Assembly: GCA_937958695.1 (NCBI GenBank)
Contig: CALGNK010000011.1
Span: forward strand, 82,694 to 146,693
Source: an uncultured bacterium
Lineage (GTDB): Bacteria > DUMJ01
Direction: 5' to 3'
DNA length: 64,000 nt
How positions within the stretch are numbered: the stretch's first letter is position 1; the number at the start of each line of letters is the position of its first letter. The notes under the pieces were generated by a model. The model was not told the origin of the DNA. It worked only from the letters and a program-made list of their open reading frames with translations, and did no database searches. Of this stretch, positions 1 to 64,000 are shown one piece after another. Position numbers and translations under genes: made by a program.

Positions 1-893
1 GATAGGGAAACAAAAAGATTCTACTTAAGGCCATTTGTTTATGCTATAAAGAGCGAAAGGGACCCTATAACATTTGAGGAAATATACGCTGAAGATACTT
101 CTAAGAGGTTTCATATATATTTCTTTATTAGGGGGTATAGTTATAAATTATTAGGCCTCTTCCCTACGAATATCCATCTTTTTGGAGTAAAGGATGGATA
201 TATATATATCTGTTTGGTACAGACCAATTAGGAAGAGATCTATTTTCAAGGACCATGTATGGAACAAGGATATCTTTGAGTGTAGGGTTAGTCGGGGTAG
301 GAATAAGCTTTATCTTAGGTTTAATACTTGGAGGCATTTCTGGGTATTTTGGCGGAACAGTTGATAATGTCATTCAAAGAATTATAGATGTTCTTATGTC
401 TCTACCTACCATACCTCTATGGTTAGCATTTGCAGCTGCAGTTCCTCAAGATTGGTCATCTGTAAAGGTCTATTTCATTACTACAATAATACTCTCTATA
501 TTCGGATGGACTACTCTAGCTAGGACAGTAAGAGGCAAGTTACTATCTATGAGAGAAGAAGACTTTGTAATGGCTGCCAGACTTTATGGTTGCACACCAT
601 TCAGAATAATTACCAGGCATCTCTTACCTGGTTTTGCTAGTTATATAATCGTCTCTTTGACACTAGCTATCCCTAGTATGATACTAGGGGAGACAGCTCT
701 CAGTTATCTCGGGGTTGGATTACGTCCTCCGGCTATAAGTTGGGGAGTCCTTCTGCAAGATGCACAGAATGTTAGAACAATAGGGTTGCATCCTTGGATA
801 CTAATTCCATGCATATTTGTAATATTGGCCGTTTTAATGTTTAACTTTATGGGTGATGGCTTACGAGATGCAGCTGATCCATATGCAAGATAG
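1..893 (+). pseudogene. DppC/OppC-type ABC permease, 5'-partial and frameshifted
   Basis: This is the C-terminal part of an inner-membrane permease of the peptide/oligosaccharide (family-5) ABC class. It aligns along its length with the intact permease at 23737-24870, including the extracytoplasmic loop and the FGTDQLGRDLFSR segment. Reading frame 1 is open from base 1 to a TAG at 229, and homology then continues in another frame to the stop at 891-893. The switch lies in an (AT)6 run at 198-209; one AT unit fewer would restore a single frame reading GYIYLFGTDQLGRD. The cytoplasmic loop that contacts the ATPase is present (EEDFVMAARLYG...). The 5' end lies outside the window. It could be a pseudogene, a phase-variable gene or a sequencing/assembly error; an internal restart at ATG 255 is unlikely to give a working permease. 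Confidence 0.8.
198..209. repeat. (AT)6 dinucleotide run at the frameshift point
   Basis: Six AT units lie inside the permease coding sequence exactly where the frame breaks. Both flanking frames encode conserved permease residues, so a change of one unit (two bases) switches the gene between intact and broken. Confidence 0.85.
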
Positions 894-923
894 ATAAGTC
901 TTTCTAGGGGGGTAGTTTCTAAT

Positions 924-1349
924 CTATTTTCTTACTAATTTTCCTACCTTTGTACCAGGAAAGACCGTTCTTATTACCCTAGGATCTTCAACCTTTGCTA
1001 TTGCTACTTCACATATAGATAGAATTATACACCCCTCTTCTAAATGACCACTAAAAGATTTAAAATCTCTATTCACTATAGAAATATGTAAATGTGGTTC
1101 TCCACTAGCTATTATTCCCTGCAAAGATACAATCTCTAATGGACCTTCAAAATCTAAAAAGTCATCCTTTGGTGGGAAGTCATTAGATGCTACCATATGT
1201 ATCTTAGCCTTCAAAAGACTACCCACTCCAGAAACTACAACACCTGTATCTATTTTTGTATCTTTTACTGCTCCTATAATACTTTTAAGTAAGTCTTCTC
1301 CTCTATCCACACGACAAAATAAAAATTGTTTCCCATCTATTATCTCCAT
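924..1349 (-). CDS. PPC (DUF296) domain protein
   Basis: A 141-residue single-domain protein of the plants-and-prokaryotes-conserved (PPC/DUF296) family. The family metal ligands are visible: GEPHLH at residues 83-88 (His86 and His88) and GHL at 101-103. Bacterial members are small cytoplasmic trimers; some families bind DNA through added AT-hooks, but none is present here. It is the last gene of the minus-strand catabolic operon, 10 bases after the aldehyde dehydrogenase gene, with a clear AGGAGG before its ATG. The role is unknown; it may be a small-molecule binding or regulatory protein for this pathway. Confidence 0.75.
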   Translation of the reverse strand: MEIIDGKQFLFCRVDRGEDLLKSIIGAVKDTKIDTGVVVSGVGSLLKAKIHMVASNDFPPKDDFLDFEGPLEIVSLQGIIASGEPHLHISIVNRDFKSFSGHLEEGCIILSICEVAIAKVEDPRVIRTVFPGTKVGKLVRK

Positions 1350-1359
1350 ATATTTCCTC

Positions 1360-2802
1360 CTATCCTAGAACAATGAATACAGTCTTCCATTCAGTAAATA
1401 GGTCTATTGAAGTTGTTCCCTGCTCTCTTTCACCATTCCCAGAAGCCTTAACTCCACCAAAAGGACCTTGTATCTCCGCACCAGTTGGAGGGGCATTTAT
1501 ATAGACAACGCCAGACTCCAGAAGTTCCATAGCCTTAAAACTCTTCTTAAGGTCCTTTGTATATATTGAGGCAGAAAGGCCATATTCTGTGCTATTAGCA
1601 ATCTCTATGGCAGAGTTAAAGTCATCTGCCTTCATTATACATACAACAGGGCCAAATATCTCTTCTTTTGCTATCCTCATATCAGGGGTTACATCAGTAA
1701 ATACTGTAGGTTCAAAGAAGAAACCTTTAGAAAATTCACCACTATCTAAGACATTTCCTCCATATACAAGTTTTGCCCCTTCTTTTATTCCTACATCTAC
1801 ATAGTATCTTACTTTGTTTAGCTGTGATTCACTCACAAGTGGACCCATATCTGTATCCTTATCCATCCCATTACCTACCCTTATCTTCTTCACACTCTCT
1901 ATAAATCTATCTATAAATTCATCATAGATCTTCTTTTCCACAATAATTCTACTAGCTGCTGTACACTTCTGTCCTGTTGCACCGTATGCCCCTGAAACAC
2001 ATCCATCTAAAGCCAGATCCAAATTGGCGTCTTCTAAGACAATTACTGGATTTTTACCACCCAACTCTAATCCAACTTTCTTTATCATTTCTCCACATAT
2101 GGCTCCAATCTTACTCCCTATCTCTACTGAACCAGTAAAGGATACTACCCCTACATCGGGATGTCTAACTATCTCCATTCCTGCAGATTCGCCAAAACCT
2201 TGTATTAAATTTATAACACCTGGTGGCAATCCCGCCTCTTCTAATATTTTTACAAATTGCTGGGCTACTAAAGGAGTCTCTCTCGACGGTTTGAATACAA
2301 CAGTATTACCAGTTATAAGGGCAGGCATAATCTTTCTGACAGGCAATAGTAGGGGGAAGTTCCAAGGAGTAATAATACCTGCAATTCCAACCGGTTCCCT
2401 AAAATACACTATATATTTGTCCCTCTTTTCAGAAGGAACAGTCTCCCCTATAAGTCTTCTCCCTTCTCCAGCAGAGTAATAGACCATATCTATACTTACC
2501 TGAACCTCTCCAAGGGATTCTTTGAAGGTCTTTCCCATCTCCTTTGTGATTGTTTCAGCAAGCCTTTCTTTATCTCTTTCCATAAGCCTTGCCGCATTGA
2601 AAAGTATCTTACCTCTTTCAGGTGCAGGCATTCTTTTCCATTCTTTCTGAGCCTTTCTAGCACTTGCCACTGCCAGTTCTACATCTTCCTTCCCAGATAG
2701 AGGGAACTCTCCTAATACCTCATCATTATTGGCAGGATTTATACTCTTAAACGTCTTCCCAGTACTGGCATTTGTTATCCATCTTCCATCTATAAAGTTC
2801 AC
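1360..2802 (-). CDS. NAD(P)-dependent aldehyde dehydrogenase
   Basis: A full-length (480 residues) soluble aldehyde dehydrogenase. Visible landmarks are TPWNFP (145-150), FTGS (222-225), the general-base Glu246 in GLELGGK and the catalytic Cys280 in GATGQKC. The C-terminal GFGG-like segment before the Phe-rich end resembles semialdehyde dehydrogenases such as 2-oxoglutarate semialdehyde dehydrogenase, but the substrate cannot be fixed from sequence. The GTG start overlaps the stop of the preceding dehydrogenase gene (GTGA), so the two are translationally coupled. In this operon it probably oxidises an aldehyde or semialdehyde made by the RraA-family proteins or the upstream dehydrogenases. 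Confidence 0.9.
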   Translation of the reverse strand: MNFIDGRWITNASTGKTFKSINPANNDEVLGEFPLSGKEDVELAVASARKAQKEWKRMPAPERGKILFNAARLMERDKERLAETITKEMGKTFKESLGEVQVSIDMVYYSAGEGRRLIGETVPSEKRDKYIVYFREPVGIAGIITPWNFPLLLPVRKIMPALITGNTVVFKPSRETPLVAQQFVKILEEAGLPPGVINLIQGFGESAGMEIVRHPDVGVVSFTGSVEIGSKIGAICGEMIKKVGLELGGKNPVIVLEDANLDLALDGCVSGAYGATGQKCTAASRIIVEKKIYDEFIDRFIESVKKIRVGNGMDKDTDMGPLVSESQLNKVRYYVDVGIKEGAKLVYGGNVLDSGEFSKGFFFEPTVFTDVTPDMRIAKEEIFGPVVCIMKADDFNSAIEIANSTEYGLSASIYTKDLKKSFKAMELLESGVVYINAPPTGAEIQGPFGGVKASGNGEREQGTTSIDLFTEWKTVFIVLG

Positions 2803-3692
2803 TTACCTTTCACCTCTATCCCTAGGAGTTTTTCCCATACCTTAATAACAGCAGATTGATTCTCTTCACCATAACCAAGGTCTTTTACTGCAGTAAAGAG
2901 TTGACTTACAGTAGCACCTACAAAAAGAGGAACTTCTTCATTCTTAGCAAGTTCTAAGGCTAGATTTATATCTTTACTTGCCAGTTTAGCCTTAAATCCA
3001 GGAGTAAAATTTCTAGATAAAACTCCAGGTATCTGTGTCCTCAATATAAAGCCATCTGCAGCAGTATTTATTAAGACATCAAAAAGGACCTTTGGATCTA
3101 CCCCTAACTTTGTTCCTAAGGCAAAAGACTCTGCTATTATAGCCATATTTGAGATACTTATAAGGTTCCCAAGTAGTTTTACTATATGACCCTGCCCATT
3201 GGTACCTATATAAAATATATCCTTACCCATAGTCTCTAGGATAGGCCTGCATCTCTCTAAAATCTCTCTCTTTCCACCAACCATTATACAGAGGTTCCCT
3301 TCTTCAGCCCCTTTAACTCCTCTACTTACAGGGGCATCGAGCATCTCTACATTCCTTTCCCTGAGTCTTTCTGCTATCATTACTGTAGATTGGGGCATAC
3401 TTGTCCCCATATCTATCACAACGCTACCTGGTTTTACCCCTTCAATTACTCCATTCTCACCAAGCATTACCTCTTCAACCTCTTTAGAGCTTGGAAGCAT
3501 TGTAATCAATACATTAGACTCTTGAGCAACCTCCTTTGGTGTCTTGACAACCTTTGCTCCAAGCCCTTGTAGAATATTTACTGGTTCCATATTCCTGTGG
3601 GGCATGATAACCAAAGGGAAGCCCTTCTTGATTATATTTCTAGCCATAGGAAGCCCCATGGCACCTAAACCTATAAAGCCAACAATCTCCAT
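2799..3692 (-). CDS. 3-hydroxyisobutyrate / 2-hydroxy-3-oxopropionate dehydrogenase family
   Basis: A 297-residue beta-hydroxyacid dehydrogenase. The N-terminal Rossmann motif is GFIGLGAMG (residues 5-13), the substrate loop is DAPVSRG (119-125), and the catalytic lysine is Lys172 in GHIVKLLGN. Family members reduce tartronate semialdehyde to glycerate, or oxidise 3-hydroxyisobutyrate, with NAD(P). It sits 4 bases after the iron alcohol dehydrogenase gene and overlaps the aldehyde dehydrogenase gene. Together with RraA-type proteins this points to sugar-acid breakdown; tartronate semialdehyde reductase is the favoured but unproven activity. Confidence 0.85.
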   Translation of the reverse strand: MEIVGFIGLGAMGLPMARNIIKKGFPLVIMPHRNMEPVNILQGLGAKVVKTPKEVAQESNVLITMLPSSKEVEEVMLGENGVIEGVKPGSVVIDMGTSMPQSTVMIAERLRERNVEMLDAPVSRGVKGAEEGNLCIMVGGKREILERCRPILETMGKDIFYIGTNGQGHIVKLLGNLISISNMAIIAESFALGTKLGVDPKVLFDVLINTAADGFILRTQIPGVLSRNFTPGFKAKLASKDINLALELAKNEEVPLFVGATVSQLFTAVKDLGYGEENQSAVIKVWEKLLGIEVKGK

Positions 3693-3696
3693 TCTA

Positions 3697-4866
3697 TCAC
3701 TCTCCTTCGTAACTAGCCTCTAATATGGATATAAGATCTTCCTTCTTGCAAACCCTAGGATTAACAGTTAGATTTCCGCTCTTCATAGCCTCTTCAGCTA
3801 TTCTATCAAAATCTTCCTTTCTTACCCCAACTGATTTTAGATTCCTAGGTAAACCTATATCCATTATTAGCTCTTTTATAGCCTTAATAGATTTTAGTGC
3901 GGTTTCTCTTAAGGTATCCCCAGGAGATTCTCCCATTGCAACGGCAATCTCAGCATAGCCTTCAAGATTTCCTGGCAGATTAAATTCCATCACATATGGA
4001 AGAACTAATGCATTGGCTAATCCATGCGGAAGTCTAATATCCCAACTACCTAGTGGCATAGCTAGGGCATGGGCAATTCCCAATCTAGTATGTCTAAATG
4101 CCATTCCTGCTAGTAAGCTAGCAAGAAGCATATTAGTCCTTGCCTGTATATCTTCACCTCTTGATACTGCCCTTCTTAAATTACCAGCTATAAGTCTTAT
4201 ACTCTCTAAAGCCAGAGCCTTTGTAACTGGGGTAGCAACTGTTGTCACATACGACTCGATAGCATGGGTCAAGGCGTCCATTCCAGTCATAGCGGTTACA
4301 CTTGGGGGCATTGAAACAGTAAGCATTGGGTCACATATGGCTATCTTAGGGGTTAATAGATCACTTCCTATACTTATCTTTGTCATATCTTTACTATTAG
4401 TTAATACGGAGAATATTGTTAGTTCACTTGCAGTTCCAGAGGTTGTAGGAACAGCTATAATAGGCAATGGCTTATTCTTGACTTTGTTTACCCCTACATA
4501 ATCTAAAAGTGTCCCTCCCCTATTGGTTACCCTCATAGCTATAGCCTTAGCTGAGTCCATGGAACTTCCACCACCGATACCGATAACAACATCACAACTA
4601 TCCCCTATAGCTAGATCTGTTCCCTTTTCGATTGTCGTATCAAGAGGATTAGGTTCTACCTCGTCAAATATAACAAAATCTATTCTATCTTCAGAAAGTA
4701 TACCCTTTATCCTTTCCAAAATTCCTGAATTTGCTATCCCTTTGTCTGTAACTATAAAAGCCTTAGCCCCCCCAAGTTCTTTAATCCTCCTACCTAGTTC
4801 TCTTATAGAATCGCAACCAAAGATTATAACTGTTGGGATACTGAATATAAAGTTGAGGTTTTCCAT
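3697..4866 (-). CDS. Iron-containing alcohol dehydrogenase
   Basis: A 389-residue group III (iron) alcohol dehydrogenase. The NAD-binding GGGSSMDSAKA lies at residues 98-108. The four metal ligands can be placed as Asp197 and His201 (GMDALTHAIE), His266 (GIAHALAMP) and His281 (PHGLANAL). Such enzymes interconvert primary alcohols, lactaldehyde, 4-hydroxybutyrate or short diols and their carbonyls. It lies 2 bases downstream of the Ldh2-type gene in the same operon. The substrate is unknown. Confidence 0.88.
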   Translation of the reverse strand: MENLNFIFSIPTVIIFGCDSIRELGRRIKELGGAKAFIVTDKGIANSGILERIKGILSEDRIDFVIFDEVEPNPLDTTIEKGTDLAIGDSCDVVIGIGGGSSMDSAKAIAMRVTNRGGTLLDYVGVNKVKNKPLPIIAVPTTSGTASELTIFSVLTNSKDMTKISIGSDLLTPKIAICDPMLTVSMPPSVTAMTGMDALTHAIESYVTTVATPVTKALALESIRLIAGNLRRAVSRGEDIQARTNMLLASLLAGMAFRHTRLGIAHALAMPLGSWDIRLPHGLANALVLPYVMEFNLPGNLEGYAEIAVAMGESPGDTLRETALKSIKAIKELIMDIGLPRNLKSVGVRKEDFDRIAEEAMKSGNLTVNPRVCKKEDLISILEASYEGE

Positions 4867-4868
4867 CT

Positions 4869-5948
4869 TTAATTTTCTCCCTCTAAAGGAAAATTGACAG
4901 ATAATAACTTCCCAACCTCCTTCAGTTCTTTAATAACTTCTGGACCTAGCTGAATCCCGCTTCTTTTGTTTTCTACATATCTTCTAAACTCAAGTTCTCC
5001 TGGCAATAGTATCTCATCTACCCCTTTAGCCTTTGGTAAACTCTTTATCTCTTGTCTCATTAATTCCACCCTCTCTTTAAATTCATTGACTGGGCAGAAA
5101 TTTTCAATATTAAACACCATAATAAAATTACCCACATTTTGGGGCTTTGAAAAATCATCATATAAAGAACCTATATGTGAACCAAATTCTGCACCGCTTA
5201 GGATTCCACTTAATATATCTATCATTAAAGCTATGCCAGAACCCTTAGGGCCTCCAAAAGGCAATACCGCCCCCTTTAATGCAGATTCTGGATCAGTAGT
5301 AAACTCCCCTTCTGGATCCACAGCCCACCCTTCAGGGATAGTCTTTCCCTCTTTTGCTGCCAGAATAATCTTACCTCTAGCAACAATACTAGTAGCCATA
5401 TCTAAAAGGATAGGAGGAAACTCTCTAGTTGGAATACCAAAGGCAATTGGATTTGTTCCAAGATATGGGACCCTTGCTCCCCAAGGAGCCATAGTAGATG
5501 GGGCATTTGACATAACTACTCCAATCATATCTTTCTCTATAGCCTTTAGGGCATAATATCCTGCACACCCAAAATGTGTAGTATGTCTTACAGCCACAAC
5601 ACCAACACCAACCTTATTTGCCTTTTCTATTGCCAACTCTACAGCCTTAACCCCAACAACTTGGCCTAGACCGTTATCTCCATCTAAAACCGCCATAGAG
5701 GGGGATTCTCTAACAATATGAATGTTAGGTTTTGCATTTGTTAAGCCTGTTTGTATTCTTTTTACATATATACCGAGGCGGGTTACTCCATGAGAGCTTA
5801 TCCCCATAAGGTCTGCCCATACAAGATGATCTGAAACTATATCGGCAGATTCTTTAGTGATCCCAAGCTTTAATAAAACATCACAGCAAAAATTCTTTAA
5901 TAGATCGGCATCTATCTTAGAAACCGTCTGTAATTCTATATCTTTCAT
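4869..5948 (-). CDS. Ldh2/malate dehydrogenase-family oxidoreductase
   Basis: A 359-residue NAD(P)-dependent oxidoreductase of the malate/L-lactate/ureidoglycolate/2,3-diketogulonate (Ldh2, YlbC/YiaK) fold. Landmarks are GISSHGVTRLG (residues 49-59), the HTTHFGCAGYY segment, GTNPIAFGIPT and FGGPKGSGIALM. Members reduce 2-oxoacids to 2-hydroxyacids. It overlaps the RraA-family gene by 4 bases. With an RraA-type aldolase/decarboxylase next to it, a role on a 2-oxoacid intermediate of a sugar-acid pathway is a reasonable inference. Confidence 0.85.
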   Translation of the reverse strand: MKDIELQTVSKIDADLLKNFCCDVLLKLGITKESADIVSDHLVWADLMGISSHGVTRLGIYVKRIQTGLTNAKPNIHIVRESPSMAVLDGDNGLGQVVGVKAVELAIEKANKVGVGVVAVRHTTHFGCAGYYALKAIEKDMIGVVMSNAPSTMAPWGARVPYLGTNPIAFGIPTREFPPILLDMATSIVARGKIILAAKEGKTIPEGWAVDPEGEFTTDPESALKGAVLPFGGPKGSGIALMIDILSGILSGAEFGSHIGSLYDDFSKPQNVGNFIMVFNIENFCPVNEFKERVELMRQEIKSLPKAKGVDEILLPGELEFRRYVENKRSGIQLGPEVIKELKEVGKLLSVNFPLEGEN

Positions 5949-6622
5949 TCTTCTTCTGTTAATCCCTCTCTTTCTAAAACTTGTCTTAAGTTCAGTAAAT
6001 CAAGGGTAAGTTTACCCTGTTTTAACTCCTCAATGACTCTTCTCTCAAACCTTTCTCTATCCTCTGCCCTCTTTATAACCTCTTTCACGTCTTCTTTTTT
6101 TACAACTACAACGCCATCAGCGTCTCCTAAGACTACATCCCCAGGATTTACTATAACTCCTCCACAGGTAATAGGATGATTTATATAACCAATTAATTTC
6201 TTTGTAGTTGCCTTTATAGACACAGACCTACAAAAAACTGGAAAACCCAAAGCTTTTATAGCCTGAGTATCTCTAATTCCACCATCTATTACTAGCCCCT
6301 TTATACCTCTCTCCATCGCTGCTACAGTAGCTATTTCCCCCCAAGCTCCAGCCTCCCCATAATCTCCAATATTTACCACTAGGATATCCCCTGGCTGAGC
6401 TACAGATATAGCCTTATGAATCATTAGGTTATCTCCAGCTCGAGATAAAACTGTAACTGCAGGACCGCATAGCTTCATACTTTCATCTATAGGCTTTATA
6501 TAAGAAAACATTGCCCCATTCTGACCATTTGCCTCATAAACTGTAGCAGAGGAAAACTGAGATAATCTTTCGATTAACTCTTTACTAACCCTTTCGATCT
6601 TTTTTATTACGTTCGGCTTCAT
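5945..6622 (-). CDS. RraA-family protein (aldolase/decarboxylase type), first copy
   Basis: A 225-residue RraA-like protein, the fold shared by the RNase E regulator RraA and by divalent-metal pyruvate aldolases/oxaloacetate decarboxylases (HMG/CHA aldolase family). The signature VIDGGIRDT (residues 111-119) supplies Arg117 and Asp118, and the C-terminal NPGDVVLGDADGVVVV is typical. Its position among dehydrogenases favours an enzyme over an RNase regulator. It overlaps both neighbours by 4 bases. A second copy lies at 7306-7998, just upstream of the regulator gene. Confidence 0.82.
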   Translation of the reverse strand: MKPNVIKKIERVSKELIERLSQFSSATVYEANGQNGAMFSYIKPIDESMKLCGPAVTVLSRAGDNLMIHKAISVAQPGDILVVNIGDYGEAGAWGEIATVAAMERGIKGLVIDGGIRDTQAIKALGFPVFCRSVSIKATTKKLIGYINHPITCGGVIVNPGDVVLGDADGVVVVKKEDVKEVIKRAEDRERFERRVIEELKQGKLTLDLLNLRQVLEREGLTEEE

Positions 6623-7284
6623 TTTAATTCTCCTCTATAAAATTTTAGAACATCTTCTTTTGCATTCTTTATATGCGTTCTCATAGCCAATTCACTTTTT
6701 TCAGAATCCCTCTCCTTTATTGCATTAAGAATCTCTATATGCTCTGATAAGGATTTTAGAGGCCTTCCTGGTATATGAGAAGAACGAAATTTAAGGAGTT
6801 GTATCTGATTTTTTATAATCTCTAAGTGACTTATAAGCCTGTTATTTTTACTACTATGATGTATGAGATTATGGAATATCTCATCATATTTTATACAGCT
6901 GTTATAATCTTTATCCTCTACAGCGGTTCTATAATTATTAAGAGCCTTTTCTAATTCTTTAATAAATGAACTATTAGCATTCTTCGCTGAGTATCTTGCA
7001 GCTACTCCTTCTAAAACTTCCCTTAAAACATAAATCTCTTCTATATCATCCACCTCAAGGCTTACTACATAAGCACCTTTCCTCGGAATTATCTTTACAA
7101 GTCCATCTTTTTCTAAAGCAGTTAAGGCTGTCCTTACAGGAGTTCTACTTACATTGAGCTGCTTAGAAATTTCTTCTTCTACTATCTTAGAATTAGGGGG
7201 AAGCTTCTGCTGAAAGATCATAGACTTTATCTCTTCATATACCAATGTATCTAGATTTTTATACTCCACTCTTATTTCTGCCAT
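6619..7284 (-). CDS. GntR/FCD-family transcriptional repressor
   Basis: A winged-helix GntR regulator with a C-terminal FCD (FadR-type) effector domain. The HTH region includes ISKQLNVSRTPVRTALTALE, and the FCD domain follows with acidic/His metal-site candidates in DEIFHNLIHH and in EHIEIL. The ATG at 7284 is preferred because AGGGGGA sits 7 bases upstream; an earlier in-frame GTG at 7305 has no Shine-Dalgarno. FCD regulators commonly bind sugar acids or other organic acids and recognise TTGTATACAA-like palindromes. Such a palindrome lies over the operon promoter at 11320-11337, so autoregulated repression is inferred. Confidence 0.88.
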   Translation of the reverse strand: MAEIRVEYKNLDTLVYEEIKSMIFQQKLPPNSKIVEEEISKQLNVSRTPVRTALTALEKDGLVKIIPRKGAYVVSLEVDDIEEIYVLREVLEGVAARYSAKNANSSFIKELEKALNNYRTAVEDKDYNSCIKYDEIFHNLIHHSSKNNRLISHLEIIKNQIQLLKFRSSHIPGRPLKSLSEHIEILNAIKERDSEKSELAMRTHIKNAKEDVLKFYRGELK

Positions 7285-7305
7285 AAGCTTCCCCCTAGAT
7301 ATCAC

Positions 7306-7998
7306 CTATAGTACAGTCTCATCTAAAGGTAATCCAGCTTGCTCATAAAGTCTTCTACGACCAACCTTATCTTCCTCTAATATCTTTAATGCTATATCTG
7401 CCACCTTTAAAGCATACTCCTGTGGTACTACAACAACTCCATCTCCATCTCCTACTATTACATCACCAGGTCTTACTAAGACTCCACCACAATTTATAGG
7501 TTTATTCATAGACTCAAACTCCATCCTAGCCTGCACCATAGTTCTGGATATATACCTGCAAAACACAGGTACTCTCTCCTTTATAACTTCATCGGTATCT
7601 CTACATCCACCGTCAGTTACTAATGCCCTGGCTCCTTTATTAAAATATGCCAGAGAATTGTTTGAACCCAATAAACCCACATCCAAGTCATGGGCATCTA
7701 TCACTATTATATCCCCAGGCTCAATAATCTCTCCAAAAGGATAGGTACATACATTTGCATACCAATCCTCAACAAACTTATTATACTCCTCTGGGCTCAT
7801 TGTTGGAACTATCCTGTTCGTCGGGACATACCTTACTGTCTTTGCTATGCCGCATACCTTTACTGGTCTAAATAATGGTCTTATATCTCTTGACATTAAA
7901 CCAATATTCCTCAGCATGAGCCAATCCATAGCATCACACACATCCGCTACTCTTAATGGAGCAAATTTTTCTAAAATCTTTTCTCTATCAATCGCCAT
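7306..7998 (-). CDS. RraA-family protein (aldolase/decarboxylase type), second copy
   Basis: A 230-residue RraA-family protein with LVTDGGCRDTDEV (Arg133 and Asp134) and the C-terminal RPGDVIVGDGDGVVVV. It is clearly divergent from the other copy at 5945-6622, so a recent duplication is unlikely; two different pathway steps or a hetero-oligomer are possible. The ATG is preceded by AAAGGAGG. It is the first cistron after the binding-protein gene and its hairpin. Confidence 0.82.
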   Translation of the reverse strand: MAIDREKILEKFAPLRVADVCDAMDWLMLRNIGLMSRDIRPLFRPVKVCGIAKTVRYVPTNRIVPTMSPEEYNKFVEDWYANVCTYPFGEIIEPGDIIVIDAHDLDVGLLGSNNSLAYFNKGARALVTDGGCRDTDEVIKERVPVFCRYISRTMVQARMEFESMNKPINCGGVLVRPGDVIVGDGDGVVVVPQEYALKVADIALKILEEDKVGRRRLYEQAGLPLDETVL

Positions 7999-8030
7999 AG
8001 TCGTTGCCTCCTTTAAGATTTATATTAATC

Positions 8031-8051
8031 CCCCCGAGTAAAACTCGGGGG
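8031..8051 (-). promoter_or_regulatory. Intercistronic hairpin after the sugar-binding-protein gene
   Basis: CCCCCGAGT and ACTCGGGGG form a perfect 9-bp stem around a 3-base loop, 9 bases past the stop of the binding-protein gene and before the RraA gene. On the transcribed (minus) strand it is followed by GATTAATA rather than a U-run, so a 3'-end stabiliser or partial attenuator is more likely than a full terminator. The T-run lies on the other strand. Confidence 0.8.
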
Positions 8052-8059
8052 ATTTTTAA

Positions 8060-9397
8060 CTACTTATAAAACTTCTTGAGAACCTCTAAAATCTTTGGTT
8101 TTGCAGCTTTTGCTGCCTCAGCAGCAGTTCTCTTTCCAAGATATACTGGATCAAATTCTGTTCTTAGTATAGTATTTATCTCAGCAGCACCTGCAGGGAT
8201 CCTAGCATAACCTAGATGTACTCCAGTCTTAGTTGGATTTATTACCGCATCTACCCAAACCCTCTTCCAGTTCTCTTCAATGTATATACCTCTCTCTACT
8301 TGAAGTTCGAACCTCTTAGCCCAAAGATCCATCCTGTGAGTACCCCATCTGTAATGCTCTGCTACCTTCTCTGCTACTTCTTTAGAAAGGGCATATTTTA
8401 TAAATTTCCAGGCAGCGTCTGGAGCCTTGCTTCCACTCGGAATAGCAAAACCAGTAGCACCAAGTGCATACCATACACCGCCTTTACCCTTTGGTAAGAA
8501 TTCTACACCATATCTTTTAACTGGCCTTTTCTCGTATCTTATCCAGTATCCTTCAGCTGCATGTGGGAAACAAGACATTGCAGTTTTACCTATTCTAAAA
8601 GGAGGGCCTAGTCCTGCTATCTGGTCAGAGGTTGGAGCTACTTTATATTTATTGATACAATCCGCCATAAACTGAATCGCTTCTATAGTCTCAGGCTTAT
8701 CTATAAAGACTGATTTATAATCATCACTGTAGGTATCACCACCGAAGGACTTAATCATAGCCCAACCCATTTCATGGTGCCACCAAGAAGCGGGCTCACC
8801 ACCAAACATTAAATCTGTAGTACCCCACTGATCTATAACTCCATCTCCGTTAAAATCTTTAGTAAGCTTTTGTGCTGCAGTAAGGAAATCCTTCCAAGTC
8901 CAACCCTGCCAAGGATACTTAACCCCAGCCTGATCAAACATATCCATGTTGTACCAGACAGCTATTCCACCGTGATCTTTAGGTAATACGTATTGTTTAC
9001 CATCATGCTGAAATATTCTCTTTAAGACCGCAGGAATTTGGGCTAAATCTGAAGCGAATGCCTTATCTCTTCTAATATAGTCGTCTAGAGGTCTTAATGC
9101 ACCTTGAGCTGCATAATCCTTGAATCTAGAATAATGCATCCAAACCATATCAGGATGCTGACCACCGGCAAACATTGTAGCAATTTTAGGCCAATAGTCT
9201 CCCCATGGCTCTATACTGAGTTTTACCTCTATATCAGGATTTCTTTTCTCAAATTCTGCTATAAGACCCTTCCATAAATCTAACTCTGGTCCTGGAGTCA
9301 TTGGTGCAAACCAGTTTAGTACCGTCTTTGCAAAACTAATTCCGGATAGAGAAAATGCTAATAATAAGCATATAAAACTAACCAACAATCTCTTCAT
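8060..9397 (-). CDS. ABC sugar-binding protein (family 1)
   Basis: A 445-residue extracellular solute-binding protein of the MalE/family-1 type. An N-terminal signal peptide (MKRLLVSFICLLLAFSLSG, cleavage probably after SFA) is followed by the mature domain starting KTVLNWFAP. Regions such as FEKRNPDIEVKLS and GKTAMSCFPHAAEGYW fit the family. It lies downstream of its two permease genes, 112 bases after the second, and is followed by a strong hairpin. It probably captures the sugar or sugar acid that the operon degrades. No ATPase gene is present, so a shared MsmK-like ATPase elsewhere is expected. Confidence 0.9.
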   Translation of the reverse strand: MKRLLVSFICLLLAFSLSGISFAKTVLNWFAPMTPGPELDLWKGLIAEFEKRNPDIEVKLSIEPWGDYWPKIATMFAGGQHPDMVWMHYSRFKDYAAQGALRPLDDYIRRDKAFASDLAQIPAVLKRIFQHDGKQYVLPKDHGGIAVWYNMDMFDQAGVKYPWQGWTWKDFLTAAQKLTKDFNGDGVIDQWGTTDLMFGGEPASWWHHEMGWAMIKSFGGDTYSDDYKSVFIDKPETIEAIQFMADCINKYKVAPTSDQIAGLGPPFRIGKTAMSCFPHAAEGYWIRYEKRPVKRYGVEFLPKGKGGVWYALGATGFAIPSGSKAPDAAWKFIKYALSKEVAEKVAEHYRWGTHRMDLWAKRFELQVERGIYIEENWKRVWVDAVINPTKTGVHLGYARIPAGAAEINTILRTEFDPVYLGKRTAAEAAKAAKPKILEVLKKFYK

Positions 9398-9509
9398 AAA
9401 CTTTTCACCCTCCTAAATCTCATTTATAACTTATTCCCCTTAAGATACCTCATCAAGATTAAAGGTAACTATAAAGATAAAACAAAAGATTTCTATCCCT
9501 TAAAAGCTC

Positions 9510-10373
9510 TCACCTCCCAGCTAATCCACTCATCACTACACCTCTTATAAAGTATTTCTGAGCTACAAAAAAGGCTACAAGTATAGGAATTGTAGTTGCT
9601 ACAGATGCTGCCATTAGGTAGTTCCAATCTGATCTCTCAGTCATACTAGTTAGAAATGTCCTAAGTCCTATGGCTATAGTACGCTTCTCCATAGAATGGA
9701 GATATACTAATGGTCCCATAAAATCATTCCAGTGATTTACAAAATTAAAGATAAGCATAGTTATAACTACAGGTTGAGAAAGAGGCATAATGATTCTACT
9801 GTATATATACCATTCATTTGCCCCGTCTATCTTAGCTGCATCATCATAATCTAAAGGGAGGGTCATAAAAAATTGCCTGCATAGAAATATGAAGAATGCT
9901 CCTCCTCCAAACCAAGATGGAACAATGAGAGGATACAATGTATCAACCCAACCTAGCCATCTAAAAAGTATAAATGTGGGAACGAGGGTAACTACATATG
10001 GTAACATCATTGTAGATAGACAGAGCATAAAAAGGAAATTTTTTCCAGGGAATTGTAGCCTGGCAAAGGCATAACCGGCAAGTGAAGCAGTTAAGACACT
10101 TCCTATTGTAGCTAAGATAGTTATTATCAATGTATTTTTTAGAAAGGTAGCAAACGGAAGTAAAGTAAGGGCTATTCTGTAGTTTTCCCATACAAATGGT
10201 TCTGGAATCCATTTAGGAGGATAGGTAAATTCTTGGCCAGCAGGCTTAAGAGAGGTACTGATTGCCCAGAAAAAAGGAATTATAAGAAGTATACCAAAAG
10301 ATGTTATAACTACATAAGCTATAGTTTTCCAAACGATCTCTCTAGTCTTTATACTTTCTTTTTTGTTCATCAT
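9510..10373 (-). CDS. ABC sugar permease, MalG type
   Basis: A 287-residue inner-membrane permease with about six hydrophobic segments. The first is near residues 14-36, and the EAA-type loop DAAKIDGANEWYIYSRIIMP marks the ATPase contact. It follows the MalF-type gene after 4 bases and ends in a short Arg-containing tail (GLAGR) as MalG proteins do. It forms a heterodimer with the product of 10378-11286. The 112 bases downstream, before the binding-protein gene, show only that gene's ribosome site. Confidence 0.9.
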   Translation of the reverse strand: MMNKKESIKTREIVWKTIAYVVITSFGILLIIPFFWAISTSLKPAGQEFTYPPKWIPEPFVWENYRIALTLLPFATFLKNTLIITILATIGSVLTASLAGYAFARLQFPGKNFLFMLCLSTMMLPYVVTLVPTFILFRWLGWVDTLYPLIVPSWFGGGAFFIFLCRQFFMTLPLDYDDAAKIDGANEWYIYSRIIMPLSQPVVITMLIFNFVNHWNDFMGPLVYLHSMEKRTIAIGLRTFLTSMTERSDWNYLMAASVATTIPILVAFFVAQKYFIRGVVMSGLAGR

Positions 10374-10377
10374 AAAA

Positions 10378-11286
10378 TCACCCTCTCAATTCTCCTTCAT
10401 AGAATACCCAGTATTTAGAACCTCTAAATTGAAGTATAGTAAGAACTAGTACAAACATAAACAGTGCCCAAGCAAGAGAAGATGCATACCCCATTCTAAA
10501 GAATTCAAAGCCATTCTGATATAGATACAAAACCATAAATAAAGTACTATTTGCTGGTCCACCTCTTGTCATAACATATGCCTGAGTAAATACTTGAAAA
10601 GAAGAGATAACCTGCATTATAGTAACAAAAAATATAGATGGAGAAAGCATAGGAAGGGTTATATGCCAAAACTTATGCCAAAGCCCAGCACCATCAAGTT
10701 CTGCTGCCTCATAGAGCTGTTCTGGAATCCCCTGTAAACCAGCGAGTAATATAATCATCATTCCCCCTATACCCCAAAGGCTCATAAGTATTAGAGATGG
10801 CTTAGACAAAGCAGGATCGTAAATCCATCTTATTCGAGAATGGATTCCTATATATCCTAAAAGTGCATTAGCAAGTCCGAAATCGGGATTAAAAATCCAC
10901 AACCACATAATACTGCTAGCCACCGCAGGTGTAATAGAAGGGATATAATAGATGGTTCTATAAACTGATATCCCTCTTAACTTTAGATTCATAGCAAGGG
11001 CTACGCAAAGGGCAGCAATTACTCTTAAAGGGACACCAATCACTGTATAATAGATCGTATTATAGAGAGAAACCCAGAACAAATTGTCTTTAAACATAAA
11101 TCTATAATTTTCAAATCCTATCCACCTTGGAGCCTGAAGAAGAGACCATTCCATAAAACTTATCACTATTGACGCAATCATTGGGCCTGCAGTAAAGGCT
11201 ATAAAACCTATAATCCACGGTGCCAACATTATATAGGCATTTATAGCCTCTCTCCGTTTATATCCTGGTAATTTACTCATATCCAA
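10378..11286 (-). CDS. ABC sugar permease, MalF type
   Basis: A 302-residue inner-membrane permease and the first gene of the minus-strand operon. The N-terminus YKRREAINAYIMLAPWIIGF is typical of MalF/UgpA-like permeases without the extra E. coli domain. The EAA loop reads EAAELDGAGLWHKFWHITLP. The ATG lies about 45 bases downstream of the -10 and palindrome. It pairs with the product of 9510-10373. Confidence 0.9.
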   Translation of the reverse strand: MDMSKLPGYKRREAINAYIMLAPWIIGFIAFTAGPMIASIVISFMEWSLLQAPRWIGFENYRFMFKDNLFWVSLYNTIYYTVIGVPLRVIAALCVALAMNLKLRGISVYRTIYYIPSITPAVASSIMWLWIFNPDFGLANALLGYIGIHSRIRWIYDPALSKPSLILMSLWGIGGMMIILLAGLQGIPEQLYEAAELDGAGLWHKFWHITLPMLSPSIFFVTIMQVISSFQVFTQAYVMTRGGPANSTLFMVLYLYQNGFEFFRMGYASSLAWALFMFVLVLTILQFRGSKYWVFYEGELRG

Positions 11287-11319
11287 ATCTCCCTTCTTGC
11301 ATTTTTGTATAAAGTATTG

Positions 11320-11337
11320 TATTTTGTATACAAAATA
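11320..11337. promoter_or_regulatory. 18-bp palindromic operator, predicted GntR/FCD site
   Basis: TATTTTGTATACAAAATA is a perfect palindrome. Its core TTGTATACAA matches the general form of GntR/FCD operators (T-N-GTAC/GTATAC-N-A). It overlaps the -10 element of the minus-strand promoter, a position that would block RNA polymerase. The operon itself encodes a GntR/FCD regulator (6619-7284). Binding is inferred. Confidence 0.75.
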
Positions 11338-11360
11338 ATAAAATATAACTTGTCTGTCAA
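11332..11360 (-). promoter_or_regulatory. Sigma-70-type promoter of the sugar-acid operon
   Basis: On the minus strand, TTGACA (11360-11355), a 17-base spacer and TATTTT (11337-11332) form a near-consensus promoter upstream of the MalF-type gene. The operator palindrome begins inside the -10. Confidence 0.75.
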
Positions 11361-11402
11361 GTTAAACGTGTTATTACAATACATAGTTACCAGGAGGAGG
11401 AT

Positions 11403-11822
11403 ATGGAAAGAGAAATACTGAGCTGTGCTTTCGGAGAAGAATCATACTTCGAAAGAATTAAAGATAGTAAGGATCCAGCAAGAATAAGATTAAAGATCAT
11501 AGAATATCTAACGACGTGTAAATCTGTATCAGAAACTGCTAGAAAATTCAGAGTCTCTAGACAGATAGTAAGAAAATGGGAAAAAAGATATAGAGAAGAA
11601 GGGATGGAAGGTTTGAAAGATAGGCCTAAAATCCCAAAAAAGAGAAGGACTATACTTACAGATGAAATAACAGAACTCATACTAAAACTTAGACATGAGT
11701 ATGGTTATGGACCAAGAAGGATAAAAAGAGCCTTACAGGAGCTTTATAACATAAAAATCTCTGAGAATCCTATATATAATGTATTAAAGTCTAACAAAAT
11801 ACAAAATGGTAACCATCTATAG
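11403..11822 (+). pseudogene. Truncated transposase, HTH part only
   Basis: A 139-residue product with a helix-turn-helix (SVSETARKFRVSRQIVRKWE, about residues 41-60) and the basic linker and RRIKRALQELY region found at the N-terminus of IS481/IS3-like transposases. It stops in NGNHL, exactly where such proteins continue into the DDE catalytic domain, so no integrase core is present. A good ribosome site (AGGAGGAGG) precedes the ATG. No terminal inverted repeats were seen. It may be an IS remnant or a domesticated DNA-binding protein; its position divergent to the sugar operon would allow the latter. Confidence 0.65.
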
Positions 11823-11830
11823 TAGTAACT

Positions 11831-11962
11831 CTAAACTATACCTTCTAGCTTTGACTTTACAAATTCTAATATCTTTTGAGCCATAGATATAGCCATTTGT
11901 GCATCATCTATTCCCTTAAAATAAAGAAACGCTTTTAATGCCTTCTCGGCACTCTGCTGTGA
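11831..11962 (-). pseudogene. HEPN-domain (HepT-like) C-terminal fragment
   Basis: In this frame the minus strand encodes QQSAEKALKAFLYF followed by about 28 more residues to a stop at 11833-11831. This resembles the helix of HEPN proteins carrying the xEKALKAF motif (compare EQTAQMALKAF in the intact protein at 36219-36635). There is no start codon, and a stop codon lies just upstream. The RX4-6H nuclease motif is absent. It follows the MNT-like gene at 11986-12216 in the order of intact MNT/HEPN pairs, so it reads as the decayed partner. Confidence 0.6.
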
Positions 11963-11985
11963 TAAAAAACTTTAGGATTTCTTCT

Positions 11986-12216
11986 CTAGGCTTTACGGCT
12001 ACATATATCTTCTAACCGATCTAGAAAACGTTTCTCAGTCTTCCTAATCACTACAATGTCTATATCGCTTGTAGAGGAAATATTATTACTTGCAAGAGAG
12101 CCAAAAAGGATAATCTTTTCTATATCAAGAGTCTTTAGAATACTTAAAATTCTCTTGAGTTCTGCCTCAAGTTTTTCTCTTCTCTTTTCTTTATTCAGAA
12201 AGGCACAATTTGTCAT
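11986..12216 (-). pseudogene. MNT-type nucleotidyltransferase remnant
   Basis: A 76-residue product with the minimal nucleotidyltransferase signature GSLASNNISSTSDID (GSx10DxD), matching the N-terminal two thirds of the intact protein at 36622-36945. It ends early in ICSRKA, before the third acidic strand and C-terminal helix, so it is probably inactive. The partner HEPN fragment lies directly downstream. Family role (known): MNT antitoxins modify HEPN RNase toxins. Confidence 0.65.
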
Positions 12217-12243
12217 CCTGCTTTTATTATGACAAACTACTCT

Positions 12244-12387
12244 CTACATAGAGATAATCCCCTTGTAATTTGATTCATTATAGTGTGGATTTCTCTTAGG
12301 TAGATAAATCCTATCTCCATCGAACGGTTCATCCTGAGTATAGATATACATCTTCTCAGTATCCCATAAGACAATCTCATCTCTAGG
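12244..12387 (-). other. Unassigned coding fragment
   Basis: A 47-codon open stretch with no start at its upstream edge reads like protein (WDTEKMYIYTQDEPFDGDRI and so on to GIISM). I do not recognise a family. It lies in the decayed stretch 11823-12418, which otherwise holds only the MNT/HEPN remnants. It may be the 3' end of a lost gene. Confidence 0.3.
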
Positions 12388-12418
12388 TCAGATAAAATGC
12401 AACCGTATTACAAATATC

Positions 12419-13573
12419 CTACTTATCTTCTAAAAGGTTTCCTTCGGCATCAACCTTCAATACATAAAGGTCTGATTCTCCCTTACCAAAAGATAAAGTC
12501 TGTCCTATTATGATATATCCATCGTCTGAGGTTAACTGGATTGAAATACCTAGGTCATCATCACTTCCCCCATAAGTCTTTTCCCAAAGTAGATTCCCAG
12601 AAATATCCAATTTAAACAAATACACATCTGTATTAGCCTCTAATGTATAAATACTTCCTACTACAATATAATTCTTATCTATAGTTTCTCTCACAGAAGA
12701 GGCTATCCCTCCCCCGCCAAATGTTCCATCCCATATTAAGTCCCATCTATCATTGAGCTTCGCTATATAAGGGGAATTTTCACCTAAAATGCCTTTATAG
12801 CCAGCAATTATATATCCATCGTCGGATGTTTTATCTATAGATATAGGGAAAATACTAGTCTCAATATCTATAACCTTTTCCCATACAATATTCCCATCCT
12901 TATCAAGGCACACTAGATAGATATCTCTACTTTCCTCTTGCCCTCTGTAAGCCAATATAACAAACTTATCCTCATCAACTAAAATTACTGCCCTTCCTAT
13001 CTCTTCCTCTTCATTGCCTATAGTCTTTTCCCAAACAAGTTCTCCATCTTTATTGAGTTTTAATACATATATATTGAAATCTTCAGAAAACGATTTAGTT
13101 CCTCCACATATAATATACCCTCCATCTGGGGCTTCTTGAACAGAAAAAGCCTGATCACAACCTTTTCTCTCTATTCTCTTTTCCCAAATCAGATCACCTG
13201 AATCATCTATTTTTAGTATATAGACATCTTCTTCTACAGTCTCTCCTCCATAAAAGGTATTTCCAACGATTACAAAATTCCCATCTAAGGTCCTTACAAT
13301 GTCTTCACTATAATCATACTCATCCCCACCAAAATTCTTTTCCCATAAGACATTTCCATTTTCATCAATTTTTAATATATAGATATCACCCTCTGAACCA
13401 AAAGACCTTGTTTCACCACCAATGAGATAACATTGGTCTAAGGTCTTCTCCACAAAAATTCCCATATCCCAACCACTGCCCCCAAAGGTCTTCTCCCAAG
13501 TCACCTGAGCAAAGCCGATGGAAGGAAGAATAAAGCATAATAATAAAGCAACCCAAAAACCTTTGTGATACAT
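12419..13573 (-). CDS. Secreted WEK-repeat (propeller-like) protein
   Basis: A 384-residue exported protein. A signal peptide (MYHKGFWVALLLCFILPSIG, cleavage near FAQ) is followed by roughly seven imperfect repeats of about 50 residues. Each is built on WEK-x-GG, a DxGYIIxG strand and YxLKxDxxGNxxWEK. This repeat style is common in secreted beta-propeller-like proteins of unknown function. It ends a few residues after the last repeat (LLEDK) with no sorting domain or anchor. The 3' side is decayed sequence and the 5' neighbour is the cobalamin operon. Confidence 0.7.
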   Translation of the reverse strand: MYHKGFWVALLLCFILPSIGFAQVTWEKTFGGSGWDMGIFVEKTLDQCYLIGGETRSFGSEGDIYILKIDENGNVLWEKNFGGDEYDYSEDIVRTLDGNFVIVGNTFYGGETVEEDVYILKIDDSGDLIWEKRIERKGCDQAFSVQEAPDGGYIICGGTKSFSEDFNIYVLKLNKDGELVWEKTIGNEEEEIGRAVILVDEDKFVILAYRGQEESRDIYLVCLDKDGNIVWEKVIDIETSIFPISIDKTSDDGYIIAGYKGILGENSPYIAKLNDRWDLIWDGTFGGGGIASSVRETIDKNYIVVGSIYTLEANTDVYLFKLDISGNLLWEKTYGGSDDDLGISIQLTSDDGYIIIGQTLSFGKGESDLYVLKVDAEGNLLEDK

Positions 13574-13669
13574 ACCACACCTCCAAAAATAATAAAAAAT
13601 AATTAACTCTTTACTATAAATATACCATATTTTAAATCTTTTAATATATTATTACCCGATTTACAATTA

Positions 13670-14554
13670 TCATGAGATTTCACATATTCTTGGTCCTCCT
13701 CTTACCATCTTAGTTATAAAGCATCTACCATAAGCTTCTATAATCTTTAATCTATCTAGTTTGTCTAATATATAAGATTCGTCAATCTTTTCATCCATAA
13801 AGATGCCAACCGCTGTACCACTATGAGCGACATTTACACCGTAAGCCCCAGCATCTAGGGCGCATTCTATTATCTCCTCTAGATAGGGTTTTGAAAGGAT
13901 ATTCTGCTGTATCCTTGCACTCCTTATTGCAGATTCCCCTACCTTAGCCCAATCTCCACTTTTCAAGGCATGCTCCATTTTTAAATATGCATCATCCCAT
14001 TCTTTAGCATAAGAATATAGATTAATATCTGTCCTACTATGATAACCTAAGGTATCTACAAATCCCTTACCCTCGAGTACTATCACTTTAAGAGAAGGCA
14101 CTGGAGCTAATGACAAGACAACTTCTCCATTTAAAGAATCAAATAATGTTATATCTTCAAATACTATACTATCGGTAGGCTCTATAGAAACCGCTATCTT
14201 TGCTATTGTACTATTATCAAACTCGGTATCGAATAAAATCCCAACGCCCAGTATGGTAGAGGAAATATCAGCAGTACTACTACTCATCCCCTTTCCAAAG
14301 GCTAATTGAGATTCTCTTTCTATTCTTATATTTTCTATGTATCCCTCTGAAATTCCAATAAATCTTAAGGTCTTTATTATTGCCTCTTTTATCTTAGGCA
14401 TAAAGTTCACTTTTCTCTTTTCTCTCGTGAATTCGATATAGAGGGTAGTCCCTAACTGTATAGGATAGGAAATCAAAAGTTCTTTACCTTTTATCAATCC
14501 CTGTATCAACTCTCCACAAGATCCTGGACAGTAGACTTTTACTCTTCTATTCAT
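13670..14554 (-). CDS. pduX: GHMP kinase, L-threonine kinase (PduX-like)
   Basis: A 294-residue GHMP-superfamily kinase. The N-terminus VYCPGSCGELIQG and the ATP-binding loop GKGMSSSTADI are typical of PduX-like L-threonine kinases. These make L-threonine-O-3-phosphate for the aminopropanol arm of cobalamin. It overlaps cobD by 4 bases, the enzyme that uses its product, which strongly supports the call. It is the last gene of the riboswitch-led region. Confidence 0.85.
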   Translation of the reverse strand: MNRRVKVYCPGSCGELIQGLIKGKELLISYPIQLGTTLYIEFTREKRKVNFMPKIKEAIIKTLRFIGISEGYIENIRIERESQLAFGKGMSSSTADISSTILGVGILFDTEFDNSTIAKIAVSIEPTDSIVFEDITLFDSLNGEVVLSLAPVPSLKVIVLEGKGFVDTLGYHSRTDINLYSYAKEWDDAYLKMEHALKSGDWAKVGESAIRSARIQQNILSKPYLEEIIECALDAGAYGVNVAHSGTAVGIFMDEKIDESYILDKLDRLKIIEAYGRCFITKMVRGGPRICEIS

Positions 14555-15618
14555 ATATTAGAGAAATCTTTCAAGACCTCAATGAGTTTTACATTACTAC
14601 TGTGATCTTTTACCGCTAATCTTATATAACCCTCATTTAAGCCATCGAAGTTCTTACAATTTCTTATAAGTATTCCCCTTATCAGTAAATAGTTTTCTAA
14701 AACTGACACGTCTATATCAACCTTTACTAAGATAAAGTTCCCCCAACTTGGATATGGATGTGCCCATTTGATACTAGATAACTCTTCTAAAAGAAATTCC
14801 CGTTCAGACTTGATAAGCCTTCTTGTTTGTTCCATAAATTCCCTATCTTTTAATACATATCTACCAGCTAGGTCTGCAAGTATATTTACCGACCAGGGTA
14901 AAGAGTTTTCTCTCATTTTACCAATAAATTCTTCTGATGCTACTGCGTATCCAAGCCTCATGCCTGGCATTCCAAAGAATTTTGTAAAACATCTAATTAC
15001 ACATAGGTTTTGAAAGGATTTAACTAGATTTACCGCTGAGTGCCTTGGATAGTCCTCTGTAAATTCAATAAATGCCTCATCTAATATCACCGAAATGTCT
15101 AATTTAGAAGTTTCTTCTAGTAGGAGTGTAAGAGAAGAAAGCTCTATAAGTCTTCCTGTTGGATTATTTGGATTGCAAAGGATTAGCATCCCATATCTCT
15201 TTTTCCTAAGTACACCAATTAGAGCTTCAACATCTAGCTTAAAATTCTCTTTCATAGGGAAATATTCTACATTTAACTCATTTATCTTACAGATACGGGC
15301 GTATTCAGAGAATGTTGGTATTGGAATAACTACATCTTTCCCAACTGTCTTTATACAGAGAGAGATTATCTCTATAGCACCATTTCCAACTAGTATATTA
15401 TCCAAATTTAAGCCGATATAATTTGCTATCTCTCTTCTCAGTTCCACATAATCTGGGTCTGGATAGTAGACTATATCAGGTAATAAGTTATATAGGTGCT
15501 TTATAAGCCCCTTTGGAAACCCTAATGGATTAATATTGGCACTAAAGTCTAAGATCTTCGAAGGGTCCCTATTTAAAATCCTAGCAAACTTATGTACATT
15601 TCCTCCATGCCCTAACAT
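14551..15618 (-). CDS. cobD: L-threonine-O-3-phosphate decarboxylase
   Basis: A 355-residue class-I PLP enzyme related to histidinol-phosphate aminotransferase. MLGHGGNVHKFA at the start is characteristic of CobD. NPNNPTG and the Schiff-base lysine segment FTKFFGMPGMRLGY are present. It decarboxylates threonine phosphate to (R)-1-aminopropan-2-yl phosphate, which CbiB attaches to adenosylcobyrate. It lies between cbiB (2-base gap) and the kinase gene (4-base overlap). Confidence 0.9.
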   Translation of the reverse strand: MLGHGGNVHKFARILNRDPSKILDFSANINPLGFPKGLIKHLYNLLPDIVYYPDPDYVELRREIANYIGLNLDNILVGNGAIEIISLCIKTVGKDVVIPIPTFSEYARICKINELNVEYFPMKENFKLDVEALIGVLRKKRYGMLILCNPNNPTGRLIELSSLTLLLEETSKLDISVILDEAFIEFTEDYPRHSAVNLVKSFQNLCVIRCFTKFFGMPGMRLGYAVASEEFIGKMRENSLPWSVNILADLAGRYVLKDREFMEQTRRLIKSEREFLLEELSSIKWAHPYPSWGNFILVKVDIDVSVLENYLLIRGILIRNCKNFDGLNEGYIRLAVKDHSSNVKLIEVLKDFSNI

Positions 15619-15620
15619 AG

Positions 15621-16556
15621 CTAGTATCTAATAAGACAGCCAAGTATAAAACCGAGGATCGATGTCCCATACATTACTCCTATGGCTAATAATATATGCT
15701 CAGGAGTTATCCTCTCCAAAGGATCACCTATGTAAGGTTTCTCTACAATACGTCCCCCGTAGGAATTTTGCCCACCTAATTGTATGCCTAATACTCCTGC
15801 CATACTAGCCTCAGGATATCCACTATTCGGACTCGGGTTTTTATGTCCATCTCTCTTCATTATAAATAATCCTCTTCTTGCATCTAATCTAAAAAAGAGC
15901 GATGAAATAATTATGAGTAGAGCGGTTATACGAGACGGCAAGAAGTTGGCTATATCATCTAGACGTGCGGAAGCCATTCCTATATTGATATATCTCTCGT
16001 TTTTATAGCCCACCATAGAGTCTAACGTATTTATTGCCTTATAAGCCATAGCTAAAGGAGCTCCCCCTATAAATAGGTAGAATAGTGGAGCTATAATACC
16101 ATCAGAGGTATTCTCTGCTACCGTCTCTATAACTGCCCTAGATATACCTTGTGTATCAAGATTTTCAGTGTCTCTTCCAACTATATAAGACAGCGATCTT
16201 CTAGCACTGCTTATATCATTAGATTTTAAAAATCTGTATATCTTTTTCGCCTCATCCCCTAGGCATTTGGTAGCGAGCGTAGTGTATATAAAGATAATAT
16301 TAAGGATATGGAATAGGAATATATTAATAGATAAACTTATATTAAGTATCAGCCATACTGCCAGGTAAGATAATATAACAGTAACACCTGCCAATAGAAA
16401 TCCTGCTATCTTCTCTCCTTTAGCTGAACGAAAGATACCCCTAAGTAACTTCTCAAGGGATGATATAAATATACCTATAATCCTTACAGGATGAGGAAAC
16501 CAGTATGGGTCTCCAAATATAAGATCCGCTATATAACCCAAGATTATATCGATCAT
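15621..16556 (-). CDS. cbiB: Adenosylcobinamide-phosphate synthase
   Basis: A 311-residue integral membrane protein of the CbiB/CobD(Pseudomonas) family. It has N-terminal DLIFGDPYWFPHPVR, the central ENTSDGIIAPLFY and YKAINTLDSMVGYKN, and several hydrophobic segments. It condenses adenosylcobyric acid with aminopropanol or its phosphate. It overlaps cbiP by 4 bases. Confidence 0.92.
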   Translation of the reverse strand: MIDIILGYIADLIFGDPYWFPHPVRIIGIFISSLEKLLRGIFRSAKGEKIAGFLLAGVTVILSYLAVWLILNISLSINIFLFHILNIIFIYTTLATKCLGDEAKKIYRFLKSNDISSARRSLSYIVGRDTENLDTQGISRAVIETVAENTSDGIIAPLFYLFIGGAPLAMAYKAINTLDSMVGYKNERYINIGMASARLDDIANFLPSRITALLIIISSLFFRLDARRGLFIMKRDGHKNPSPNSGYPEASMAGVLGIQLGGQNSYGGRIVEKPYIGDPLERITPEHILLAIGVMYGTSILGFILGCLIRY

Positions 16557-18052
16557 CCGATACCCATTATGTCATATATAGTATCCATATCTAGAGCATT
16601 TCTTACAGCCATCGCAAGTTTATCGTATTTAGTCGCCTTTATATCCCTTAATGGTTCAATCTTTACCTTTTTTTCTATCCCTTTTCTCTTGTATATAGAA
16701 GAGATAAATCCTTCAAGAAAGTCCTCATTATCGAAAATTCCATGTAGATACGTCCCCCATACTCTGCCATCGAGAGACATATACCCATCTATCTCGTTGT
16801 ACTCTATTTCTCCCCTTTTTACAACACGGGAAAAAGGAATAGCATTCTTTCCTATACTCTCTGTTCTTCCCATATGGATCTCATAGCCTCTCAATAGATA
16901 TGGAGTATTTTCCAGTTTAATTAATGTCTGAGTAGTAACCTTTTCTTTCTCTAAGACAGTAACTATATCTAAAAGTCCTAACCCTTCGCTCTCTTTTATC
17001 TCAGATTCAATATTATACGGATCAATAACCTTCTTACCTAACATCTGTAGTCCTCCGCATATCCCTATAACCATACCATTGTCCTTTACATATTCTTTTA
17101 TCTTTTCATATAAACCATTAGCCTTTAGATACAATAGGTCACCTATAGTATTTTTTGTACCTGGGATAATAATTACGTCTGGATTGCCAAATGTGTCTGT
17201 ATTATACACATATCTTATCTTTACCCCTTCTATGTAATAAAATGGCTCAAAATCAGTAAAATTTGATATGTGTGGCAGATATAATATAGCTATGTCTATA
17301 TCGCCAGTATTCTTAGAAACCCTCAAGTAGTCTGTTGCACTGTCCTCTTCATCTATATGAATATCTAAGTATGGTATGACACCTAAAACTGGCCTCTTTA
17401 TTATCCTCTCCAACATCGCTAGACCAGGCTTGAGTATCTCAACATCACCTCTAAACTTATTTATTATTATCCCCTTAACCCTTTTTCTTTCTCTCTGGTC
17501 TAATAAAACAAGAGTGCCAACAATAGAGGCAAATACTCCTCCCTTATCTATATCCCCAACAAGGAGAACGGGACAATCTGCTATCTCAGCCATTCCCATA
17601 TTTACTAAGTCGTTATCTTTAAGATTTATCTCTGCTGGACTTCCTGCCCCCTCTATCACAACTATATCGTACTTATTGGCTAATTCCTCATAGGCTTCCT
17701 TTACAATCTCTCTAAGGGTTGGTTTAAACCTTTGATATTCCTCTGCAGTCATATTTTTATAGACCTTACCCTTTATTATCACCTGACTACCAATATCACT
17801 TGAGGGTTTAAGTAGTATAGGATTCATAAGGACAGAAGGTTCTATATTGCATGCCTCTGCCTGTACCGCCTGTGCCCTTCCCATCTCCTTGCCATCTATG
17901 GTTATAAAAGAATTTAACGCCATATTCTGCGATTTAAATGGAGCTACTCTAAAACCATCTAAAGTAAATATCCTACATAAGGCAGTGACTATAAGACTTT
18001 TCCCTACAGAAGAAGCTGTTCCTTGAATCATGATACTCTTTGCCCTTTTCAT
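16553..18052 (-). CDS. cbiP: Adenosylcobyric acid synthase
   Basis: A 499-residue glutamine-dependent amidotransferase. The N-terminal ATP-binding domain begins IMIQGTASSVGKS. The C-terminal type-1 glutaminase domain has the nucleophile Cys in IGICGGLQMLG and the His in GTYLHGIF. It amidates four peripheral carboxylates of adenosylcobyrinic acid diamide. It is separated from btuF by 60 bases containing a strong hairpin. Confidence 0.93.
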   Translation of the reverse strand: MKRAKSIMIQGTASSVGKSLIVTALCRIFTLDGFRVAPFKSQNMALNSFITIDGKEMGRAQAVQAEACNIEPSVLMNPILLKPSSDIGSQVIIKGKVYKNMTAEEYQRFKPTLREIVKEAYEELANKYDIVVIEGAGSPAEINLKDNDLVNMGMAEIADCPVLLVGDIDKGGVFASIVGTLVLLDQRERKRVKGIIINKFRGDVEILKPGLAMLERIIKRPVLGVIPYLDIHIDEEDSATDYLRVSKNTGDIDIAILYLPHISNFTDFEPFYYIEGVKIRYVYNTDTFGNPDVIIIPGTKNTIGDLLYLKANGLYEKIKEYVKDNGMVIGICGGLQMLGKKVIDPYNIESEIKESEGLGLLDIVTVLEKEKVTTQTLIKLENTPYLLRGYEIHMGRTESIGKNAIPFSRVVKRGEIEYNEIDGYMSLDGRVWGTYLHGIFDNEDFLEGFISSIYKRKGIEKKVKIEPLRDIKATKYDKLAMAVRNALDMDTIYDIMGIG

Positions 18053-18076
18053 ATTACATCTCCTAAAATATATCTT

Positions 18077-18100
18077 AGGGCGGTATTTAAATACCGCCCT
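18077..18100 (-). promoter_or_regulatory. Perfect hairpin between btuF and cbiP
   Basis: AGGGCGGTATTT directly followed by AAATACCGCCCT is a perfect 24-bp palindrome. It starts 12 bases past the btuF stop. No U-run follows on the minus strand, so partial termination or 3'-end protection of btuF mRNA is favoured over full termination. Confidence 0.8.
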
Positions 18101-18112
18101 ATTTTATAATAG

Positions 18113-19003
18113 CTACTTAAAAAGTTCTGGGTGGAGGTATTTAGCTATGATCTCAAGAGCCAATACTAATCTTGGTCCAGACCTAAATACTATATCGTCG
18201 TTTATCTTATATACCTTCTGATTCTTTACTGCCTTTAAGTTATTCCAAGTAGGTCTTTTAGAAATCTCTAAAGGATCACCACTCATACTAGATTCTGCGC
18301 CTATTATTATATCAGGATCCTCTTTTACAAGCTGTTCAAGGCTAAAAATAGGATAGGCAGATTTTGCAGAACCTGCTATATTTATCCCACCTGCTTTCTT
18401 TATAAGATCATCTATAAAACTACCAGGTCCTGCACTCATTAATGGCTCATGCCAGAGTTCAAAGAAAACCTTGGGTTTAGATTTAGCCTTAGCTACTTTA
18501 CTAGTAACCTTAGCTATCCTAAGCTTTAGTTCAAAGCCTAAATCCTTAGCATTCTTCTCTGCACCACAGATACGACCTATCGTATAGATACTCTTTATAA
18601 CATCCTCTAAAGTCCCAGGGTAAGAAACAAAAACTGGAATTCCAAGCTGTTCAAGCTTCTCTACTGTTTGTCTCTGAACTCCACCAGTTGCTATTATAAG
18701 GTCTGGCTTTAGAGAAAGAATCTTTTCAATATTTGGACTTTGGAATGTTCCAATCTTCTCCTTTGCCTTTGCCTCCTCCGGATAGTTACAGAAGGTACTA
18801 ACACCTACTACTTTTTCGCCCAAGCCTAGAGCAAATAATATCTCAGTTACCGATGGAGCAGTAGAGATAATCCTCTGTGGCTCTTTAGTAATTGTTATTT
18901 TCCGCCCAACATCATCTTTAACAGTAATAGGGAAAGCTAAAGCAATATTAGTCATAAGAGCAAAAATCAGTAATAAACCTATAGCATAAATAATCCTTTT
19001 CAT
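18113..19003 (-). CDS. btuF: Cobalamin-binding periplasmic protein
   Basis: A 296-residue helical-backbone (TroA-like, class III) solute-binding protein. A signal peptide at 1-23 is followed by the conserved start DDVGRKITITKEPQRIIS and APSVTEILFALG. The AGPGSFIDDLI loop and KRPTWNNLKAVKNQKVY are typical of BtuF-like corrinoid-binding proteins. It is directly downstream of a B12 riboswitch, which supports corrinoid over haem or siderophore. No btuC/btuD genes follow; cbiP does. Confidence 0.88.
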   Translation of the reverse strand: MKRIIYAIGLLLIFALMTNIALAFPITVKDDVGRKITITKEPQRIISTAPSVTEILFALGLGEKVVGVSTFCNYPEEAKAKEKIGTFQSPNIEKILSLKPDLIIATGGVQRQTVEKLEQLGIPVFVSYPGTLEDVIKSIYTIGRICGAEKNAKDLGFELKLRIAKVTSKVAKAKSKPKVFFELWHEPLMSAGPGSFIDDLIKKAGGINIAGSAKSAYPIFSLEQLVKEDPDIIIGAESSMSGDPLEISKRPTWNNLKAVKNQKVYKINDDIVFRSGPRLVLALEIIAKYLHPELFK

Positions 19004-19039
19004 TATTTTCCCTCCTTCTCAAATATTTACCCCCAGTTA

Positions 19040-19113
19040 TTACCCCATCAAAAAGAAATAGATACCTAAGGCAACAAGAAGGGAAAATATTATGAGCTAT
19101 TTAATCTCTCCAT
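19040..19113 (-). other. Small hydrophobic reading frame in the btuF leader, apparently frame-broken
   Basis: An ATG at 19113 with AAAGGAGG before it opens a reading frame of only seven residues (MERLNSS, stop at 19092-19090). In the frame shifted by one base, 19096-19040 encodes LIIFSLLVALGIYFFLMG and a stop, a single membrane span. A one-base change, or slippage, would join them into a membrane microprotein of about 23 residues. I do not recognise a family; small membrane subunits of cobalt/B12 transport are one thought only. Confidence 0.4.
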
Positions 19114-19153
19114 AAAGCCAAACCTCCTTTCCTCGAAGGATCTGGCATATATC

Positions 19154-19307
19154 CTAATAGGCAGGTCTCCTGGCTTCTAGCATAGGTCCTACGCCTTCCC
19201 AGTTTCCCAGTGGCATAATGTAGAACCCATAACGCTAGTCACAGTAGCGGGACTGCAGCGGATTTTCACCGCTTTCCCTTTTAATCCCCAATAGGGGAAC
19301 CTATTAG
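19154..19307 (-). ncRNA. Cobalamin (B12) riboswitch
   Basis: On the minus strand the aptamer closes by an 8-bp P1 helix, CTAATAGG (19307-19300) with CCTATTAG (19161-19154). The B12 box AGCCAGGAGACCTGCC lies at 19175-19160. Internal conserved parts GCGGTGAAAATCCGC, CAGTCCCGCTACTGTGA and GCCACTG are all present. Downstream, ATCCTT and the AAGGA part of a strong Shine-Dalgarno can pair, suggesting control of translation initiation. It should repress btuF and the cobalamin genes below when B12 is plentiful. Confidence 0.95.
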
Positions 19308-19327
19308 AACTATGCATCTTGTTTGGT

Positions 19328-19356
19328 ATGATACTATAATTAGAATTTTAGGTCAA
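19328..19356 (-). promoter_or_regulatory. Promoter of the riboswitch transcript
   Basis: On the minus strand, TTGACC (19356-19351), a 17-base spacer and TATCAT (19333-19328) lie just upstream of the aptamer, with a start expected near 19321. Confidence 0.6.
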
Positions 19357-19406
19357 GTAATTTAACTACGAATTAATTAATATTTTATAAATTAAAATAA
19401 AAACAC

Positions 19407-19435
19407 TTGACATTAGAATAAAATAGTATTATAAT
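19407..19435 (+). promoter_or_regulatory. Consensus promoter of the ROK gene
   Basis: TTGACA (19407-19412), a 17-base spacer and TATAAT (19430-19435) form a perfect sigma-70/sigma-A promoter, divergent to the riboswitch promoter. It may drive the whole downstream cluster, since only 97 bases separate the ROK gene and the binding-protein gene. Confidence 0.85.
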
Positions 19436-19473
19436 TTTATAAAATGAAATAAAGGAGGGTTGTTGAACAAGGG

Positions 19474-20649
19474 TTGAACAGAGAGTCTTCTATACTGTTA
19501 GTCTTAGATATAATAAGAAGATATGGGCCCATTAATAGATATGAGATTGCAAAAAGGACATTATTCAGTCCTGCAACTATAACAAGCATAACCGATAGAC
19601 TTATTAAGGCAGAGTTTATCTCTGAGATCCCAGCAAACATCTCAAAAAGGGGTAGAAAACCTATTAATCTTACTCTGAGTAATGGAAATCACTTATCTGT
19701 AGGGATAGAGATAGATTCTCATCATATAACCGGAGTAGTTATAGGATTAAACGGGGATATTATAAAGAGCAAGAAAAGCCATATAGACAAATATGCCCCA
19801 GAGGATATATTTGGTGAAATAATTAGACTGTATAACTCTCTCATCGATAATTTAGATAAGAATAAGATATTAGGTCTTGGAATTGGAATTCCCGGACTCA
19901 TAGACCCAAAGAATAAAAAAGTAATCTTCTCAGCAGTTTTAGGTTGGAAAGATGTATATGTAAATAAATTTTTTGAGAATCTAAATATACCATTCTTTAT
20001 AGAAGACAATGTAAGGGCGATAACTTTGGGAGAACTCTGGTATGGCGCAGGTATAGGGAAAGACAATCTTCTATGCATAGGAGCAGGAAGAGGTATAAGT
20101 GCTGGAATAGTCATTAATGGGTCTATATATTCAGGTCCTAACGACCGCGCTGGAGAGTTTGGACATATGGTAATAGGAAAAGATGGGAAACAATGTAGAT
20201 GCGGCAATTATGGATGTCTCGAAGCATACGTATCTACAGAGGTGATAATAGAAAAGGTTCTTGAGGGAGTAAAGAATAATGCATATACAGGATTTGATCC
20301 AAAAGACGAAAGCAGGTTGCTTGAAGAGATAATCAATACTGGTAAGAGCGGAGATAAGTTTATACTTAACATATTTGAAGAGGTGGGTGAATATCTAGGT
20401 ATAGGCATTGCCAATCTAATAAACTTCTTTAACCCAGAATTAATTATCTTAGCTGACGAGTTAGCCAAGGCAGAAGAACTTATATTGGAACCACTAAAAA
20501 GAAATATAAGGCTTCATGCGCTTCCTCCCATTCCAAACATAGTCATCTCAAGATTAGGATCTCTTGCCTGTGCTATAGGATCAGCCACCTTAGCAATAAA
20601 AGATTTACTCTACTCTAAATTAGATAGTTATATAGGAGGTGGTAGCTAA
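19474..20649 (+). CDS. ROK-family (NagC/XylR-type) regulator
   Basis: A 391-residue protein with an N-terminal winged HTH (INRYEIAKRTLFSPATITSI, about residues 20-40) and a C-terminal ROK sugar-kinase-like domain. The zinc motif reads CRCGNYGCLEAY, and the phosphate loop region GIPGLIDPKN and GAGRGISAGIV are present. ROK regulators sense sugars or sugar phosphates. The start is TTG; AAAGGAGGG lies 14 bases upstream, which is long, but no better in-frame start exists. It heads the large sugar cluster and is the likely regulator. Confidence 0.88.
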   Translation: MNRESSILLVLDIIRRYGPINRYEIAKRTLFSPATITSITDRLIKAEFISEIPANISKRGRKPINLTLSNGNHLSVGIEIDSHHITGVVIGLNGDIIKSKKSHIDKYAPEDIFGEIIRLYNSLIDNLDKNKILGLGIGIPGLIDPKNKKVIFSAVLGWKDVYVNKFFENLNIPFFIEDNVRAITLGELWYGAGIGKDNLLCIGAGRGISAGIVINGSIYSGPNDRAGEFGHMVIGKDGKQCRCGNYGCLEAYVSTEVIIEKVLEGVKNNAYTGFDPKDESRLLEEIINTGKSGDKFILNIFEEVGEYLGIGIANLINFFNPELIILADELAKAEELILEPLKRNIRLHALPPIPNIVISRLGSLACAIGSATLAIKDLLYSKLDSYIGGGS

Positions 20650-20746
20650 GGGTAATTTAGATAATTTACAAAAATTTTCTTATAAGCTTGGTGAGGCTTA
20701 AAAGGGTAGGTTTAAGTTATTAAAAATAGGAAAGGAAGTGAAGATT

Positions 20747-22651
20747 ATGAGAAGATTTTTAAGCATTTTAATTAGTGTAATGTTGATTTCAATGCTAGTA
20801 GTGGGAATTATGCCTAATGCTTTTACTCAGAAAAAGTACAATGAAGCTCCAGAATTAGCAGAGTTAGTAAAACAAGGTAAGCTTCCACCTGTAGAACAGA
20901 GACTACCAAAAGAACCTCTAGTTCTTACACCACTAGAAGAGGTTGGGCAATATGGAGGAACTCTACACCTATTACATCTACCTCAGTATCCTAGTCTTTG
21001 GAGAGGCAGGATGAGCGAACCATTTCTTATTTATTCTACTCCATATCTGGACAAAATTCTTCCTAATGTAGCTAAAGCTTGGAAAATAACTAAGGAAGGT
21101 AGAGTATTTACTTTCTTCTTAAGAGAAGGAATGAAATGGTCGGATGGTCAACCATTTACTGCTGATAATATAATATTCTGGTATGAAGATATTATTAAAA
21201 ATGACGAATTATCCCCAAGTAAACCAGCATATCTAACTTCTAGGGGAAAGTTAGCTAAGGTTAGAAAGCTTGGAACCTATGTAGTAGAGTTCTCCTTCGA
21301 TGAACCCTCTGGAATATTTTTAGATGCTATGTGTACAACTTTACCTGCCTCTCCTTCTCATTACTTAAAACAGTTCCATCCAAAGTATACTTCTACAGAC
21401 AAGCTAAAGGAATTAATGAAAAAAGAAGGAGTTGATAACTGGAGAAGTCTTTTTTATACCAAGGCTAGTAACCTTCTTAATCCGGAATGCCCTACTATAG
21501 GTGCATTTGTATCTGTAACTTCAATGAATGAGCCAGTATTTATATCTAAGAGAAATCCTTATTATTGGAAGGTAGATACTGCTGGGAATCAACTACCATA
21601 CATTGATAAAATCGAAGATGCTGTTATTCAGAATCCAGAGACATATCTTCTTAAAACCTTAGCAGGAGAGGTTGATTATACAGCTATTGCATTTGTAGGA
21701 GGTTTACCAAGTTATTCAGTAATTATAGAAAATAGAACGAAGGGCAATTATAGATTAATCCCATATATCTGGCCCCCCAACAACCTTGGTACAATCCTCT
21801 TTAACTATGGTCACAAAGATACTGTAATACGTAGTTTATTTAACGAAAAACGTTTCCGTATCGCTCTATCTATAGCTATAAATAGAGACGAGATAAACAA
21901 ACTCCTTTTCAAAGGACAAGCTATTCCTTCTCAACCAACTTTTGCACCAGGGCCACCTTATTATGGAGATTTCCCTCTCTCTAAGAATTATACACAGTTC
22001 GACACTGCAAAGGCAAATCAGCTTTTAGATGAAATAGGGTTAACAAAACGCGACAAAGATGGATTTAGATTAAGACCCGACGGAAAAGAATTGACATTAA
22101 CACTACTAGTTACTACAGGTTGGCCATTTGAAGCCGTGGAGATAGCAGAGCTTTGTAGGAAGTATTGGGCAAATATAGGGATAAAAGTAGTAAATAAACC
22201 CATAGCCGAAGAACAATTGTTTGGATTACTAGAAGAAGATAATTACGATATGGCTATGAGAGCATTAATGTTAGGAGGATGCACTCAACCTGTACTTACT
22301 AGAGGAGAACTTTGGCCTGCTTCTAGATTTTGGACAGTTTCACCGGCTTGGGCTAAGTACCTATATTCTGATGGGAAGGAAGGAACAGAACCTCCGCAGG
22401 ATGTTAAGAAACTAAAACAGCTCTTTGACCAGGCATCAAAGGAGGCAAATACTAGAAAGAGAAATAACATAATAGTACAGGCTCTTAAGTTAAACCTAGA
22501 AAATATCTGGGCTATTGGAATTGTTAATGAGCCTGAAATAGCAAAGCAGTATATATTCAAGAACTATATAAGAAACGTTAATAGACCTAATGAACCAATA
22601 CCTGCAGAACTATTCTCTATTCCGCCCTCCCAATTCTTTATAAAGAAGTGA
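20747..22651 (+). CDS. ABC solute-binding protein, family 5 (peptide/oligosaccharide)
   Basis: A binding protein of about 634 residues and DppA/OppA class. A signal peptide (MRRFLSILISVMLISMLVVG) precedes the mature start QKKYNEAPELAELVKQGKLP. The family segment WSDGQPFTADNIIFWYEDI is clear. The ATG at 20747 fits the ribosome site better than an in-frame GTG nine bases earlier. It is closely similar to the protein at 37768-39687. In organisms of this kind such proteins often bind oligosaccharides rather than peptides. Its permeases follow; no ATPase genes are nearby. Confidence 0.9.
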   Translation: MRRFLSILISVMLISMLVVGIMPNAFTQKKYNEAPELAELVKQGKLPPVEQRLPKEPLVLTPLEEVGQYGGTLHLLHLPQYPSLWRGRMSEPFLIYSTPYLDKILPNVAKAWKITKEGRVFTFFLREGMKWSDGQPFTADNIIFWYEDIIKNDELSPSKPAYLTSRGKLAKVRKLGTYVVEFSFDEPSGIFLDAMCTTLPASPSHYLKQFHPKYTSTDKLKELMKKEGVDNWRSLFYTKASNLLNPECPTIGAFVSVTSMNEPVFISKRNPYYWKVDTAGNQLPYIDKIEDAVIQNPETYLLKTLAGEVDYTAIAFVGGLPSYSVIIENRTKGNYRLIPYIWPPNNLGTILFNYGHKDTVIRSLFNEKRFRIALSIAINRDEINKLLFKGQAIPSQPTFAPGPPYYGDFPLSKNYTQFDTAKANQLLDEIGLTKRDKDGFRLRPDGKELTLTLLVTTGWPFEAVEIAELCRKYWANIGIKVVNKPIAEEQLFGLLEEDNYDMAMRALMLGGCTQPVLTRGELWPASRFWTVSPAWAKYLYSDGKEGTEPPQDVKKLKQLFDQASKEANTRKRNNIIVQALKLNLENIWAIGIVNEPEIAKQYIFKNYIRNVNRPNEPIPAELFSIPPSQFFIKK

Positions 22652-22663
22652 AATTTTCAGTTA

Positions 22664-22697
22664 TTCCGGATAAGGCTAAGCTTAGCCTTATCCGGAA
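22664..22697 (+). promoter_or_regulatory. 34-bp perfect palindrome between binding protein and permease genes
   Basis: TTCCGGATAAGGCTAAG is followed at once by its exact reverse complement, a 17-bp stem with almost no loop, 12 bases past the stop codon. No U-run follows. It could protect the 3' end of the binding-protein message and reduce read-through, giving more binding protein than permease. Confidence 0.85.
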
Positions 22698-22741
22698 ACA
22701 TCTTATTATAAGAGAAGGATTTAGAGAGAAGGTGATATAAC

Positions 22742-23725
22742 TTGACAGATTTTTTAATAAGGAGAATAGTAATGATGTTCTTTACTCTAATTGGTATATC
22801 AATAGTATCTTTTATTATTATCCAAGCTCCTCCAGGAGACTATCTTTCTACATATATGGCAAGATTATCGGCAGCAGGTCTTAATATTGATCCGGCAGAG
22901 ATAGAAGCATTAAAAGAACGATACGGACTCGGTAAACCTATGTATCTTCAGTATATTAGGTGGGTAACAAATTTGCTCCATGGAGATTTAGGTTATTCTA
23001 TGCAGTGGGATGCAAGTGTAAAGATGATAATACTCCAGAGATTACCAGGTAGTTTTATCCTATCTCTATTCTCTTTTATATTCTCGTATCTTATTGCTAT
23101 CCCTATAGGGGTATTTAGTGCTACTCATCAGTATTCTTTCTGGGATTATATCTTCTCTTTTATTGGATTCTTAGGCATAAGCATCCCTTCTTTCTTTCTT
23201 GCTCTTATAGCTTTATGGCTTTATTTTATTGGCACTGGCAATGTAGCAGTAGGATTATTCTCTAAGGAGTTCCAAACAGCTTCTTGGAGTTTCGCAAAAT
23301 TTATAGATTTATTGGGTCATATATGGTTACCAGTCATCATAATAGGTCTAGGTGGAACATGTAGTATAATAAGGGTTGTAAGAAATAATCTTTTAGATGA
23401 GATCCAAAAACCTTACGTCATTACTGCACGTTCCAAAGGGCTTCCAGAAAGACGATTACTTTATAAATATCCATTTCGTATAGCAATTAATCCAGTTATA
23501 AGTACTGTAGGTTGGATGCTACCCAGTCTTGTAAGTGGAGAGCTTTTTGTTTCGTTAATTCTTAATATTCCAACACTTGGACCTGTATTTATAGATTCTC
23601 TAAGAAGCCAAGATATGTTTTTAGCAAGTAGTATCATTCTAATATTAAGTTCTCTTACTGTAATAGGAACCTTAATATCGGATATACTCTTAGTCTGGGT
23701 AGACCCAAGAATTAAATATATGTAG
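22742..23725 (+). CDS. ABC permease, DppB type
   Basis: A 327-residue inner-membrane permease with N-terminal LIRRIVMMFFTLIGISIVSF and the periplasmic PPGDYLSTY loop. The ATPase-contact segment is YVITARSKGLPERRLLYKYP. It starts at TTG with GAAGG nine to ten bases upstream. It pairs with the DppC-type product 11 bases downstream. Confidence 0.92.
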   Translation: MTDFLIRRIVMMFFTLIGISIVSFIIIQAPPGDYLSTYMARLSAAGLNIDPAEIEALKERYGLGKPMYLQYIRWVTNLLHGDLGYSMQWDASVKMIILQRLPGSFILSLFSFIFSYLIAIPIGVFSATHQYSFWDYIFSFIGFLGISIPSFFLALIALWLYFIGTGNVAVGLFSKEFQTASWSFAKFIDLLGHIWLPVIIIGLGGTCSIIRVVRNNLLDEIQKPYVITARSKGLPERRLLYKYPFRIAINPVISTVGWMLPSLVSGELFVSLILNIPTLGPVFIDSLRSQDMFLASSIILILSSLTVIGTLISDILLVWVDPRIKYM

Positions 23726-23736
23726 GAGGTTAATGG

Positions 23737-24870
23737 ATGTCTATAGAGGAGAACAAGGATAAATTGAAAGAAAATGAGGTTGAAGAAAAAATATTTACAG
23801 CCTCTCAATGGCAACTTGTCTGGTGGAAATTCCTTAGACATAAAGTAGCAGTAATATCTTTAGCTATCCTCTTAGTATTTTATCTCTCTGCTATTTTTGC
23901 CGAATTTATATCTCCTTATAATCCTAACAAAGAAGATACCCTCTATACCTATTGTCCCCCTACACGCATTTATTTCGTTGATGAATCAGGTAGATTCCAT
24001 CTTAGACCTTTTGTATATAAGCTAGACAAGATATTTGATCCTTTAACTCTCAACGAAATTTATACAGAAGATAGATCAAAAAAATATTTTATCAAATTTC
24101 TGTCCCGTGGTGAGCCATATAAGTTATTGGGATTTCTCTCCACAGATATCCATATCTTTGGTGTAGAAGGAGAAGGAAGACTTTTCCTTTTTGGAACAGA
24201 TAAGATGGGGAGAGACTTATTTTCACGTATTGTGTATGGCGCTCGGATCTCATTATCTATTGGGCTCGTAGGGATAGCTATCAGTCTCTTTTTAGGGATC
24301 CTTATTGGAGGAATCTCCGGTTATTTTGGGGGAACCACAGATATGGTAATCCAAAGGATCATAGAGTTTCTCAGTAGTATTCCTACCTTACCCTTATGGA
24401 TGGCATTAAGTGTAGCCTTACCCTCTCAATGGCCAGTTATTAAGGTTTATTTCGGTATTACTGTAATACTCTCGCTTTTAGGCTGGCCTGGATTAGCTCG
24501 TGTAACACGAGGGAAATTTATGTCTTTAAAGGAAGAAGATTTTGTTATGGCTGCAAAATTGTCTGGAGCTAGTGAGTTAAGAATAATCTTTGTACATCTT
24601 TTACCATCATTTTATAGCCATATAATCGCTTCTATAACACTGTCTATCCCTGGGATGATTTTAGGAGAGACATCTTTAAGTTTTTTAGGTTTAGGGTTAC
24701 AACCACCAGCTATAAGTTGGGGGGTCTTATTAAAAGACGCCCAATCAATTCACACATTAGCCAATTGTCCTTGGTTAATAATCCCTGGAGCATTTGTAGC
24801 TATCACAGTACTCTCATTTAATTTTTTAGGAGATGGATTACGCGATGCTGCGGATCCTTATTCTAAATAA
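23737..24870 (+). CDS. ABC permease, DppC type, with long periplasmic insert
   Basis: A 377-residue permease. After the first membrane span (about residues 40-62) comes an extra extracytoplasmic stretch of about 100 residues (YCPPTRIYFVDESGRFHLRP and on). This is typical of a thermophile-associated subgroup of DppC-like permeases. The FGTDKMGRDLFSR motif and the EAA-like loop EEDFVMAAKLSGASELRI follow. It is the intact counterpart of the broken gene at 1-893. Confidence 0.92.
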   Translation: MSIEENKDKLKENEVEEKIFTASQWQLVWWKFLRHKVAVISLAILLVFYLSAIFAEFISPYNPNKEDTLYTYCPPTRIYFVDESGRFHLRPFVYKLDKIFDPLTLNEIYTEDRSKKYFIKFLSRGEPYKLLGFLSTDIHIFGVEGEGRLFLFGTDKMGRDLFSRIVYGARISLSIGLVGIAISLFLGILIGGISGYFGGTTDMVIQRIIEFLSSIPTLPLWMALSVALPSQWPVIKVYFGITVILSLLGWPGLARVTRGKFMSLKEEDFVMAAKLSGASELRIIFVHLLPSFYSHIIASITLSIPGMILGETSLSFLGLGLQPPAISWGVLLKDAQSIHTLANCPWLIIPGAFVAITVLSFNFLGDGLRDAADPYSK

Positions 24871-24891
24871 GTAGAAAAGGAGGTTATCGAT

Positions 24892-25887
24892 ATGGAACAC
24901 TTTATAGTGTATAAAGATGAAAATTCTTATAGTGCCTTCCCTGACATAGAAAAACTTCCAAATGGAGAGATAATAGTGACATTTAGAGAAGCAGTTAGAA
25001 GAGAAATTGCCACTCATATAGATTCTACATCTAGAGCAGTAGCTATAAGGTCTAAAGATAATGGTAAAACATGGGAAGGAAAGATTATTGTTTACGACGA
25101 TGAGGATGGTATTCAGGATCCATCTATTAAAGCTTTATCTGATGGAAGTCTTATATGCAATTTCTTTAAGTGGAAGGTAATAAAACAAGAACCATTTAAT
25201 CATCAGATTTTAGGAACATTTATTGTTAGGTCTTATGATAGTGGATATACTTGGGAAAAAGAATTAACTAAGGTAGAAGTTCCAGATTTTAAATTAAGCG
25301 GAACATCCGATGCCATTTTAGAATTAAACGATGGGACACTCCTTATACCTATGTATGGAGCAAAGATAGGAGAAAGGCATAGAGCCTTTATCTTAAAATC
25401 AAAAGACAAAGGTTCAACCTGGACAGATTTTAGGACGGTAGCATTTGATCCTCTAGGAAATATGGATTTCCAAGAGCCAGCTTTAACAATGTTACCTTCT
25501 GGAAAGATTATATGCATGATGAGAGTTTATGGGGTAGAACAATATCTATGGCAATCAGAATCACTTGATGGAGGAAATACTTGGAGTATCCCTAAAAAAA
25601 CAGAGATCTGGGGATTTCCTGCCCATCTCTTGGTCCTTAAAGACGGAAGAATCTTATGTTCTTATGGATATCGTAGACCACCTTATGGGATAAGGGCTTG
25701 TATAAGTTATGATGAAGGAAAAACCTGGGATCTAAAGAATGAGATTATAATAAGAAGCGATGGATTACATGAAGATCTCGGTTATCCTAGTTCTATAGAG
25801 CTAAATACCGGAGAGATATTAACTGTATATTATTTTCATGATAGCGAAGAAACGGAATTTATAGCCAGTAGTATATATAAAATTTAA
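24892..25887 (+). CDS. BNR/Asp-box (sialidase-like) protein, cytoplasmic
   Basis: A 331-residue six-bladed-propeller protein of the exo-sialidase superfamily. At least five Asp-boxes (S-x-D-x-G-x-T-W) are visible: SKDNGKTW, SYDSGYTW, SKDKGSTW, SLDGGNTW and SYDEGKTW. There is no signal peptide, so it acts on imported substrate. The arginine triad of true sialidases cannot be confirmed by eye (ITVTFREAVRR near residue 27 is one candidate), so sialidase activity itself is uncertain; another glycoside hydrolase/lyase or isomerase role is possible. It follows the permeases by 21 bases. Confidence 0.8.
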   Translation: MEHFIVYKDENSYSAFPDIEKLPNGEIIVTFREAVRREIATHIDSTSRAVAIRSKDNGKTWEGKIIVYDDEDGIQDPSIKALSDGSLICNFFKWKVIKQEPFNHQILGTFIVRSYDSGYTWEKELTKVEVPDFKLSGTSDAILELNDGTLLIPMYGAKIGERHRAFILKSKDKGSTWTDFRTVAFDPLGNMDFQEPALTMLPSGKIICMMRVYGVEQYLWQSESLDGGNTWSIPKKTEIWGFPAHLLVLKDGRILCSYGYRRPPYGIRACISYDEGKTWDLKNEIIIRSDGLHEDLGYPSSIELNTGEILTVYYFHDSEETEFIASSIYKI

Positions 25888-25904
25888 GATTAATTGAGGG
25901 ATAT

Positions 25905-26981
25905 ATGGAACCTTTAGAAAGAATCATTAACAGTGTGAAGCATAAACGTTCTGATAGGTTACCTATTGACTACATTGCTACACCTGAAGCACATAATTCT
26001 TTGAAAAAACATCTCTCCATAGAGAGCGACGAAGAACTTTTGAGATATCTAGGAGTTGATATTAGAAGAGTTACAGGTAAGTACATAGGGCCAAAAGGAC
26101 TTATCCCATCAGCAGGAATAAATGCTAATCCTGGAACCGATATATTCGGTGTTGTATGGGCTCCTAAAAGACATAAATTTGGCTCATACAACGAAATCGT
26201 CTATTACCCACTGGCAGAAGCAAAAACAGTAAAGGAGATAAGAGAATACAATTGGCCTAGCATTGACTGGTTTGACTTTTCTCATCTAAAGAAAGAAATT
26301 GCTCAAATTAATAAAGATAAAAGGTACGCAGTTATGTTTTTTGCCGGTGGTTCTTTTGAGACCCCATGGTATATTCGTGGTTTAGAAAATTTCCTAATAG
26401 ATCTAGTAGAGCGTCCAGAGATAGCAGAGGCTATTATTTCACATGTAACAGATTTTTATTTGAAGCGTGCATTAAAGGCCATAGAGGAGTCCAATGGGCA
26501 AATTACAATTATTGGAAGCGGAGGAGACCTAGGAACACAAAAAGGGATGATGATTTCACCAGAACTATGGAGAAAATACATAAAGCCTTACAGCGCAAAA
26601 TTAATCCGCACATTTAAGGATATGGGTTTTATTACATTTTACCACTCCTGCGGTAGTATCATACCCATAATAGATGACCTTATAGAAATAGGACTTGATA
26701 TACTTGACCCTATCCAACCAAAGGCTAAGGGTATGGACCCAGAAAATCTAAAAAGGCAATTTGGAGATAAACTTGTTTTTCATGGCGGAATAGATGTACA
26801 AGAGCTGTTACCATTTGAGACCCCAGAAGAGATTTATAAAGAGACAGCAAGATTGATGGAGATACTAGGAAGTGATGGGGGATATATAGTTGCACCTGCT
26901 CATGCAATTCAGGGAGATACAACTCCAGAAAATATAATGGCAATATATAATACTGCAAAGGAATATTTACCTTGGAAATAA
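25905..26981 (+). CDS. Uroporphyrinogen decarboxylase-family protein (catabolic paralogue)
   Basis: A 358-residue URO-D fold protein. It has FYHSCGSIIPII and HGGIDVQELLPF, with the His/Cys pattern seen in the methyltransferase-like (MtaA/CmuA) branch. It is not HemE, because no haem genes are near and it sits in a sugar operon. URO-D paralogues of this kind recur in sugar and methoxy-compound clusters; their reaction is mostly undefined. Zinc-dependent methyl transfer to a corrinoid is one possibility. Confidence 0.8.
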   Translation: MEPLERIINSVKHKRSDRLPIDYIATPEAHNSLKKHLSIESDEELLRYLGVDIRRVTGKYIGPKGLIPSAGINANPGTDIFGVVWAPKRHKFGSYNEIVYYPLAEAKTVKEIREYNWPSIDWFDFSHLKKEIAQINKDKRYAVMFFAGGSFETPWYIRGLENFLIDLVERPEIAEAIISHVTDFYLKRALKAIEESNGQITIIGSGGDLGTQKGMMISPELWRKYIKPYSAKLIRTFKDMGFITFYHSCGSIIPIIDDLIEIGLDILDPIQPKAKGMDPENLKRQFGDKLVFHGGIDVQELLPFETPEEIYKETARLMEILGSDGGYIVAPAHAIQGDTTPENIMAIYNTAKEYLPWK

Positions 26982-26994
26982 ATAGAGGGAAATT

Positions 26995-27771
26995 ATGGGA
27001 ATACTTGAAAGATTTTCTCTTTTTGGAAAAGTAGCGATTGTTACTGGAGGAGCAGGCCTTTATGGGAAATTTATTGTTGAAGGTCTTGGAGAGGCTGGTG
27101 CATCTGTTTATATTGCATCTAGAAATATAGAAAGATCTGGGAAATTTGCAGAAGAGTTAAAAGAAAAAGGATATGAAGTAAAGGCGATAAAATTTGATCA
27201 GGCAAAAGAGGAAAGTATAAATGATCTAAAAGTAAAAATTATTGAAGAAAAAGGAAGGATAGATATACTTGTAAATAATGCTGTTCTAAGACCTATGAAG
27301 AGTTACTACGATGAGATAGAAAAATTTAGAACATCGATGGAAGTAAATGCAGTAGGGGTTTTTAATCTAACAAGAATTATCGGGGAGGTTATGAAGGAGC
27401 AACGGTACGGTTCAATAATAAATATATCTTCTATTCAAGGAATAGTAGGTCCCGACTTTACTTTATACGAAGGAACAGAAATGGATGTTCCTCCAGATTA
27501 TTTCTTCCATAAAAGTGGGCTTATAAATTTGACAAGATATTTTGCTGCAAGACTTGGTCCTTACAATATAAGGGTAAACTGCATAAGCCCAGGTGGATTA
27601 TATGCAGGGCAAAATGAAAGATTTGTTGAAAGATATAACAAAAGGACATTCCTTGGAAGAATGGCTAACGGAGAAGATATTAAAGGAGTAGTAATATTTT
27701 TGGCTTCAGACGCTTCAGCTTATATAACTGGAGCAAACATTGTTGTGGATGGAGGGTATACAGCAAAATGA
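26995..27771 (+). CDS. Short-chain dehydrogenase/reductase
   Basis: A 258-residue classical SDR. The cofactor loop is TGGAGLYG (residues 19-26), NNAV marks strand 4, the Ser of the catalytic tetrad is in NISSIQG, and the usual YxxxK is represented by a shifted FFHKSG. The C-terminal end ASAYITGANIVVDGGY is typical. The catalytic Tyr appears replaced: the segment reads DVPPDYFFHKSGL, with the Lys kept and His or Phe at the Tyr place unless DYFFHK is misaligned. The gene overlaps the next one by 4 bases. Confidence 0.85.
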   Translation: MGILERFSLFGKVAIVTGGAGLYGKFIVEGLGEAGASVYIASRNIERSGKFAEELKEKGYEVKAIKFDQAKEESINDLKVKIIEEKGRIDILVNNAVLRPMKSYYDEIEKFRTSMEVNAVGVFNLTRIIGEVMKEQRYGSIINISSIQGIVGPDFTLYEGTEMDVPPDYFFHKSGLINLTRYFAARLGPYNIRVNCISPGGLYAGQNERFVERYNKRTFLGRMANGEDIKGVVIFLASDASAYITGANIVVDGGYTAK

Positions 27772-28772
27772 AACATATACTAATAGTTGGTGGAGGAGGT
27801 ATAGGAGAAAGGCATATACGCTGTTTTCTAGCTACTGGCAGAGTTAAGATATCTGTATGCGATTCTAGAAAAGAAAGATTAGAAGAATTGAAAAGTCATT
27901 ACAAAATAGAAGAGACATTCTTATCCTTTAATGATATCCCTTTAGGAAAATTTGATGGAGTATTAATAGCCACACCTGCCAATTTACATGTACCTATGGC
28001 TATTCGCTGTATAGAATATGATACCCCTTGTCTAATAGAGAAACCTCTCTCAGTAGATTTAGTTGATGTAGATAGACTTATAGAATTAGTAAATAGGAAA
28101 AGGATTATAGCAGGAGTAGCATATGTACGTCGAAGTCTTCCTTCTTATAGAAGATTAAAAGAGTTAGTAGAAGGAGGTATTATTGGGGTATTAAAGATGG
28201 GAAGGCTCAATATGTCTCAGGAATTCCCTAAATATAGGCCTGATTATCGTAATATATACTATGCTAAAGAAGAGACTGGGGGAGGATGCATATTAGATGC
28301 TGCTACACATGCTATAAATCTTGCCCAATACTACTGGGGAGAGATAGAAGACTCGGTAGGATTTTACGACCATCTAGAACTCGAAGGGGTTGAAGTTGAA
28401 GATAGCTCGATCATTATTCTTAGATTTAAAAACAGGTCTTTAGTAGATATCTTTGTGAACCAATTTCAGAAACCTAATATAACTGAGACTGAACTTATAG
28501 GTAATGAAGGGAATTTAAGATGCACAGTTAATAGAGGATCTCATAAGATAACATTCTGTAATAGTGATGAGAATAAATGGGAAGAAATAGCATCTTATAA
28601 TTTTACTAGTGACGACCCATACATCTTTCAAGCCAATGAATTTCTTGATGCAGTAGATGGAAAAAGTAAGCTTTCAACTAGCATAGAAGAAGCCAAGGAA
28701 GCACTGATAGTAGCTCTAAATGTAAAATCTTTTCAAAAAGAGAGAAAGGTGAATACATATGCAAAAAAGTAG
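27768..28772 (+). CDS. Gfo/Idh/MocA-family oxidoreductase A
   Basis: A 334-residue NAD(P)-dependent sugar dehydrogenase-like protein. It has a Rossmann start (IVGGGGIGERHIR), LIEKPLS (the EKP lysine motif) and GGGCILDAATHAI with the catalytic Asp/His pair. Family members oxidise or isomerise sugars, inositols and glycosides. Its ATG overlaps the SDR stop (ATGA). It is one of three non-identical Gfo/Idh/MocA proteins in the cluster. Confidence 0.88.
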   Translation: MKHILIVGGGGIGERHIRCFLATGRVKISVCDSRKERLEELKSHYKIEETFLSFNDIPLGKFDGVLIATPANLHVPMAIRCIEYDTPCLIEKPLSVDLVDVDRLIELVNRKRIIAGVAYVRRSLPSYRRLKELVEGGIIGVLKMGRLNMSQEFPKYRPDYRNIYYAKEETGGGCILDAATHAINLAQYYWGEIEDSVGFYDHLELEGVEVEDSSIIILRFKNRSLVDIFVNQFQKPNITETELIGNEGNLRCTVNRGSHKITFCNSDENKWEEIASYNFTSDDPYIFQANEFLDAVDGKSKLSTSIEEAKEALIVALNVKSFQKERKVNTYAKK

Positions 28773-29550
28773 AGTATTAGAGAAATTAAGAAGGGGAGAA
28801 CCTGTTCTCTGTACTAAAGCTAACTTTAAAGACCCTGCTATTATAGAATTGATTGGGCTTATTGGATTTGATTGTATCTGGATATGTCAAGAACATCTTT
28901 GGTCAGATCAGGAGACGCTTTATAGTATGATTACCTCTGCTCGATTGACTAGTATGGATAGTATGGTTCGTATTGGGAAAAGCGGATATACTTCAGCCAT
29001 AAAACCCCTAGAAATGGGAGCAAAGGGAATAATGGTCCCTCACATAAGGTCCTTAGAAGAGGCTAAATTTTGGATAGAAACTACTAGGTTTTTCCCTATT
29101 GGGAGGAGAGGATTAGATGGGGTTAATGCTGATGCTGACTGGGGATTAATGAACTTAAGTGACTACTTGGAATTTTCTAATAGAGAAACATTCTTAGCCT
29201 TTCAAATCGAAGACCCAGAAGTAATTCCTTACATAGAGGATATAGCAAAATTACCAGGGTTTGATATCTTCTTTGTAGGAATAGGAGATCTAAGTCAAGC
29301 ACTAGGATTTCCTGGAGAATTAGATAGAGCTGAAATTTGGGAGGTGTTAAAAAGGGTAGGAAATGTAGCAAAGAAATATGGGAAATTTGTAGGAGCACCA
29401 GGAATTAATACAGAAAAGACAAAGAGGTTGTTAGATTTAGGGTACTTATTTATAACTAACGGTGCTGATATCATATTCTTGAGGGATTCATTTTTAAAAT
29501 TAAAAAGGGAATATGAAGGTATTGGTTTTAGCTTTGGAGGGATAAGATGA
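28759..29550 (+). CDS. HpcH/HpaI-type aldolase (2-keto-3-deoxy sugar-acid aldolase family)
   Basis: A 263-residue class-II pyruvate aldolase related to 2-dehydro-3-deoxyglucarate aldolase GarL and HpcH. The base His lies in CQEHLWSD. The metal ligands are Glu in FQIEDPE and Asp in GIGDLSQALGF. It cleaves 2-keto-3-deoxy acids to pyruvate plus an aldehyde, which fixes a likely end-step of the pathway. It overlaps the previous gene by 14 bases and the next by 4. Confidence 0.88.
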   Translation: MQKSRVLEKLRRGEPVLCTKANFKDPAIIELIGLIGFDCIWICQEHLWSDQETLYSMITSARLTSMDSMVRIGKSGYTSAIKPLEMGAKGIMVPHIRSLEEAKFWIETTRFFPIGRRGLDGVNADADWGLMNLSDYLEFSNRETFLAFQIEDPEVIPYIEDIAKLPGFDIFFVGIGDLSQALGFPGELDRAEIWEVLKRVGNVAKKYGKFVGAPGINTEKTKRLLDLGYLFITNGADIIFLRDSFLKLKREYEGIGFSFGGIR

Positions 29551-30467
29551 TTAAGATCGCTATGTTGGGAAGGAGCGAGGGAAATGGCCATCCCTACTCC
29601 TGGAGTGCAATCATAAATGGTGGTTATAATGAGGAGATGATGAAAAAATGTCCCTTTCCCATCATCTATGAGTATCTTTCAAAACAGCCTAGAGAAAATC
29701 TAGGGATTCATGGAGCAAAAGTGACACATATATGGGCAGAAGATAAAGAGGAGGCTCAGCGTATAGCGGAAACTTCTCTTATAGAAAATGTTGTAGATAG
29801 ACCTGAAAATGTTATAGGGAAAGTAGATGCTGTAATTATAGGAGAAGATGTTGGTTCAAGACATCTCTCGTTAGCTTTACCTTTCATCAAAAGAGACATT
29901 CCAATATTTATAGATAAACCTCTTACTGACAATGAAAGTGACCTAAAAGAGTTTATAAGATTCTTTGAGGAAGAGAAACCAATTCTTTCCTCTTCTAGTT
30001 ATAGATATGCAAAAGAGATAGAAGAACTAGACAGAAAAGAATTAGGAAATATCTTATTTGTTGATGGGCTTATAAATAAGAGCTGGGAAAAGTATGGGGT
30101 TCACTGTATAGAAGGATTATGTCAATTAATGGGGTATGGGATAGAAGAGGTGAATAATTTAGGGGATGAGAAAAATAACATAGTTTATTTAAGATATAAG
30201 GACGGGAGACAAGCTATAATAAACGTAATTTATCCTGCTCGACTCTCCAAATACGATATAGTTGGAGAAAATAACTCCAAAAGCATAATAATATCTGATA
30301 GCTTTTATATGTTTAAAAAACAGCTACAAATATTTATCGATTTTATAAAAACTGGTAAAAGGCCTTATCCTTTTGAAGAAACTATAGAAATTACTAAGGT
30401 TATTATTGCAGGAATAAGGTCAAGGGAGAGAAAAGAGCCAGTTAAGATTAAGGATATTCTAAAATAG
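29547..30467 (+). CDS. Gfo/Idh/MocA-like oxidoreductase B (divergent)
   Basis: A 306-residue divergent member. It begins IAMLGRSEGNGHPYSWSAII instead of a normal GxGxxG. It has a long early insert rich in charged residues and FIDKPLTDNE in place of EKP. The C-terminal domain is short. NAD binding is doubtful from the altered glycine loop; it may have a structural or altered catalytic role. Tight coupling (4-base overlap) ties it to the aldolase. Confidence 0.75.
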   Translation: MIKIAMLGRSEGNGHPYSWSAIINGGYNEEMMKKCPFPIIYEYLSKQPRENLGIHGAKVTHIWAEDKEEAQRIAETSLIENVVDRPENVIGKVDAVIIGEDVGSRHLSLALPFIKRDIPIFIDKPLTDNESDLKEFIRFFEEEKPILSSSSYRYAKEIEELDRKELGNILFVDGLINKSWEKYGVHCIEGLCQLMGYGIEEVNNLGDEKNNIVYLRYKDGRQAIINVIYPARLSKYDIVGENNSKSIIISDSFYMFKKQLQIFIDFIKTGKRPYPFEETIEITKVIIAGIRSRERKEPVKIKDILK

Positions 30468-30476
30468 GAGGTCTTT

Positions 30477-31523
30477 ATGGTTAATTGGGGAGTTATTGGA
30501 TGTGGAGGGATTGCATCCAGAAGGACAATCCCTGAGGGGCTTACAAAGGCAAAGAATGCTAGATTGATTTCAGTTATGGATATAGATAAGGATAAGGCAA
30601 AGGAGGTTGGAGAGAGGTTTGGATTAGAGTATTCTACAGATATAGAAGATATACTTAATGATAGTCGTATTCAGGCTGTGTATATAGCAACTCCCGTATA
30701 TCTCCACAAGGAACAGGTCATAAAATCAGCTATATCTGGTAAGCATATCTTGTGTGAAAAGCCTTTGGCTTTAAACTCGAAAGATGCAGAGATTGCTATA
30801 GATATCTGCAAGAAAAATAATGTAAAGCTTGGCGTTGGTTATATGATGAGATTCCATTCTTTGCATAAGAAGGCTAGAGAGATGATAAAGAATGGAGAAC
30901 TAGGAGAGATTGTTTTTGCTAGGGCACAACTCTCCTGTTGGTATCCACCTATTCAAGGGGCTTGGAGGCAGGATCCTACACTAGGAGGTGGAGGATCACT
31001 AATAGATATGGGAAGCCACTGCCTTGACCTTCTAGAGTATATACTAGATACAGAGATAGAAACAGTATCCTGCTTTGCCGATAATGTAATACATAACTAT
31101 AAATCAGAAGATTCAAGTGTTGTAATGGTAAGATTCAAGAATAAAGCCCATGGAGTTATAGACAGTTACTTCAATATTCCAGACAACTCAAGCAAAAATA
31201 GACTAGAAATTTATGGGACAAAGGGCAGTCTCCTAGCTGAAGGAACAATAGGCCAATCTTCTTATGGAGAGATGGTAGCATTCTTAGAGAAGGACTCAAA
31301 AGGTTATGATGCCTCTCAGATAAGAGAGATGGAAGTAGGGATGAAGATAGAGGCTCCATTTGTAAACATCTATCAGGCAGAGATAGAAGCATTCTCATCA
31401 GCTATAGAAGAGGATAAGGATCCTCCAGTTTCCGGAGAGATAGGATTATGGAGTTTAAGGGTTATAGAGGCATGTTATGAGTCAAGTAAAAATAAGGTAC
31501 AGATAACATTAAGAAGGGAGTGA
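30477..31523 (+). CDS. Gfo/Idh/MocA-family oxidoreductase C
   Basis: A 348-residue canonical member with WGVIGCGGIASR, LCEKPLALN and the catalytic segment GGGGSLIDMGSHCLDLLEY. It is preceded by AGGAGG. It overlaps the aminotransferase gene region by 4 bases to an upstream GTG. A sugar-3-oxidation or reduction role beside a DegT aminotransferase is plausible (compare the NtdABC logic), but here in a breakdown setting. Confidence 0.88.
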   Translation: MVNWGVIGCGGIASRRTIPEGLTKAKNARLISVMDIDKDKAKEVGERFGLEYSTDIEDILNDSRIQAVYIATPVYLHKEQVIKSAISGKHILCEKPLALNSKDAEIAIDICKKNNVKLGVGYMMRFHSLHKKAREMIKNGELGEIVFARAQLSCWYPPIQGAWRQDPTLGGGGSLIDMGSHCLDLLEYILDTEIETVSCFADNVIHNYKSEDSSVVMVRFKNKAHGVIDSYFNIPDNSSKNRLEIYGTKGSLLAEGTIGQSSYGEMVAFLEKDSKGYDASQIREMEVGMKIEAPFVNIYQAEIEAFSSAIEEDKDPPVSGEIGLWSLRVIEACYESSKNKVQITLRRE

Positions 31524-31528
31524 ATAGT

Positions 31529-32806
31529 ATGAATAATCAGAAATTAGCAGTAGAAGGTGGAGAGCCAGTCATTAAAGAGAAGCTTCCAACATGGCCCTGG
31601 TTCGACGATGAAACTATACAGGCAGTAGTAGAAGTTTTAAAAAGTGGTAGGGTGAACTATTGGACTGGGCCAAAAGGGATGGAATTTGAAGAGAAATTTG
31701 CAAGGTGGTGCGGAACAAAATATGCAATCTCCACCTCAAGCGGAACTAGCGCCCTTCATACCGCTCTTGGTGCATTAAATATTGGTCCTGGAGATGAAGT
31801 GATAACAGTTCCTTATACGTTTATTGCCTCATCTTTCTGTATAGTTCAGGCAGGAGCTATACCTGTATTTGCCGATGTAAATAAGGAGGACCATTGCATA
31901 GATCCTGACGATATAGAGAGAAAGATTACGGAAAGGACAAGGGCAATAATACCAGTCCATCTCTATGGAATAGTATGTGATATGGATAAGATTATGGCTA
32001 TAGCTAGGAAATATAACCTCTATGTTATAGAGGATGCAGCAGAAGCCCATGGAGCAGAGTACAAAGGTAGGAAGGTAGGAACTATAGGAGATGTAGGATG
32101 CTTTAGTTTCTGTCAAAATAAGACATTCACTACTGGTGGAGAAGGAGGTATGGTAACAACTGATAATGAAGATGTAGCTTGGGAAGCCCGCTCTTTTAGA
32201 GACCATGGTTATGATGTGAGAAAAAGAATGAGTTTACTAGAGATGGAACAGGCTCTACCTTATATACATAGAAGGGTTGGATTTAACTATCGAATGACAG
32301 AGATGCAGTCAGTTATAGGGATAAAGGCTTTAGAAAAGATTGACACATGGAATCTGCCTAGAAGGAGGAGAAATGCTCAGATCTTAACAGAGATGTTAAA
32401 AGACTGTCCACAGATATTGACATTACCACTAGATACACCAGAGAGGAAGAATGGATACTACGTATACCCTATAGTACTAAACCTTGACGCCTTAAGATGT
32501 GACAAGAAGACATTCTTAGATGCAGTAATAGCAGAAGGGGTATATGCATGGAGAGAGTTCTGGCCACAATCATATAAAGAAGAGGCTTATATAAACCATA
32601 ATGGTTTTGGAAGATTTAAATTCCCATTCAGAAGTAAAGAATATACAAATCCACAGTCGGTTCAGTATGATAAAGTCTTCTGTCCTAACTGTGCCTGGCT
32701 AGAAGAAAGGACATTTGTTGTTCACATATGGCCCACATTACAAGATGAACATATGTATCTCATTGGGGAAGCAATCCTTAAGGTAGCAAAGGCCTATGCA
32801 AAATAG
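31529..32806 (+). CDS. DegT/DnrJ/EryC1-type PLP sugar aminotransferase
   Basis: A 425-residue type-I-fold aminotransferase. TSSGTSALHTAL binds phosphate, EDAAEAHGA carries the PLP Asp, and the Schiff-base Lys is in SFCQNKTFTTGGEGG. An insert near the C-terminus holds FCPNC, an unusual CxxC in this family. ATG 31529 with GGGAG is preferred over GTG 31520. It would add or remove an amino group on a keto-sugar. In a breakdown operon, deamination of an amino sugar with 2-oxoglutarate is one reading. Confidence 0.88.
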   Translation: MNNQKLAVEGGEPVIKEKLPTWPWFDDETIQAVVEVLKSGRVNYWTGPKGMEFEEKFARWCGTKYAISTSSGTSALHTALGALNIGPGDEVITVPYTFIASSFCIVQAGAIPVFADVNKEDHCIDPDDIERKITERTRAIIPVHLYGIVCDMDKIMAIARKYNLYVIEDAAEAHGAEYKGRKVGTIGDVGCFSFCQNKTFTTGGEGGMVTTDNEDVAWEARSFRDHGYDVRKRMSLLEMEQALPYIHRRVGFNYRMTEMQSVIGIKALEKIDTWNLPRRRRNAQILTEMLKDCPQILTLPLDTPERKNGYYVYPIVLNLDALRCDKKTFLDAVIAEGVYAWREFWPQSYKEEAYINHNGFGRFKFPFRSKEYTNPQSVQYDKVFCPNCAWLEERTFVVHIWPTLQDEHMYLIGEAILKVAKAYAK

Positions 32807-34139
32807 ATTATTAGTAGGAGCATATGAGGTAGATATAACTCCTCCTCTTGGGGTAGACCTAGCAGGGTATTTCAATGTAAGAAAGGCTGATGATATCTTA
32901 GATAATCTTTATGCAAAGACAGTTGTATTAAAGACAGAGACAACTGAGGTAGCAATTACGTCTTGTGACCTCTGTGTAATACCAAGGGAGATTGTCTTGA
33001 GGATAAGAGAATTGGCATCGGTATGGAGTGGTATTCCAAAAGATAATATTATGATATCCGCTACCCATACCCATACAGGACCTGTAACTACTGGCCTTCT
33101 AGCTGGAGAGATAGATCCAGCCTATATAGATGTTATGGTAAGAAGAATAGCCTCTGGAATTGCTATAGCAAGGAGAAATCTTAGAGAAGCCATTATAAAG
33201 ATAGGAAGAGGAGAGGAAAGTTCTATAATATTTAACCGCAGGTATATTATGAATGATGGCTCAGTTATCACAAACCCAGGTAAACTAAATCCCAATATAG
33301 TAAAACCTGCAGGTCCTGTAGATCCAGAGTTACTCCTAATACTTATAGAGGAAAGGCTGGGAAATCCAATAGCTCTTATAACAAACTATACTAATCACGT
33401 TGATACCATTGGTGGGACAGGAATTTCTAGTGATTATCCGGGTGTAATAGCAAAATACATTAAAGAACATTTTGGAGATATACCAAGTCTTTTCCTAAAT
33501 GGTGCAGAAGGAGATATAAACCATGTAGATGTAAAAGACCCAACACCCCAAGTAGGATACGAAGAGGCTAAAAGGATTGGCAAGATATTGGTAAAAGAGA
33601 TAATAAGAACCCTAGATAGAATAGAACCTTTAGAGGCAGATCTAAAGATAAATAGTTCCATTATAAAGATTCCAATAAGGAAGCCATCAAAAGAAGAGAT
33701 CGAAAAAGCAAAAGAACTCTTAAGTAGACATATAGAGTCTCATTCTAAGGAACTTACTGCGTTTGACTTGGCAAAGGGAAGCATGGAGGTAGAAAGAGCT
33801 TATGCACAAGAGGTTTTACTACTATCACAACTTGATAAAGACTTTGAAGATTTAGAACTTCAGGTAATAGCCTTAGGTAATTTAGTCTTAGTTGGAATTG
33901 CTGGGGAGCCATTTGTGGAGCTTGGATTAAAGATAAAAAGAAACAGTCCTTTTCGTTACACCGGTGTAGTATCTCTTGCTAATGGATATTCAGGCTATAT
34001 ACCAACAGAGAGGGCGTTCGATGAGGGGGGTTATGAAACTAGGCTTGCTAGAAGTAGTAAATTAGATAAAAGGGCAGAAAATCTAATCATTGAGGAGGTA
34101 CTAAGACTAATAAAAGAACAACATAAACAATATAGATAA
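32796..34139 (+). CDS. Neutral-ceramidase N-domain-like hydrolase (PF04734 type), cytoplasmic
   Basis: A 447-residue protein matching the alkaline/neutral ceramidase N-terminal domain. It starts LLVGAYEVDITPPLGVDLAG, has the zinc segment SATHTHTGP and the NGAEGDINHV motif. It lacks a signal peptide and the C-terminal ceramidase domain. Bacterial short forms are often found in sugar clusters and may hydrolyse amide bonds other than ceramide. Deacylation of an N-acyl amino sugar is an attractive inference. It overlaps the aminotransferase gene by 11 bases and ends the cluster. Confidence 0.82.
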   Translation: MQNRLLVGAYEVDITPPLGVDLAGYFNVRKADDILDNLYAKTVVLKTETTEVAITSCDLCVIPREIVLRIRELASVWSGIPKDNIMISATHTHTGPVTTGLLAGEIDPAYIDVMVRRIASGIAIARRNLREAIIKIGRGEESSIIFNRRYIMNDGSVITNPGKLNPNIVKPAGPVDPELLLILIEERLGNPIALITNYTNHVDTIGGTGISSDYPGVIAKYIKEHFGDIPSLFLNGAEGDINHVDVKDPTPQVGYEEAKRIGKILVKEIIRTLDRIEPLEADLKINSSIIKIPIRKPSKEEIEKAKELLSRHIESHSKELTAFDLAKGSMEVERAYAQEVLLLSQLDKDFEDLELQVIALGNLVLVGIAGEPFVELGLKIKRNSPFRYTGVVSLANGYSGYIPTERAFDEGGYETRLARSSKLDKRAENLIIEEVLRLIKEQHKQYR

Positions 34140-34231
34140 GTCTATATAATAAATACAGTTTTTGCTAATAGTCTTTTCAAAAGGTGAGAAAGAAACTATA
34201 ATATTCAAAAAGGATACAGTAGTTTTTAATT

Positions 34232-35089
34232 ATGACTTCAAAGGATGAGTTAGCTGGACGTATTAATATATGGGTAATAGTCTTAATCCTTATTCTATTT
34301 ATTGTAGGCATATTAAGTTTCTTATACCTACAGGGATATATATTAGATTGGGAGCCACCTAATGTTTTTATTACTCGTCCGATTAAAAATAAAGAGATTA
34401 TCTTAAGCGCTAAAAATCCGGTAGCTAAAGAGATTATACAGGTAGAGGCAAAGGATAATAAATTTTTAGACAGAATAGTACTTTTCCTCAATGATTCTGA
34501 GATAAAATCCTCCTATAAAAACAATAAAATCTTGTTTGAGTATAAGATTAGAGCTGAAGGAAAGTATGTCTTCAAGGCTATAGCCTTCGATCGTGCTAAA
34601 AATAAAGGGGAATCAAAATCCGTAACTATTAATGTCAAAATCCAAGGTATTTTACCACCAAATTATATAGGATTCCAAAAGCCAATTGAAACCCATATAA
34701 ATGCTAGAGATGTCTTCTTAAGAGAGGGACCCTCTATCAATTACAAGACTATTAAAATCCTAAAGTATAGAGAAGAGGTCTCAGTATTTGGCAAATGGGT
34801 ATCTAAAGGTTCTAATGAGGCAATCACTATAGATAGAGTTACCCTAGTTACTCTAAATGGTGAATCTATCACTTTAGACCGTGGTAAGGCTCTTCTAATA
34901 GTTAAGCAGGAAAACCCTTACTATATAGTGTCTGTCCAGATTGAAAACAGAAAGGTTACTGGGAAGATTCCAGTCTATGCAGTAAAAAGCATATCAGATA
35001 AACCTTGGTGTTACATTAAGACGAAAAAAGGAGATGAGGGATGGGTATTCGGAGAATTTCTAGAAGACGTAGGAGGATCTTTAAGATAA
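34232..35089 (+). CDS. Membrane-anchored Ig-like/SH3 cell-wall protein
   Basis: A 285-residue protein with one N-terminal membrane span (about residues 11-33). An Ig-like middle domain (FLDRIVLFLNDSEIKSSYKN and on) and a bacterial SH3-type C-terminal domain (ARDVFLREGPSINYKTIKIL ... KGDEGWVFGEFL) follow. The SH3 part suggests binding to peptidoglycan. The gene overlaps the transpeptidase gene by 49 bases, indicating a shared wall-related job. No clear Shine-Dalgarno is seen; a TATAAT near 34196 may serve as a promoter. Confidence 0.75.
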   Translation: MTSKDELAGRINIWVIVLILILFIVGILSFLYLQGYILDWEPPNVFITRPIKNKEIILSAKNPVAKEIIQVEAKDNKFLDRIVLFLNDSEIKSSYKNNKILFEYKIRAEGKYVFKAIAFDRAKNKGESKSVTINVKIQGILPPNYIGFQKPIETHINARDVFLREGPSINYKTIKILKYREEVSVFGKWVSKGSNEAITIDRVTLVTLNGESITLDRGKALLIVKQENPYYIVSVQIENRKVTGKIPVYAVKSISDKPWCYIKTKKGDEGWVFGEFLEDVGGSLR

Positions 35090-36192
35090 GGCTTACCTTA
35101 TTTATTCTTCTCTTATCAGGCTTACTCATTGTAATCTTTTTTAGATCTATACCTGGTAAATTTCTTCTATCAAAGAAAATTAATATAGAGGTATACAACG
35201 GATGTTCAGAATTCTCTAAGGTAATTAATATAGAGAGGATAGCTGAAGAGTTGGTTAGTAAGATAGATAATACTCGATTTAATGTTCTAGAACCTAAAGA
35301 TCATCCAGAGTATAGAGTTAAACTAAGATCTGAGATTATCATCCCATCTAACAGAGGGGAAGAGATTAAAGAGCTTAAGGAATTACTCCCCTTTGCATTG
35401 ATAAGAGAGGATAAAAATTTATCCAATAGTGTAAAGATTATTCTTGGCATAGATTCTATAAAGAGCCTAAGTAGGCAAATGGGAAATAGAAAGGTTATAT
35501 TCATATTGGATAAAAATGGCTATAAAAGCCTAAGGAAAAGGATATCTAGAGATTTTAAAGGATTAAATCCCATTATACTACTAGGCGATAACGATATAAA
35601 TGAGTATAGGATCATCAATATCTTTTTCCCAAAAGATAGATTAGAAGAGGTAAGAAAGATAAGGAGGATCTTTGGTAAGGAGGAGATCAAAGAAAGAATG
35701 GATAATAATTACAACAATACTATTGTAGTGATTCCTCCTTCCTATAACAATGCCCTTTACAATGACTATCGTATATTTATAAAGAAAAGTGATTTTAAGC
35801 TCTACCTTTATAAAGGTGATCTCCTTGTGAAAACCTATCCAATCGCTATTGGTAAGAATCCAGGCGACAAAGAAAGGGTTGGAGATTGTAGAACACCTGA
35901 AGGAGACTTCTATATAAATAGTATAGAAGACTCCAGATCTTGGGTCCATGATTTTGGCGATGGCAAAGGGCCAATACCCGGAGCTTATGGTCCTTGGTTC
36001 CTAAGATTATATACAGGGGCAGACAGGACAAAATCGGGTAAGACATGGGAAGGAATAGGTATCCATGGAACCCATGATCCAAAATCGATTGGTAAAATGG
36101 CAACTGAAGGCTGTATCAGATTGAAGAATGAGGATATCTTAGAGCTAAAAGAAAAAGTAAAAATTGGAACGCCAGTAAGGATTGAGCCTTAG
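35041..36192 (+). CDS. LytR_C plus YkuD L,D-transpeptidase
   Basis: A 383-residue type-II membrane protein. An Arg-rich cytoplasmic head (RRISRRRRR), a span at about residues 18-37, a LytR_C-like domain (INIEVYNGCSEF onward) and a C-terminal YkuD domain are seen. The catalytic segment HGTHDPKSIGKMATEGCIRL has His342 and Cys358. The usual S/T-H-G-C is T-E-G-C here. It would form or exchange 3-3 peptidoglycan cross-links or attach proteins. The start is supported by AAGGAG 7 bases before ATG 35041, even though this places the first 16 codons inside the upstream gene. Confidence 0.85.
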   Translation: MGIRRISRRRRRIFKIRLTLFILLLSGLLIVIFFRSIPGKFLLSKKINIEVYNGCSEFSKVINIERIAEELVSKIDNTRFNVLEPKDHPEYRVKLRSEIIIPSNRGEEIKELKELLPFALIREDKNLSNSVKIILGIDSIKSLSRQMGNRKVIFILDKNGYKSLRKRISRDFKGLNPIILLGDNDINEYRIINIFFPKDRLEEVRKIRRIFGKEEIKERMDNNYNNTIVVIPPSYNNALYNDYRIFIKKSDFKLYLYKGDLLVKTYPIAIGKNPGDKERVGDCRTPEGDFYINSIEDSRSWVHDFGDGKGPIPGAYGPWFLRLYTGADRTKSGKTWEGIGIHGTHDPKSIGKMATEGCIRLKNEDILELKEKVKIGTPVRIEP

Positions 36193-36218
36193 ATAATAGG
36201 AAAAATTTTGACAGACAG

Positions 36219-36635
36219 TTATTTCTCTCTATCTTCTAACTTTTTCGAAACTATTTCGACTATTTTTCTTGCAAATCCTACCGCTTCTTTTGCATCTTTT
36301 TCTGTGTATGTCTTATATGGAACTGCCGGAGGGGCAAGAGCATCTGGACAGCGGGTTAAGATATAGTATCTGTCAAGTATTTTCCCAAAATCAATCAATT
36401 CTTCAAATTCCTTGTCATACTGTGAACAGATTCTGGCAAGTTCTTGGATAGAATGTTCCAATATTGGTCTTCTTTTATGGTAGATTATGAAGGCTTTCAG
36501 CGCCATCTGTGCAGTCTGCTCTGACATAAAACACGCATCAGAATAAAATTTCATTTCCAAATTGTTTTCTGCCACTTCAAGATTATGTTTTGCCTGTTCT
36601 AGCCACCTTAATGCTTCTTCTTTATTTAGTTTCAC
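36219..36635 (-). CDS. hepT: HEPN-domain RNase toxin (HepT-like)
   Basis: A 138-residue all-helical HEPN protein with EQTAQMALKAF and the RNase motif RPILEH (R-x4-H) followed by SIQEL. The GTG at 36635, after GGAGGCAGAGG, is preferred over a longer frame that would begin deep inside the MNT gene. It overlaps the MNT gene by 14 bases, the classical arrangement in which MntA modifies and silences HepT. It lies convergent with the transpeptidase gene. Confidence 0.85.
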   Translation of the reverse strand: MKLNKEEALRWLEQAKHNLEVAENNLEMKFYSDACFMSEQTAQMALKAFIIYHKRRPILEHSIQELARICSQYDKEFEELIDFGKILDRYYILTRCPDALAPPAVPYKTYTEKDAKEAVGFARKIVEIVSKKLEDREK

Positions 36636-36945
36636 CCTCTGCCTCCTTTTCAAATACAACCTTTCCATCTTTCAAGACTTGTTCTACAAAAGGATTTTTA
36701 TATTCTATCATCCTTTTAAACTCCTCGGGTGTATAAACAAAAACATCAACTTTGCCTAAATCATTATCTATAAGTTTTGCCACTTCAATTAATCTCTCTA
36801 AAAATCCTTTGTCTGTTTCTTTAATCACTACAAAGTCAAGGTCGCTTGATTCGTCCATCTCCCCCCGAGAATAAGAGCCAAAAAGGATAATCTTTTCAGG
36901 TTTGTATTTCTTTATACATTCTATTGCTCTTTTGACCCTATCCAT
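36622..36945 (-). CDS. mntA: MNT-type nucleotidyltransferase antitoxin (MntA-like)
   Basis: A protein of about 107 residues with the canonical GSYSRGEMDESSDLD (GSx10DxD) and the later acidic strand KVDVFVYTPEEF. ATG 36945 after AGAGGGA is preferred; an in-frame ATG at 36975 would add ten residues. Known family members AMPylate their HEPN partner. A decayed relative sits at 11986-12216. Confidence 0.85.
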   Translation of the reverse strand: MDRVKRAIECIKKYKPEKIILFGSYSRGEMDESSDLDFVVIKETDKGFLERLIEVAKLIDNDLGKVDVFVYTPEEFKRMIEYKNPFVEQVLKDGKVVFEKEAEGETK

Positions 36946-37080
36946 CTTTATCCCTCTTAAATATTGTATCTTCATTTATCAAACTTTTCCAGAGTATTTA
37001 TCTCCAATTGATTATGTATTAAAATTCTATCAGGAGTTTCAAGTGTATGTAATGTATATAAAAAATAGGGAGGTTTTCAG

Positions 37081-37633
37081 ATGATAAAAATAGAAAAAAA
37101 TGAGTCCGAAAACCAAAATCTTTGGTTATTTTTCATCATCACGTTCGCTTGGTCCTGGTTACTTTGGATACCCGAAATTCTATGGGGCTTTCGTCTTTAT
37201 CTTGCTCCATTTGGTCCCACTGTATCTAGTCTTATCCTTGTATACATAAACGAAGGACCCAATGGTATAAAGAAACTACTCAAAAGGGGTCTTGAATGCG
37301 CTTTTTTCTAGCGTTATACTTGGAACATTATGGAGTTTATGGCATCTTCCCTTATTTTTCATGAAGGGACAGGATATATACCATAATGTGCCAATTTAGG
37401 GGTTCATTCTTGGCACAATTTTTCTCTCAATATTATTTACATGGATATATAATAATACTGGTGGAAGTATCTTAGCAGTTCTAATCTTCCATACAATGGG
37501 TAATCTATCGCACTTTATTTTCCCCGCTATGAGAACAGCCTTGGGCGGACTCTATTCTGTTATATTAAATGTAATTGCAGTGATAATCGTCTTAATAGTA
37601 TGGGGACCAAAAAGAATGGTTCGCCAGAAGTGA
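37081..37633 (+). pseudogene. CPBP (CAAX-type) intramembrane protease, internally deleted
   Basis: The N-terminal part (FIITFAWSWLLWIPEILWGF, then APFGPTVSSLIL) ends in LLKRGLECAFF. From about 37297 another frame encodes SSVILGTLWSLWHLPLFF and continues to FHTMGNLSHFIFPAM and a stop at 37631-37633, with one in-frame TAG near 37397. The block that should hold the EExxR catalytic motif is missing, so a deletion of roughly 100 codons plus a frameshift killed the gene. This explains the gene-poor stretch from 37312. Confidence 0.8.
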
Positions 37634-37699
37634 AGAACGATAAGGCTCTTAGTCATTTTTTGATCTGGATAGGGATTTGGATATCTCCTGGTTGATTGC

Positions 37700-37728
37700 T
37701 TGACTCCCTATTTTTAGGGTATTATACT
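37700..37728 (+). promoter_or_regulatory. Promoter of the second family-5 cluster
   Basis: TTGACT (37700-37705), a 17-base spacer and TATACT (37723-37728) lie 39 bases upstream of the binding-protein start. No palindromic operator was seen around it. Confidence 0.7.
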
Positions 37729-37767
37729 TAAAGCAGAAAAGCAAATCTAATAGAGGAGGGATAAGAA

Positions 37768-39687
37768 ATGAGTAGAGTTTTTAAGGTATTTATTATTTTA
37801 GTCTTAGTTTTAGGACTAGTTTTGAGTCTAGGTTCAGTGGGCTTCTCTCAGAAGAAGTACAATGAATCCCCTATATTATCCGAACTAGTAAAGCAGGGGA
37901 AACTTCCACCAGTAGAAAAGAGGTTACCAGATAATCCACTGGTAATAGAACCGGTAGAGGAGATTGGAAAATACGGTGGGACCTGGAGATTTGCTATGCT
38001 TGGTCCTGGAGATATCTCAATATATGTTCCAATCTTTTCTGAACCTTTAGTTAAGTGGAATAGGACAGGAAATGGGATAATACCAAATGTGGCAGAGAAA
38101 TGGGAAATAAAGAGGGCATATAGAGAATTTATCTTCTACTTGAGAAAGGGACTAAAGTGGTCTGATGGCCAGCCTCTAACTGCAGATGACATAATGTTCT
38201 GGTATGAAGACATACTACAGAACAAAGAATTAGCACCTAGTTTCCCTTCTTGGCTCGTTGTTGATGGTGTTCCAGTAGTTGTAAAAAAGATAAACGATTA
38301 CACTGTAAGCTTTACATTCAAAGAGCCAAATGTAGTATTTCTAGAGAACATATGTTTCCAAGGTGGTGGCGGGGCTGGAACCCTTTCGATAATGATCCAC
38401 CCTAAGCATTATCTTAAGCAGTTCCACCCTAAATATACTGCAAAGGAACAGCTAGAAAAGACAGCCAAGGAGATGGGATTTAATACTTGGTATGCGCTCT
38501 TCTGGAATAGAGCAGATCTCTATACAAATCCAGATTGTCCTGTAATCTCCCCTTGGAAAGTAACCACTCCACTTGCAGGTAAGAGCGTACACATCTTAGA
38601 AAGGAATCCTTACTACTGGAAGGTTGACCCTGCTGGTAACCAGCTTCCATATATTGATAGGATTGCTGCTAGCGTAGTTGAGAACGCAGAAGTAGTAAAT
38701 ATGAAGGCTCTTAGTGGAGAATTAGACTTTCAATATAAGCACATACTACTAAGTAATTATCCATTATTTAAAGAGAATGAGGCAAAGGGTGGATATAGTG
38801 TTCTCCTCTGGCCCACTGCGTTAGGTTCAAACTGCGCATTTATGCCTAATCTAACCCATAAAGACCCAGTATTAAAAGCCTTATTCAATAATAAGAACTT
38901 CAGAATTGGTCTTTCTTACGCTATAAATCGTGATGAGATTAATAAACTCTTTTATCTAGGTTTAGCTCAGCCAAGACATGCTACAGTTGTTCCAGAATGT
39001 CCTTACTATACACCTGGACTTGAAAAGTTATACGCAGAGTATGATCCAAAGAAGGCAAATGAATACCTTGATAGGGCTGGACTTAAGAAGAGAGATAAAG
39101 ACGGCTATAGACTAAGACCAGATGGAAAACCGCTACAGCTAACTATAGAATTTACCCCGGTAGGAGAGTTTGGTCCTTGGGCTGATATAGTAGAGTTAGT
39201 TACTAAATATTGGAACGCGGTTGGCCTTAGAGTTGCCTATAAGTCTATGGATAGAGCCCTCTATGATATAAGAAGGGCAAGCACAGAGTTTGATATAATG
39301 GTCTGGGCATGGGGTAGAGGACTAACACCTCTAATCCAGCCAGTTTTTATATTCCCCGTGATTCCTACTACTGGTGCACCTCTCTATGCCCAATGGTATT
39401 CCTCTGGCGGAAAGACTGGAGAGAAACCTACTGGCGACATCTTAAGAGCAATGTATATGTACGACAGATTTAAGAGGACCATAGACGATGCAGAAAGGGT
39501 AAGAATAGGTAAAGAGCTCATAAAACTCAGTGCAGAGAATGCTTGGAGTATTGGAACAGTTGGATTAGCTCCAACACCATTGATAGTTAAAAAGAACTTC
39601 AAGAATGTTCCCCAGAGAAGCTTCTATGAGTGGCTTTTACTTCAAATCGCCAACACAAACCCAGAACAGTACTTTATAAAGGATTAA
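37768..39687 (+). CDS. ABC solute-binding protein, family 5, no permeases attached
   Basis: A 639-residue binding protein with a signal peptide (MSRVFKVFIILVLVLGLVLS, cleavage near VGFS) and mature start QKKYNESPILSELVKQGKLP. It has WSDGQPLTADDIMFWYEDIL. It is a close paralogue of the protein at 20747-22651. No permease or ATPase gene accompanies it; it is instead followed by glycosidase-like genes. It may share the permeases at 22742-24870. Confidence 0.9.
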   Translation: MSRVFKVFIILVLVLGLVLSLGSVGFSQKKYNESPILSELVKQGKLPPVEKRLPDNPLVIEPVEEIGKYGGTWRFAMLGPGDISIYVPIFSEPLVKWNRTGNGIIPNVAEKWEIKRAYREFIFYLRKGLKWSDGQPLTADDIMFWYEDILQNKELAPSFPSWLVVDGVPVVVKKINDYTVSFTFKEPNVVFLENICFQGGGGAGTLSIMIHPKHYLKQFHPKYTAKEQLEKTAKEMGFNTWYALFWNRADLYTNPDCPVISPWKVTTPLAGKSVHILERNPYYWKVDPAGNQLPYIDRIAASVVENAEVVNMKALSGELDFQYKHILLSNYPLFKENEAKGGYSVLLWPTALGSNCAFMPNLTHKDPVLKALFNNKNFRIGLSYAINRDEINKLFYLGLAQPRHATVVPECPYYTPGLEKLYAEYDPKKANEYLDRAGLKKRDKDGYRLRPDGKPLQLTIEFTPVGEFGPWADIVELVTKYWNAVGLRVAYKSMDRALYDIRRASTEFDIMVWAWGRGLTPLIQPVFIFPVIPTTGAPLYAQWYSSGGKTGEKPTGDILRAMYMYDRFKRTIDDAERVRIGKELIKLSAENAWSIGTVGLAPTPLIVKKNFKNVPQRSFYEWLLLQIANTNPEQYFIKD

Positions 39688-39699
39688 TCTTCTATTAGA

Positions 39700-39721
39700 T
39701 GGGGGGATATATATCCCCCCA
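39700..39721 (+). promoter_or_regulatory. Perfect 22-bp palindrome after the binding-protein gene
   Basis: TGGGGGGATAT followed directly by ATATCCCCCCA forms an 11-bp stem, 12 bases past the stop codon. The downstream gene starts 22 bases later. It occupies the same position as the hairpins after the other three binding-protein genes. Confidence 0.85.
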
Positions 39722-39743
39722 AATATATCTAAAAGGAGAAATT

Positions 39744-41747
39744 ATGCCTAATCTCTATTTTCTAGAAGACAATTATATAATATTAGGGAATTCTCTTTTT
39801 GAATTTGCCTTCGAAAAAGATGGTAGGTTAAGGTGGATCATAAACAAGAGAAATAGAGAAAATTATATAAAGAATCATTATAATAGATGGTTATTAAAGA
39901 TCCAAGATGCTAACAGAAATGAGTTTAAGTTAGAAGGACTTATCTTTTTATGGAAAGGGAATAAACTACATATAATTTATAGTGGCCAATTAGATATTGA
40001 AATAACTATCGAAATATACCCAGATAATCCAGAGAGTATATGGAATTTAAAGGTAAAGAATACATCTTCTCAAAAGATTTTAGATATAATATTCCCCCAT
40101 ATATCTGGCATATACCTCGGGGATACCTGGGAAGATAACTATCTTGTATATCCCTATATAGCTGGAGAAAGAATAAAAAATCCAGTGGAAACTCTTTCTA
40201 GAAAACCATCTAAGATACTCTGGGATTGGCAGGACTATAAATATACCTATATATTAGATGGTATAGGAACGGTAAAGGAAGGAGAGCTTTATGTAAGGGA
40301 ACTTCCATATACAGGTCCCCTCTCAATGGCTTGGTTAGATTACTATAACAAAGATGCAGGGTTCTATCTAGCCTCTTATGATGAAGAAAAGACCCTTACA
40401 TACCTAAAGGTAGAGACCCCAGGGACTGAATATCCTGGTATGGGATTTAGCTTTAGAAAGAGAGTAAATTTGTCTAGTGAAGAAGAAAAGGTATTTAGAT
40501 ATGGGATAGGTATTCACTCAGGTGATTGGCACTGGGGAGCAGATAGATATAGAGAATGGTTTAACCAAGTTTTCCCTAGAATTAAGACCACACCAGAGTG
40601 GCTATTAAAGAGTAGTGGTTTGGTAGCTCATTATGACTTTAGATATCAGAATGGGATAAGCATGCACAACTTTGAGGATATCCCTAATCTGTTTATAAAA
40701 GCTAGAGAAGATGGTATTGACCACTTATTTATCTCTGGCTGGAACAAAAACGGATTCGATAATGGTTATCCGCTCTATTTCCCAGATGAACGACTAGGTG
40801 GAGAAAAGAAATTCAAAGAGAATATCTCAGAAACGAATAGAATGGGTGGACACATCACTACCTATATAAATGTAAGAATAGTAAATAAATCCTACATAGA
40901 TAAAATTCCAAAGGATATACTGACCAATCATATAGAGAGGTATGGTTCTATAGACTTTTATGTTGCTGATCCTTCAAAAGAGGGTTGGCACAACTTGATA
41001 CTTGAAACGATAGAGAGATTAGCAAATTATGGTGTATCAGGTGTCTATCTGGATGAATTATCTATGGCACCAGCAATTGGAGATATACATAATTGGATAA
41101 AGGGTTACACAGAACTGTTAGACAAGGTAGTCAAAAAGCATAAAGACAAGATCTTCATAATCGAAGGTTGTAGCGATATCTATGGCAGATATGTAGATTT
41201 ACAGCTTGTATCTACATTCTTCTACTGGCATACAAGCTACCCCGAACTATTCAGATATACATTTCCAGATCATATGCTTGTAGATATGCTCTATCCTGAT
41301 TACCAGACTATGAGGCCCTCTTTTGTATCTTTGATATCTAAAGACTTAATCGGTAGATCTTTTATCCTAGGGATGTATCCGTGGATATATGACCTTACAT
41401 TAGATAACTCTTTTGACAGTAGCGAAGAACTAAAGGATTATCTTAGTTATTTTCTAAGATTAAGAATGCTTGGTATAGACTTCTTTAATAGAGGTCAATT
41501 TTTAGATGACTTAAATCTAGAAACCAATAGTAATATAAAGGCAAAGCTTTATAAAAAGGACAATCAGTATATGGTTGCGATATGGAATAAAGAGAAAGAC
41601 AAAGGAGAACTAGGAGTAAAACTCCTAAATCCGCCGATCAAAGTAAATGTAATCTCTTCAAATAGAACTAGTTATAGAACCAAACATAATACAATTGACA
41701 TTCCAGAGGAGGCACTTTCTTTAATATTTATAGAGGAGGAAAGATGA
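39744..41747 (+). CDS. DUF6259-like putative glycoside hydrolase
   Basis: A 667-residue cytoplasmic protein. An N-terminal beta-sandwich part (to about residue 280) precedes a TIM-barrel-like part beginning DWHWGADRYREWFNQVFPR. Candidate acids are GVYLDELSMAP and KIFIIEGCSD. The start at ATG 39744 follows AAAAGGAG; an upstream in-frame start would run back through the hairpin. The layout fits DUF6259 proteins, which are putative glycosidases. It overlaps the NamZ-like gene by 4 bases. Confidence 0.65.
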   Translation: MPNLYFLEDNYIILGNSLFEFAFEKDGRLRWIINKRNRENYIKNHYNRWLLKIQDANRNEFKLEGLIFLWKGNKLHIIYSGQLDIEITIEIYPDNPESIWNLKVKNTSSQKILDIIFPHISGIYLGDTWEDNYLVYPYIAGERIKNPVETLSRKPSKILWDWQDYKYTYILDGIGTVKEGELYVRELPYTGPLSMAWLDYYNKDAGFYLASYDEEKTLTYLKVETPGTEYPGMGFSFRKRVNLSSEEEKVFRYGIGIHSGDWHWGADRYREWFNQVFPRIKTTPEWLLKSSGLVAHYDFRYQNGISMHNFEDIPNLFIKAREDGIDHLFISGWNKNGFDNGYPLYFPDERLGGEKKFKENISETNRMGGHITTYINVRIVNKSYIDKIPKDILTNHIERYGSIDFYVADPSKEGWHNLILETIERLANYGVSGVYLDELSMAPAIGDIHNWIKGYTELLDKVVKKHKDKIFIIEGCSDIYGRYVDLQLVSTFFYWHTSYPELFRYTFPDHMLVDMLYPDYQTMRPSFVSLISKDLIGRSFILGMYPWIYDLTLDNSFDSSEELKDYLSYFLRLRMLGIDFFNRGQFLDDLNLETNSNIKAKLYKKDNQYMVAIWNKEKDKGELGVKLLNPPIKVNVISSNRTSYRTKHNTIDIPEEALSLIFIEEER

Positions 41748-42886
41748 ATACCTTATATGGATTGGATGTATTAAGAGAGCACGATTTTGATGTCCTAAGG
41801 GGGAAAAGGGTTGGAATAATAACAAACTACTCAGGAGTCTCTTCTGATTTAAAACCAAATGTAGAGTTGATGTTAGAAACTGGTATAAGGGTTGTAAAGA
41901 TTTTTACTCCTGAGCATGGATTTTTTGGTGCTTCAGATGGATTAGAGATAAAGGATACCATTCACCCAAAGTATAGGATAAAAATGGTAAGCCTATATGG
42001 AAGTAAAAAAGCACCAACAGAAGAAGATTTAGAGGATATAGATATTCTAGTTTACGACATACAGGATGTTGGTCTGAGATTTTATACCTTTATCTACACA
42101 TTAGCCTATTCTCTAGAGTCTGCTAGTAAGTATGGCATATCTTATGTAGTCTTGGATAGACCAAATCCACTTTCAGGAGAGACAATTATTGGTCCCAGAA
42201 TATTAGACAATTTGAATTCCTTTGTTGGAGGCTATAAGCTTCCAACAAGATATGGACTAACAGCAGGTGAATTGGCTCTATACTACTGTAAACTCAAGAG
42301 GCTAGACTTAGATCTGACTGTGATAAGGATGAAAAACTGGACTAGAGATATGTACTATCCAGATACAGGGCTCTTATGGAATGTCCCTTCTCCAAATCTT
42401 CCAACATTCTCTAGTGTTATCTGTTATGCTGGAATGTGCTTTATAGAGGCTACGAACATATCTGAGGGAAGAGGGACTACTAAGCCCTTTGAGTATATAG
42501 GGGCGCCTTGGATAGATGAAGATTTAGTCTTTGAAGAAATGAAAAAAGAAAATTTCCCTGATGTGGCATTTAGAAAGAGATATTTTATACCAGAATTCTC
42601 TAAGTATAAAGGAGAAATTTGTAGAGGATTAGAGTTTTTTCCTCTAAATTATAGGGCAGATTTCATTAAAGTTGCACTGTCCTTTATAAGCATAGTAGCT
42701 AGGAGATTCCCAGAACATTTTTCATATAGGAGATACAACGAGGTAACAAGAATAAACCTACTTATAGGAGATGAAGAGACAGAAAAAGATATATTGGAAG
42801 GTAGGAATTGGAAAGAGATATACGAAAGATGGAGAAATGACGAAGAAGAATTTAAGGAGTTTATAGAGGATTTAATGCTATATTAA
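41744..42886 (+). CDS. namZ: Exo-beta-N-acetylmuramidase (DUF1343/GH171)
   Basis: A 380-residue member of the DUF1343 family, whose NamZ members remove non-reducing-end N-acetylmuramic acid. Landmarks are GIITNYSG, FTPEHGFFG, VYDIQDVGLRFYTFI, LDRPNPLSG and WNVPSPNLP. It has no signal peptide, so it acts on imported muropeptide or disaccharide fragments. It is the last gene of this cluster and its end overlaps the convergent HIT gene by 9 bases. Confidence 0.88.
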   Translation: MNTLYGLDVLREHDFDVLRGKRVGIITNYSGVSSDLKPNVELMLETGIRVVKIFTPEHGFFGASDGLEIKDTIHPKYRIKMVSLYGSKKAPTEEDLEDIDILVYDIQDVGLRFYTFIYTLAYSLESASKYGISYVVLDRPNPLSGETIIGPRILDNLNSFVGGYKLPTRYGLTAGELALYYCKLKRLDLDLTVIRMKNWTRDMYYPDTGLLWNVPSPNLPTFSSVICYAGMCFIEATNISEGRGTTKPFEYIGAPWIDEDLVFEEMKKENFPDVAFRKRYFIPEFSKYKGEICRGLEFFPLNYRADFIKVALSFISIVARRFPEHFSYRRYNEVTRINLLIGDEETEKDILEGRNWKEIYERWRNDEEEFKEFIEDLMLY

Positions 42887-43309
42887 TAGCAGGTCTATAG
42901 CGCTCTTTATTCTGTTCTGTATATCTAATATCGTTTCTCTATCTTTATAGGGATATCTGGGCCAGAAAAATCCCTTTAAATTGTCGTTTTTATTCCTTGG
43001 GACTATGTGTATATGGAGATGTGGAACGCTCTGGCTTATCTTATTGTTTATGCCAATAAATATCCCCTGAGCAGATAAGCCCATTTCTATAGCTTTTGAG
43101 ATAAGCTTAGCATTCTTAAATAGTGGCCCTATTAAATCTTCAGGTAGGTCCATAATAGTCTCATAATGGTCTTTTGGAACCAGGAGACAATGGCCCGGAT
43201 TTAAAGGACGTATATCAAGAAAAGACAAAGAGATGTCATCCTCAAAGACGATATAGCCTTCTGATTCTCTCCTTATAATCTTACAGAAGATACAATCTTT
43301 AGTAGACAA
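42878..43309 (-). CDS. HIT-family nucleotide hydrolase
   Basis: A 143-residue histidine-triad protein. A zinc-type CIFCKI (residues 6-11) is followed by the catalytic HLHIHIVPR. Members hydrolyse AMP-lysine/phosphoramidates or dinucleoside polyphosphates. It overlaps the uridine-kinase-like gene by 11 bases, so the two are co-translated. Confidence 0.9.
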   Translation of the reverse strand: MSTKDCIFCKIIRRESEGYIVFEDDISLSFLDIRPLNPGHCLLVPKDHYETIMDLPEDLIGPLFKNAKLISKAIEMGLSAQGIFIGINNKISQSVPHLHIHIVPRNKNDNLKGFFWPRYPYKDRETILDIQNRIKSAIDLLLI

Positions 43310-44966
43310 AACTACTTCCCCCTATAAACTCTCTCAGTATTGATGTCATTGGGACTTCTGTCGGAGAAAGGGGAACAAAGTGAGAGAGAATATCTAAGAT
43401 CCTTTTAGCCTCTGGATATTCCTTATAGTATGGGGGAACCGCCTTTAACATAGGTTCTATAAAATTCTTCAGGACAGAAAATTCATAAACCAAAGCAGAA
43501 TTAAACATTGCATCTGCCCTCTCCTGAGTTGGGAAAATGTATAAATCCTCCGCCCTTCTCACCGATGGCCACTGTCTAATAGAATCAAGCACACCATGAC
43601 CTCTAAAAATGCTGTCCCTAACCATACGTCTTATAAGTCTGGCATCAGTCGTTGGAACCCTATTCTGATTATCCAAATTTAGATGTGTCAAGGCACTTAC
43701 AAATATATGATACTTCATATAACCAGGTATCTCAGGTGTAAGCTGAGGATTCAATGCATGGATCCCTTCCATAACTAAAAGACTTCCATCTTCTAATTTT
43801 ATAAATCTTCCTGACCTTTCACTCCGTTTTTTCTGGAAATTATACTTCGGTAATTCGATCTCTCCTCCGTTCATAAGTACATTGAGATGTTCTGTAAGCA
43901 GAGGAATATTAAGCGCATTAGGGCTATCAAAGTCGTAGTTTCCATATTCATCTTTAGCAATTTCATGTGGTGCTAAGAAATAGTCGTCCATCTCTATAAC
44001 TATTGGTTTTATCCCATTCACCTTTAGCTGAATCTGAAGTCTCTTAGTAAATGTTGTCTTTCCTGCAGATGAAGGACCTGCTATTAAGATTAGTTTTAGG
44101 TCTGGGAGCTTTGAACATATCTCATCTGCAATTTGTGCTATCTTCTTTTCATGAAGGGCTTCCGCTACCTTTATTATTTCTGATATCTCTCCATTTTCTA
44201 TTGCCGAATTTAAAGACGCCACATCGGTAAGGCCTAAAATATTTAACCAGTTTTTATACTCATAGAAAGCTTGGAATAGTTTCACAATCTCCCTAAATTC
44301 TGCAACCTTATTTATATCTCTATCCTCTGGGAGTATGATAAGAAAACCTGGTTGATAAAGTTTCAGTGCAAAATTCTTTAGATACCCAGTTGATGGAACT
44401 AGAGGAAGATAGGAATATTCATAGTAGTTATCTATATAGTAAAGTATTACATCTTTCCCCTGATGATACTTTAATAGTCTTATCTTATCTTCCTCCTTTA
44501 GCTCTTCAAAAAGTTTCATCGCCGATTCAACCGAATAGACCTCTTTCTTTATAGGTAGGTCCTTTTCTACTAACTCTCTCATCTTTTCCTCTATCCTTGA
44601 AAGGTCACTTACGCTTGGAACATAGTTCTTAAACCTTCCATATAGACTTTTATGATATGAGTGTTCAAATAGAACCTTTAGGTCTGGGAATACGAGTCTA
44701 GTAGCAAGGCTAAATAAGAATATATAACTCCTCTCTAGGACCCTTCTCCCATAATTTTCCTGAAATCCAATTAGATCTAGACTCTTATCTTCATCAATAA
44801 TATAATTTAGGTCTTCTATTCTATCTCCAAGCTTGACTGCTACCGGTAGATTCCCCTCACCTAGAAGCTCTTTAGGTATGTTAGGATATTTCTCTATGAC
44901 TTCCTTTACCGTAATAGGTTTATCTAGCTCTATCCTTATAGCTCCTCTAAAGTCCACCTGAATCAT
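43299..44966 (-). CDS. TGS/ThrRS-editing-like domain fused to uridine-kinase domain
   Basis: A 555-residue nucleoside-kinase family protein. The N-terminal part (1-60) resembles a TGS domain. The next (about 80-270), with EHSYHKSLYGRF, resembles the threonyl-tRNA-synthetase editing-like part. The C-terminal part has the P-loop IAGPSSAGKTTF (about residue 293) and the uridine-kinase segment MDDYFL. This architecture is known from Clostridia and other deep lineages; the true substrate is not settled. Its ATG follows GGAGG. Confidence 0.85.
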   Translation of the reverse strand: MIQVDFRGAIRIELDKPITVKEVIEKYPNIPKELLGEGNLPVAVKLGDRIEDLNYIIDEDKSLDLIGFQENYGRRVLERSYIFLFSLATRLVFPDLKVLFEHSYHKSLYGRFKNYVPSVSDLSRIEEKMRELVEKDLPIKKEVYSVESAMKLFEELKEEDKIRLLKYHQGKDVILYYIDNYYEYSYLPLVPSTGYLKNFALKLYQPGFLIILPEDRDINKVAEFREIVKLFQAFYEYKNWLNILGLTDVASLNSAIENGEISEIIKVAEALHEKKIAQIADEICSKLPDLKLILIAGPSSAGKTTFTKRLQIQLKVNGIKPIVIEMDDYFLAPHEIAKDEYGNYDFDSPNALNIPLLTEHLNVLMNGGEIELPKYNFQKKRSERSGRFIKLEDGSLLVMEGIHALNPQLTPEIPGYMKYHIFVSALTHLNLDNQNRVPTTDARLIRRMVRDSIFRGHGVLDSIRQWPSVRRAEDLYIFPTQERADAMFNSALVYEFSVLKNFIEPMLKAVPPYYKEYPEAKRILDILSHFVPLSPTEVPMTSILREFIGGSSFVY

Positions 44967-44982
44967 TTTAAACCTCCATTCT

Positions 44983-45010
44983 TTGATATAATTTACAATT
45001 ATTATATACT
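44983..45010 (+). promoter_or_regulatory. Probable promoter of the OsmC-family gene
   Basis: TTGATA (44983-44988), a 16-base spacer and TATACT (45005-45010) precede the gene by about 100 bases. The leader region in between shows no gene. Confidence 0.45.
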
Positions 45011-45107
45011 ATAAAAGTAGAATGAGCTTATTTTAGAGAAGGTAAAACCAGAAGATAAAGAAGAAATCTTATCCTTCACATCAAAAACTTGGAAATGGAG
45101 GTAAGCT

Positions 45108-45506
45108 ATGGAAGCTAAGGTCATTTGGCAAAAAGAAAAACTCAAGTTTGTTGGTCACATAGAAGGAAGCCCAGATGTTACTATGGATAGTGAAAATGGG
45201 CCCACACCAATGGAACTTGTCCTTATGGCATTAGGCGGATGTACAGGTATGGACGTCATATCTATACTACAGAAGATGAGACAAGATGTAAAAAACTTCG
45301 AGATAAATCTCTCAGCAGAAAGAGAGAAGGAACATCCAAAAGTATTTACCAAGATAAACCTAGAATATGTAATCTACGGTTCTAATATAGATGAAAACGC
45401 TGTAAAAAGGGCAATAGAACTTTCACAGGATAAGTACTGTAGTGTTGGGGGAATGCTGAAAAAAGCTCTAGAGCTTACTTACAGTTACAGAATAGTAAAT
45501 GAATAA
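45108..45506 (+). CDS. OsmC-family protein
   Basis: A 132-residue OsmC/Ohr fold protein. The two conserved cysteines lie in GGCTGMDVISIL and KYCSVGGML. The family includes organic-hydroperoxide reductases; the short YhfA-like branch, to which GGCTGMD points, has less defined roles. It is a single-gene unit with its own terminator. Confidence 0.88.
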   Translation: MEAKVIWQKEKLKFVGHIEGSPDVTMDSENGPTPMELVLMALGGCTGMDVISILQKMRQDVKNFEINLSAEREKEHPKVFTKINLEYVIYGSNIDENAVKRAIELSQDKYCSVGGMLKKALELTYSYRIVNE

Positions 45507-45514
45507 AAAATAAG

Positions 45515-45537
45515 AGGGGCTTAAAAAGCCCCTTTTT
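45515..45537. terminator. Bidirectional rho-independent terminator
   Basis: AGGGGCTT, a 3-base loop and AAGCCCCT are followed by TTTTT on the plus strand and by a T-rich run on the minus strand. It serves the OsmC gene and the convergent aldo/keto reductase gene, whose stop overlaps it. Confidence 0.88.
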
Positions 45538-46675
45538 AGACTGTTGCCTCAAACGTTTCTTTTACTTTATCTAGCAGGTCTCTAATTGGAAGATGCTGAG
45601 GGCACTTTGGCTCACAGATTCCGCACTTTATACAACTGCTAGCCCTCTCAGACTCCTGTAAGCCATTCCTATAGTGCCATCTTGGACCACCAAAATCATT
45701 GTATCTTACTCCCTCATTATACAGATGGAAGTTTACAGGGATATTTACACCATTAGGGCATGGCATACAGTATCCGCATTCATTACAATCTATAGCCTTG
45801 ATTCCAAGATATGTCTCCCTCACCCTTTCTATAAGTTTTAGCTTATCAGAAGTAAAAATATTTACTCCTGATTTGTCAGCAATCTCAATATTCTCTTTTA
45901 CCTGTTCAAAACTACTCATACCACTTAATACTGTAGATACCTCAGGTTGATTCCAGAGCCAAAGTAAAGCCCAGGCAACAGGACTTCTCTTTATAGGAAA
46001 GCTGTCGAATACTTGTCTTACCCTATCAGGTGGATTAGCAAGCCTTCCACCTCTTAGAGGCTCCATTATTACTACTGCAAGCCCTTTACTACTAGCATAC
46101 TTTAGTCCTTCCATACCTGCCTGATGGTCTATATCCATATAGTTATACTGAATCTGACAGAAGGTCCAGTCATAGGCATCCACTATCTTTTTGAATGTAT
46201 CTAAGTCGTCATGGAAGGAAAATCCAAGATATCTTACAAGTCCTTTCTTTATTACTCCTTCAGCCCAGTCTAAAACACCTAAATTATACAGCTTGTTCCA
46301 TGTATCTTTGTGAAGTGCATGTAAAAGATAGAAATCTATGTGATCTGTATCTAGTTTCCTCAATTGCTCATTCAAAAGCCTATCCATATCCTCTTTTACA
46401 TTCACATTCCATGGAGGAAGCTTTGTTGCTAACATCGTCTTCTCTCTATACCCATCTTTAAGCGCCTTACCTACAACTATCTCGCTGTTTCCCCTATGAT
46501 AGCCATACGCAGTATCTACATAATTTACCCCATTGTCTATCGCATACCTTATCATCTTTATAGCTAGTTCCTCATCTATCTTACTGTCATCTCCTCCAAT
46601 TGTAGGAAGTCTCATAGCTCCAAAACCAAGGGCAGAGACTTTAAAATCAAGTCTTCCAAACTTTCTATACTGCAT
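45536..46675 (-). CDS. Aldo/keto reductase with C-terminal 4Fe-4S ferredoxin domain
   Basis: A 379-residue protein. The TIM-barrel part carries the AKR tetrad: Asp and Tyr in YVDTAYGYH, Lys in LATKLP and His in YLLHALHKD. The C-terminal part has two iron-sulphur motifs, CNECGYCMPCPNG and CIKCGICEPKCP. Such enzymes are typical of anaerobes. ATG 46675 is 8 bases after AGGAGG; an earlier GTG touches the Shine-Dalgarno. The 200 bases upstream show no other gene. Confidence 0.9.
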   Translation of the reverse strand: MQYRKFGRLDFKVSALGFGAMRLPTIGGDDSKIDEELAIKMIRYAIDNGVNYVDTAYGYHRGNSEIVVGKALKDGYREKTMLATKLPPWNVNVKEDMDRLLNEQLRKLDTDHIDFYLLHALHKDTWNKLYNLGVLDWAEGVIKKGLVRYLGFSFHDDLDTFKKIVDAYDWTFCQIQYNYMDIDHQAGMEGLKYASSKGLAVVIMEPLRGGRLANPPDRVRQVFDSFPIKRSPVAWALLWLWNQPEVSTVLSGMSSFEQVKENIEIADKSGVNIFTSDKLKLIERVRETYLGIKAIDCNECGYCMPCPNGVNIPVNFHLYNEGVRYNDFGGPRWHYRNGLQESERASSCIKCGICEPKCPQHLPIRDLLDKVKETFEATV

Positions 46676-46877
46676 CCAAAACACCTCCTATAATTCTTTT
46701 CGTCACATTTTACAATAATTTATAGGTAGACTAAAATTACGGGATATTTGATACTGCAAACAAAAAATAATCTATCTCCATCCCGCATAAAAGATTTGTT
46801 TTTAAAATTATATAACTTGGAGTTAACTCTAAGTCAAGGGTTTAATTTGAAAACAGAATAAAAGATTAAGCTTGAAA

Positions 46878-46909
46878 CTAGAATAAGGGGAGATGCCCCC
46901 TTATTCTAG
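46878..46909 (-). terminator. Stop-codon-overlapping hairpin of pckG
   Basis: On the minus strand a 13-bp perfect stem CTAGAATAAGGGG/CCCCTTATTCTAG with a 6-base loop contains the pckG stop codon TAA in its first arm. The tail after it (TTTCAAGCTTAATCTTTT) is only weakly U-rich. Confidence 0.7.
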
Positions 46910-48670
46910 ACTTCTCTCTAAGTTTTTAAATTCTTCCCACAACTCTTTAGGTAATCTATCACCAAATTGATTAAAGAAATTCCTTACTTCTTCTAACTCT
47001 ACCTTCCATTCTTCATGATTGACTTCAAGTAATCTTTCAATATCTTCTCTGGATACATCTAATCCATCAAGTTCCATATCCTCAATATGTGGCAGTAATC
47101 CGATAGGTGTCTCTCTAGCACCGACCCTATTATTTACCCTATCTATTATCCACTTAAGGACCCTAATATTTTCTCCAAAGCCAGGCCATAGGAATCTACC
47201 GTTTTCATCAAGTCTAAACCAATTCACAACAAAGATTTTAGGAAGTTGAGTCATTTTTTCTCCCATATTTAACCAGTGTCTAAAATAGTCCCCCATATTG
47301 TATCCACAGAATGGAATCATAGCCATAGGATCCCTACGCAATTTACCAACCTGATGAATAGCAGCAGCGGTTGTCTCCGAACCCATCCTTGCACCACAAA
47401 ATACCCCATGACGCCAGTTAAAACTTTCATAAACAAGGGGTAAGAGTCTACTCCTTCTACTTCCAAATATGATAGCGGAAATAGGAACCCCCTTTGGATT
47501 CTCAAACTCCGGAGAAAGAGTTGGGCATTGATTTATAGCTACGGTAAATCTAGAGTTAGGATGAGCTGCTGGTTTATCACTATTCCTATCCCACCTATTC
47601 CCCTGCCAGTCTAGTACATTCTCTGGAATTGGACCATCCATACCCTCCCACCAGGGTTCATTAGTATCTACATTAACTGCAGTATTTGTAAATAGGGTAG
47701 GATAAAATGTCCCAGACTTTAGTGTCTTCATCATATTAGGGTTCGTTTTCATAGAAGTTCCAGGGGCAACACCAAAGAATCCTGTTTCAGGATTTATAGC
47801 ATATAGCCTTCCATCAGGGCCGATGTTTAGCCACGCTATATCGTCTCCTATTGTCCAAACCTTATAACCAGGGAGTGTGGATTGAAGCATTGCGAGATTT
47901 GTTTTGCCACAGGCGGAGGGGAATGCTGCTACCATATATGTAACATTACCGTCAGGATCCTCCACACCAATAATAATCATATGTTCTGCTAGCCAACTCT
48001 CTTTCAAACCAAGCCAAGAGGCTATTCTTAAAGAGAAACATTTCTTTCCAAGAAGAGCATTACCACCATAACCAGACCCTATACTCCAGACCAGGTTTTC
48101 ATCGGGAAAGTGCATAATAAATCTCTTATTGGGGTCAAGATCACCTACTGAATGTATACCTTTAACAAAATCATCCTTATTACCAAGCTTTTCCAATGCT
48201 ATCCTTCCCATTCTAGTCATTATCCTCATACTAACAGCAACGTAGGAGTTATCAGTAATCTGAACACATATCTTAGAGTATGGAGACTCTGGATGTCCCA
48301 TAATATAAGGTAAAACATACATCGTTCTACCCTTCATACAACCATCTGTCAATTTGGTTAGCATCTCTTTTGCCTCTTTTGGATCCATCCAATTATTATT
48401 CGGTCCTGCATCCTCTCTATTAGGATGACAGACAAAGGTGAGATGTTCAGTCCTAGCAACATCTGTAGGATGACTCCTATGCAGGTAGGCATTAGGCCAA
48501 GTTTTGTGGTTAAGCTCAGAAAATATTGGGTTATTATTAATCTTTTCTTTATGCATACCTATTTCTATAAGTCTATGGGCTTCTTCCTCTGAACCATCAC
48601 ACCAATAAATCTCATCGGGCTTAGCTAACTTAGCGCACTCTTCTACCCATCTCTCTAGAGGGGTTGACAT
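46901..48670 (-). CDS. pckG: Phosphoenolpyruvate carboxykinase (GTP)
   Basis: A 589-residue GTP-type PEPCK. The P-loop AFPSACGKTNLAML with the reactive Cys lies near residue 275, and FFGVAPGTSMKTN is present. It interconverts oxaloacetate and PEP with GTP/GDP. ATG 48670 is 9 bases after GGAGG; an in-frame TTG three codons earlier is less likely. It is a single-gene unit with its own promoter and hairpin. Confidence 0.96.
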   Translation of the reverse strand: MSTPLERWVEECAKLAKPDEIYWCDGSEEEAHRLIEIGMHKEKINNNPIFSELNHKTWPNAYLHRSHPTDVARTEHLTFVCHPNREDAGPNNNWMDPKEAKEMLTKLTDGCMKGRTMYVLPYIMGHPESPYSKICVQITDNSYVAVSMRIMTRMGRIALEKLGNKDDFVKGIHSVGDLDPNKRFIMHFPDENLVWSIGSGYGGNALLGKKCFSLRIASWLGLKESWLAEHMIIIGVEDPDGNVTYMVAAFPSACGKTNLAMLQSTLPGYKVWTIGDDIAWLNIGPDGRLYAINPETGFFGVAPGTSMKTNPNMMKTLKSGTFYPTLFTNTAVNVDTNEPWWEGMDGPIPENVLDWQGNRWDRNSDKPAAHPNSRFTVAINQCPTLSPEFENPKGVPISAIIFGSRRSRLLPLVYESFNWRHGVFCGARMGSETTAAAIHQVGKLRRDPMAMIPFCGYNMGDYFRHWLNMGEKMTQLPKIFVVNWFRLDENGRFLWPGFGENIRVLKWIIDRVNNRVGARETPIGLLPHIEDMELDGLDVSREDIERLLEVNHEEWKVELEEVRNFFNQFGDRLPKELWEEFKNLERSLE

Positions 48671-48713
48671 GATATACAACCTCCTTATCTTAGAATTGGT
48701 TAATTAGTATAAA

Positions 48714-48741
48714 AGAATATCAGTTTTTTCTAAAATGTCAA
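48714..48741 (-). promoter_or_regulatory. Promoter of pckG
   Basis: On the minus strand, TTGACA (48741-48736), a 16-base spacer and TATTCT (48719-48714) precede the gene by about 43 bases. Confidence 0.65.
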
Positions 48742-48877
48742 GCAGAAAAGGTCTTTGATCTGTAATCATTTTGCCACTCCCTTATAAGCTCGATAAAATC
48801 AAATTTTTCAAAGAACAATTTAACATTATAACTACATTATCTCTAATCAATACTTACAGTAAGAAATACTTAGCTTC

Positions 48878-48886
48878 TGATATAAT
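48878..48886 (+). promoter_or_regulatory. Extended -10 promoter of the acid-sugar kinase gene
   Basis: TGATATAAT is a perfect extended -10 element. No good -35 was found at the right distance, as is usual for this class. Confidence 0.6.
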
Positions 48887-48934
48887 AAATATTAATGATT
48901 TATCTGCTAATTATATATGGAGGAGGCGGTTTTT

Positions 48935-50290
48935 TTGAAATATTCGGAGGTTATAAAAACTTTACCAGAGGTATTAAAAATACCAGATGCTAGAAAGAAG
49001 ATTAGAGAGAGTAATAAGAGCTCAAAGATTGTAGTCCTTGACGATGACTCTACAGGATGTCAGACTGTCCATGATATATCTATCCTTCTAGAGTGGAAAG
49101 GAAATATTCTTAGGGAAACCCTTTTTGAGGAAGATGTATTTTACATCTTAACTAATTCAAGGGCTTATTCTGAGAGAAAGGCAATGGCAATCAATAGAGA
49201 TATAGCCAAGAGACTAAGAGAATCATTCAATCCAAATAAATTGAAGATAATAAGTAGAAGTGATTCTACACTGAGAGGCCACTTCTATGGAGAAGTGAAG
49301 ACTCTAATGAATGTACTAGGACCTTTCGACGGGATAATTATTGCTCCATACTTTAAGGAAGGAAAAAGATTTACCCTCTTTGACACTCACTACGTATTAG
49401 ATAACGATGAATTAATAGAGGTAAACAAGACGGAGTTTAGTAAAGATCCTATATTTGGCTATAAAAATGCCTATCTCCCACACTGGGTTGAAGAAAAATC
49501 AAAAGGTCTTTGGAGACACGAAGATGTATTCTCCATATCCATAGAGGACATAAGAAAAGGAGGCCCTAAGAGGATAAGAGAATTATTATTAGGGATTCAA
49601 AACGGGAAACCGGTGATTGTAAATGCCCTATGCGATGAAGACTTAGAAGTCTTTGTTCTAGGACTTATAGAGGCAGAAAAAACTGGTAAAAGATTTCTAT
49701 ACAGGACCGCAGCCTCATTTGTAAAGATCAGAGCAGGGATCGAAGATAAAGAATTAATATCACCTCCCAAAAAGGAGAGAGGACTTATAATTGTAGGGTC
49801 TTTTGTAAAGACCACCACAGAACAACTTTCAAGGCTTCTAAGAAATAGAAGGATTAGTAGAATTGAGGTAAGTATTAGTAATATACTAAGTAACTATCAA
49901 CAGTATCTAAAAAAGGTAGCAGAAGAGATAAATATTAAATTAAAGAGGAATTCGCTTGTGGTATATACTGAGAGGGAATATTTTAAACCTGACTCTAAGG
50001 ATGAATTAAAAGTTGGAGAGGAAATTTCTAACTTCTTGGGAAGTCTTGTAAGAAAACTCAGAGTGGCACCTAAATTTATAATATCCAAGGGGGGTATAAC
50101 ATCATATATGATAGCCAAAAGAGGATTAAGAGCCAAAAAGGTTAGAGTCTTAGGACAGGTTGCACCTGGCGTTCCTGTATGGGAGCTTGGAAGAGAAAGT
50201 AAATATCCTAAACTTCTCTATGTAGTATTCCCCGGTAATATTGGAGATGAAAATACACTTCTTGAAGTATATAAAAAATTTACCAAATAG
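48935..50290 (+). CDS. Four-carbon acid-sugar kinase family (DUF1537)
   Basis: A 451-residue kinase of the DUF1537 family, known members of which phosphorylate threonate, erythronate or related acids. The N-terminal sugar-binding part has VVLDDDSTGCQTVHD and ISRSDSTLRGHF. The C-terminal nucleotide part has ISKGGITSY and GQVAPGVPVW. The start is most likely TTG 48935, 8 bases after GGAGGAGG; the upstream in-frame ATG 48917 would lie inside that Shine-Dalgarno. It stands alone here, though its substrate class matches the acids handled by RraA/hydroxyacid dehydrogenase pathways. Confidence 0.88.
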   Translation: MKYSEVIKTLPEVLKIPDARKKIRESNKSSKIVVLDDDSTGCQTVHDISILLEWKGNILRETLFEEDVFYILTNSRAYSERKAMAINRDIAKRLRESFNPNKLKIISRSDSTLRGHFYGEVKTLMNVLGPFDGIIIAPYFKEGKRFTLFDTHYVLDNDELIEVNKTEFSKDPIFGYKNAYLPHWVEEKSKGLWRHEDVFSISIEDIRKGGPKRIRELLLGIQNGKPVIVNALCDEDLEVFVLGLIEAEKTGKRFLYRTAASFVKIRAGIEDKELISPPKKERGLIIVGSFVKTTTEQLSRLLRNRRISRIEVSISNILSNYQQYLKKVAEEINIKLKRNSLVVYTEREYFKPDSKDELKVGEEISNFLGSLVRKLRVAPKFIISKGGITSYMIAKRGLRAKKVRVLGQVAPGVPVWELGRESKYPKLLYVVFPGNIGDENTLLEVYKKFTK

Positions 50291-50293
50291 AAA

Positions 50294-50313
50294 GGGGCTG
50301 GTTTCCCAGCCCC
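50294..50313. terminator. Hairpin between convergent genes
   Basis: GGGGCTGG, a 4-base loop and CCAGCCCC form a perfect stem. The minus strand continues TTTCTATTT, so it best serves the lipoprotein gene; it may also stop read-through from the kinase gene. Confidence 0.75.
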
Positions 50314-50318
50314 AAAAA

Positions 50319-50975
50319 CTATCTCAATGGTACTTCGGCAGAAAATGTTACATAGCCCTGATCGATATCGTATTCGTCTCCTCCGATAAATTTGCCGTGG
50401 AGTGTTCCATCTGACATTATCTCCGCTATAGCGGTATGGACCCCTTCATTATCCTCTTCCGCTTTTATCCATCCAGTAATCTTATTAAATCCTAGATAGA
50501 AATCCCTTGCGTATGCCTCTATGCCATCATCGTCATCCCAATGGTCATTAGTTAAGTCGTTTAGTAGATAATATGCCCCTACGTGAAATTTAATTTTAGC
50601 CTTTACCGCATTACTTGGGATATTAAGTTGCATAGCGTCCTTTATAAAGTTAGAAATAGCAGCGGGATTAGGATATTGTTCAAATACTTGCTCTCCTGGT
50701 ATGTTCTTAACTAGTCTTGCCAGATATCTTCTCTCCGTATTATTCTGAAGAAGATTATTCTGTGAATCGTAGTATTCTACCTCTACAAAACAGAAGAGGG
50801 CAATTCTATCAACATTATTTAGATTAGTTAGGTCGATATTATTTGCAGTAAAATAAGGGATTTTATACTCGAAGCTAAGCATAGGAATGACAGGACACTA
50901 ACATCCACCAAACTGACCCATAGCTGTAAAAGCTAAAAAGACTAATAGAATTAGAAGAAGTCTTTTTCTAATCAT
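50319..50975 (-). pseudogene. Putative lipoprotein with an in-frame TAG after the signal peptide
   Basis: From ATG 50975 (with GGAGG upstream) the frame encodes a signal peptide MIRKRLLLILLVFLAFTAMG followed by QFGGC, a lipobox-like end at Cys25. Codon 26 is TAG (50900-50898). The same frame then continues CPVIPMLSFEYK for 187 more residues from Met 50882 without a stop. The mature part (LNNVDRIALFCFVEVEYYDS, then KFHVGAYYLLNDL) is not a family I recognise and looks beta-rich. A nonsense mutation, stop read-through or a sequence error could explain it. Without read-through only a 25-residue peptide would be exported. Confidence 0.6.
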
Positions 50976-51074
50976 CTCTTCAACCTCCTCTTCTAATAAT
51001 TTAAAATAAAAATCTTTTTACTCCTTACGTCTAAATTCTATAACTTTATTAATAGATCTGTCAAGTCCAGGATC

Positions 51075-51103
51075 TTGACAAATATCATTCACATACTTAT
51101 AAT
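51075..51103 (+). promoter_or_regulatory. Perfect consensus promoter placing transcription start at the ArsR ATG
   Basis: TTGACA (51075-51080), a 17-base spacer and TATAAT (51098-51103) match consensus exactly. The start of RNA would fall near 51110, directly at the ATG (51111), so the message would be leaderless. No Shine-Dalgarno exists before that ATG. Confidence 0.85.
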
Positions 51104-51110
51104 AAGATCT

Positions 51111-51434
51111 ATGCGAAAATTTGAATATAATAATAAATTGTTAGAATTAATATGGGACAGGTTTGAAGCTTTGGCTAATCCTGTAAGACTTAGGATTATG
51201 ATAGCCTTAAGCGAAAGGCCTATGTGTGTCTGTGAGCTTTCAGAATATCTTTCTGAGAAACAACCACTTATTTCTCAACACCTATCTATACTTAGGAATA
51301 GCAAACTAGTTGATACTAAAAGGATAGGAAATAGAATTCAGTATAGTATTAGTGATGAGAAGGTTGTTGATATTATAAAGATTATGGAAGATATTACGGT
51401 TAGAAAACTAAAAGAATTGCAAGTAAATATATAG
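51111..51434 (+). CDS. ArsR-family regulator with CVC metal motif
   Basis: A 107-residue winged-helix regulator. ALANPVRLRIMIAL is the family start. PMCVCELSEYL holds Cys39 and Cys41 in the place of the As(III)/metal-binding CVC of ArsR. QPLISQHLSILRNSKLV is the recognition helix region. Start ATG 51111 is chosen because an upstream in-frame TTG overlaps the -35 box. It heads an operon with a ferredoxin, an Hdr-like protein and a hydantoinase/oxoprolinase-type protein. It likely senses metal(loid) or thiol state. Confidence 0.85.
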   Translation: MRKFEYNNKLLELIWDRFEALANPVRLRIMIALSERPMCVCELSEYLSEKQPLISQHLSILRNSKLVDTKRIGNRIQYSISDEKVVDIIKIMEDITVRKLKELQVNI

Positions 51435-51446
51435 GAGGGATTGTGT

Positions 51447-51656
51447 ATGGCACGTAACTGGTATCCAATTATAGATTATGATAAGTGTATAGGAGATTTT
51501 GTATGCGTTAATTTCTGCCCTCACGGGGTCTATGCGCCTGATGGTAATAAGCCACTCGTGGTAAATCCTGATGAGTGTGTAGAGTTTTGTAGGGGATGTC
51601 AGAAGATATGCCCAGCAGATGCAATATCATACTTTGGAGACAAGGAGGGAAAGTAA
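51447..51656 (+). CDS. Two-cluster ferredoxin with Asp in one cluster motif
   Basis: A 69-residue ferredoxin-like protein. The first motif is Cys14-x2-Asp17-x2-Cys20-x3-Cys24-Pro, with Asp in place of the second Cys, as in the Pyrococcus-type Asp-ligated 4Fe-4S cluster. The second is Cys44-x3-Cys48-x2-Cys51-x3-Cys55-Pro. ATG 51447 follows AGGAGGG. It abuts the Hdr-like gene (TAA ATG). It is probably the electron carrier for that protein. Confidence 0.88.
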   Translation: MARNWYPIIDYDKCIGDFVCVNFCPHGVYAPDGNKPLVVNPDECVEFCRGCQKICPADAISYFGDKEGK

Positions 51657-52010
51657 ATGGCTAAGAAAGGTGTAATCTTATGTGTGTGTCAAGGGAGTTG
51701 TCCATCTTTTCATCAGATGAATATCTTTGAGGTATTAAATGCCTTAAGGCGTGAAAAACTTGTCGATTTTGTCGCCATTCATCCTCAACTCTGCGCAGAT
51801 GATGGCGATAAATTTTTCAATATTTTTCTTTCAGGTGTAGATGGGGAGGTAGAAAAGTTAGTAATAGCTGGTTGTGATCCCAATATGCAGAAGAAGATGT
51901 TCAGAGATGCATTTGAATCCACAGGATTTGATAGGGCAAAGCATATTGGTGTAGATATCCGTAACATGACTACTGAGCAGGCTATAGAAGCAATAAAGAA
52001 GGTGTTATGA
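51657..52010 (+). CDS. Small HdrA-like cysteine protein
   Basis: A 117-residue protein with Cys9, Cys11 and Cys15 (ILCVCQGSCPSF), Cys46 in HPQLCADDG and Cys73 in IAGCDPN. This pattern resembles a part of heterodisulfide-reductase subunit A outside its FAD domain. It may be a stand-alone redox/cluster module. Its stop overlaps the next ATG (ATGA), so it is translationally coupled. Confidence 0.7.
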   Translation: MAKKGVILCVCQGSCPSFHQMNIFEVLNALRREKLVDFVAIHPQLCADDGDKFFNIFLSGVDGEVEKLVIAGCDPNMQKKMFRDAFESTGFDRAKHIGVDIRNMTTEQAIEAIKKVL

Positions 52011-53911
52011 TCCTAGGTATAGATACAGGTGGAACCTATACGGACTCTGTCCTCTTAGATGAGGACAGAGTCTTTTCTAAAGGTAAGGCTCCCACAACGC
52101 ACTATGATCTTACAAAGGGAGTAAAAGAGAGCATTAATAAGCTTGAAAAATCTTTTTTTCCTAATATCTCAGCTGTAATACTCTCTACCACCCTAGCTAC
52201 TAATACCATTGTTGAGATGAGGAGACTTGAAAGGGTAAAAGAAGTCCTTATTGGATATGACAAGAATTTCTTCTTAAAGAGTATTCAGACTAAACCCAAC
52301 TGGTTAGAGTTTGAGTTTATCTCAGGAAGTATAGATATTACAGGAGAAGAATTACTTCCTTTAGATATAGAGGCAATAAAAAGGTTACCTAAAGTAAATC
52401 ATCCAATAGCCATATCTGGCTATATGAGCCCAGTAAATCCTAAATACGAACTAACCGCTAAAGAGATACTAAAATCCAAAACGAGATACCCTGTAGTCTG
52501 TGGAAGTGAACTCTCAGGAGAATTAAACTCAATAAAGAGAGCTATTACTACTGCACTTAATGCTTCCTTAATGCCATCTATATCAGGGTTTATAACTGAT
52601 GTAAAAAATGTCTTATTGGAGCTAGGAATTAATTCAAGGATATTAATAGTAAATGCGGATGGTTCTATAACAGACGTAGATTCAGCTATGGAGAAGCCTA
52701 TAAAGACAGTTCTTTCTGGCCCAGCAAGTAGTACACTTGGAGGATTATTTCTATCTAATGTAAACGACGGTATTGTTGTAGATATGGGAGGAACCACCAC
52801 TGACATATCCCTTATTAAAGATTCAATACCGATTGTCTCAAACGAAGGGGCAAAGGTTGGTGATTGGGATCTCTTGTTACCATCTCTAAAGATGAGGACT
52901 ATTGGATTAGGAGGGGATAGCAGGATATATCCTTCTAAAAATGGGATAGAGGTAGGACCAACAAGGGTTATTCCGATCTCTGTCTTGGGAGAGAGATTCC
53001 CTGAGATAAAAAACAAATTAAAGATAAATCATAATTCTTCTCTAGTACCTCCAAACGAATTTATCATTAAGCTTAGAGAACCAAGCTTTGAATTAAATCA
53101 AATAGAAAAAAAGCTTCTAAAAAGTATAGACAGAGAACCAGTATCTATTGAAGATGCAACAAAGATATGTGGTTTGAGTCACCCATACATATTAGATTCT
53201 GTCATTCAAAGGCTAGAAGAAATGGGGTCAATTATAAGGGCCGGATTAACCCCAACAGATATACTCAACTACTCTGGTGAATGCGAGATAGGAGATCCAA
53301 GTATCAGCTCAAGAGCTATATCAGCATTTTCTAAAGAAAAAGATTTTCCAAAATATATAAAACGTGTCATAGTTAAAAAGATTACTACAGAGATACTCAG
53401 ATATCTACTATCATTAGAGTATAAAGACGATAAAATAGAGGGGCTTCTAAGCAGAATAATAAATGACAGTTTTGATAAAAGGACAAATCTATTAGAACCC
53501 TATATAAAGGTTCCTTTTCCTATAATAGGTGTAGGGGCTCCTGTAAAGAGTTTTATATATGATGTGGCAGAGATGCTACATACAACTGCTATAGTCCCAG
53601 AGCACTACGAAGTAGCCAATGCTATTGGAGCCGGATGGGGAAGAGTCTTGAGGTCTTTAGAATTAGAGATAGACCCGATAGTATTATCTGCAGAGATAAA
53701 AGGCTATAGGATAGTAGGACTGGATAAAAGATTTGAGACATACGAAGAAGCAGAGGCTTTTGCTATTAACTATGGTAGAGATGTGCTAAAGATCCAGATG
53801 AAAAACCTCGTTGGAGAAGATACCGATATAAGTGTTGAATTCCTGTCTAGTAATAATGGGGATATCCTTATAAGAAAGATAAGATTTTTAGGTATAGGAA
53901 GAGTAAAGTAG
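52007..53911 (+). CDS. Hydantoinase/oxoprolinase (HyuA-like) family protein
   Basis: A 634-residue member of the HyuA family with the actin-like ATP-binding start GIDTGGTYTDSV and central VDMGGTTTDISLI. No HyuB partner is present. Related stand-alone HyuA-like proteins are known, and some iron-sulphur relatives (RACE proteins) reactivate corrinoid proteins. Given the coupled ferredoxin and Hdr-like genes, an ATP-dependent reductive-activation role is an inference to consider beside 5-oxoprolinase activity. Confidence 0.8.
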   Translation: MILGIDTGGTYTDSVLLDEDRVFSKGKAPTTHYDLTKGVKESINKLEKSFFPNISAVILSTTLATNTIVEMRRLERVKEVLIGYDKNFFLKSIQTKPNWLEFEFISGSIDITGEELLPLDIEAIKRLPKVNHPIAISGYMSPVNPKYELTAKEILKSKTRYPVVCGSELSGELNSIKRAITTALNASLMPSISGFITDVKNVLLELGINSRILIVNADGSITDVDSAMEKPIKTVLSGPASSTLGGLFLSNVNDGIVVDMGGTTTDISLIKDSIPIVSNEGAKVGDWDLLLPSLKMRTIGLGGDSRIYPSKNGIEVGPTRVIPISVLGERFPEIKNKLKINHNSSLVPPNEFIIKLREPSFELNQIEKKLLKSIDREPVSIEDATKICGLSHPYILDSVIQRLEEMGSIIRAGLTPTDILNYSGECEIGDPSISSRAISAFSKEKDFPKYIKRVIVKKITTEILRYLLSLEYKDDKIEGLLSRIINDSFDKRTNLLEPYIKVPFPIIGVGAPVKSFIYDVAEMLHTTAIVPEHYEVANAIGAGWGRVLRSLELEIDPIVLSAEIKGYRIVGLDKRFETYEEAEAFAINYGRDVLKIQMKNLVGEDTDISVEFLSSNNGDILIRKIRFLGIGRVK

Positions 53912-53939
53912 TATATAAATAGTACTAAAAACTTAGTAG

Positions 53940-56865
<2,926 letters not shown>

Positions 56866-57285
56866 CCTTCAGCACATTTCGAAGTTTTATCAATGCGGTT
56901 CTTATCTCGTCCTTCTCTTTCTCATCTAAAAAGTTAAGCGATTTATTTAAAACCTCAAGCTTTTCTCCTTGGATTTTCTCCAGTAAGGCATACCCTTCCT
57001 CAGTTACTTCTAAGATTACTACTCTTCTATCCTCTTTACTCCTTACTCTGATCACTAGTTTATTCTCCTCAAGTTTATCTACAAGCTCTGTCACAGTGCT
57101 AGATGAAAGATATAACATATCACATAAATCACCCATCGTAGGACGTTTCTCTCTTATTATTCTCAAAGCTCTATACTGAAGAGGGGTAATATTATATTTT
57201 TCCATCAATTTCCTATTCCTACTCTTTATTAAGGCTAATATATCATTTAACAGAACTTCAATTTCTTCGTTCATCTTACTTTTCG

Positions 57286-57306
57286 TATTCCGAACATTTC
57301 GGACTA
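57286..57306. promoter_or_regulatory. Palindromic MarR operator candidate
   Basis: TCCGAA-CAT-TTCGGA (57289-57303) is a perfect 6-bp inverted repeat, with TA on one side matched by TA on the other. It begins 12 bases before the MarR start codon, downstream of a TATAAA-like -10. Confidence 0.6.
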
Positions 57307-57360
57307 AAAAGATTTTATAAAATTTTTAACCATTTTTAAAGACGGATGGAGAAAAATATT

Positions 57361-57780
57361 CTATATTCCTTTTCTTTTTCTCAAGATATGGTACCCTATA
57401 ATCCTAAATATCGATTCCCTTATCTCAGGATATCTTATATTAGAAACTATAGAGTTTATATATCTTTTATCTTCTTCTGTAAGGTCATCTAGGTTTAAAT
57501 CTTTTTCAAACCTAATATTAAATGAATAAACTTTAAATCTTATCTCACTAATAGGTGTATCAAGCTCTTCACTCAACTTCTCTATAATCTCATCAGCATG
57601 AGTTGAAAGCTCAGCAGCATGAGTACCTGAAGGAACACCAACAAAGAGAACCCCATCCTTATAGTATATTACCTGTGCAAACTTAGTTATATTCTCCCCA
57701 ACTATCCTCTTCCAAACTATAGGAAGAAGGGAGTATCTGCGTAGTGGAAGAGATAACAGTACATTAGAAAGACTCTTCAT
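57361..57780 (-). CDS. DUF721/DciA-like protein
   Basis: A 139-residue protein of the DUF721 family (LLPIVWKRIVGENITKFAQV, then DGVLFVGVPSGTHAAEL). DciA members help load the replicative helicase. Its place at the end of the dnaA-dnaN-S4-recF run is the classical one. It overlaps recF by 17 bases. Confidence 0.85.
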   Translation of the reverse strand: MKSLSNVLLSLPLRRYSLLPIVWKRIVGENITKFAQVIYYKDGVLFVGVPSGTHAAELSTHADEIIEKLSEELDTPISEIRFKVYSFNIRFEKDLNLDDLTEEDKRYINSIVSNIRYPEIRESIFRIIGYHILRKRKGI

Positions 57781-58846
57781 CTATAACATCTCCCCCATCT
57801 ATACTAAAGATTAATCCACGTCTTCCAATATCTCTTATAGAAATCATAGATGCAAATAGTTGCGGTGATTTCTCCTCTATTGCGGATAGGATAATCTTAC
57901 TATTCCTTTCATCAAGTCTATTTAGAAATTCATCTATAAGTAATACTGGCTTATAACCCTTTAGTTCTTTTATCAATTCTAGTTGTGCAATCTTTAAGAG
58001 GAAAATTATTACTTGAACCTCTCCATTAGAGGCAAAACTTCTACTATCTCTACCGTTTATCTTTATGACTACATCATCTCTATGTGGCCCAACCAGAGTC
58101 AGACCTACAGCCTCTTCTTTATCTCTAGAGGAATTAAACCTTTCTCTATAAATACTTAGGCTTTCTTCTATATCCTCCGTCATAGATGGAGACTCTATTT
58201 TTACATCTATACTAAATCTTTTTCCTTCTCGCTTTAGATATTCGTTATATATAGATATAGTTTTATGTCTACCTATTATTATACTTTCTCCAAGCTCAAT
58301 AAGTATTTGAGTAAGAGAGTCCAAGAGTTTCCTGTCAAAATTCTTATCCCTCAGTACCCTGTTCCTCCTTATTAGTATATCTTTATATCTATTTAATGTA
58401 AAATAATATCCTGAATCAATATTTACGGCAAATTCATCAAGAAAAGTCCTTCTCCTATCCGGACTTCCAGTTATTATCTCGTTATCTCCATCAAAAATAG
58501 AAACAGTATAGAATGAACCCAGATATCTTTTAAGTGGAACTATCTTTCCATTTATAGAAAAAGCCTTCTCACCATTAACTTTTACCTGAGTCACTAGTTT
58601 CAATATCTTACCATCTTCACAATAAACCTCACCTCTAACCCAAGTAAATGGTTCACCCCACTTTACTGCCTCAGAGTCCTTTTTCCCTCTTTTTAATTCA
58701 CCGTTAGATAAAAGGTAGATAGCTTCTAGAAGATTTGTTTTTCCTGCACCATTTGGGCCGATGAATATATTGATATTTGGGTCAAAATTTAACAGTAGGT
58801 GTGAGTAATTCCTATAAGAGAGAAGTTCGATACTATTAAGTATCAT
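57764..58846 (-). CDS. recF: DNA replication and repair protein RecF
   Basis: A 360-residue SMC-like ATPase. The Walker A is GPNGAGKTN at residues 30-38, and the Walker B/signature end is LLIDEFLNRLDE. The start ELLSYRNYSHLLLNF is typical. It loads RecA at gaps together with RecO/RecR. It overlaps the S4-domain gene by 4 bases. Confidence 0.95.
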   Translation of the reverse strand: MILNSIELLSYRNYSHLLLNFDPNINIFIGPNGAGKTNLLEAIYLLSNGELKRGKKDSEAVKWGEPFTWVRGEVYCEDGKILKLVTQVKVNGEKAFSINGKIVPLKRYLGSFYTVSIFDGDNEIITGSPDRRRTFLDEFAVNIDSGYYFTLNRYKDILIRRNRVLRDKNFDRKLLDSLTQILIELGESIIIGRHKTISIYNEYLKREGKRFSIDVKIESPSMTEDIEESLSIYRERFNSSRDKEEAVGLTLVGPHRDDVVIKINGRDSRSFASNGEVQVIIFLLKIAQLELIKELKGYKPVLLIDEFLNRLDERNSKIILSAIEEKSPQLFASMISIRDIGRRGLIFSIDGGDVIDEESF

Positions 58847-59064
58847 ATGGTCTTTCTCTTGACGATAAAGTCCCCTTGTCCTTCAACAGTTATTATATCA
58901 TTCTCTTTTAACTTCTTTCCCCTTTGGGTCTCCACCTTACCATTTACAGAAACAAGACCTTGCTGTATAAGTACCTTAGCTTCTCCACCAGTTTGAACAA
59001 TACTAGCCCACTTTAAAAATTGGCCCAATGTTATCGTTTCTGTAAATATATAGACCTCTTTCAT
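58843..59064 (-). CDS. S4-domain RNA-binding protein (YaaA/RlbA type)
   Basis: A 73-residue small S4 protein (TLGQFLKWASIVQTGGEAKVL, then GLVSVNGKVETQRGKKL). It occupies the conserved slot between dnaN and recF and overlaps both by 4 bases. In related bacteria it is linked to ribosome assembly. Confidence 0.92.
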   Translation of the reverse strand: MKEVYIFTETITLGQFLKWASIVQTGGEAKVLIQQGLVSVNGKVETQRGKKLKENDIITVEGQGDFIVKRKTI

Positions 59065-60143
59065 TCTGACTCCATTGGCATTGTTACATATATAAAGTCA
59101 GGGTCATTATCAAATGTAAATAAGGCAGGATCTTTTTCCCCAGATATCTTTATAGAAACCATACCTTCATCGGTAGATAGGAAATCGGTTATATAATTAG
59201 CAGAGAATATAACTTCTATCTCATCTCCATCTGTCTCTACAGATAACTCGTCAAATACTACACCTATATGGGATCTGGCGCTCAATACAAGTTTTCCTTT
59301 TCTTATACTAAATTTGACTGCATAATCTTCCTCTCTAGAGATAGGCAGTACCCTCTTTATAGATTCTCTTAACATATCTTTATCTAGTCTTATTGTAGAT
59401 ATAAACTCAGATGGTATTACCCTCTCATACTGTGGAAAGTTTCCATCTATTATAGATGTAACTAATATTATATCACTACTCCTAAGCCTTACTTTAGAAC
59501 CAGAGAAATCTATAGCTATCTCTTCATCTAGATCTGCAGAGGTAAATGTTTCTAAACTAAGGGCAGGAAGTATTACACTACTCCCAATATCTTCTATAGG
59601 AATCTTCTTTACCGCTAATCTATTTGCATCGGTAGCTACCAATCTAACTTCATCTTCTCTGGAATCTATGAATATCCCAGATAATACAGGTCTTACACTA
59701 CTTTTATCTACAAAAGGAGAAACTTTCCTTACTGCGGATTTAAGTATATCTGACTTTATAAATATCTCTCTTTCAGGAAGAAATTCCTCTGGAAGTGGAA
59801 AATCTAGTAGATTCTGTGTTGGTATATGATAGATGGTATCTCCCGCATTGATATCAAGCGTCTTATCTTCTATTATCCCAACTATAGATTCTGAGGTAAG
59901 GCTATCTATAATATCTCTAAATAGCTTTGCAGAGACAAGAAAGGTTTGAGATTCGTCTGTGTTACAATGGATGAGTGACTCTACATTCATCTCTATGTTT
60001 GTTGCATATAGATAAAGCTTATCTGGAACTTCAGTTCTTATAAGGATAGAGCTAAGACTATCCTTGGTACTTCTTGCTGGAATAATCTTTGTTACTACTT
60101 GAAGCTTTTCTTCTAATTCTTTTCTATTACATACAAATTGCAT
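59061..60143 (-). CDS. dnaN: DNA polymerase III beta sliding clamp
   Basis: A 360-residue clamp with three repeated domains. Landmarks are FVDKSSVRPVLSGIFID, VATDANRLAVKKI and the C-terminal YVTMPM. It is the first gene after the origin in the dnaA direction. An AGGAGG-like site precedes its ATG. Confidence 0.96.
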   Translation of the reverse strand: MQFVCNRKELEEKLQVVTKIIPARSTKDSLSSILIRTEVPDKLYLYATNIEMNVESLIHCNTDESQTFLVSAKLFRDIIDSLTSESIVGIIEDKTLDINAGDTIYHIPTQNLLDFPLPEEFLPEREIFIKSDILKSAVRKVSPFVDKSSVRPVLSGIFIDSREDEVRLVATDANRLAVKKIPIEDIGSSVILPALSLETFTSADLDEEIAIDFSGSKVRLRSSDIILVTSIIDGNFPQYERVIPSEFISTIRLDKDMLRESIKRVLPISREEDYAVKFSIRKGKLVLSARSHIGVVFDELSVETDGDEIEVIFSANYITDFLSTDEGMVSIKISGEKDPALFTFDNDPDFIYVTMPMESE

Positions 60144-60221
60144 TTTTACCTCCTGTTGAAATACTAGTATGTCTACTATAATCTTTTAAAAACTTAGTAG
60201 CAATAATAGTTCAGTTTGTAC

Positions 60222-60354
60222 TGTGGATAAAATATATAAACTCTTCTATTATTCAGTATTGAGCTTGTGGATAACTTTGTGGATAACTTCAAAGTTATCC
60301 ACAGGTTATTCACAATATTAACAAGCCCAAAGATAGTTATCCACATTATCCACA
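60222..60354. other. Chromosomal replication origin (oriC) DnaA-box cluster
   Basis: Six perfect DnaA boxes and one with a single mismatch lie in 133 bases between dnaA and dnaN. TGTGGATAA occurs at 60222-60230, 60266-60274 and 60278-60286. TTATCCACA occurs at 60295-60303, 60337-60345 and 60346-60354. TTATTCACA occurs at 60306-60314. The boxes form two oppositely oriented groups about 60290, and the last two are directly abutted. The AT-rich stretch 60160-60260 on the dnaN side could be the unwinding element. Confidence 0.93.
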
Positions 60355-60356
60355 TA

Positions 60357-61706
60357 TTATACCCTGATAAACCTGTTAATAAGTTGATTAATCGTCCTAG
60401 CAATCTCAGGGTCTTGTCTAATTGCGTCTTTAATCTTTTCATAGGCATATATAACAGTAGAGTGATCCCTTCCTCCGAATTCCCTCCCTATCGTTGGTAG
60501 AGACGCATTAGTAAGTTCTCTGGCTATATACATAGCTACCTGCCTTGGAAATGCGGATTCTCTTGTTCTTCTTTGTCCCCTCATCTCGTCTATGGATATA
60601 CCATAATACTCTGCAACTACTTTCTGTATCTCAGGTATCGTTGCTGGATGTTTCTTCTCTTTACTGTCGGTAAATAGTGACGCAAGGCATTCTTGTGCTA
60701 ATTCTAGGATTATGGGCCTTTTCGTTAGAGAGGCAGATGCAATAACCTTTATAAGAGCCCCCTCAAGCTCCCTTATATTTGAAACAACCCTTTCTGCAAT
60801 AAAATTTATCACCTCATCCGGAATAGATATAAGGTCTAATTCAGCCTTCTTTCTAAGTATAGCTATTCTAGTCTCTAGGTCGGGAGGTTGTATATCTACA
60901 GTAAGTCCCCACTCGAACCTAGAGATAAGCCTTTCTTCTAATGTTGGTATCTCTTTTGGAGGGCGGTCACTAGAGATTACTATCTGTTTCCCAGCCTCAT
61001 ATAAGGCGTTAAATGTATGGAAGAATTCCTCTTGTGTTGTCTCTTTCCCTGCTAAGAAGTGTATATCATCTATTAATAGTAGGTCTACACTTCTATACCT
61101 TCCTCTAAATTCTACTGTAGTATGGTCTCTTATAGAGTTTATAAGCTCATTGGTGAAGCGTTCAGATGAGATATAAACAACCTTTAACCCTGTCTTTTTA
61201 GATATTACATAATGCCCTATTGCCTGCATTAGATGAGTTTTTCCTAGCCCAACTCCTCCGTATATGAATAGAGGATTGTATGACTTGCCAGGATTTTCTG
61301 CAACTGCAACAGCAGCAGCATGTGCCATCCTATTACCACTTCCTACGACAAAGGTGTCGAATGTATATCTACTGTTAAGTTGAGGAATTTCTTGGTCTAT
61401 CTGTTCTGTTTTCGTTCTGCTAGAGGCAGTGCTTGGTTTTTCTATAATGGAATCATCTACAATAATCTTTACGTTAATTGTCCTTCCAGCAAGTGCAGAA
61501 AGAGTGCTTTTTAAAGTTGGGAATAGTCTACTCTCTAGCCATTCCTTAGCAAATGAGTTAGGAACAGCTATAACCGCTATATCATTTTTTATCTCCATAA
61601 GTTTTGCTGTTTTAAGCCAGGTCTCAAAGCTAGCTGGGCTCAAAACAGGTTCTAACTCTTCAAGCAAACTATTCCATATTATTGATATCTCTGACATCTG
61701 CTCCAT
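60357..61706 (-). CDS. dnaA: Replication initiator DnaA
   Basis: A 449-residue initiator. Domain I starts IWNSLLEELEPVLSPASFETW. The AAA+ domain has Walker A GGVGLGKTH (150-158) and Walker B LLIDDIHFLAGKE. The domain IV signature is GRDHSTVIYAYEKI. Its stop codon region lies only a few bases from the nearest DnaA box. GGGAGGG precedes ATG 61706. Confidence 0.97.
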   Translation of the reverse strand: MEQMSEISIIWNSLLEELEPVLSPASFETWLKTAKLMEIKNDIAVIAVPNSFAKEWLESRLFPTLKSTLSALAGRTINVKIIVDDSIIEKPSTASSRTKTEQIDQEIPQLNSRYTFDTFVVGSGNRMAHAAAVAVAENPGKSYNPLFIYGGVGLGKTHLMQAIGHYVISKKTGLKVVYISSERFTNELINSIRDHTTVEFRGRYRSVDLLLIDDIHFLAGKETTQEEFFHTFNALYEAGKQIVISSDRPPKEIPTLEERLISRFEWGLTVDIQPPDLETRIAILRKKAELDLISIPDEVINFIAERVVSNIRELEGALIKVIASASLTKRPIILELAQECLASLFTDSKEKKHPATIPEIQKVVAEYYGISIDEMRGQRRTRESAFPRQVAMYIARELTNASLPTIGREFGGRDHSTVIYAYEKIKDAIRQDPEIARTINQLINRFIRV

Positions 61707-61786
61707 ATTATATCCCTCCCACTCATAAGAGGATTTTACTATAAAAGATGTGAGAGAGTAAAGATGGGGTAAAAGTGAAAAAAAGA

Positions 61787-61814
61787 TTAGGGCAGGCTTA
61801 TAAGCCTGCCCTAA
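61787..61814 (-). terminator. Rho-independent terminator of the DUF5320 operon
   Basis: TTAGGGCAGGCTTA followed directly by its exact complement forms a 14-bp stem. The minus strand then runs TCTTTTTTTTC. It lies just past the stop of the gene at 61817 and insulates dnaA from the operon upstream. Confidence 0.92.
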
Positions 61815-61816
61815 AT

Positions 61817-62050
61817 TTACTTTTCGCTTTCTAACTCTTTGATCCTGGCTTCAAGTTGATTCAGTTCTTCTCTCAGAAGATCTGCTTGTTCTTTTAAGAT
61901 GTTTAATTCCTCTTCTTTAGTGATTGTTGGATATCTATGACATAAAACTTCCCAAGATCCCGGATGCCAGCATCTTGAAAGCCCTCCTCTACCTCTACCT
62001 ATGTAGGACCAAGGTAGGCTAAATCCAAATCCTCTTCCGAATCCGTGCAT
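61817..62050 (-). CDS. DUF5320-like small protein
   Basis: A 77-residue protein with a Gly/aromatic-rich head (MHGFGRGFGFSLPWSYIGRG) and a C-terminal coiled coil (ELNILKEQADLLREELNQLE). This fits DUF5320 proteins, often found beside metal- or Mo/Fe-cofactor-related genes. ATG 62050 after AAAGGAGG is preferred over a longer frame. It is the last gene of the operon. Confidence 0.75.
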   Translation of the reverse strand: MHGFGRGFGFSLPWSYIGRGRGGLSRCWHPGSWEVLCHRYPTITKEEELNILKEQADLLREELNQLEARIKELESEK

Positions 62051-62054
62051 TTTA

Positions 62055-62603
62055 TCACCTCCTTTCTTCTGCATTAAAAGTTCCCTTTCCTCCTGTGTTA
62101 CTACTCTTCGGTTTCTCCAATAAAAGTCTAGATATCAAACCTATTAGAATTGCAAACGGAATAATAAGAGAAAATCTCAAAAGAGCAAATTTCCAACCGA
62201 GAAATTCAGTCTCCAGAGGTAATAAAGGAGCTTTTCCGGCCCAGGCTGTAATGAATGCCATAACAAATGCTATAGATGCACCCTTATCAAGAATGGTTTT
62301 TAACAATGGGAATATAACGAAAGCAGAGCCCCCTATGAATAATGGTATTGTTGAAGCTAAAATTAGCCCTTTCCAACCAGACTCTTTCCCAAGAAATTTC
62401 GATAGTGTTTGTGTTGGTATCCATACCTGGATGAGACCAATAATTATAAGTACGGCGATAATTATCTCTATTGCCTTGGTAAAGGCATTATAGGCTACTT
62501 TTCCAACTAGCACTCCTTTTGATGGAGAAACAATAGCAACAATTGCCCATATCGTAACTGCTACAATGATATATATTAACGCTTCTTTTGTTATCTTTTT
62601 CAT
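62055..62603 (-). CDS. Half-size permease of the DUF318/ArsP type, second half
   Basis: A 182-residue membrane protein with about four to five spans. Landmarks are LGKESGWKGLILASTIPLFI, then AWAGKAPLLPLETEFLGWKF. It resembles one half of the predicted permease family (DUF318, ArsP/YraQ-like) that is usually one chain of about 300 residues. The partner half lies 4 bases upstream. The 27 C-terminal residues are hydrophilic. Confidence 0.75.
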   Translation of the reverse strand: MKKITKEALIYIIVAVTIWAIVAIVSPSKGVLVGKVAYNAFTKAIEIIIAVLIIIGLIQVWIPTQTLSKFLGKESGWKGLILASTIPLFIGGSAFVIFPLLKTILDKGASIAFVMAFITAWAGKAPLLPLETEFLGWKFALLRFSLIIPFAILIGLISRLLLEKPKSSNTGGKGTFNAEERR

Positions 62604-62607
62604 ATTG

Positions 62608-63090
62608 TCACCCCATAATTACTTCTACAATCATTGCAAGAAAAAAAACAAGAATGAAAGTAGAAAAATTCCTCACAATAACGAATCTCTTCCCAAAGAA
62701 TTTTATCTCGATTGGCAATGTTGATATTCCTATCAAAATCGCTGTCATAACAAAACCAAATATGGCACTATAACTAGCACCTTTATTAAGAAGGACGCCA
62801 GCAAAAGGGAAAACAGCTGCAGGTTGAACAAGGGCAAAAGTCCCAACCAATTCGCCTATAAGGATTCCCAATAATCCTCTGCCTGAGCCGAGCCATGAAG
62901 CAATCGTTTCTTTAGAGACAAACACGGATGTTACACCCATCAGGATAAAAATAAGAAATAATACAGGGAAAACAGTTAATGCCATTTTCCCAGAAACCTT
63001 TAGGACTTCTTTTGTTTTCTTAATATCTTTTACCGCTGAGAATATAAGCAGTATCAAAGCAACCAACAGATATATTATTCCGACATCCAT
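62608..63090 (-). CDS. Half-size permease of the DUF318/ArsP type, first half
   Basis: A 160-residue membrane protein with about four to five spans. ASWLGSGRGLLGILIGELVG and LPIEIKFFGKRFVIVRN mirror the LGKESGWKG and LPLETEFLGWKFALLR of the other half. The two proteins look like pseudo-symmetric halves encoded separately. It is between the DGC-domain gene and its partner. Confidence 0.75.
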   Translation of the reverse strand: MDVGIIYLLVALILLIFSAVKDIKKTKEVLKVSGKMALTVFPVLFLIFILMGVTSVFVSKETIASWLGSGRGLLGILIGELVGTFALVQPAAVFPFAGVLLNKGASYSAIFGFVMTAILIGISTLPIEIKFFGKRFVIVRNFSTFILVFFLAMIVEVIMG

Positions 63091-63092
63091 AC

Positions 63093-63509
63093 CTATTGTT
63101 CCTCCTTATATTCGATTGTTTCTACCATCTTCTTCGCAATTCTTTCTACATCAGCCTCATCAAAATCTAGAGTAGAAACTTTCTCAACCCCTTCGTTTAC
63201 AATTGTAAACTCGTAGGTTGGTTTAATACCAAGATTTTCTAAAATCTTACTGGTACATTTATTACCACAACCGTTAATCGCAATAAGCCTTTTTGCCTTT
63301 TTCGCAACGTCTATATGAACTTTTGACCCAGCTGCTATTGCACTGAGACAGCACATCCTTGATTTGTCTGGATTTTCCTTATTGAGTTTTACTCCTACTT
63401 CATGACCTACCTGACCAACAGATGCAGCACCGTCACAAACGAGGATAATATCAAGATTTTCTGCCTCTTTGTGACAGAGTGGCAGTTTTTGCCAATTCTC
63501 TTTACTCAT
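63093..63509 (-). CDS. DGC-domain zinc-binding-like protein
   Basis: A 138-residue protein of the DGC (putative zinc-binding) family. It has LVCDGAASVGQVGHEVG, SRMCCLSAIAAGS and the second motif INGCGNKCTSKILENLG. The Cys pairs suggest metal binding. Its product may feed or sense the substrate of the permease halves that follow. It overlaps the PadR gene by 8 bases. Confidence 0.82.
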   Translation of the reverse strand: MSKENWQKLPLCHKEAENLDIILVCDGAASVGQVGHEVGVKLNKENPDKSRMCCLSAIAAGSKVHIDVAKKAKRLIAINGCGNKCTSKILENLGIKPTYEFTIVNEGVEKVSTLDFDEADVERIAKKMVETIEYKEEQ

Positions 63510-63873
63510 TTTTATCTCCTCCTTCTATTGTTTTTATAATTTTCTCTACTATCTTGAGATTTTCTTTTGCGTTCATAACCCAGGTTTTTAAAAAGCTTTT
63601 CCCTATATCTGTAATGGAATATACCCTTCTTGCCGGACCTATATCCTTTATATCCCAACTAGAAGTCACTAGACCTTCAATTTCCATTGCCCTTAGTATC
63701 CTATATATGACACTTGGATGGAATAGGGATATGTCTATACCAAATCCTCTTAATTCTTCTATCAGCGAGTAGCCGTATGTTGGCTTATTCATTAGTATAA
63801 CTAGCGTAGCCGGAATCAATATGTCTCCGTCGATAAATGGGTTATGTACACAACCCCTAAATCTTCCCCTCAT
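63502..63873 (-). CDS. PadR-family regulator
   Basis: A 123-residue winged-helix protein (TLVILMNKPTYGYSLIEEL, then FHPSVIYRILRAMEIEGLV and RRVYSITDIGKSFL). Its ATG overlaps the stop of the gene upstream (ATGA). It probably controls this operon; the promoter lies outside the window. Confidence 0.88.
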   Translation of the reverse strand: MRGRFRGCVHNPFIDGDILIPATLVILMNKPTYGYSLIEELRGFGIDISLFHPSVIYRILRAMEIEGLVTSSWDIKDIGPARRVYSITDIGKSFLKTWVMNAKENLKIVEKIIKTIEGGDKNE

Positions 63874-64000
63874 CTACAATACATCTCCTTTTGTGATGAA
63901 TGATGACAACCTTCGGTAAGCTCTTCTAATTTATCCTCTTTAAATGCAGATATTATATCCTTTAATATTTCAGTATTAGATCTGAGTACTGCTATTTTTG
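63870..64000 (-). CDS. C-terminal end of a protein, possibly NifX/NifB-family
   Basis: The last 42 residues of a gene that begins beyond the window. SNTEILKDIISAFKEDKLEE followed by LTEGCHH resembles the C-terminus of the dinitrogenase iron-molybdenum cofactor-binding (NifX/NifB-like) family, often found next to DUF5320 and DGC genes. The call is tentative because only the tail is visible. Confidence 0.45.
   Translation of the reverse strand, partial: KIAVLRSNTEILKDIISAFKEDKLEELTEGCHHSSQKEMYCR

Follow-up and report, generated by a model that had tools for sequence, protein, structure and literature searches.

Gene content and organization of the cluster

The window, meaning the whole 64,000-nucleotide stretch of DNA from an uncultured bacterium that was analysed, carries 12 intact open reading frames between positions 20738 and 34139, all on the plus strand (Table 1). 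The initial annotation had described a same-strand cluster of 12 genes, and profile matches bear out the family memberships given there. It had also noted that the enzyme genes from 26995 to 34139 are joined by overlaps of 4 to 14 bases or by short gaps. The measured junctions agree: the overlaps are 4 bases (SDR/GfoA, HpcH/GfoB, and GfoC/DegT), 11 bases (DegT/Cer), and 14 bases (GfoA/HpcH), and the gaps are 9 bases (GfoB/GfoC) and 13 bases (URO-D/SDR). Within the set, the widest gap (90 bases) lies 3' of the binding-protein gene, which may start at GTG 20738 or ATG 20747, and contains a 15-pair hairpin typical of the processing or attenuation stems usual behind such genes. No ABC ATPase gene was found within the set, and the genome carries 15 oligo_HPY matches elsewhere.

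A gene for a ROK-family regulator, with an N-terminal MarR-type helix-turn-helix domain followed by the ROK domain, ends 88 bases upstream of the set. Because this gene and a full-consensus promoter lie upstream, the unit probably comprises 13 genes, and it is likely that the 12 genes and the regulator are a single operon. An orthologue of the regulator (78-80% identity) occupies the equivalent position in both congeners, and the gene is present in 10 of 80 DegT loci. The middle section of the cluster is unremarkable in GC and GC3, and the possibility that it was acquired recently from a foreign source was rejected.

Table 1. Features of the cluster and its upstream region (positions within the window)
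Feature	Position	Strand	Evidence
Sigma-70-type promoter, TTGACA-17-TATAAT	19407..19435	+	12/12 consensus; sole such match in 19 kb
ROK-family regulator, 391 aa, TTG start	19474..20649	+	PF00480 1.2e-50; PF01047 3.5e-8
Family-5 solute-binding protein	20738..22651	+	PF00496 3.5e-64; hydrophobic N-terminus
15-pair hairpin between binding-protein and permease genes	22664..22697	+	folding z-score -4.8
ABC permease, DppB type	22742..23725	+	PF00528/PF19300
ABC permease, DppC type	23737..24870	+	PF00528/PF12911
BNR propeller, 331 aa	24892..25887	+	PF13088 2.7e-23; N-terminus not signal-like
URO-D superfamily protein, MtaA-like	25905..26981	+	PF01208 8e-27; HSCG at 247; APAH at 330
Short-chain dehydrogenase (SDR)	26995..27771	+	PF13561; YFFHK active site at 169
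GfoA, Gfo/Idh/MocA oxidoreductase	27768..28772	+	PF01408, PF22725; GGGGIG and EKP motifs
HpcH/HpaI class II aldolase	28759..29550	+	PF03328 2.4e-14; R71, E151, D177 kept
GfoB, divergent Gfo/Idh/MocA protein	29547..30467	+	PF01408 3.2e-9; without GxGxxG; DKP at 123
GfoC, Gfo/Idh/MocA oxidoreductase, DegT module partner	30477..31523	+	PF01408/PF02894/PF22725
DegT-family aminotransferase	31520..32806	+	PF01041 3.5e-104; PLP lysine K201
Cer, short neutral-ceramidase-like amidohydrolase, 447 aa	32796..34139	+	PF04734 8e-13

A conserved core of DegT, GfoC, and Cer

More than 469 relatives of DegT were found, and 80 loci were kept, with orthologues at 57-78% identity; their gene content was read by tblastn and homology-ranked open reading frames. 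The PLP-binding lysine is invariant among orthologues and paralogues alike. A GfoC orthologue (at least 40% identity) lies within ~1.6 kb of DegT in 41 of the 52 testable loci, versus none of the 19 DegT paralogue loci.

The third member of the core had been called ceramidase-like and free of a signal peptide, and this description holds. The predicted model of Cer (pLDDT 76.7) has the neutral-ceramidase fold, matching 4wgk and 2zws with E about 1e-22 and TM about 0.7, and its N-terminus is not signal-like. Cer also has a conserved His/Glu/Tyr set that may correspond to the zinc ligands (His, His, Glu, Tyr) of neutral ceramidase, H91/H93, H201, E371, and Y401/Y413 being invariant in six homologues (the model loops are of low confidence). 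However, neutral ceramidases are 630-690 aa long, and Cer scores 24.7 bits against their curated equivalog, with a cut-off of 1200. Just two copies of PF04734 are present in the 2.1-Mb genome, and one adjoins a DegT orthologue in all six genomes examined. On sequence and model comparison, the substrate of Cer is likelier to be a sugar amide than a lipid.

In NtdA/NtdC- and WbpB/WbpE-type pairs, a Gfo/Idh/MocA dehydrogenase and a DegT aminotransferase interconvert C-OH and C-NH2 on the ring by way of a ketone, in the service of biosynthesis. GfoC-DegT is the same kind of pair, and the presence of an importer, an amidohydrolase, and an aldolase alongside it suggests that it runs in the opposite direction. 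The nearest solved structure to GfoC is 1,5-anhydrofructose reductase (2.8e-39).

The best curated match of both GfoC (168.7 bits) and GfoA (104.7 bits) is inositol 2-dehydrogenase (cut-off 355), and PDB matches to the DegT profile include scyllo-inosose aminotransferases. These matches would suit the breakdown of an aminocyclitol (scyllo-inosamine or rhizopine-like), in which DegT would deaminate the ring, the Gfo/Idh/MocA proteins would be inositol dehydrogenases, and URO-D would demethylate; O-methyl inosamines do exist. However, the set lacks IolE/IolD/IolB-type genes, Cer would be left without a role, and sugars are a better fit to the GH20, NagB-like, and PIG-L partners described below, making this explanation very improbable.

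Partner genes of the core in other genomes

Elsewhere, the DegT-GfoC unit is accompanied by GH109 C-terminal domains (three times), PIG-L deacetylases (two), sialate acetylesterases (SASA; two), and transporter families. GH20 stands between DegT and Cer in one locus (L086), GH20C lies beside the core in another (L059), and a glutamate dehydrogenase gene is part of the L062 operon. GlcN6P-deaminase-like (NagB-like) proteins occur in five DegT loci, and all 12 of their PDB matches are GlcN6P deaminase. Genes for such a protein and a PIG-L protein are adjacent at a separate locus in the window's genome, and in L088 they are adjacent beside the DegT core. The partner counts are raw, without a random-locus control, and many of the 80 DegT loci have no amino-sugar gene nearby. 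These partners point to N-acetylated amino sugars as candidate substrates. An ATC-hydrolase reading of paired ~145-aa Cys-containing proteins was dropped, as they gave no Pfam match.

A known system for comparison is NagA/NagB, which convert GlcNAc to fructose-6-phosphate. In both cases a HexNAc would lose first its N-acyl group and then its amine, and a ROK protein and GH20 belong to the wider context; however, the cluster would use a ceramidase-fold amidohydrolase and a PLP aminotransferase plus reductase instead. The nagA equivalog reaches its cut-off in the window's genome and the two congeners, and no nagB equivalog over cut-off was found in the window's genome (best 61.4 bits, cut-off 236.9) or in the congeners, which leaves room for a different handling of the amine. 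The amino-sugar idea of the initial annotation is partly supported: the catabolic context (the GH20, GH109, PIG-L, SASA, GlcN6P-deaminase-like, transporter, and glutamate dehydrogenase partners) agrees with it, whereas cleavage by BNR, a pathway-made keto acid, and a single pathway lack support.

Because both transaminases and NAD-linked dehydrogenases work reversibly, the core might also serve to build an amino sugar. A biosynthetic or tailoring cluster making a surface amino sugar would also suit the DegT and PtmA/PtmF-like genes, which are chiefly known from surface-sugar synthesis. We nevertheless regard this as improbable: the set has a ROK regulator and a binding-protein importer and contains no nucleotidyl- or glycosyltransferase, the core is flanked elsewhere by glycoside hydrolases and deacetylases, and the NeuB-domain match in the genome is weak (36.7 bits).

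The SDR-GfoB pair and the aldolase slot

SDR adjoins GfoB in 8 of 10 strong independent GfoB loci. The best NCBIfam models of SDR, PRK09186 (196.3 bits, cut-off 255) and PRK08213, and the PtmA equivalog (132.7 bits, cut-off 350) all stay below cut-off. Homologues of the two proteins (38-43% and 33-36% identity) occur in two loci with LegB, LegC, NeuB, and NeuC genes that score over or near their curated cut-offs. Judged by homology, SDR-GfoB is common to the cluster and to loci for legionaminic-type nonulosonate biosynthesis. PtmA and PtmF are likewise encoded within the legionaminate region of P. shigelloides (PMC4481668). The cluster resembles the PtmA/PtmF segment of legionaminic acid biosynthesis in that an SDR adjoins a divergent Gfo/Idh/MocA protein, with homologues 33-43% identical, but it lacks LegB, NeuB, NeuC, and a cytidylyltransferase and has an importer and a regulator.

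The HpcH aldolase stays below cut-off against GarL, its nearest curated model (103 bits, cut-off 406.75), and HpaI (97.9 bits, cut-off 368.8). Its metal ligands E151 and D177, carboxylate-binding R71, and catalytic H46 align to 4tv5, 7et8, and 1dxe and are kept in L057 and L180. In the D-G-E-H motif, the position normally taken by Asp is Cys. The slot is exchangeable in two genera, HpcH in the window versus a DapA-family protein in G001/G002, and HpcH in G164 versus a DapA-family protein in G304. N-acetylneuraminate lyase is the best model for seven of nine alternative aldolases (one at 259.5 bits, cut-off 281), and dapA is the best model for the congeners' substitute. No dehydratase was found in the cluster; therefore, a 2-keto-3-deoxy acid would need to come preformed, or the aldolase works otherwise. 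An HpcH-type retro-aldol end step, as proposed earlier, keeps the support of the metal and Arg residues, whereas a 2-keto-3-deoxy acid made in the pathway lacks support.

The missing dehydratase would be accounted for if the operon broke down a bacterial nonulosonic acid (legionaminic- or pseudaminic-like), since a nonulosonate would be a preformed 3-deoxy-2-keto acid. In such a route, BNR would release the nonulosonate, which the aldolase would split to give a 6-deoxy diaminohexose together with pyruvate; Cer, DegT, and GfoC would then strip a ring nitrogen, reversing the LegC/PseC step. Besides the SDR-GfoB homologues and lyase-like substitutes, this fits the best curated models of DegT, PseC (265 bits, cut-off 423.5) and LegC (228 bits, cut-off 420), and the SASA esterases that adjoin the core. 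However, none of the models attains its cut-off, dapA is the top-scoring model for the aldolase of the congeners, the FRIP arginine of sialidases is missing from BNR, and most DegT loci have no lyase. PtmA/PtmF, moreover, are assigned to the GDP-sugar segment, an early part of CMP-legionaminate synthesis, and the nonulosonate itself is not necessarily their substrate. We consider this reading unlikely, and slightly less likely still its broader form, in which DegT-GfoC-Cer, a lyase-like or HpcH aldolase, and the PtmA/PtmF-like pair would serve nonulosonic acid catabolism (legionaminic or pseudaminic) in deep-branching and PVC-group heterotrophs recycling dead bacterial surface glycans.

The BNR propeller and the URO-D protein

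The BNR protein contains Asp-box propeller repeats (PF02012 1.2e-6 in addition to PF13088), and its nearest PDB chain is 5hx0 (3.6e-45), an uncharacterised protein. The FRIP arginine, the N-terminal member of the arginine triad, is absent from the window protein, which reads SAFPDIEKL there; the other BNR proteins of such clusters lack it too, as does 5hx0. Membership in the GH33 sialidases was therefore rejected, and the earlier suggestion that BNR cleaves a glycoside lacks support, given also that the nearest solved relative is uncharacterised. Sialic acid (nan) operons with YjhC/NanOx share with the cluster a sialidase-superfamily propeller, a ROK protein, and a Gfo/Idh/MocA oxidoreductase, and operons related to the cluster have N-acetylneuraminate-lyase-like aldolases. 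The cluster, in contrast, has no nanE, nanK kinase, or bona fide nanA, and GfoC is closer to 1,5-anhydrofructose reductase than to YjhC.

The best NCBIfam model of the URO-D protein, PRK06252, gives 72.6 bits, under the methyltransferase cut-off of 244. A homologue (63% identity) lies downstream of a BNR gene in G029, with an HSCG/SPAH pattern. The zinc motif of MtaA-type methylcobamide methyltransferases is H-x-C ... C; HSCG at 247 may represent its first part, and MtaA has a cysteine where the window protein reads APAH at 330. No corrinoid protein partner was found in the cluster, and the one PF02607 gene genome-wide is on contig C15. With 25 URO-D copies in the genome and one corrinoid protein, a complete corrinoid demethylase system in the cluster lacks support.

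A mosaic of recurring modules

By comparison across genomes, the cluster is a mosaic of modules recurring in other phyla and not a one-off. These are (i) DegT-GfoC, often with Cer; (ii) SDR-GfoB, with or without GfoA; (iii) BNR-URO-D, present also in an Aerophobetes genome; and (iv) a pyruvate-type aldolase, HpcH in the window and replaced by a DapA-family protein elsewhere. The association goes beyond chance, since the same gene combinations recur in unrelated genomes. Both congeners keep ROK, GfoC, DegT, and Cer in place but have another middle section, lacking the SDR-GfoA-HpcH-GfoB part and the permeases; therefore, the complete set is not obligatory. Co-occurrence of the genes holds for the modules but not for the whole set, which is not constant, and the idea of one fixed pathway lacks support.

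The cluster might even have no single pathway, with amino-sugar, redox, and methyl-transfer modules gathered under one regulator and an importer serving only some of them. The congeners, which swap the middle section yet keep both ends, would agree with this, as would G029, where the BNR-URO-D pair and SDR-GfoB-Cer-DegT are on separate contigs. Against it stand the tight overlaps along the enzyme genes and the repeated occurrence of the DegT core together with SDR-GfoB (L052, L062, L075, and L181), and we find it doubtful.

Proposed pathway and its implications

Tentatively, with a probability of about 45%, we read the locus as a ROK-regulated catabolic operon that would import and degrade a piece of glycan that contains an N-acylated amino sugar. 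No enzyme of the cluster reaches the cut-off set for the curated functional model nearest to it, and the steps below are arranged on homology and gene context. The importer, without its own ATPase, would bring in the glycan piece, and BNR may open or bind the oligosaccharide. The N-acyl group would be hydrolysed by Cer or, beside related cores, by PIG-L deacetylases; DegT would transfer the ring amine thus exposed to a 2-oxo acid such as 2-oxoglutarate, giving a keto sugar, with glutamate recycled by the glutamate dehydrogenase found in one such operon; and GfoC would reduce this ketone, leaving a hydroxyl. Overall, the core would convert C-NHAc to C-OH and thereby open ordinary metabolism to an amino sugar that could not be used otherwise. 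SDR, GfoA, and GfoB might carry out further redox steps at other carbons, the HpcH aldolase would split the carbon chain, and URO-D might be a demethylating enzyme or have some other role.

No published description of the gene set was found in the open-access literature searched. The undescribed look of the cluster applies to the pathway but not to its parts, which recur elsewhere as modules. DegT, Gfo/Idh/MocA, URO-D, and ceramidase-like genes are abundant in uncultured Planctomycetota, Verrucomicrobiota, Omnitrophota, Latescibacterota, Aerophobetes, and others, and the comparison links several of them in recurring units whose chemical logic can be tested. What deserves following up is less this one cluster than its conserved core: the DegT-GfoC-Cer unit, present in many other bacteria across many phyla and tied to no pathway that the search turned up, looks able to swap the acylated nitrogen of an unusual amino sugar for a hydroxyl ahead of the breakdown of that sugar. 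Should amide removal from rare amino sugars prove to be the role of the core, one step by which bacterial cell-surface material is recycled would be accounted for, and hundreds of unassigned genes would gain functions.

Gene organization

The gene set and single strand of the initial annotation were borne out by the ORFs and family matches in the window: an SBP_bac_5 binding protein, two permeases, a BNR propeller, a URO-D protein, an SDR, three Gfo/Idh/MocA proteins (GfoA, GfoB, and GfoC), HpcH, DegT, and a ceramidase-like protein (Cer) are all encoded on the plus strand. From URO-D to Cer, junctions are overlaps of 4-14 bases or gaps of 9-13 bases. A ROK-family regulator gene precedes the set by 88 bases, and its promoter matches the -35/-10 consensus at 12/12 positions. 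The sole marked structure inside the cluster is a 15-pair near-perfect hairpin (z-score -4.8) separating the binding-protein gene from the permease genes. One transcript probably spans ROK to Cer. The importer genes lack an ATPase of their own within the cluster; 15 oligo_HPY matches lie elsewhere in the genome.

Locations of features in the window and in loci cut from other contigs (L-handles)
Feature	Location
Sugar-acid-like catabolic cluster (ORF translations): aldehyde, 6-phosphogluconate-like, iron alcohol-like, and lactate/malate-like dehydrogenases; two RraA-like proteins; GntR regulator; sugar ABC importer	1360-11286
ROK promoter	19407-19435
ROK	19474-20649
Hairpin	22664-22697
BNR	24892-25887
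URO-D	25905-26981
SDR	26995-27771
GfoA	27768-28772
HpcH	28759-29550
GfoB	29547-30467
GfoC	30477-31523
DegT	31520-32806
Cer	32796-34139
Downstream second unit: family-5 binding protein, DUF6259 protein, NamZ exo-beta-N-acetylmuramidase	37768-42886
Paired ~145-aa Cys proteins	L062:4595-5563; L052:4999-5927; L042:10467-11314; L182:12150-13020
Deaminase-like/PIG-L pair, contig C13	L191:9417-11060

The DegT-GfoC-Cer core

DegT orthologues occur in two congeners and three further sampled genomes (96, 96, 81, 77, and 66% identity), and relatives lie on at least 469 contigs (84,980 species genomes). The best 80 of these, 57-78% identical over nearly full length, come from Aerophobetes, Latescibacterota, Omnitrophota, Planctomycetota, Verrucomicrobiota, Acidobacteria, Hydrogenedentota, Armatimonadetes, Bacillota, and others. 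Of the 52 loci with enough flank, 41 have a GfoC orthologue (≥40% identity) no more than ~1.6 kb from DegT, versus none of 19 loci of paralogous DegT genes. Cer-like genes are found at 26 of the best 80 loci. The PF04734 family is rare, with two genes in the window's genome, yet one such gene adjoins the DegT orthologue in 6/6 genomes examined. Judged from sequence, the functional association of DegT with GfoC and Cer is real. Since further PF04734 genes lie near paralogous DegT genes (contigs G017:C106, G017:C9, and G029:C147), the amidohydrolase-aminotransferase pairing seems broader than this orthologous group.

The core is chemically coherent: Cer would hydrolyze an amide, DegT would transaminate to yield a ketone, and GfoC would reduce the ketone to an alcohol. 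The predicted Cer model matches neutral ceramidase (E about 1e-22), with His, His, Glu, and Tyr conserved among homologues; DegT keeps its lysine, and GfoC resembles keto-sugar reductases (1,5-anhydrofructose reductase). The regulator, importer, and hydrolase partners suggest a catabolic direction.

Exchangeable modules

The congeners keep the positions of ROK, GfoC, DegT, and Cer, but in place of the window's middle section they encode a DapA-family aldolase, a binding protein, two small paralogues, and a BNR protein unlike the window's, so within one genus the aldolase alternates between HpcH and the DapA family. The same swap separates two loci of a second genus, L180 (genome G164, HpcH) and L178 (G304, DapA family), between which SDR identity is 91% and GfoB identity 85%. 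N-acetylneuraminate lyase was the best-scoring model, below cut-off, for 7/9 DapA-family partners tested, and dapA for the congeners' enzymes. Because of this alternation, the lyase-like scores, and the metal ligands, arginine, and histidine kept in HpcH, a pyruvate-type lyase step is likely. As the cluster has no dehydratase gene, a 2-keto-3-deoxy acid would need to arrive preformed, or the aldolase would take another 2-keto acid.

BNR and URO-D seem to form one module because they are also paired in G029 (Aerophobetes; URO-D 63% identical), where they flank a phosphoesterase-like gene and do not share a contig with the SDR-GfoB-Cer-DegT cluster of that genome. The suggestion that BNR cleaves a glycoside was not supported, the sialidase FRIP arginine being missing. 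Compared with the metal ligands of MtaA, URO-D has an HxC motif like MtaA-type methyltransferases and a His at the third-ligand position. The 2.1-Mb genome encodes 25 URO-D superfamily proteins versus one PF02607 corrinoid protein; therefore, a dedicated corrinoid partner is impossible for most of them.

GfoB, a divergent family member without GxGxxG, is present in 16/386 sampled genomes. An SDR homologue lies within ~2 kb in 8 of 10 strong matches outside the window's genome; in one of the other two, it is ~6 kb away, and in the last it is absent from the 6-kb contig. SDR-GfoB accompanies the DegT core in the window, L052, L062, L075, and L181. More distant homologues (33-43%) in L184 and L186 lie among LegB, LegC, NeuB, and NeuC family genes. 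The Plesiomonas legionaminate region encodes PtmA and PtmF (PMC4481668), to which SDR and GfoB may correspond by gene content rather than PtmF sequence comparison; the window SDR scored under the PtmA model's cut-off. These neighbors and this correspondence would therefore link the pair to amino-sugar and nonulosonate chemistry. Paired paralogous ~145-aa proteins with invariant cysteines recur next to SDR-GfoB or within the congeners' operon version; they matched no Pfam family and are absent from the window's genome.

Substrate class

Among 91 operon partners of the DegT core in other genomes (raw counts without a random-locus control) were URO-D (7), DHDPS (4), xylose-isomerase-like (4), GH109 C-terminal (3), amino-acid permease (3), SASA (2), PIG-L (2), and others. 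In L086, a GH20 gene separates DegT from Cer; in L059, the core adjoins GH20C and DUF6259, suggesting that amino-sugar glycans may be DUF6259 substrates. A GlcN6P-deaminase-like gene occurs in five DegT-core loci and a glutamate dehydrogenase gene in L062; the deaminase-like gene directly adjoins a PIG-L deacetylase gene in the window's own genome, and such a pair neighbors the core in L088. The window's genome and its two congeners each have a nagA equivalog, and none has a nagB equivalog over cut-off. The GH20, GH109, SASA, PIG-L, deaminase-like, and glutamate dehydrogenase partners, together with nagA and no nagB over cut-off, point to N-acetylated amino sugars. The amino-sugar reading of the initial annotation found partial support; its order of steps and exact substrate were not supported. 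A search of open-access papers turned up no described pathway for this cluster, which is real and is predicted to be a new variant of amino-sugar catabolism, assembled from exchangeable modules.
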